From positions 1-26,374 of the forward strand of contig CALEZT010000265.1 of assembly GCA_937927975.1 (NCBI GenBank): 26,374 bases of DNA, read 5' to 3'. The translations under genes were made by a program, and so were the position numbers. The notes below the pieces were generated by a model. The model was not told the DNA's origin. It ran no database searches and was given only the letters and a program-made list of their open reading frames with translations. Shown here one piece after another: positions 1 to 26,374 of the stretch; the first letter of the stretch is position 1; each line of letters starts with the position of its first letter. The DNA is from an uncultured Phycisphaerales bacterium (GTDB taxonomy: Bacteria; Planctomycetota; Phycisphaerae; Sedimentisphaerales; Anaerobacaceae).

Positions 1-45
1 GATCGTATTCGGTGACTGGAGTTCAGACGTGTGCTCTTCCGATCT
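1..45 (+). other. Illumina library adapter left on contig end
   Basis: Bases 12-45 match the standard 34-nt Illumina TruSeq index-read adapter, from GTGACTGGAG to CTCTTCCGATCT. Bases 1-3 (GAT) match the end of the P7 primer, and bases 4-11 (CGTATTCG) have the length and position of an 8-nt i7 index. This is not biological sequence. It marks a true contig end and means any protein call reaching base 1 is wrong at its terminus. Confidence 0.96.
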
Positions 46-521
46 AAGACGATCCGCCACTGATGGCCGTTCGTCAGGACGGCGAGTTGCTGGTCGCCCT
101 GGCGAAGCCACTGGAACACGTGGGAACAGATGCGTTTGCCACGTCCGAGACCGATGCGTTTCTGACTGTCGATGAACACCGGCACAGTGGCACCGTTGTG
201 ACCGAGCCACAGATGGCTGGGGCGAATAGCCTCCCCTGTGATACCGCGTCGGGTCCATATCGAAGCGACGTTGCTTCCACGAGACCAACTGCCCAGCGGC
301 GATACGAAGCCACAAGACTTCTCCAGTACGAATGCAATGAAAGAGCCGCGTTTCTCAGCGGGGTCATCCTGGAAAGCGATCAGCTCCCGCCGCAGGCGAT
401 CCTGCTGGAAACTCAGGAGTGCGTCCGGCAGCTTGGACACGAGGCTGCTGAGTCGCTGGGCATCGAGCAGCATGCCGCCATGCCGAAGATTACTCCACCA
501 CTGGAGATGATCGACGCTCAT
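46..521 (-). CDS. drmMI: Partial large DNA methyltransferase, DISARM DrmMI-like (N-terminus only)
   Basis: An open frame starts with ATG at 521, overlapping the drmD stop as ATGA, and runs off the genomic sequence at 46 after about 158 residues. It begins MSVDHLQWWSNLRHGG and ends near LAVLTNGHQWRIV. The latter resembles the N-terminal nuclease-like segment found before the methylase core in large Eco57I/PglX-type enzymes. In class 1 DISARM a large adenine methyltransferase gene, drmMI, directly follows drmD; it marks host DNA as self. The catalytic NPPY motif would lie beyond the contig end, so the name rests on gene order, coupling and this N-terminal resemblance. Other large Eco57I-class methylases remain possible. 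Residues encoded by bases 1-45 are adapter. Confidence 0.6.
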
Positions 522-3500
522 CGCTCGCCTCCCTTCGGCTCCGGCAGGCGAATCTCAATCGCCACGGGAAAGACCTGGGCCTCTCCCTGGAGAGCGTACC
601 GTCGCGGCAGGAGGAACTTGGTGATGCGTTCCCGCTCCCGTGCAAGCTGGTCACGGACCTCCTCGTAGTGTTGGCGCCGACGTTCGACCTCCGCCTGTTT
701 ATCCTCAATGGAACGGTCTAGTTCGTCCAACTCACGCTGAGACCGCCACAAATACTGTTGTGCCCGCTCGGACTTCAGCTCACGGATCTGCTTTTCAAGC
801 TTGGTCAGCGTGTTCTCTACGATCAGGGTGGAGACTTCGGCCTGACGACTTTGGTAGCGGCGAATTTCTTCCTGGCGAGCTGCCTCGCCATCCACTCCCA
901 ACTGGTCCCGCAGCCTTCTGGTCAGTTCCGGCCGCAGTTGTTTGATGAGGTCCTGGAGGTCGGGCGTAAGTTCGTCGAGCAGGTTGCGGGCCTGCTCCAG
1001 ATGTGACTCGTCTCGGCAGGGCCGGGACTGACGCAATCTGACCGCTGGGACGTGGGGCAGAGGCTTGCCTAAGCTCTCGCCGTGGACTGGCAGCACGTAT
1101 GTCTGCACCCAGTGATGGAAGGTCTCGCGGAGTTCATTGACACCGAGTTCCTCGACGTGGAGGAGCACCAGCGCGTCCGATCCTGGGGGCATCTCGCCAT
1201 AGCGAACCGTCCAGCGGGAAACCGCCCCGGGGCCCGGGATGCCTCCGGTGGGATACCGACGACGGTTCAGCGCACCGGTGGCTTTCTTTAGGAGCGGGTG
1301 GGCCAGATGAAGCATCAGCCCATCCACGCGTGACCGGAAGATAGTTCGTCGCCCAATGGTCTCCAAGAACGGCTTGGGACTGAACGACAGCCACGGCACG
1401 GGTCCGAGCTGTCCCCGGCTGGTCTGCTTTCGAATCGTCTCATCGATGATGTCCTTCCAGCCGAGCAGGTTCGGATTACAGATTTTGAATCGGTCCAGGT
1501 CATCCGGCGTTGTCAGTTGGGGCCGTCCGACCTCCATGGCCATAGCGGTCTCCAAGGTACTATGGCCCGCGATCGGGTCAAGATCCAGCTCCTCGGACAA
1601 CGCTTGCAGTTTCTGTTTCGCTTCCAGTCCATCATCCGTGTCGTCCGCATCAACCTCTATGGATTGGCGAGCCTGCTCGATTTGAAGCTCGAGAGTCTGC
1701 TGGACCGCATTCACGTCCTCGCCGTCGATCAAGCGACGATGAATCGCCTCGTCGAACAACTCCCCCGTCGCCCCGAGGTCCTCCCGTATCTGGTCGACCT
1801 TGCGAATCAGGTAGGACATGAACTTCAGATCCGCCTCCTGCTCACTGGTAAAATAGTGAACGTAGACGTCCCTTGCCTGGCCGTGGCGGTCGAGGCGGCC
1901 ATTGCGCTGCTCCAAGCGAGAGGGATTCCACGGGCAGTCGTAATGGAGCAGATAGCGTGCTGTGCTCTGGAGGTTCAGGCCCTCCGAAGCAGCATCGGTC
2001 GCGATGAGTACCCGTACACGGGCGTCAGGATCGTTGAAGGCGTCCTTGATTTGCTCTCGCTGCAGATCCTCCATGCCTCCATAGAGGCATAAGAATCGAT
2101 CCTCCTCCCGGGAATACATCTGCCTGAACCGGCGCAGAATATAGTCGAGAGTCGTTTTGTACTCCGTGAAGACGACGAGACGCTCTTCACTCGACCAATG
2201 GCCATCCTTCCGGAGCAGCCTCTCGATCAGTCCGCATAGAGCGTCAAACCGAGCGTCAGCGGCAGGGTCTTGGTCCGTGATCGAGCCATCGAGCGAGACG
2301 CCCAGCCGCTCCGCGGCAGCATCAATGGCTGTGATTTCGTCGCGGACCTGGTCCACCAGAGCCTTCATCCAGGAGCCAATGACACCCGCAGCCGTGGACT
2401 CCCGCTGCTCTGCTTCAAGATCATCATCGGTATCTTCCCCAACCACACGACCCGCGACCACGACATCGTTGTCATCGGCGGTTTCGTCTTCCTGTAGGCC
2501 CAGCTTGCATCGACCCCAGGAGTCAAGAAAGGTAACTGGGCCGCTCAGCATCCGCTTACCCAATATCTCGATGGCGAAGCTACCCGCCAATCGTCGTTGC
2601 TTGGAGGTAGCGGCGATGACAGAGCGAACCTTCGCCCGGAACGCTTCATATGCCTGGATGAGTGAAAGCTCCTTGGGACCAAACGCGAGCATGATGGCCT
2701 GGGGAGGCTGCCGGGTACAGAACCGAGGCGGGTTACTCCTTTCGTTGATCTCCCGCTTGAGCCTTCGCATCACAACCTGCTTGATACGCTCCCTCTCAGC
2801 AGGCCGCAGTTCATCCACACGACTGAACCGCACCGGGTCGAGCATCTCCAGCAGGCCCGTGAAAGACCGGGTGTGGCCGTTGTGTGGCGTGGCCGTCATG
2901 AAAAGCCGATGCTCGAAATGCGGCGCAATCAATCGCAGAGTCTGGCAAAGCTGGCTGTCAGCACCGAATGAGGCTGGCATGAGGTTGTGGACCTCGTCCA
3001 CGATCAGTAGATCCCATGGTAATTGAGGCGAACCCTCGGGTACTCTGCATGCATTGATGAACTGGTCTCTGACGTCGGGTTGTCGCAGGTAATGGTACGA
3101 GGCGATGATTCGGGAGCAGCATCGCCAGGGGTTGGCATCGATACCGAGAGTGCGCTTCAATTTCAGTGTGGACTGGGAGTCGATGACATCGAACGGCAGG
3201 GCGAACTTCGACCACATTTCGTCACGCCATTGGATGCGGAGCGATGCCGGCGTGAGAATCAGGATGCGGTTTACTCGCCGGCGGATCAATAGCTCGCTCA
3301 ATATCAACCCGGCCTCGATGGTTTTGCCCAAGCCCACATCATCAGCGATCAGCAGGCTCACCCGGGGCATCCTGAGGGCCTTCAATAGCGGCACGAGCTG
3401 GTAGTCATCAACCTCGACTGCCCCGTGGAACGGAGAGGACACAGGAAGCCGTTTCAGTGGCCCGTCCTCATCAGGATCAAGATACGGATTCATGGCAGTC

Positions 3501-3796
3501 CACCGGGCGGCCCGGACAAGGGCATCAAAATCGTCGCCGGGCATTGGCGGACTGCTGGCAGGCGGCAATTCGTTGGGCTCAAGCAAATGCGTTGAACACT
3601 CAAGCTCCCAGACTACGTCTTCACCGGCAGGCTGTTGATCATCCTTGTAGTCGACGTGGACCAGATGCAGGCAGCCATCTGTACCGTCAAACTCACGGAC
3701 CTCACCTATGATCGCCCGCCTCCTCCGAACAATCGCGAGCATGCCCGGACGCGGATTCGGGCCCTTCTGAATCTCAGTAGCTGTAGGGTGCCTCAT
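518..3796 (-). CDS. drmD: SNF2-family helicase, DISARM DrmD
   Basis: This 1092-aa protein has a complete SNF2/SF2 helicase core. It shows Walker A DVGLGKT at about 153-159, the DEVH box at 267-270 and TATPHNG at 301-307. The C-terminal lobe carries VVFTEYKTT, ATDAASEGLNLQ and the arginine-finger motif QRNGRLDRHGQ. The last 100 or so residues are rich in E, R, Q and K and look coiled-coil. Length, domain order and the long C-terminal extension fit DrmD, the helicase that defines class 1 DISARM, which restricts incoming phage DNA together with DrmMI, DrmA, DrmB and DrmC. The start ATG at 3796 follows AGAGG about 7 nt upstream. The stop overlaps the next gene's ATG, implying translational coupling. 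DrmA, DrmB and DrmC would lie beyond the contig end. A generic defence helicase is the alternative. Confidence 0.8.
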   Translation of the reverse strand: MRHPTATEIQKGPNPRPGMLAIVRRRRAIIGEVREFDGTDGCLHLVHVDYKDDQQPAGEDVVWELECSTHLLEPNELPPASSPPMPGDDFDALVRAARWTAMNPYLDPDEDGPLKRLPVSSPFHGAVEVDDYQLVPLLKALRMPRVSLLIADDVGLGKTIEAGLILSELLIRRRVNRILILTPASLRIQWRDEMWSKFALPFDVIDSQSTLKLKRTLGIDANPWRCCSRIIASYHYLRQPDVRDQFINACRVPEGSPQLPWDLLIVDEVHNLMPASFGADSQLCQTLRLIAPHFEHRLFMTATPHNGHTRSFTGLLEMLDPVRFSRVDELRPAERERIKQVVMRRLKREINERSNPPRFCTRQPPQAIMLAFGPKELSLIQAYEAFRAKVRSVIAATSKQRRLAGSFAIEILGKRMLSGPVTFLDSWGRCKLGLQEDETADDNDVVVAGRVVGEDTDDDLEAEQRESTAAGVIGSWMKALVDQVRDEITAIDAAAERLGVSLDGSITDQDPAADARFDALCGLIERLLRKDGHWSSEERLVVFTEYKTTLDYILRRFRQMYSREEDRFLCLYGGMEDLQREQIKDAFNDPDARVRVLIATDAASEGLNLQSTARYLLHYDCPWNPSRLEQRNGRLDRHGQARDVYVHYFTSEQEADLKFMSYLIRKVDQIREDLGATGELFDEAIHRRLIDGEDVNAVQQTLELQIEQARQSIEVDADDTDDGLEAKQKLQALSEELDLDPIAGHSTLETAMAMEVGRPQLTTPDDLDRFKICNPNLLGWKDIIDETIRKQTSRGQLGPVPWLSFSPKPFLETIGRRTIFRSRVDGLMLHLAHPLLKKATGALNRRRYPTGGIPGPGAVSRWTVRYGEMPPGSDALVLLHVEELGVNELRETFHHWVQTYVLPVHGESLGKPLPHVPAVRLRQSRPCRDESHLEQARNLLDELTPDLQDLIKQLRPELTRRLRDQLGVDGEAARQEEIRRYQSRQAEVSTLIVENTLTKLEKQIRELKSERAQQYLWRSQRELDELDRSIEDKQAEVERRRQHYEEVRDQLARERERITKFLLPRRYALQGEAQVFPVAIEIRLPEPKGGER

Positions 3797-4404
3797 TACA
3801 TATCCTCTTGCTTCTCCTGATTAAACCGTGAGCTGGTTAAGTAAGGGTGCATGGGCTCAACCACTGTCTCGGAGCCGCGCATGAGCCACCATAGCGCCTT
3901 GACAACCACGTTGGCCCCCGGTCATCAATGATGACCGGCCATTTCTCCGCCATGTCACGGCCTCTCAGCCTTGCAAATGCTCGTGAACTCACTCGAATCC
4001 TATCTGCTTACGTCCGCACGAGCAAGGGGATTCTGAAAGACAAGACATTTCCACCAGAGCCCATAAGCTATCCTCCTTAGCGTGCCGGCACGCCTCGCTT
4101 CAGGGAACCTCCGCGCCGTCGAGGATTGGGCCTCCAGCGTCCGTCGGGTCATGGCCTCGATGGGCTCAAGTTCCTGTGCCAAAGTCAATGCCATGACCTC
4201 AGGCTACGGGCCCGGTGGGAACGAACGAAGGGGCTGATTGCTACGGATTAGTAGGAATGGGGAGAACTCCTTGCGGGGATTAGCCGATGTCTAATACGGT
4301 CTATTTCGAATTACCGACTTCCCTGTCGTTTGCCGCACGAAGGGATCTGATCCACGCCCTACAACAGGGTACCCGCCAATCGGCGACGCCTGACCTTGCA
4401 TGGG
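3797..4404. other. Gene-free spacer between drmD and the AbiEii-like gene
   Basis: About 600 bases hold no gene I can support. They should contain the drmD promoter, read leftward, and the end of the upstream operon. Two dyads stand out: a hairpin at 3919-3939 and a perfect 14-bp palindrome, GCGTGCCGGCACGC, at 4080-4093. Short open frames at 4000-4194 (minus) and 4287-4475 (plus) have no recognisable family, and the second runs into the AbiEii-like gene. Confidence 0.6.
3919..3939. terminator. Inverted repeat, possible terminator or operator
   Basis: CCGGTCATC and GATGACCGG form a perfect 9-bp stem with an AAT loop. The repeat sits downstream of the minus-strand Ubl/AbiEii operon and about 120 nt upstream of drmD. 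There is no strong T-run on either side, so it may be a weak terminator or a protein-binding dyad. Confidence 0.35.
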
Positions 4405-5793
4405 TCACACCATGTATCCGATCCGGCCAATGCATCGGTTGCCGTACTTGTCCTTGTGGGGGTTCAGGCGGGTGACGTATTTATCTCGGCGGAACCGCTT
4501 CCCGCAAACCGAGCACTGGATAGTGTACCGCGATGCCGACCTGGGTGTAATCCGACGCCGGGTCTTTGTATGGATTGGCCGAACTCCGCCAAACGGGGTA
4601 CGTGCCCCTGGTCGCCCTTCAAAATAGAGGGAACTCGAAATCTCGCCCGCCTTTGTGATCTCAACAGGGAAACGCGGCTCAAAGGTCTCCTCGGTGTTCT
4701 CAATGGCCTGTATACCGTCGGCCACCAGCGCCTTGATTCCTGGACCGGATGAACCGCCCGTGCGATCATAGACGTAGAAGTATTCCCGCCCGATGCCGTC
4801 CTGGCGGACCTTGTAATCGAGCGAGTACGGCTCCACACGGCGGCGAACACCCTTATAGATCACGTCAAGCAGGGTAAGTGTGTGGCCGGCCTGCATGATC
4901 GGGTTGCGGAGCGGCGCCGGGAAGAACTCGGTCTGGCGCTGGACAACCGGAACGTTGCCGAAGAGGCTGATGATGAAATCCTGAAAGACCATCTGGACTT
5001 GGGAAAAGTCGATGCGTGCCCGGACGGGACAGACGATATAACGGTCCCAGAGCCCCTGAAAGGCAGCAAGCGGCAGGTCAAGAAAGAGCCCCTTGGCAAC
5101 GCCAGGGCTGTGACCGAAGATCGTCTTCTTGAAGAAAGTGCCGACGACTTCGCTGCGATTGACATCGAATTCCGGGTGGATCACGGTGGCGAAGACAAAA
5201 TCGAAGAGGTCCGCGACGTGCCGTCGCTGCAAAAGACACTTCATCTTTGACGCGAGTTGCTCCTCCAGCTTGACCGAGCGGATTTCGGCAGAACACGATT
5301 CGTAATCCGAGTAGTCATGGATCAGGCGGCGGGTTTGGACCGGCAGGTAGAGCCGGTCCATTTCGGTGACATCTAGGCGCACACTGATGGTCATTGAGCT
5401 TTCGACCCCGTAGAAGTCGCGAAAATAGACCCTCGCCTCCAAGACGCGGATCGTATCATCCGCGCCCCGCTTTGGCCGGGCCATTGTGCGCGACAGGTCG
5501 AATTTCACGCCCGCGTTGATAGCAACGAAACCGCAAACCCGGTTCAATTCGGTGGCAAAATAGTCAGGCGCGATGCTTCCTCCGGTGGAGAAGTCCAAGT
5601 CGGCGGAGTAGCGTCCGAACGGGAAATATGCCTTTCTGAGACAGTTCCCGCCTTTCAGGACAAGGTGCTGGCCAAGCTCGCTCTGCGTGTAGATCCCCGC
5701 AAGCAGCCAGCCGAAAATGTAGTCTCTTTGAACATCCGACGTATGGACGCCGAGTTCGATGGCCTTCTGATCGATTTCGCTGCGGTCAATCAC
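4405..5793 (-). CDS. AbiEii-type nucleotidyltransferase with WYL-like and zinc-finger C-terminus
   Basis: This 462-aa protein opens with an AbiEii/AbiGii toxin-family nucleotidyltransferase core: LKGGNCLRKAYF at 46-57, the metal-binding pair D65/D67 in SADLDFS, and a third candidate acidic residue at D141. A helical segment around 176-200 (EEQLASKMKCLLQR...DLFDF) matches the conserved AbiEii tail motif. AbiEii toxins transfer nucleotides to RNA targets such as tRNA and cause growth arrest. Residues about 303-380 resemble a WYL ligand-binding domain (IYKGVRRRVEPYSLDY, then REYFYVYD). The C-terminus has CSVC at 427-430 with H446 and C454, a likely zinc site. The start is GTG, overlapping the DUF6527 stop as GTGA. 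No AbiEi antitoxin gene adjoins it; its partners here are the Ubl genes. The family call is firm; its role as effector of the Ubl system is inferred. Confidence 0.8.
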   Translation of the reverse strand: MIDRSEIDQKAIELGVHTSDVQRDYIFGWLLAGIYTQSELGQHLVLKGGNCLRKAYFPFGRYSADLDFSTGGSIAPDYFATELNRVCGFVAINAGVKFDLSRTMARPKRGADDTIRVLEARVYFRDFYGVESSMTISVRLDVTEMDRLYLPVQTRRLIHDYSDYESCSAEIRSVKLEEQLASKMKCLLQRRHVADLFDFVFATVIHPEFDVNRSEVVGTFFKKTIFGHSPGVAKGLFLDLPLAAFQGLWDRYIVCPVRARIDFSQVQMVFQDFIISLFGNVPVVQRQTEFFPAPLRNPIMQAGHTLTLLDVIYKGVRRRVEPYSLDYKVRQDGIGREYFYVYDRTGGSSGPGIKALVADGIQAIENTEETFEPRFPVEITKAGEISSSLYFEGRPGARTPFGGVRPIHTKTRRRITPRSASRYTIQCSVCGKRFRRDKYVTRLNPHKDKYGNRCIGRIGYMV

Positions 5794-6239
5794 GAGAACC
5801 TCCTCTTGATCCTGGTCCAGAGGCTTTCCCTCGGCTTGCCCGTGGCCGACGGTGTGGCATTCGGCGTTACCTTTTCACTCGCCGGGGCCGGCGTGGCGGC
5901 GTAATACTTTTCCTTGGCCCTAGCGTCAGCAGCGCGGCCTCTGGCGATCTGCTGCTTGGTCCATTTCGGCACCCACACCACCTTGTTCTTCGTGATGAAA
6001 TAGTGCGACTGGCAGGGCAGGCTCCAGCTACCTATGGAGGGATAAAGCGAAACCGACTTGCCGTCTAAGATCAGTTGCCACCCCGTGGGCGACAGTGGCG
6101 TTACCACCTCCCTTCCGCATCCACAGCAGCACTTATGCACGGCAGTCCCATATGCCACGGAGATATACACTGTTCGCTCTTCTAACTCTTCGGGGATGTA
6201 CTCCACGAACTCATATGCGAGCGCAATATCAGGCTTCAT
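5790..6239 (-). CDS. DUF6527 family protein, Ubl-operon component
   Basis: This 149-aa protein has a compact N-terminal domain with clustered metal-ligand-like residues: CCCGCG at 37-42, then SPTGWQL, SLYPSIGSWSLPC with C76, and H79 followed by ITKN.VVW. This pattern matches DUF6527, a family repeatedly found next to multiubiquitin-domain and ThiF genes. Its function is not established; a zinc-binding role, possibly in Ubl processing or removal, is a guess based on context. The tail (about 95-149) is rich in A, P, T and K, looks disordered, and ends in a basic segment (WTRIKRRF). The gene overlaps the E1 gene by 11 nt and the AbiEii-like gene by 4 nt, so all three are probably translated together. 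No JAB/Mov34 metalloprotease gene is visible in the operon. Confidence 0.75.
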   Translation of the reverse strand: MKPDIALAYEFVEYIPEELEERTVYISVAYGTAVHKCCCGCGREVVTPLSPTGWQLILDGKSVSLYPSIGSWSLPCQSHYFITKNKVVWVPKWTKQQIARGRAADARAKEKYYAATPAPASEKVTPNATPSATGKPRESLWTRIKRRFS

Positions 6240-7428
6240 GTAGGTCCTCGGATATGAGTTGATTCGACCTTATCGTGTACGCACACCAATGCTCACTCGT
6301 AGCGTCGTCGTAGTAGCCGCAGAGCTTCTTCCATTTGATAACAGCGAGGGCGGCATTCAGTGCATTGATCTCAGCGATCTGGACGTTTCGAGAGTACTCG
6401 TCAGCTCCTTCGCCATCGGCGAAGGCAACGCGATTCGGCAGGTGGTCACGTTTACTCGGTATGCTGGTTGTGACCGTGACAATCCCACCAAGTTTGTTGT
6501 CATCCCCGAGCTGTATCCCCATCCCGACATCGATGAATGGCAGTCCCCATTCTTCTAGCCGTTCGACGATCAGCCGCTTGCCTGTTCCTTTGTCGATGCA
6601 GAGAAAAGCGAAATCTATCCCTTCGAGTTGCTCGACTGTATCTTCATCGACGAAACAATCGTGCCCGATGACATGCTTGTGCATCCGGGAGTAATTGGCA
6701 GCTAGATAATCGACCTTCTTCTGCTTCTTGGCCAGGTCGTCAAGCGACGCGGCCCCCGGGCACCTGAATGCATTATGGTTCAAGAAGACATCATCGTCAA
6801 AGAGATGAATCTCCGCCACGGGAGTCTTGGCAACCAGATCCAGTACGTAGGAGCCTGTTCCACCCGCTCCGATGATGGCCACTGTCCTGCCCTCCAACTT
6901 GCTGTTGGCAACGACGATTCCTGCCTTGGTCGCGGCCGTATCAACGTAGTTGAAGACCGACTCATCTTCATCTGGCACGACAACGGGGTTGGTGATGGCC
7001 GCAGCCATGGGATCAATGGCTTGGGCAGGACCGCTGACAATGGCGATGTACGTCGTGAGTTTCTCGTAGTAGTCCTGGTACTTGCCGGCAGTTGGCCCCG
7101 TCGTAGGCTTCCGTGATATCTGGTGGTTAGGGGTCAAACCCTCGCCAAGAGCCTGATTCGTATTCTGGCTGACTCCGGGGAGCACGGCGCCTTGCTCGTT
7201 GCAGGGATAATCTCCCACGAAGAAGACGACATGTGATTTCGGCTGGACCGTTGTCTCTCCAGCAAGGTCCAGGTCCGATACGATGGTCCCGCGCTCGACC
7301 TGCTTGGCGGAGTTCACATACGGGACGTTCCTGACAAGCAAGTGCTTGGAGGTCCCGATCGCAACATCATACCCGTCGGCCCGTAACCGACTGAGGTCGG
7401 CATTAAGACTGACCAGTCTCTGTGACAT
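6229..7428 (-). CDS. ThiF-family E1-like adenylyltransferase with N-terminal DUF6791
   Basis: This 399-aa protein has two parts. Residues 1 to about 145 match the DUF6791 type of N-terminal domain seen on bacterial E1s (HVVFFVGDYPCNEQG with C76; GKYQDYYEKLTTYIAIVSGPA). Residues about 180-370 form a ThiF/E1 Rossmann domain: IIGAGGTGSY at 185-194, FDDD at 210-213 for ATP and magnesium, and FLCIDKG at 275-281. E1 enzymes adenylate the C-terminus of a ubiquitin-like protein and pass it on as a thioester. C76 is one candidate acceptor cysteine, but the sequence alone does not prove this. The ATG at 7428 lies inside the end of the upstream multiubiquitin gene (26-nt overlap), fitting a tight Ubl-E1 pair. 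Confidence 0.87.
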   Translation of the reverse strand: MSQRLVSLNADLSRLRADGYDVAIGTSKHLLVRNVPYVNSAKQVERGTIVSDLDLAGETTVQPKSHVVFFVGDYPCNEQGAVLPGVSQNTNQALGEGLTPNHQISRKPTTGPTAGKYQDYYEKLTTYIAIVSGPAQAIDPMAAAITNPVVVPDEDESVFNYVDTAATKAGIVVANSKLEGRTVAIIGAGGTGSYVLDLVAKTPVAEIHLFDDDVFLNHNAFRCPGAASLDDLAKKQKKVDYLAANYSRMHKHVIGHDCFVDEDTVEQLEGIDFAFLCIDKGTGKRLIVERLEEWGLPFIDVGMGIQLGDDNKLGGIVTVTTSIPSKRDHLPNRVAFADGEGADEYSRNVQIAEINALNAALAVIKWKKLCGYYDDATSEHWCAYTIRSNQLISEDLHEA

Positions 7429-7642
7429 CGAACTTCATCCCATTCCGGACCTGGACGGTTCTGCCGGCTGTGAGGCTTCCGCCCTCGTTGCCGTGGCTGT
7501 AGGTGACCGTGAAGAAGGCGTTCGGTGGTACTGGGGTGAAGGCCAAGGCGACAACCTCTTCAAACGAGATGGCCTTGTTCGGTACCTTTCTCGGACGACC
7601 ATTGACGATGATGTTGACCTCTTTGTCGTGTACAACGTTCAT
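7403..7642 (-). CDS. Multiubiquitin-domain ubiquitin-like protein (single domain)
   Basis: A beta-grasp ubiquitin-like modifier of 79 aa that matches the multiubiquitin family: INIIVNGRP-like strand, ISFEEVVALAF helix, FFTVTYSHGN, GGSL.AGRTVQVRNGM and FDVTETG. I chose ATG 7642 over the upstream in-frame GTG at 7681 because GTAGGAG sits 5-8 nt before it and the domain begins there. It is presumably activated by the overlapping E1. Family members often carry several tandem domains; this one has one. The C-terminus ends Thr-Gly-Gln-Ser, with a single glycine and no Gly-Gly. Either it is trimmed before use, or the chemistry or substrate differs from canonical ubiquitin. Confidence 0.85.
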   Translation of the reverse strand: MNVVHDKEVNIIVNGRPRKVPNKAISFEEVVALAFTPVPPNAFFTVTYSHGNEGGSLTAGRTVQVRNGMKFDVTETGQS

Positions 7643-7832
7643 AAGCTCTCCTACTATAAAGTGGTTGATTGGACTCGCCACCTCACCTGGCGCTGCTCCA
7701 TGGCCACACGGTGGCTCCGGACCATGTTCACACTACGTTAGGTCTCTCTGGCAGAGCCAACTGATGGCAACGCCATTTCTGGACCTACACCAATCTCCGC
7801 CACCAAGCGAAGGTGCCCGGCCAATCGGCTGC

Positions 7833-8078
7833 TCAGTGCTCCGTATCCCTCGGTGGACACGAATCGTTCCCTGGAGCGATCGTGTCCTTGCTCCGAATCT
7901 GTCCGTTCCGGCCCATGGTCGTCAGTTCCCCGCCGCCCTGGTTCTGCAGCATCTGCCGAGCTGTGTCCAGAGCAGCCTGCTGGGTGTCGTGTACGCTGGA
8001 TGCTTTCTGAGCACCGTTCAGCATGTTGACCCACTGCCCGTTGCGCCGAAACACGCTGCGGTGGTTCTTGTTCGCCAT
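7833..8078 (-). CDS. DUF2188 family small protein
   Basis: This 81-aa protein matches the DUF2188 pattern: an N-terminal strand with aromatic and basic residues (VFRRNGQWVNMLNGAQ), an Ala/Gln-rich helix (HDTQQAALDTARQML), then LTTMGRNGQIRSKDTI, ending in a short PP.D.EH-like motif. DUF2188 has no firm biochemical role and is found across bacteria as a small soluble domain. The ATG at 8078 follows AAGGATA. It is the first gene of the leftward Ubl operon, 190 nt upstream of the Ubl gene, so the two could be co-transcribed or have separate promoters. A role as Ubl target or as regulator cannot be told from sequence. Confidence 0.7.
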   Translation of the reverse strand: MANKNHRSVFRRNGQWVNMLNGAQKASSVHDTQQAALDTARQMLQNQGGGELTTMGRNGQIRSKDTIAPGNDSCPPRDTEH

Positions 8079-8305
8079 GAATAGGTATCCTTACCACTTG
8101 GCCTCAAGCCCACATTATGCCGCTTGGCTGGTGCTTGGGGTCGCCAGCGTCAGCGGAGAGGGGAGCACTGTGCTCCCCCTTCCTTATATGCCGCCATCAA
8201 TGGAGAATTTGCCGCGACCAGCGGAAAAAAAGATCCTGTCGCGGGCATATAGGGATAGAATGGCCCCCGACACCACCTCCACGAAGGCGCCTGGGGGAGA
8301 CGGAA
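8079..8305. promoter_or_regulatory. Divergent promoter region between the Ubl operon and the sigma/ImmA triad
   Basis: This 227-bp region separates two diverging gene sets and must hold both promoters. It contains a perfect 19-bp palindrome (8160-8178) and a second inverted repeat with arms TATATGCC at 8185-8192 and GGCATATA at 8244-8251. Clear sigma-70 -35/-10 pairs are not obvious, which fits control by a dedicated sigma factor but does not prove it. Confidence 0.55.
8160..8178. promoter_or_regulatory. Perfect 19-bp palindrome, candidate operator
   Basis: GGGGAGCAC, a central T, then GTGCTCCCC forms an exact dyad between two divergent operons. That is a typical position for a repressor or activator dimer site. 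It has no following T-run for a terminator. Confidence 0.5.
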
Positions 8306-8920
8306 ATGGATAATGTACCGAACCTTACAGACGATCAATGGGCGGAACTGCTGGAACGGCTGACACACCGAGCCTTACGGAAATACCGAAGGCAAGGGTG
8401 GCGGCGCGGTGACCATCGGCGGAACGAATGGGCCGCGCCTGACGGCACTTCCCCTGAGGACGTGGCGCTGGAGGCGATCTCGTTGGTTATGAGTGGTCAG
8501 CGAGAGTACAACGCCTCTACGCAGCCGGACTTCTCCAAGTTCATGCGTTCGGTCGTCGACAGCCTTGTCTACCACATGGGCAAGAAGGCCCACCGCCGCA
8601 AGACCACCAGGATTCCCGTCCGATCGGACGCAGAGAGCGGTGAGATGGTTGAGATCGAATTCCAGGGGAGTGAGCCCGACCCGTTGGACGAATGTCTGGC
8701 ATATGACGTGATGGAGCAGACCAGGGAGATAGTCATGGCGGAAGCCGACGAGGACCCCTTTGTCTTGCGTCTTTTCGAATGCCTGGAGGCAGGTATCACC
8801 AAACGCGTCGAGATAGCGGAGTACTTGGAGATCGACGCGGGGGAGGTGGACAAGGCTCAGAAGCGGTTCCGGCGGAAACTCGACCGAAGATTCTCGGCCG
8901 AGAAGGAGCGGCAGCAATGA
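8306..8920 (+). CDS. ECF-like sigma-70 family RNA polymerase sigma factor
   Basis: This 204-aa protein has a sigma region 2-like segment (SPEDVALEAISLVMSGQREYN, then DFSKFMRSVVDSLVYHM) and a C-terminal helix-turn-helix like region 4 (VLRLFECLEAGITKRVEIAEYL..DAGEVDKAQKRFRRKL). Between them is an acidic linker (EIEFQGSEPDPLDECL). The arrangement fits a divergent ECF-type sigma factor, which would direct RNA polymerase to specific promoters. The start at 8306 was preferred over an upstream ATG because GGGGAGA lies 5-8 nt before it. Its stop overlaps the next gene's start as ATGA. It faces the Ubl operon across a short shared region and probably controls it. The call is moderate: region 2 is diverged, and it could be a sigma-like regulator. 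Confidence 0.65.
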   Translation: MDNVPNLTDDQWAELLERLTHRALRKYRRQGWRRGDHRRNEWAAPDGTSPEDVALEAISLVMSGQREYNASTQPDFSKFMRSVVDSLVYHMGKKAHRRKTTRIPVRSDAESGEMVEIEFQGSEPDPLDECLAYDVMEQTREIVMAEADEDPFVLRLFECLEAGITKRVEIAEYLEIDAGEVDKAQKRFRRKLDRRFSAEKERQQ

Positions 8921-9357
8921 AGAGCATTGGCGAATACGATGAACGAGTTTGGAGCCAGTTCTTTGACTTCATCTTCCCGGATGAACAGGAGCTGACTCGT
9001 GAGCAGGTTCAAACCGAGCTTCGGGACTCTGGCATCGATATGCGTCCGGCGCTGAGCAAGCTGCAAGGGATGCTGCAGAAGAGCCGGGAGGCCGAGGCTG
9101 GGAGGGCGGCGCTTGAGTCTGCGAGGAAGTCGCGACCTTCGGTCGTCGCTCGGCTGATGGGATTGGAGGTACCGTCTGGTTCGGAGATACGCCAGAAGCT
9201 CCAGGAAATGATCCAGAGCCGGTTGACGGGGCCACAACAAGCCGTATACGCCCGAAAGCTGGAAGATGCAGCAAGCGATGACGACCTTCGTTCGCTTCTC
9301 GAGGATATCGCTCGCCTCGACGCTTTATCCGGGGACAGAGAAGATGACGACACGTAA
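8917..9357 (+). CDS. Unknown 146-aa protein between sigma factor and ImmA peptidase
   Basis: I do not recognise this family. The protein is mostly helical and charged, starting MKSIGEYDERVWSQFFDF. It has a segment that may form a short helix-rich domain (LTREQVQTELRDSGIDM), a basic stretch (ALESARKSRPSVVARLMGL) and an acidic tail ending DREDDDT. It overlaps the sigma gene by 4 nt (ATGA) and the metallopeptidase gene by 14 nt, so the three are translated as a unit. Position suggests an anti-sigma factor or a substrate of the peptidase, by analogy with systems in which an ImmA/IrrE protease cuts a regulator. That is inference only. Confidence 0.7.
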   Translation: MKSIGEYDERVWSQFFDFIFPDEQELTREQVQTELRDSGIDMRPALSKLQGMLQKSREAEAGRAALESARKSRPSVVARLMGLEVPSGSEIRQKLQEMIQSRLTGPQQAVYARKLEDAASDDDLRSLLEDIARLDALSGDREDDDT

Positions 9358-10135
9358 CGTCCGCAGAGCGATCGCCGTTGCCGAAGGAGAGCGGCTGTGG
9401 CAGATCTACGGGTTCTCATCGCCTGAGGATCTCGTCCTGGAAGACGTGGCGTATGCCAGGGGCGTTGTCGTTACCGACGGTCGCCTGGACAAGATGGAAG
9501 CAAGGCTCATCCGAAAGGGAACCAAGGGCTTGATTCGCGTCAAGACCGGATTGCCGGAAGCGGGCAGACGTCGCTTCGCGATCGCACATGAACTCGGGCA
9601 CTGGGAGCTGCACAAGAACGTCTCACAGCTTTTTGCCTGCACGAGCGATGATATGGTCGCGACGTATAAGGTGAGCCAATACGAAGCAGAAGCCAACTAT
9701 TTCGCTTCTGCGCTGCTGATGCCGGATTTCCTGTTCCGCAAGGCTGCCAACTCCATGAAGCTGTCCTTTGCCAGCCTGTCCAGCCTGGCGACAATCTTTG
9801 GCACCTCTCTTACAGCTACGGGTATACGCTACGTTGAGACCAGCGACGACTACGTTGCCATTGTCGTCTCACAAGACGGCCGTGTCAGATGGTGGCGTGG
9901 CAGTGATCTGTTCGAGGAGAAATTCTGGATCGAGTGTCGGTCACGGCTGTCTGCCGACACGGTCGCGAGTTCGATCGATTCTTCATCGGGAACGGCCCGT
10001 ACGCCGAAATCAGACATCGTAGACATCGACGCCTGGTCGGATCGAGGCAGCGGGACGGAATGCAGGTCCTTCGTCGAGGAATCCGCCTACATGGCCAGCT
10101 GCGGTCAAGTCCTGACTCTCCTGCGACTGCCGTAG
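9344..10135 (+). CDS. ImmA/IrrE family metallo-endopeptidase
   Basis: This 263-aa protein carries the gluzincin zinc motif HELGH at 82-86, within RRRFAIAHELGHWELHK, and the downstream ligand segment YEAEANYFASALLMP at about 113-127. These are the hallmarks of ImmA/IrrE (DUF955) peptidases. Family members cleave a DNA-binding repressor after DNA damage or another stress, turning on mobile elements or repair genes. The C-terminal half (about 160-263) is a variable sensor-like region. The start ATG at 9344 lies inside the previous gene. It probably cleaves the 146-aa protein or a separate repressor to release the sigma factor. The peptidase call is secure; the target is unknown. Confidence 0.87.
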   Translation: MTTRNVRRAIAVAEGERLWQIYGFSSPEDLVLEDVAYARGVVVTDGRLDKMEARLIRKGTKGLIRVKTGLPEAGRRRFAIAHELGHWELHKNVSQLFACTSDDMVATYKVSQYEAEANYFASALLMPDFLFRKAANSMKLSFASLSSLATIFGTSLTATGIRYVETSDDYVAIVVSQDGRVRWWRGSDLFEEKFWIECRSRLSADTVASSIDSSSGTARTPKSDIVDIDAWSDRGSGTECRSFVEESAYMASCGQVLTLLRLP

Positions 10136-10778
10136 GAAGTATGGCGACACGGCTTCCGGCCCCAGATAGAGGACGTGTGTACCGTCAAGCCGTCTTGAAA
10201 CCACCTGTACCTGTCAAGCGCCAATGAGACCACCCAGGGCACCGCCCTATTCCCTTTGATTACGGGCACTTACGTCCCCGAAGCTGCGCACTGGCATTTT
10301 GCCTGCGTCTGACGCTATAATGCCTCAATATCTCACATGCACAGCAACAATTCTCTCCTTGCGGTCGGGCACAGGCACCCAAACCCTCTGCCCCCTGCCA
10401 CCTCGGTCCTACACGTAGCATCTCCTGAAACCGTTCTCACGCCCAATTTGGTCGATCCAAGCCGGTCCCGCCGCCGCTTGACAGGCACACATTGTCCCGG
10501 CCCGTGCCGCCCACTCTTTTCTACTCCTTGAAGGGGTCTCCAACGCAATCTGCCGCATTGGAGGGCCCCAACCCCCGGGGTCCAGTGCCGGTGATCCACG
10601 CGGAGGATCGGCATCAGAGCGGAATCGCAGGAACTCGCAATTGGTGAGATCTGATGAAAGACGTGCGTAATAGGTTAATCCGAGCCGGTCGATTTGCAAC
10701 AGAATCTGCAACAGACATGCGCGTCTGGGCTACGGTTCGGCTTCGGTTGCGCTTCGGTCAGCATCCTAAGTCCTTATT
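10136..10778. other. Gene-free spacer between ImmA gene and integration module
   Basis: About 640 bases with no supported coding region. Open frames on both strands are short, low in family-like signal and overlap each other. I see no clear terminator after the ImmA gene. This is the presumed junction between older flanking DNA and the integrated island starting near 10825. Confidence 0.5.
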
Positions 10779-12116
10779 TTACAAGCGTAACACGTTTATT
10801 GACAAGTACTTACAAACGACATCTTCGAACTGTCGATCCGAAGGTTGAGGGTTCGAGACCCTTCGGCCTCGTTCTTTAAGTGTAGGGCCAGCAAGCACTT
10901 GTGCTCGCTGGCCTTCTTCGTTTCGAGGGTCAAACTGGGGCGCGTGCCAAGTGCGCGCCAAAACCGGACCAAGGGCGGCATCACTCGCTTGCCGAGCGCG
11001 ATCCACCAAATCATCCGCGACGGCCAAGTAGAACCGGTGGGTCGTCTCGAATTTCGAGTGCCCAGCCAGCCGCATGACCTCGTACTCCTTGAGGCCCATG
11101 CTAAACCAGTTCGTCAGGGCCGTGCTTCTGAGGTCGTGGAATCTCCCATCGGCGACACCGGCCCGTTTGCGAATCGCGGTGAACTGCGGCCGGAAGTTGT
11201 TGATCACCTTCAGCCGAGAGTCGGAATAGGTCCAATGCCCTGCCGCTCGACGCTTCTGGATTTGGTCGTACCGCTCCGGGGGCACGAAAACATAAGGGTA
11301 GCCCTCCGGCCGACTCGCCTGCAGATCGGCAAGCTGGGAAAGTACGGCCGGGGTCAGCCCCAAGGTGCGACGGTCCGTGTCTTTGACCCGCCAGAGCCAA
11401 GTCTCGGCGGAATTCGTCTTCGGCTGGACTTCGACAACACCGGCATTGAAGTCGATGTCGCCCCAGACAAGATTGAGCATCTCGCTCTTTCGCATTCCGG
11501 TAACGAGACCGAAGGCAATGAGCAAATCCCATTGCACGACCCAGCGGTCCCGCACTTCGAGCGATGACCGCAACAAACGGTCGCACTCGTCGCGGCTGTA
11601 GACCCTTACCTTCTTCTTCGGCGTCTTCGGCTGCCTGATGCGTGCCAAAGGGTTCTGGTCAAGCTGGCCACGATCAACAGCCAACTGGAAGAAACGCTTG
11701 AGGTGCCGAATCTTCTTGGCCACGGTGCCCGCGCTGTCGCCAGCATCGAGTCGGGCCTGCAGGAACCGCTCGGCATGCTTGTGGGCGATGCTTTGGTAGT
11801 CGAGATCGCCCACGACCTGGATGAAATCCGTCATGGCAGCCGCGTACTCCGCGCGCGTACTCTCGCGGATCTGATCGCCAGTGCGAGTCAAGCTGTCCTC
11901 GGTGAAGTCGGTCAACTTCATGGATTGCGGCTCTACAAACCCCATGCGCAGTTCGCGTTCCTTCTGGGTTCTTTCGAGTTCAGCTTTGCGGCTATCCGCA
12001 TGCCCCAGAGAAACCCGGTGCCGGAGACCATTCACATCAACGTAGTCGAGCATATAAACAAACTCTGTGCCGTCGCGTGACGGCCGTGTTCTGAGCCTTA
12101 CCAGCTTCTTGGGCAT
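10779..12116 (-). CDS. int: Tyrosine-family site-specific integrase
   Basis: This 445-aa phage-type integrase has an N-terminal arm/SAM-like region (about 65-155) and a catalytic domain with all key residues: R209 in VTGMRKSEM, H327 and R330 in FHDLR, H353 in LAGHS and the nucleophile Y363 in HRFYLAV. It catalyses recombination between element and host att sites. AAAGGAGG lies about 9 nt before the ATG at 12116. About the last 35 residues (after LAGPTLKERG) are encoded by a hairpin and the tRNA remnant, so the tail reflects the insertion site rather than integrase function. The gene points at that att site, as is usual for tRNA-targeting islands. Confidence 0.92.
   Translation of the reverse strand: MPKKLVRLRTRPSRDGTEFVYMLDYVDVNGLRHRVSLGHADSRKAELERTQKERELRMGFVEPQSMKLTDFTEDSLTRTGDQIRESTRAEYAAAMTDFIQVVGDLDYQSIAHKHAERFLQARLDAGDSAGTVAKKIRHLKRFFQLAVDRGQLDQNPLARIRQPKTPKKKVRVYSRDECDRLLRSSLEVRDRWVVQWDLLIAFGLVTGMRKSEMLNLVWGDIDFNAGVVEVQPKTNSAETWLWRVKDTDRRTLGLTPAVLSQLADLQASRPEGYPYVFVPPERYDQIQKRRAAGHWTYSDSRLKVINNFRPQFTAIRKRAGVADGRFHDLRSTALTNWFSMGLKEYEVMRLAGHSKFETTHRFYLAVADDLVDRARQASDAALGPVLARTWHAPQFDPRNEEGQRAQVLAGPTLKERGRRVSNPQPSDRQFEDVVCKYLSINVLRL
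10825..10871 (+). repeat. tRNA 3'-end remnant, likely att site
   Basis: The sequence folds as the 3' half of a tRNA. An anticodon arm (stem TCGAA/TCCGA with one A-C mismatch, loop CTGTCGA) is followed by a variable loop AGGTT, a T-arm (GAGGG, loop TTCGAGA, CCCTT), a 7-nt acceptor strand CGGCCTC and a G discriminator. No D-arm or 5' acceptor strand precedes it, and CCA is absent. A tRNA 3' end beside an integrase gene is the classic product of island integration. If the reading is right, the anticodon would be GTC. No second copy was found rightward within the window. Confidence 0.65.
10886..10913. terminator. Strong hairpin with T-rich 3' flank
   Basis: GGCCAGC-a-AGCAC and GTGCT-c-GCTGGCC pair around a TT loop, with a single A/C mismatch. 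On the plus strand it is followed by TTCTTCGTTT. It lies inside the integrase 3' end, just past the tRNA remnant. It may be the original tRNA gene's terminator, copied with the att site. Confidence 0.5.
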
Positions 12117-12206
12117 ATCGTCATGCCTCCTTTCTGTCTGGCCTTAGCTGGTAAGACCGGTCCGCCTCCATAATACGGCGGACCCTCGGCGATGTGGATC
12201 GAAAAA

Positions 12207-12470
12207 TCACTGGCGCTCCTTTTCAACCTTGTCCAGTATCCACTGCCGGACAGCTTCAAGCGGATACAAGGGCGTTTTGCAAATATGGATGCACGGCAGG
12301 CCGTGCATTCGCTTGAGGTTCTCGATCACATTGTGGTAGTTGGCGGCACTGCTGATTTCCGGTATGCGGAGTAGGTTGATTAGCTCATTCTCGGTCAGCA
12401 GGATAGGGAAGGCGTGAGAGGCTGTCGCTGAGAGAACGGTGCTTCCGTCTTCTTTGTCGGCCGTATGCAT
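12207..12470 (-). CDS. Excisionase-like small DNA-binding protein
   Basis: An 87-aa protein with a winged-helix, excisionase-like layout: LTENELINLLRIPE forms a first helix, LKRMHGLPCIHICKTPLYPLEAVRQWI gives the recognition helix, wing and the R.WI closing motif typical of AlpA/Xis proteins. Such proteins bend att DNA and set the direction of integrase action. Its ribosome-binding site AAGGAG is embedded in the last codons of the methyltransferase gene, and the integrase follows 90 nt downstream. The MTase-xis-int order indicates one small operon. Confidence 0.7.
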   Translation of the reverse strand: MHTADKEDGSTVLSATASHAFPILLTENELINLLRIPEISSAANYHNVIENLKRMHGLPCIHICKTPLYPLEAVRQWILDKVEKERQ

Positions 12471-12472
12471 AC

Positions 12473-13117
12473 CTACTCCTTACGTAGACGGCTATACCCC
12501 GCCGGGACGCATGTGTAGATGTCTCCCAAAGGTGAGAAAGCCGTGGCAAACCGATCCGGTCTGTCGCCTAGATAGACCACAACAGAGGGGAATGGGGCAG
12601 AGTTTTGGGCATCGCCAAACTTAAGACGACCAGTGACAAAACACTTGGGGTATGGCCGCAACACTCGGAACCACTGGGTATCAGTGCGGGCCGGTAGAAG
12701 AGCAATAGCCTCGCGAACGGATCCCGCCTGATAGGCGTCGTGTAGTTTGCGTATCCAGGCCCCGATTTCCCGCCCATAGGGCGGATTCATATAGACACGG
12801 CCCGCCCATGTCTGCTTCAAGCCGTCCTCCTGTTTCGTATAGTGCCTCTTGGCCGGAACGTTGGGACGGACCTTTGAGTTGCTGCAGGGGTCCATGTCGA
12901 TGGAGCCAAGTACGTCCAGCACGTAATCGACGATGTGACTCGGCGTGTTCCATTCGGGGCTTGCACTTGAGTAGAAGACGCCAAGCCGTCTGTCATTGCC
13001 AATCTGGGGCACTTCGGCTCCCATGCTGGCCGCTGCGGAAAACGACTTGTGACTGGTCCTGACCACATACTCATTATCCGGAAACGCCGCACAATAGTCC
13101 CAGACACGTGAGGGCAC
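12473..13117 (-). CDS. Phage-type DNA N6-adenine methyltransferase (Dam-like)
   Basis: This 214-aa protein matches the phage N-6-adenine methyltransferase family. It has EWNTPSHIVDYVLDVLG, IDMDPCSN (SAM-binding side), DGLKQTWAGRVYMNPPYGREIGAWI with the catalytic NPPY motif, and LLPARTDTQWF. It transfers a methyl group from SAM to adenine in DNA, often to shield phage or island DNA from restriction. The start is uncertain: 13117 is a GTG with no good ribosome-binding site, and an in-frame ATG at residue 32 (13024) would leave the family domain complete. It heads the MTase-xis-int cluster and sits close to the divergent structured-RNA region. Confidence 0.87.
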   Translation of the reverse strand: MPSRVWDYCAAFPDNEYVVRTSHKSFSAAASMGAEVPQIGNDRRLGVFYSSASPEWNTPSHIVDYVLDVLGSIDMDPCSNSKVRPNVPAKRHYTKQEDGLKQTWAGRVYMNPPYGREIGAWIRKLHDAYQAGSVREAIALLPARTDTQWFRVLRPYPKCFVTGRLKFGDAQNSAPFPSVVVYLGDRPDRFATAFSPLGDIYTCVPAGYSRLRKE

Positions 13118-13245
13118 ATAAGAGGCAGTTTGAAGTCAAATAGAGGCAGAAAGAGCCACTTGGCGTGGAGAAGACCATCTTGCGTCCCGATGGACCCGAA
13201 TAGGTGCGTCAGTCTCGACGGAGGGTGAAGATGACTAAGGTTTCA

Positions 13246-13301
13246 GTTTGCGTTATCCTGGTGGCGATGAAACAGTGTTTCATCGGCGTCAGGACGCAAA
13301 C
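13246..13301 (+). ncRNA. Long near-continuous hairpin upstream of domain V
   Basis: GTTTGCGT pairs with ACGCAAAC, CCTG with CAGG, and CGATGAAAC with GTTTCATCG around an AGT loop. That gives about 21 bp of stem in 56 nt. It may be part of the structured RNA or a separate regulatory hairpin near the methyltransferase start. Confidence 0.5.
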
Positions 13302-13405
13302 ATGTGGACTGGCAACATCAATGTGAACTCCGACACCCGGTAAACCCGGCCTCACCAGCCAGGCTAAGGGGGCGGTCTCATCAACCGTCATGTTGGAGGC
13401 ACGTA

Positions 13406-13439
13406 GAGCCGGATGCATCGAGAGATGCTCGTCCGGTTC
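13406..13439 (+). ncRNA. Group II intron domain V
   Basis: This 34-nt element has every hallmark of domain V, the catalytic core of group II introns. It starts GAGCC with the AGC triad at 13407-13409. An 8-bp lower stem pairs GAGCCGGA with TCCGGTTC. A two-nucleotide CG bulge lies on the 3' side at 13430-13431. An upper stem GCATC/GATGC is capped by a GAGA (GNRA) tetraloop at 13420-13423. One U-U mismatch replaces the usual pair beside the bulge. No reverse-transcriptase gene precedes it. Confidence 0.82.
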
Positions 13440-14340
13440 GAGGGAGGCTGCTGTAAGTAAACCTCGTCAAGAGTCAATCTACAGCTTCTATCCCATGCTT
13501 TGGCGGAATACGGGCGACCGAGACAGACCGGGCTTAGGCCCGGCCGTGGTGCTCGAATGGGTGATGCCGACGAAGTCGGCTAATCCCTCCGGGGGGTTCG
13601 GAACGAAGGATGCCTTCGGTTCGTTCAACCTGGGCCGCCGTGGGGAGCCTGCACGTGGTGACGCGTGCAGCCGGGCCAATGACAAGGCTCGGTGTTCGGC
13701 TGAAAAGGCCGACAGTGAATAGCTCAACCATGAAAGGGGCGTAAGGCCCTTGGCGGTAAGCGCAAGCGGAGACGGTGCCGAACAGCGTTAGAAAGACCTT
13801 TCCTGGCGGGTAAGGGAGAGCTTCTAGATTCTGCTCCCAGAAATCGCTCGGAGCCCATCCGAGTGGAAACTATGCCGGGGCGGGAGCCCTGGACATACAG
13901 GAACTGGTCAAGCGACGTGACCGCTCGTGCGAAGAGTAGCACTAATCGGGGAAGGACTGAGGCTGCCGGCGTGATACCCGGTGCCCGTATGTCAGACGGG
14001 TGTTTCAAAGGCCTTAGTCCGGGAGAGTGCTGCAAGTAGAAGTCCCTGCGGGGAACGAGTCCATGGCAAGGCAGTCATGGGCCGCTGGAGTGCTGACGGG
14101 TGGTGCCGGGCACAGATCCACGACGAAAGCAGCGACGTGCATCTTTTTCACATTGATGAGTCTGTAGGCGGCTTGCCTGCGTGTGCAGGCGGGCCGCCGG
14201 TGCCTCGGAAGAGGACCACATGGTCAGAGCAGACCGCGCCGGAAGGCCGGTCTGCTCTGGCAGCGTTCTGGTGTTGCCGGAGTGGATTGCAGATCCATGA
14301 AGGTTCAGCAGCCGCTACGTCTATGAATTGCGATTCCACC
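13406..14340 (+). ncRNA. Candidate circularly permuted group II intron or large structured RNA
   Basis: Domain V comes first, followed by a possible domain VI (GAGG..AAACCTC region, about 13440-13482, ending in CTAC as a possible 3' splice site). Some 850 nt of densely base-paired sequence follow, which could hold domains I-IV. In normal group II introns domain V lies at the 3' end; the reverse order is known from circularly permuted bacterial group II introns, which release an RNA circle instead of ligating flanking exons. The 5' splice site is not located: GTGCG at 13926 and GTGAA near 13711 are both possible. The right limit is set at the last big hairpins and is approximate. The alternative is a truncated intron 3' end beside an unrelated structured RNA. 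Confidence 0.45.
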
Positions 14341-14483
14341 ATTAAAGGAATTTAGCAGGCCAGGATGAAGCAGGCGCAAAAGGTTGTTGCGGCATCTCCA
14401 GTACAGGTGCCGCTGAAGGTTCTTCGAGTGCATCGATGCAACAGGGTTGAAAGGAGATGATTCACTTGCGTGACACGGCTTTG

Positions 14484-14507
14484 GGGAATTGTGCCTTAAC
14501 AATTCCC
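14484..14507 (+). promoter_or_regulatory. Leader hairpin just upstream of the 14534 gene
   Basis: GGGAATTGT and ACAATTCCC form a perfect 9-bp stem around GCCTTA, followed by ACCTTTTAAG. The ribosome-binding site GGAGGTG starts about 15 nt later. It could be a weak intrinsic terminator acting as an attenuator, or the 3' end of the upstream RNA. Confidence 0.5.
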
Positions 14508-14533
14508 ACCTTTTAAGCAGTTGGAGGTGAACC

Positions 14534-15268
14534 ATGATGTATCGTCACGTTGCAGCATCGCAGAATGCATTCGTTCAGCAGTTGGCCGTCGCGTATGTGA
14601 ATCACGGATACTGGTACTTTGTCACAGGCATTGTTCCGGGCCATAAGGAAGCGTCCGCCGTGGATGAGAAGCTGATTGAGAAATACAACATCGCCATCAG
14701 CAAGTGGGCACGGGCAAGGCGTAAGCAGCAGGGTCTCGCAAACGTCCATTACCTGCGGCACGAGCAGTTCTTCGTCCTCATTGCCACACAGGGCGAACAT
14801 TCGTTCTTTCAGGAAGAAGGTGCCAACATCAAGGACGTTCGGCGGTGCCCCATTCGCTTCGCTGGCTACAGCATCAGCTATCGTCAAGGCGTGGATCGGA
14901 AATGGCATGCGTCCGTGCGGATTCAGCCTGAGCAGTACAACATGATGAAGCAGTACTACGTAGATCTGGCCGTCCACCGTTCTCTGGAGCAAATACGGGC
15001 AGAACTGGAGTCGGTTCCATTCGAGCCCTATGCCCCTGTGAGGAGACAGGTGCTCAATATCCTGCGAGCCATCAACCGAGCACGCAAGAAGGCTGGATTC
15101 GAGCAGGTTCCTGCTTCGGCGTTGCGGCTGCGACGGCAGATACTGCGTCCTTTTGCTGATGAGGAAGGGGCTAACTCAGACGATGATGAAGCCACGGTGA
15201 CTCAATGGGACTTGACGGAACAGAGTTTCTCTGAGTCACTCGCGAAGTACCGTCCGAGTGACAAGTGA
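14534..15268 (+). CDS. Unknown conserved-looking 244-aa protein downstream of the structured RNA
   Basis: I cannot assign this protein to a named family. It is soluble, basic in the first two thirds and acidic at the tail (DDDEATVTQWDL). Segments that look like conserved blocks are YVNHGYWYFVTGIVPGHK, ISKWARARRKQQGLANVHYL, FFVLIATQGEHSFFQEEG, PIRFAGYSISYR and VPFEPYAPVRRQVLNILRAI. Regularly spaced basic patches (RARRK, RARKK, RLRRQ) would suit nucleic-acid binding. It has a strong ribosome-binding site, GGAGGTG, before a double ATG (14534 and 14537), so it is a real gene. It is the only gene immediately downstream of, and on the same strand as, the permuted-intron-like RNA, and it converges on gajB. 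It lacks reverse-transcriptase, LAGLIDADG and HNH motifs. An RNA-binding partner of the RNA is a hypothesis. Confidence 0.8.
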   Translation: MMYRHVAASQNAFVQQLAVAYVNHGYWYFVTGIVPGHKEASAVDEKLIEKYNIAISKWARARRKQQGLANVHYLRHEQFFVLIATQGEHSFFQEEGANIKDVRRCPIRFAGYSISYRQGVDRKWHASVRIQPEQYNMMKQYYVDLAVHRSLEQIRAELESVPFEPYAPVRRQVLNILRAINRARKKAGFEQVPASALRLRRQILRPFADEEGANSDDDEATVTQWDLTEQSFSESLAKYRPSDK

Positions 15269-15340
15269 GATCGCAGTGGAATGTGGGAGGCGGAGCGGGT
15301 TGGGCGCAGGGGCACCACGAATACGCCGCCAGCTATCCAC

Positions 15341-17284
15341 CTATGCTGAGAAGACAGTCCCTACTTCGGGCAGGTCAAGTTCCATCTCCTGAAGAAAACG
15401 AGACGGCTGCTTGGGCCAGCCGAAGTATTGATCTGCAAAGGTCAGGGTTAGCGTGAGTTGTGCCCGCGTAATGGCGACAAAACAATTCCGTCGTTCCTCC
15501 TGCATTTCGCGGCTCGCATCGCCTTTCTTGATCGCCTGGAAGGAAGGAAGCTGATCCTCGGCCAGCGCAACAAGATAGACGTGCTTGAATTCCATGCCCT
15601 TTGCCGAGTGGATAGTGAGGCAGCGAACCGCGTCTGGTGGAATAGGCGGGGATTTCTCGGAGAGGTCGAACTCCTGCAAGAGCACGTTCAGGGTCAGGTC
15701 GTCACGCCCATATTTGTTTATGGTTCGGGTCTGCAACTCTTCCCATATGGCTTTCTCATCATCAAAATCGGTGAAGCCTTCCTCATTGTGACCATCAAGT
15801 TGTCTATTCTTCGTGGTAAACCATGCGAGAGCATCGTGAATAGTGGATAGACAGTCCATTCGATCCACAATGGAAGCCTGCACGTGATCAAGAAAGACCC
15901 TCGTTTGCGCTTCGATTGCAGGGCGGCTCTTCACGGATTCTAACCAGGATCGCAGATAATCGCCATTGAACTGAGGGGCAGTCGCTACTACGTCTGAGAC
16001 CTGCACATCGATTCCTTCGAGTTCGTAGAACGCCTTGCATGCGCGGCGGAGCTGGTCTCGGTCTGCCCTAGAATTCGCAAGACGCAAAATAGCGTGCAGG
16101 TAACGGAATGGGGCACTGGTGAATTCTGCCTTGCGGACTGTTAGTGACGCACTGATGCCAGCAGCTTCGCACTGGGTCACGGCGGCTTCGAGGACTTTAC
16201 GTGTGCGGGCAAGAATGGTGCAGGAGCCAGTCTCCCCACCGTGTTGCTCTGCTATGTCTTGAGCAATCCAGTCTAACTCGCTATCAAGTGAGTCGAAATG
16301 GCAGACGCGAACAGTGGCATCACGTGTGGCCTGCTTCATGGCATACAAGGGTTGCTTATCAGCAGCTCTATCCAAGTTATGTCGGATCAGCCGGTTGGCC
16401 AAGACGATGACCTCTGGCGGGCAGCGGTAATTCGCCGGTAGCTGTAGAACGTGCATCTTGAAATCATTCCGCAACGCCTGTAGACGTTCCGGGCTGGCAC
16501 CGTTCCATTGGTAGATAATCTGGTCGTCATCCGCTACGACAAACAGGTCCTTCGGCGTATCGCCTACAATCGCCTTTAAGAGTCGGTATTGAGTAAGGTT
16601 AGTGTCTTGGAACTCATCAACGCAGACGCTGGGGTAGACAATACGCAATTGCTGGGCGACTGCCGGACGTTCATAGAGCAGACGCAACGCCAAGAGGAGA
16701 AGTGAAGCAAAATCTAGTCTGTTATTGACAATCAACTGATGCTGGTATTCGGCGTACAATGCGGCGAGCTTACGCGCAAAGTCCTGGTCGCGGACAACTG
16801 AAGACACTTCGGCGGGAGCAATGTAGTTATTCAGCAAGCTATCGATGCTGGGCAACAGGCGTACATCGCCGGAGTCAGTGTCAACGCCAGTCTTGGCGAC
16901 AACTTGAATTGCATCGGCTAGAACTGCCTCTCGGTCAGCATCCTGATTCAGGATGGTGAAGTCAGGTTTTATACCAACGTGACTTCCGTGTTGACGGAGG
17001 ATATCGGCACAGAAGGAGTGGAACGTGGTGAGAAGCACGCGATCACAGCAATCGGGGACCATCTCTTCCACGCGGGACCGCATTTCCGCAGCGGCCTTGT
17101 TAGTGAATGTCAGTCCGAGGACACGAAATCGCTTACCTGGCGAATCTGCTAACAATCTCGCGGTTCGCATTGTCAAAACACGGGTCTTCCCAGAGCCGGG
17201 TCCAGCCAACACGAGTAAGGGGCCTTCGTTCCAGTCGATAGCAATTCGCTGGTTCTCGTTCAGTTTCTCCCGGTCGATCAGCAT
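15341..17284 (-). CDS. gajB: UvrD/PcrA-like helicase, Gabija GajB
   Basis: This 647-aa superfamily 1A helicase has Walker A AGPGSGKT at 27-34, LTFTNKAAAEM, TTFHSFC, Walker B DEFQDT at 223-228, ADDDQIIYQWNGA at 251-263, LPANYRCP, the late motif TIHSAKGMEFKHVYLV, and the arginine-finger motif VAITRAQ. Its start overlaps the end of gajA by 7 nt. A UvrD-like helicase directly downstream of an OLD-family TOPRIM nuclease defines Gabija, where GajB works with GajA to cleave or degrade phage DNA when nucleotide pools fall. It is longer than the best studied GajB of about 500 aa, so it belongs to a larger branch of the family or carries a longer 2B domain. Confidence 0.87.
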   Translation of the reverse strand: MLIDREKLNENQRIAIDWNEGPLLVLAGPGSGKTRVLTMRTARLLADSPGKRFRVLGLTFTNKAAAEMRSRVEEMVPDCCDRVLLTTFHSFCADILRQHGSHVGIKPDFTILNQDADREAVLADAIQVVAKTGVDTDSGDVRLLPSIDSLLNNYIAPAEVSSVVRDQDFARKLAALYAEYQHQLIVNNRLDFASLLLLALRLLYERPAVAQQLRIVYPSVCVDEFQDTNLTQYRLLKAIVGDTPKDLFVVADDDQIIYQWNGASPERLQALRNDFKMHVLQLPANYRCPPEVIVLANRLIRHNLDRAADKQPLYAMKQATRDATVRVCHFDSLDSELDWIAQDIAEQHGGETGSCTILARTRKVLEAAVTQCEAAGISASLTVRKAEFTSAPFRYLHAILRLANSRADRDQLRRACKAFYELEGIDVQVSDVVATAPQFNGDYLRSWLESVKSRPAIEAQTRVFLDHVQASIVDRMDCLSTIHDALAWFTTKNRQLDGHNEEGFTDFDDEKAIWEELQTRTINKYGRDDLTLNVLLQEFDLSEKSPPIPPDAVRCLTIHSAKGMEFKHVYLVALAEDQLPSFQAIKKGDASREMQEERRNCFVAITRAQLTLTLTFADQYFGWPKQPSRFLQEMELDLPEVGTVFSA

Positions 17285-18990
17285 TGGCTAGCCTCCGCAA
17301 GAGAAATTGCATCTTCAACGATCTTCTTTAGAGAGGACGGAACAGAGGGCTTCCCTTTCTGCCGCATGGCCGTCATAACCTCGCATATACGCGATGGCTT
17401 CTCCTTGCTGGGTTGGGCATCTACAACTTGCTCCCAGTAAGCCGGAGTACCCTTGACCGAGGTGACAGTGGCTTTCTTCTGTGGAGATATGTGGCTCTCG
17501 TAGATCTGGCCAAAACCTGCTGTACACAGCAAAACTTCGATGTTAGGGGACGGAAGAAGACATATATGTTTTGCCTCAAGGCGTCCTGCCAAGTACCTTT
17601 TGCATGTCTTGGCATCATCTTGCCCGTGTTTGTCTCCGTCGCCAACGAACAACCAAGCAATACCGAAAGCATTTGCGGTTTTGAGGAGCGGCTCCACGCC
17701 TGAATGACTTGTGTTCACGATACGTACTCCTGATCGATCCATGTCATGCCCGAGTATATCGGCAACCTCCCTAAACGCCCAGAACTCTGACTCGCCCTCC
17801 CCAAGAAGCCAACAGCGGGCGAAGAGGAGTTCGCCTCTCGCGCTTTGAATGTGGAAAGACACCTTCTGTTCCTCGTCTGGAGTCAGCGTGTTGGGCTTGA
17901 GGGACTTGACAACAACTGAGCCATTTTCAAAGCAGAAGCGACGAACCGAACCCAGGGGCACGCGGCCAAGCAAGTCGCCGGAATGCGTGGCGATGACCTT
18001 CTGTCCGGAGATTGCCTGAAGTGTATTCCAAAGCGAGCGGATAGCACACGGATGGAGGTGGGCTTCAGGTTCTTCAAGAGCCAAGATAGGCTGGCTCAAC
18101 TTGTCATATTGTTCAGCGAGCATCGTTGCGAGAAAAGCCTCGAAGAGAAAGATGACTGCAAGACTTTGCGTGCCAGCACCGTGATGCGTGAGCGGAAGTG
18201 GCGCTCCGGTTCCAGCCGTGACATTGATTTGGGCTCTTGCGAGCAAGTCAGTAATGCGTCCAGGAAGGGCTTCGATGTCAACTGTACCGGCTTTGCCAGA
18301 GGCCACAACTTTCTGGACCTTGGCCAAGTGGGTCTTCAAGGACTGGAGCGATCCGTGGGCCGTGAGCACTTGCTTGTTGAGCGAGTTGATTTCGACTTGC
18401 AGTTTCTGGCGTACATCATCAGGGATTGCAGCGCTCTTGAGGAAGGGAGCCCAGAACATGGATCGACCTTGAAACTCACGGGAAGCATCGCGAAGCGCAG
18501 AGAGATAGAAGAACGGGACAAGCTGGACGAATGTGGCAAGCGTCTGGGGGCGTTTGATCCTCGGTCCCAGTGCATGTCCCTGGGCGTCGAGGAAGTCCCA
18601 ATCGGAAGTAAAGCCTTTGAGCGTTTTGTCGTACGAACTCGTGGTACGCAGGATAACGTGAGGCACATTAGCATCATCGAAAACACGTATATCGCCAAGT
18701 GCCTGAACCAACTCGTCAGGGGCCTTGGCGTCGGTGACAAAATCCAGTGTGATGGCCAGTTCCCCGGTCTGGTCCGGCTGGGAAGCTGCCGTGGGCAGAT
18801 GGTAGTCGTACTGATCTAACCAGTCGCTGCGACGGAAGCTGCTGCGTGCAAGACACAGTTTGATGCCCTCCAAAAAGCTCGTCTTGCCGCTGTTGTTCTC
18901 GCCGATAAGAACCGTGGTCTGGTCAAGCGGAACACTGATATCTTTGAAGCAACGGAAGTTCTTGATTGTGACAGAAGTTAGCTTCAACAT
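17278..18990 (-). CDS. gajA: OLD-family ATPase/TOPRIM nuclease, Gabija GajA
   Basis: This 570-aa protein has an ABC-type ATPase split around a helical insert: Walker A GENNSGKT at 30-37, signature GAGTQS at 271-276, Walker B LALEEPEAHLHP at 303-314 and the H-loop THS at 335-337. A TOPRIM nuclease domain follows, with E398 in LLGEGESE and D451/D453 in FVGDGDKHG. Its size and layout match GajA, the site-specific DNA nicking subunit of Gabija held inactive by normal NTP levels. AAAGGA precedes the ATG. It lies 42 nt after the type III res gene and overlaps gajB, so it is probably transcribed with the restriction system. Confidence 0.9.
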   Translation of the reverse strand: MLKLTSVTIKNFRCFKDISVPLDQTTVLIGENNSGKTSFLEGIKLCLARSSFRRSDWLDQYDYHLPTAASQPDQTGELAITLDFVTDAKAPDELVQALGDIRVFDDANVPHVILRTTSSYDKTLKGFTSDWDFLDAQGHALGPRIKRPQTLATFVQLVPFFYLSALRDASREFQGRSMFWAPFLKSAAIPDDVRQKLQVEINSLNKQVLTAHGSLQSLKTHLAKVQKVVASGKAGTVDIEALPGRITDLLARAQINVTAGTGAPLPLTHHGAGTQSLAVIFLFEAFLATMLAEQYDKLSQPILALEEPEAHLHPCAIRSLWNTLQAISGQKVIATHSGDLLGRVPLGSVRRFCFENGSVVVKSLKPNTLTPDEEQKVSFHIQSARGELLFARCWLLGEGESEFWAFREVADILGHDMDRSGVRIVNTSHSGVEPLLKTANAFGIAWLFVGDGDKHGQDDAKTCKRYLAGRLEAKHICLLPSPNIEVLLCTAGFGQIYESHISPQKKATVTSVKGTPAYWEQVVDAQPSKEKPSRICEVMTAMRQKGKPSVPSSLKKIVEDAISLAEASQC

Positions 18991-19032
18991 TCAGTGCGGT
19001 CCTTTCTCTGTGCGACGTATCGTGGCTACGTT

Positions 19033-22000
19033 CTACCCCTGAAGCTGCTCGGTGAAGCTGGTGTAGCTACTTGCGACCCTAAACCGGACCTCGGTGCCAA
19101 GGGCCTTGAAGTGTTCGCGTCCACAGTCGATTTTTGCCTGCTCTGCCGGGCGCAGGGCGTCAGTCAACAGGGTGCTCTTGGACTCCACCACGAAATACAA
19201 TCGCTGCTGGCCGTCCACTTCCACCAAGACGGCCCAGTCGGGATTGTAGCTGCCCAGCGGCGTGTCGATCTTGAACCATCCGGGGAGCTTGGCGTAGACC
19301 TTCACTTCCTCATTCACCTCGAAGGACCGGGCGAATTCTTCCTCCACGTCCGAGTCATAAACGACGTGGTCGTAAACCGACTTCTCGCTCTCCAGCATGT
19401 TCTTGCTGAGATAGCCGTACAGCTCGTTCTCCTCGAAAAGCTCCTGAGCGTAGTAGTCCTGGTCGCCGATCTTCTGGTATTTGATGCCATCCACGATGAA
19501 CAGCCGCATCTGGTGCTGAATGATTGCCAGAACCTGCTCGATGTACTTCTGCGGGTTGTTCTTGAAGTCCTGGAGCCGGTCGCTCCGCTGGAGGATCTCT
19601 ACCAGCGTCCGCCGGGTCAGATTCGTTTCGTTCTGGAGGTAGCTCACCACGTCGGGTAGCTCGAAGTCCTTGGCCTCGTAGACGTGGGTGCTTTCCTTGG
19701 TCAGCTTGCCGTCCACGCCGCCTCGGTCAATGCTCGTCAGGCGTTCCCAATAGGCAAACCGGGCCTTGCCAACCACAAGTTTCTTGGCAATCTCGTCCGC
19801 ACACTTACGGATCAACGCCTCGCAATCGAAGTCCACGCGGAAGGTCGTCTTGTACTTGATCCGCTCCCAAAGCTGCTTGAACTCGTCCCCCAGAAACACG
19901 GCCTTGTTCAGCTTGACCTGCTTGCGGTCGGCCTCATTCTTGATGTTCAATCCACCCGCAACCTTCTTGAGGGCAGCCATGATCTGGGGGGCATAAGGCT
20001 GGACCGCGGGCGGCAGGTCAACATTGTTGTTCTTCAGTGCCGTACGCAGGGAATCCTGGACGTGGCCCCCAGCGTCAATGTACCCCTTGTCCTTCAGGTG
20101 GTTGAACACCTGCTCGGATGTCTCCACGCCAAGGTACTCAGTCTTGTGATCGTCGGTTGGTACGGGGATGTTTGCGAACAGGTGGCGTTCCACAACGCCG
20201 AACTTGATGCCCTCTTCGTCCTCGATCTCCTTCTGCAACTGCCGGGCGAAGTCCTCGTAAGATTCGTTCGCCATGACGGTCAACGTGTTCACGTCGAAGC
20301 CGTACACACGCTCGCCGTCCTGGTTCACCGCAATGCGGAGCCCACGTCCGATTTCCTGCCGTTTCTTCATGACGGAAGTGGTTTCGTTCAACGTGCAGAT
20401 CTGAAAAACGTTCGGATTGTCCCATCCCTCCTTCAGGGCGGAATGGGAGAAGATGAACTTCAGTTTGCAGTCGAAGCTGAGCAACCACTCCTTGGCCTTC
20501 ATGATCGTGTTGTAGGCGCTCTCGTCGGCCTGGGCGGTTCCCTCGCCGCGCGAGTCCTTGAACACTTCAACGCTTTGGCCTGAAGCCGTCTTCTTCTTGT
20601 CGATGGCGAAGTAGCCGTCATGGACGCCCTGGGCGGCCGTGTCCAGGTCCGCTCCCTCGAAGAGGATGTGGTACTTGGGCTTCCGGACGGCACGGGCATA
20701 CTCCTCTTCGAACATGGTGGCGTATTTGCCTGGCTGCGGGTTGCCGTCGTCATCATACCAGCGGTAGTTCGCCACGCGGTCGATGAAGAACAGGCTCAGA
20801 ACCTTCAAGCCCCTGGGGCGAAGCACCAACTCCTTGTCCAGGTGCTTCTCGATGGTCTTGCGGATCTGGAGTCGCTTGTATTCGTCGTCGTTCACCTGGC
20901 CGATAGCCTGGTCCAGCCGCACGATCTCCGGCTTGCTCGTGAAGCTGATGTACTCGTTGCCCTTTTCGCAGTAGATGTCCTCGATGATGTAGCCGTCGTA
21001 CACGTCCCGGCCGCGGGAAAGCTCCAGCAGGTCGTTGCCGCTGCGGACCTTCTTCTTCATCCGCTTGGCCTCGCCGCTCCGCTGCATCACATCCATCTCG
21101 ATCTGGGCGGTGATCGGGCTGGTCCTGTTGTCCACCTTCAGCAGCTTGACGTAAGCTCGGTTGTGGCTGTCCTGCACCTGGATGCCCGCAACCTCGATCT
21201 GCTTGACCAGCTTGCGTTCATAGGCATCTACCGAGTCCAGCCGGTACATCATGTTGTACTTGTCCACGTGGGTCGCGGAGAATCGCAGCGTGCAAAGCGG
21301 GTTCAGGCTCTCGATGGCCTCCTTGCTCTTGGCCGTCGTGTCCACGCTCTGGGGCTCGTCGATGATGACAATGGGGCTGGTCGCCTGGATGAACTCAATC
21401 GGGCGGCTGCCGGTCATCCGGTCGTGCGGCCGGTGGATGATGTTGGCCTTGTCTTCCTTCTCCGGGTCGGTGAAGCTCTTGCGGAAGGCATCGATATTGA
21501 TCACCATGACCTGGATATAGTCGCTGGTAGCGAAGTTGCGGACCTGGCCAAGCTTCTGTGAGTCGTAGACGAAGTAGTCAAACTGCACGTTGTCGTACAG
21601 GCCCTTGAAGTGCTCGTCCGTCATCTGGAGGGACTTGTTGACGCCTTCCTTGATCGCCAGTGACGGCACCACGATGATGAACTTCGTGAAGCCGTACTTG
21701 CGGTTCAACTCGAAGATCGTCCGCAGGTAGACGTAGGTCTTGCCCGTGCCAGTCTCCATCTCAACGGTGAAGTTCATCCCGTCCAGGGTCTCCGAAGGGG
21801 CAAGGCCGTTGCGGAGTTGGATCGCCTTGACGTTCTTGTGGATGTCCTCCGGCAAGAGGCGCAGCCGGTTGCCCACGCCCAGATCGGAATGCTGCATGAA
21901 TTCAAGATAGTCCGGATGTTGCTGGAGCGGCGCAACCGTGAAGTTGGTCCGGCAGACCTCCTGGCCCTCGAAGATGTCCACGATGGCGTTGATGGCTTCC

Positions 22001-22038
22001 CGCTGATAGGTGAGGTCGGGATTGAATTGGAACTTCAT
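19033..22038 (-). CDS. res: Type III restriction enzyme, Res subunit
   Basis: This 1001-aa protein has an SF2 helicase/translocase core: Walker A METGTGKT at 94-101, VVPSLAIKEGV, the DEPQ box at 227-230, FSATH, then SALKEGWDNPNVFQICTL and QEIGRGLRIAV. A C-terminal PD-(D/E)xK nuclease shows D934 in YNPDWAV, then E952 and K954 in VVESKST. Type III Res partners with Mod: ATP hydrolysis lets two head-to-head sites communicate, and cutting follows about 25-27 bp from the site. The start overlaps the RhuM stop by 4 nt (ATGA). All motifs are intact, so the nuclease is predicted active. Confidence 0.94.
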   Translation of the reverse strand: MKFQFNPDLTYQREAINAIVDIFEGQEVCRTNFTVAPLQQHPDYLEFMQHSDLGVGNRLRLLPEDIHKNVKAIQLRNGLAPSETLDGMNFTVEMETGTGKTYVYLRTIFELNRKYGFTKFIIVVPSLAIKEGVNKSLQMTDEHFKGLYDNVQFDYFVYDSQKLGQVRNFATSDYIQVMVINIDAFRKSFTDPEKEDKANIIHRPHDRMTGSRPIEFIQATSPIVIIDEPQSVDTTAKSKEAIESLNPLCTLRFSATHVDKYNMMYRLDSVDAYERKLVKQIEVAGIQVQDSHNRAYVKLLKVDNRTSPITAQIEMDVMQRSGEAKRMKKKVRSGNDLLELSRGRDVYDGYIIEDIYCEKGNEYISFTSKPEIVRLDQAIGQVNDDEYKRLQIRKTIEKHLDKELVLRPRGLKVLSLFFIDRVANYRWYDDDGNPQPGKYATMFEEEYARAVRKPKYHILFEGADLDTAAQGVHDGYFAIDKKKTASGQSVEVFKDSRGEGTAQADESAYNTIMKAKEWLLSFDCKLKFIFSHSALKEGWDNPNVFQICTLNETTSVMKKRQEIGRGLRIAVNQDGERVYGFDVNTLTVMANESYEDFARQLQKEIEDEEGIKFGVVERHLFANIPVPTDDHKTEYLGVETSEQVFNHLKDKGYIDAGGHVQDSLRTALKNNNVDLPPAVQPYAPQIMAALKKVAGGLNIKNEADRKQVKLNKAVFLGDEFKQLWERIKYKTTFRVDFDCEALIRKCADEIAKKLVVGKARFAYWERLTSIDRGGVDGKLTKESTHVYEAKDFELPDVVSYLQNETNLTRRTLVEILQRSDRLQDFKNNPQKYIEQVLAIIQHQMRLFIVDGIKYQKIGDQDYYAQELFEENELYGYLSKNMLESEKSVYDHVVYDSDVEEEFARSFEVNEEVKVYAKLPGWFKIDTPLGSYNPDWAVLVEVDGQQRLYFVVESKSTLLTDALRPAEQAKIDCGREHFKALGTEVRFRVASSYTSFTEQLQG

Positions 22039-23159
22039 GGCTTCGCGCCGCCTTCCTTGTCTTTACCCTGGATGCGTTTGGGCAGGCTCTTGGCCGCGTC
22101 TTCAAGGGCCTTGATCGTGTCCTGTTCGCCTTGGGCCTCCTTAAAGGTCCGGCGACGTTCGGCGAACCGGTCGTACTGCTCACAGGCAAACGCATCGGCT
22201 TGTGCCTTGCTGATGTGCCCCGCATTCGTGAGCACGTTGCGTTCATTGAATTGCAGGAACTCGTTGAGCCGCTGCTCCCAATCCTTCATGAACACCTGCT
22301 TGCGGCGTTTGGCCTGGTCATCGGCGAAGTCCAGCCACATCACAACAATCCTGTTCAATTCGTCAATTTCCTCCGCCTTCAGATAATTCTTGGCGACAAT
22401 CACGTCGGTCTTGCGGACCTCGTCGGACTTCCACGATGTCAACCCCATATTCGGCAAGGCGTGGTTTGCCCGGCTCTTGATCAACTCGGCCGCCGTCATG
22501 CCGGTGGCGGCGAAATGCAACTTGTTCTGGATCGTTTGGAAGAATCGCGTCGTCTGCTCGGATGACGGCTCGTAATCGGCCGCCATCGCGAAGATTTCCC
22601 TCACCCGCAAGTACATCCGCTTCTCGCTGGCCCGGATGTCCCGGATGCGTTCGAGCATCTCATCGAAGTAGTCCGGCACGCCCAAGCCTGGGGCAGGCGG
22701 GTTCTTCAGCCGCTCATCGTCCAGGACAAAGCCCTTGAGCAGGTATTCCCGCAACCGTTCCGTCGCCCATCGGCGAAACTGGGTTCCACGCTGGCTCCGG
22801 ACGCGGTAGCCGACGGCCAGAACGGCATCCAGGCTGTAATGCTCGATCTGTCGAGTCACCTGACGGCTGCCCTCCTGGCGAACTATTCGATAAGATCGAA
22901 TAGTTGCCCCAGAGTCGAGTTCCTTGTCTCCGTAAATCTCTTTGATGTGGTGATTTACGGTGCCGACGCCGATTTGGTAAAGCTCAGCTATCATGGCCTG
23001 GCTCAGCCAGATCGTCTCGTCCTGGAAACGGCATTCTACCCGCGTCCTGCCATCCTCCGTCCGATACAGGAGTATCTCGCCCTGCCCGGCGGGGACCATT
23101 GCGCCTCCATTTTCGGGCAAGGGGGTAGGGAGCTTGTCTTCATCTTTCTTCTTGGCCAT
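22035..23159 (-). CDS. rhuM: RhuM family protein
   Basis: This 374-aa protein matches the RhuM family. It has an N-terminal DNA-binding-like part (DETIWLSQAMIAELYQIGVGTVNHHIKEIY, then YSLDAVLAVGYRVRSQRGTQFRRWAT). A helical C-terminal domain (MTAAELIKSRANHALPNMGLTSW, KNYLKAEEIDELNRIVVMWLDFAD) is often compared to Fic/DOC-related folds. RhuM genes are frequent passengers in type III and type I restriction loci; the biochemical role is unsettled, with regulation or toxin-like activity both proposed. It is translationally coupled to res (ATGA), implying co-expression. Its own ribosome-binding site is weak. Confidence 0.87.
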   Translation of the reverse strand: MAKKKDEDKLPTPLPENGGAMVPAGQGEILLYRTEDGRTRVECRFQDETIWLSQAMIAELYQIGVGTVNHHIKEIYGDKELDSGATIRSYRIVRQEGSRQVTRQIEHYSLDAVLAVGYRVRSQRGTQFRRWATERLREYLLKGFVLDDERLKNPPAPGLGVPDYFDEMLERIRDIRASEKRMYLRVREIFAMAADYEPSSEQTTRFFQTIQNKLHFAATGMTAAELIKSRANHALPNMGLTSWKSDEVRKTDVIVAKNYLKAEEIDELNRIVVMWLDFADDQAKRRKQVFMKDWEQRLNEFLQFNERNVLTNAGHISKAQADAFACEQYDRFAERRRTFKEAQGEQDTIKALEDAAKSLPKRIQGKDKEGGAKP

Positions 23160-23214
23160 TTGTCAGACCTTGACTTCGGATTGCAGATTCATGATTGTCG
23201 CTTTGTTCATACAG

Positions 23215-24243
23215 TCACCCCCACACCTTCGCGCTGGCCGCATCAAAGAACCGAACGTCGAGTTTGTTGCGACGGCCAGAATTGTCTCGGCCTTCCCGAA
23301 ACAGCTCAGCCCGCGCGATGATCCGTTTGTTGTCCTTGCTCTTCGCGTCACCGTAGATGCTCACGTATACTGCCGTGACTCTGCCCTTCTCAATCAAACG
23401 CAGAACGTGTTCGTCATTGGATGCGAGAGAGTGGCCGTAGATGAAGAGCGATCCAGACACTGAGGGAAGACTGCGATACCCTCGGCTAAGGAATGCGCTG
23501 TGCTGAACCCGCTGCATTTTCGAGTCGGAACTCCCCTCAGCTACGTAGATCGGATACCGATTCTTCCCAAGGGCGTCACGAATCTGCTCTACCAGGGCAA
23601 CGCCTGTATTGCACCAGGTATATTTCTGCACCTCGGCCCCCGCATCGAATATATGCAATGCTCCGTGCATGTAGAAGACGTTCTGTGACCCGACATCACT
23701 GACCTCCCAAACGACATACTCCTCCGGCCCGTCCTCGGGCTGGTGGAATCCGTCATTGCAGGCTATGCTCAGATCATCAACGTCCTCGTGCATCAATGCC
23801 CAGTACAGCAGCAGGTCGTAATTGAGCGTGTAGATGTTTTCGAAGTGGGACAGAAACGCCCGGCAAGACACAAACTCGCTGTCCTCGATCTTGTTCGGCC
23901 GCTCTGGATGACTGCTGGCAATCGCCTGCGCCAAAACGTCGCGTAGCTTATCAGCGTCAGTCGCCAATCTTTGGGCCAGCTTGGGTCTGGTGGGGGCATA
24001 CACCTTAACCAAGTCGGCCGCCTGCTTCAGTGCTCGCATGACTGATTCAAAGTCAGTTGTGTTCAGAGCATGGAACGCTTTCTTCGCACCATCCGACAAT
24101 TTGCCCTTCGCTTGCTTGAAAAGGGCCTCATAGGCAAACAGATTGTTCCGACAGGCGCGACTAAATCCATTGCCCAGCAGCAGGTGCCGCTTGCCGCCAT
24201 CGGCTTGCTTCAAAGCCTGATCGAATGTCAGCAACTTGACCAT
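23215..24243 (-). CDS. DUF4917 family protein, SIR2-like
   Basis: This 342-aa protein matches DUF4917. It starts with a nucleotide-binding-like loop (LLLGNGFSRACRNNLFAY), has the SIR2-like pair IYTLNYDLLLYWALM and FYMHGALHIFD, then a Rossmann-type closing segment (SGSLFIYGHSLASNDEHVL). These features recall SIR2/SIR2-like NAD-consuming effectors of anti-phage systems, in which NAD depletion kills the infected cell. That activity is inferred from fold-level similarity, not shown here. GGAGG precedes the ATG at 24243, which lies 24 nt after mod. It sits between mod and rhuM, so a likely backup abortive effector is built into the restriction operon. Confidence 0.8.
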   Translation of the reverse strand: MVKLLTFDQALKQADGGKRHLLLGNGFSRACRNNLFAYEALFKQAKGKLSDGAKKAFHALNTTDFESVMRALKQAADLVKVYAPTRPKLAQRLATDADKLRDVLAQAIASSHPERPNKIEDSEFVSCRAFLSHFENIYTLNYDLLLYWALMHEDVDDLSIACNDGFHQPEDGPEEYVVWEVSDVGSQNVFYMHGALHIFDAGAEVQKYTWCNTGVALVEQIRDALGKNRYPIYVAEGSSDSKMQRVQHSAFLSRGYRSLPSVSGSLFIYGHSLASNDEHVLRLIEKGRVTAVYVSIYGDAKSKDNKRIIARAELFREGRDNSGRRNKLDVRFFDAASAKVWG

Positions 24244-24267
24244 GACTCTCGGCCCTCCATGTGAACG

Positions 24268-26187
24268 CTACAGCGACTTTACGTCTTCGATACCGGCTTG
24301 CCGCAGGATCTGCACGGCGTTGGTTTTGACTACGTCGTCCTTGAAACCGGCGTCCTTGAAGACCACGCGCATCACTTCGGGCTTGAGTTCGGCCTTCAGC
24401 TTTGCGATGCCTTCCACCACGTCCAGGCTCACCTTGTCGGCAAGGCATACGATCAAGGCCCCGGCCCCGATGATGTAGACGGTCTTGCCGTCGATCTTCC
24501 GCTGTTCGATGGGCACGGCCAAGTCCAGGCCGTATTTCAGAAGCAATTCGTAAAGCACGTCCGCCTCTGTGCGGTCGGGCTTGATGTTCTCCACGGCATT
24601 GAGCAAGGCTTCTTTGACATTGTCGAAATCCGCGTCCCACGGCTTGATATTGCTGGCATCCAGCTTGAAGACCTTGAAACCAAGGTCCAGTGTCGGCATG
24701 GAGTCTCTCATGCCGGGCAGCTTCTTCTTTGCCTCTTTGGCCCGTGCTGTGCGGTCAGCCTCAATTTTCTTGATCACACGACGTATGCGATCCTTACCTA
24801 TGTCTGCGATAGTCCTGTAGCCAGCTTTATGCGCTTCGGAATCCTTGTCACAGGGCTCTGGAAGCTGAACCATAATGAACTTCCGATTGCCGCCACGTTC
24901 GTTGTTCAGGTCCATCAGAGCATGAGCGGAAGAGCATGATCCGGAGAAGAAATCGAGATAGACACCGTCATCTTCAGGTGAGTCATTCACAACGCAGGAG
25001 AAGAAGTACTTGATCAAACTGCTGGGTTTCGGAAAGTCAAATACCGGACGGCCGAACAATTCATGGATCTCTTTAGTGCCTTCCTGGTTGAACGGTCCAT
25101 TGAGAAGCGAAATCGGTTTCCCCAGGCGTTCCACCCCATTCTCATCGCGAAGATATTGCTTCGTTCGCACACTGTACTTGCCATCTTGCTCGTTGATGAC
25201 GATCTCATCGTTGGCGTAGGCGGCCTCGAATCGCTCCTGTGCCCAAATCCACTGTTTCTCTGGCCATATCTCCGCGCCATTGTGGTGTATCGCATATCGC
25301 AGGTTGGGCCTATCATCCTTGCTGGTGGTTGCCAGGGGTTGTGTGATGTAACCACCCCGGACAGCGAACTTGGAGTCTTTGTTCTTGTATGCCTTCTTCT
25401 GTTCTTCATCGAGAGGAGCAGCAATGTTACCTAACAGTGTCTTTGAGTAGACAAGCACGTACTCATGAACGCTGGCGAACCCTTTTGTCAGGGCACCCGA
25501 TCCGTACTTGTTCTTCCAGGCAATTTGCTCTACGAAGTTCTCGCCACCGAATATCTCATCGCAGGCTTGTCGCAGATTCGCGACTTCCACGTCATCGATA
25601 GATATGAAGATCAGGCCATCATCCCGAAGTAGGTTACGGGCGAGCTTCAATCGCGGATACATCATGTTCAGCCAATTGGTGTGATACCTCCCCGAAGTCT
25701 CCGCATTGTTGGACAAGGGCCGTCCTGTTTCATCAATCTGTCTCGTAAGCTCCTTGTAGTTGGCTATATTATCCTTAAAGTTGTCCGGATAGATGAAGTC
25801 CCCACCTGTATTGTAAGGTGGGTCGATGTAGATCATCTTAACGCGGCGGTGATACGACTTCTGGAGCAGTTTGAGGACTTCCAAATTATCGCCCTCAATG
25901 AAGAGATTCTTCGTAGTCGCCCAGTTGACCGACTCCTCCTGGGACGGCCGGAGCGTGCCGGTGGATGGTGTCTGGGCAATACGCTTGGCAAGACCCTTGC
26001 CGTTCCATGCGAAGCTGTATCGCTCCTGCCGGTCGTCGATATAGTCGCCCAGCGTCTCGCGCAGGGCATCGAAGTCGATCCTTCCCTCGGTGACGATGTC
26101 AGGCAAGAGTTTCTTGAGCTTGGCGACATTCTGCTCAACGATATTGACGGTCGAACCATCGGTCTTCGGATCGAGTTTCTGCATCAT
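24268..26187 (-). CDS. mod: Type III DNA methyltransferase, Mod subunit (beta class)
   Basis: This 639-aa N6-adenine methyltransferase has the catalytic DPPY motif at 122-125 (IYIDPPYNTGGDF) before the SAM-binding motif DFFSGS at 412-417, the order that defines beta-class enzymes including type III Mod. The segment between (about 215-400) is the target-recognition region and sets the sequence specificity, which cannot be read from sequence alone. Mod recognises and methylates the site and is also required for cutting by Res. The start is the first of two ATGs at 26187, with GAGG upstream. It overlaps no neighbour but lies just 13 nt after the DUF4391 gene's stop. It is intact. Confidence 0.94.
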   Translation of the reverse strand: MMQKLDPKTDGSTVNIVEQNVAKLKKLLPDIVTEGRIDFDALRETLGDYIDDRQERYSFAWNGKGLAKRIAQTPSTGTLRPSQEESVNWATTKNLFIEGDNLEVLKLLQKSYHRRVKMIYIDPPYNTGGDFIYPDNFKDNIANYKELTRQIDETGRPLSNNAETSGRYHTNWLNMMYPRLKLARNLLRDDGLIFISIDDVEVANLRQACDEIFGGENFVEQIAWKNKYGSGALTKGFASVHEYVLVYSKTLLGNIAAPLDEEQKKAYKNKDSKFAVRGGYITQPLATTSKDDRPNLRYAIHHNGAEIWPEKQWIWAQERFEAAYANDEIVINEQDGKYSVRTKQYLRDENGVERLGKPISLLNGPFNQEGTKEIHELFGRPVFDFPKPSSLIKYFFSCVVNDSPEDDGVYLDFFSGSCSSAHALMDLNNERGGNRKFIMVQLPEPCDKDSEAHKAGYRTIADIGKDRIRRVIKKIEADRTARAKEAKKKLPGMRDSMPTLDLGFKVFKLDASNIKPWDADFDNVKEALLNAVENIKPDRTEADVLYELLLKYGLDLAVPIEQRKIDGKTVYIIGAGALIVCLADKVSLDVVEGIAKLKAELKPEVMRVVFKDAGFKDDVVKTNAVQILRQAGIEDVKSL

Positions 26188-26200
26188 GCAATCCTCACGG

Positions 26201-26374
26201 CTACAGGCAGGCGGATGCCTGCTGTAGCTGCTGCTCCAATTGTTTGATCTTCATATTCAGTTCCACCTGGTGGCTGAACTGTGTTTCGGCTTTGATAGCG
26301 GCCTTGTGCTCGGCGATCTGGACCTCCAACTCATGGCAGGCGGCGAGCCGCTGCCGCCGGGTCTCCCGGTGTTC
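26201..26374 (-). CDS. DUF4391 family protein, C-terminal fragment
   Basis: The last 57 codons of a leftward gene enter from the right window edge and end with TAG at 26201. The peptide is a strongly helical, coiled-coil-like tail (ELEVQIAEHKAAIKAE, then QFSHQVELNMKIKQLEQQL). The pattern 'KAE.QF..KVELN..IK.L' is typical of the DUF4391 C-terminus, a family often encoded just upstream of mod in type III systems. Its function is not known. The N-terminus lies outside the window, so the call rests on this tail and its position. Confidence 0.65.
   Translation of the reverse strand, partial: EHRETRRQRLAACHELEVQIAEHKAAIKAETQFSHQVELNMKIKQLEQQLQQASACL

Follow-up and report, generated by a model that had tools for sequence, protein, structure and literature searches.

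The central locus of the DNA analysed here is very probably a circularly permuted (CP) group II ribozyme accompanied by a neighbouring gene of the AcpG family. It lies in a window of 26,374 nt, the whole stretch examined, from an uncultured Phycisphaerales bacterium. The RNA class is already published: Roth et al. 2021 (PMC8637638) describe CP group II ribozymes, or 'T-large' RNAs, with examples such as those of Thermus thermophilus pTT8 and Comamonas testosteroni, and report them as active in vitro, with the order P1-P2-D5-D6-D1-D2-D3-D4, the motifs GGGCG (5') and NU (3') at the splice sites, and circles of 15–86 nt. The new part is the reading of the protein, whose origin from an intron-encoded reverse transcriptase (RT) appears not to have been proposed before. 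The element in the window would read P1-P2-D5-D6-linker-D1-D2-D3-D4, followed by acpG on the same strand. A permuted group II intron had been suggested by the first-pass annotation, and the idea now draws support from a D5-D6 match, a covarying fold downstream and an EBS1-IBS1 pairing.

The Catalytic Core and the Hairpins Preceding It

Domain V (D5) occupies 13406–13439 (+), the very coordinates given in the first-pass annotation, and carries the AGC triad (13407–13409), a GAGA tetraloop and a UN-type bulge, UCG (13429–13431), the triad and the bulge being features of CP group II ribozymes. A cmscan search against Rfam matched RF00029 at 13404–13496 (+) with 51.3 bits (gathering score 40, E 1.6e-7), the sole family to reach its gathering score anywhere in the window. 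Domain VI (D6) follows at 13442–13496 (+), with A13490 as branch point and a predicted cut after U13496. Among 12 sequences from 11 loci, excised and joined by hand with the D6 tip left out, 96% of the D5+D6 cells are paired and 15 of the 25 pairs show double-sided changes, the D6 helix having double changes in 9 of its 12 pairs; the covariation score is 0.586, compared with 0.176 for shuffled and at most 0.130 for slid controls. The branch-point column is an invariant A in all 12 sequences, and the D6 pairs leave A13490 bulged. The pTT8 locus (L001) was omitted from this count because its D5 is too divergent, and L006–L008, L017–L023 and L069–L073 are copies of loci counted as L024–L030.

Upstream of D5, the MFE fold of 13240–13402 (z -3.17) contains a P1-like hairpin at 13247–13301 (+), and a P2-like hairpin with the loop UCACCA lies at 13345–13363 (+), within an enclosing helix at about 13328–13335/13390–13397. 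Both align in L028 and L029, the P2-like hairpin is seen by eye in further loci, and their identity as the P1 and P2 stems is judged from position. Loop-loop complementarity between P2 and D2 is visible by eye in some loci only. Domain I was not found upstream of 13406, where relatives share these hairpins instead. The nearest upstream genes encode a Dam-like methylase (12473–13117, −) and a tyrosine integrase (10779–12116, −), and Pfam searches of the 16 window ORFs returned no RT family, in agreement with the earlier statement that no RT gene precedes D5. Nor was a deleted or adjacent RT gene seen at the homologous loci of seven genomes, since the RVT_1 matches of these genomes lie on other contigs or far off.

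Splice Sites and Downstream Domains

D6 ends in ...UAUCCCAU, so that the 3' splice site falls at 13496/13497, and not near 13482 as first supposed. The 5' splice motif GGGCG begins at 13512, which puts the 5' splice site at 13511/13512 instead of within 13700–13930. From these motif positions, the predicted excised RNA circle, composed of the joined 'exons', is the 15-nt linker 13497–13511 (+) flanked by the GGGCG and NU motifs; this length equals the published minimum (PMC8637638), and the 12-nt linker of the Leptolyngbya locus (L002) is under the published range. Within the linker, IBS1 (GGAAU, 13505–13509) is complementary to AUUCU (13828–13832) in a hairpin of D1. With all 11 loci retained, the 7-nt IBS1/EBS1 pairing reaches a score of 61, where permutation gives a mean of 51.8 (p 0.001), the number of pairs being 5/7 in the window and 4/7 in L027 and L029.

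The alignment of eight loci starts at 13512 and is conserved as far as about 14136, after which conservation drops. The consensus fold, which was derived from this very alignment with no shuffle control, comprises several domains with covarying helices. It has a closed domain at 13518–13949, a second at 13954–14020, a purine-rich joint and a third domain at 14027–14136. By comparison with the description given by Roth et al. (PMC8637638), we read these as the GGGCG 5' splice site plus Domain I (13512–13949, +), including the EBS1 hairpin (13814–13838, +; EBS1 at about 13828–13832), Domain II (13954–14020, +), J2/3 (14021–14026, +) and Domain III (14027–14136, +), the last with an E-loop-like AAGTAGAAG. 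Two strong, poorly conserved hairpins at 14160–14265 (+), recognized by eye, are tentatively Domain IV. Repeated AGGTT(C/T) motifs are seen by eye between D4 and the acpG leader (14340–14480), and also in L026 and L028. The first-pass observation that hairpins, and not an exon gene, follow D5 is borne out, as the folded domains are conserved to about 14136 and the region is gene-free until 14533, an ORF starting at 14534. The suggested search with Rfam group II models recovered D5-D6, and models of the other intron domains had no match on either side of D5, so that the Rfam test is silent about D1–D3; their downstream placement is based on the covariation fold and the EBS1-IBS1 pairing. D5 and D6 therefore lie 5' of D1–D4 as read here, D4 tentatively, and a canonical layout with D1 upstream of D5 and an RT in D4 was not found.

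By analogy with the CP RNAs that Roth et al. (PMC8637638) assayed in vitro, catalysis would proceed in two steps. A13490 would attack the 5' splice site (13511/13512), and the freed 3'-OH of C13511 would then attack the 3' splice site (13496/13497), releasing the 15-nt circle and leaving D5-D6 still joined to D1–D4 via a 2'-5' branch. If, as we infer, the RNA and acpG are co-transcribed, the acpG message would probably also be attached to D5-D6 by this branch. A promoter scan found no promoter.

Association with AcpG and Distribution

In a search from the protein side, the permuted RNA was found upstream of AcpG, on the same strand, in 11 of the 11 full-length loci examined. These are the window, plasmids of Leptolyngbya (four records matched, one used), a planctomycete and Calothrix, and seven genome loci, the hosts belonging to Planctomycetota, Cyanobacteria and Thiocystis. 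The distance from D5 to the acpG start is 1050–1383 nt in the nine loci measured. The Calothrix plasmid (L004) contains two CP RNA copies (at 1125 and 3276; 92.8% identity over 623 nt) and one acpG in the 9 kb examined. The element is patchy, being present in 5/246 Planctomycetota, 1/398 Pseudomonadota and 1/89 genomes of one planctomycete family, where each count includes the centre genome, picked for having the protein.

From the RNA side, a D5-only model matches 24 of 246 Planctomycetota genomes, and its top five places are the five AcpG genomes, a ranking that follows by construction, as those loci are in the model. Thirty loci were fetched for the matches (33 places), of which 5 have AcpG, 8 a canonical RT and 17 neither in the flanks examined; AcpG is present at none of the 25 loci beyond the five in the model. 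One of the loci, L074, near a contig end, looks like a CP remnant and has neither AcpG nor RT in the flanks examined. Group II introns are often fragmented, and since 8 of the 25 loci without AcpG adjoin a canonical RT gene, the window could in principle hold a normal intron that was rearranged or decayed, without any conserved permuted function. This is, however, highly improbable, because the permuted order, the splice motifs and the EBS1-IBS1 pairing recur in 11 loci with compensatory changes, a conservation that contradicts this reading.

The AcpG Gene and Its Leader

The gene following the ribozyme (14534–15268, +; 244 aa) is preceded by a ribosome-binding site, ggaggt, at 14523–14528, and its product matches no Pfam or NCBIfam family. 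AcpG was, according to the description in PMC8637638, previously without known relatives. Of 2321 candidates, 1963 are related to the window ORF at E up to 1e-3; within the 120 relatives listed, three carry an organism, which is Phycisphaerae or Planctomycetes. By BLASTP it is not alignable with TTHC007, the AcpG of T. thermophilus pTT8. At profile level, the window-ORF family aligns with the TTHC007 family by hhalign (prob 90.4, P 1.4e-6, 159 columns), and an HMM of the TTHC007 branch matches the window ORF with E 2e-7, few loci being searched; because of these two results, the ORF is placed in the AcpG family on profile evidence. The two proteins have in common this profile-level homology, the same partner RNA, a similar length and the same structural neighbours. 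A search with TTHC007, in which the best 7998 candidates were scored, gave 81 relatives, compared with the 1963 of the window branch. For the AcpG alignments, rows were chosen from the loci and the 120 listed relatives, 28 in A1 and 79 in A4. Gluconobacter/Acetobacter plasmids or contigs encode an AcpG-like N-terminal part in a longer protein of 388 aa (L005, 4646–5812, −), and no CP RNA was found in the 11 kb examined of the Gluconobacter plasmid. In a viral collection, AcpG was not found in the contigs, and the pattern GGGCGACCGNGACAGAC occurred in 8 contigs, with no D5-D6 seen in the 170 nt before each.

A leader pseudoknot, in which GGC pairs with a hairpin-loop GCC, lies just upstream of acpG at 14477–14507 (+). 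By strict search, the form GGCUU(U/C)-(8 bp stem)-GCC-loop is present at 8 of the 11 loci (the window, L003, L024, L025 and L027–L030), and Leptolyngbya has a GGU/ACC variant. In an alignment (A11) with identical rows merged (window with L029, L024 with L030) and L026, which is without the motif, omitted, its covariation score is 0.571 versus 0.232 for shuffled controls, and it has no Rfam match. It had been considered AcpG-specific, with 21 matches in 99 sequences, all at AcpG starts as read, which on recounting are 8 distinct loci. The same pseudoknot also occurs ahead of small genes in five phage contigs that have no AcpG (L099–L103; apparently three distinct sequences), and was therefore dropped as a CP feature. 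It is possibly an undescribed regulatory RNA.

AcpG as a Proposed Dead Reverse Transcriptase

We lean towards the view that AcpG descends from an intron-encoded RT that kept the palm and thumb (X), lost the fingers and the catalytic aspartates, and became a folding factor (maturase). The long structural neighbours that match it best over the putative palm and thumb are the group II intron RT/maturases 8fli_B, 6me0_C and 8t2r_D, and the profile register between AcpG and RTs runs through motif C, motif E and the thumb. The first-pass label 'no reverse transcriptase' holds as far as an active enzyme is concerned, but the next gene, 14534–15268, belongs to the AcpG family and resembles a degenerate intron RT. 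The YxDD motif is found in 0/79 A4 members; the pattern occurs in 1/64 members of a further set (A5) and 1/46 of the combined set, in neither case, as read, at the position of motif C. RT families are absent among the Pfam matches of the 79 AcpG members, and a PDB profile search with AcpG gave no RT match.

Profile comparisons by hhalign gave P values of 0.024 and 0.38 (A4) and 0.24 and 0.76 (A5) against RT profiles, and 0.027 (A4) and 0.27 (A5) against a set of 22 RTs. The combined AcpG profile reached 0.012 against the 22 RTs (score 27.0; a reversed and 8 column-shuffled control profiles score 9.2–16.4) and 0.013 against 8 group II RTs; with trimmed columns the score was 28.8 (P 0.0051), 1 of 300 block-shuffled profiles being higher (30.9). 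Against another 8-member group II set P was 0.11, and against other RT kinds 0.23–0.72. When the AcpG HMM was run over 272 non-AcpG ORFs, there were 5 RTs in the top 10, 10 in the top 30 and 34 among the 180 ORFs reported, versus 42 in all 272, with no score above 7.0 bits and a top ORF that is not an RT. Because the profile comparisons are weak and the HMM ranking scores low, sequence alone does not prove RT homology. A palm-like (RRM-type) sheet with a three-helix bundle is a common arrangement, and AcpG may instead be an unrelated RNA-binding partner or a mere neighbour, a possibility that we regard as the less likely one.

On the reading of AcpG as a dead RT, it would plausibly be the missing intron-encoded protein of CP ribozymes, with the permutation being a break inside domain IV beside the ORF. 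Such an arrangement, D5-D6-exon-D1-D2-D3-D4-ORF, would most simply arise from two head-to-tail introns, and the protein, as a dead maturase, would bind the ribozyme RNA and hold it in shape. If this is correct, the CP class gains both an origin, in domain IV breakage, and a helper protein whose task can be predicted. The 1963 relatives of the window branch provide a starting set for finding more CP RNAs.

Genomic Setting

The window is a defence island (518–7428 and 15341–26187) with DrmD-like helicase, AbiEii-like, DUF6527 and ThiF/E1-like genes, together with Gabija GajA/GajB and a type III restriction system that encloses RhuM and DUF4917 genes. The many defence genes here (DrmD-like, AbiEii, E1-like, Gabija, type III restriction), a TIR-domain gene and large helicase near L028, and the mention of defence as a possible role by Roth et al. 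(PMC8637638) would fit a defence or counter-defence module, whose branched RNP or circle acts on invading nucleic acids. We consider such a module improbable, as no effector was recognised and other loci adjoin plasmid replication/partition genes or integrases (20 flanking ORFs, seven loci scanned). Several loci have integrase, replication or partition genes close by, which suggests that the CP element travels with mobile elements as a passenger or serves them as a helper.

Comparison with Known Systems

The element shares with the CP ribozymes described in PMC8637638 the order D5-D6-D1-D2-D3-D4, the GGGCG/NU motifs, the bulged A, the EBS1-IBS1 pairing, a short linker, a nearby AcpG gene and the lack of a classical intron RT. 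It differs in its hosts, which are Planctomycetota and Cyanobacteria here and Deinococcus-Thermus, Firmicutes and Proteobacteria in the main text of that paper, and in the position of AcpG, which follows D4 on the same strand in 11/11 loci, whereas the published CP loci described there have mixed orientations. Compared directly with the pTT8 RNA, the window locus gives a blastn E of 0.13, and the D5 model built here has no pTT8 match; a GGGCGACC..GACAG start is common to both by eye. AcpG resembles the group II intron RT/maturases in its structural neighbours over the putative palm and thumb and in its position after D4, and is unlike them in having no fingers, no YxDD and no detectable family match, and in being a separate gene acting in trans. 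The spliceosome has a dead RT-like core in Prp8, for which the conversion of an intron RT into a pure RNA scaffold has been proposed. If AcpG is its bacterial case, bacteria would contain a free-standing ribozyme that is scaffolded in trans by a dead RT, an arrangement parallel to that of the spliceosome with Prp8; Prp8 is, however, far larger and eukaryotic, and the parallel is an analogy only.
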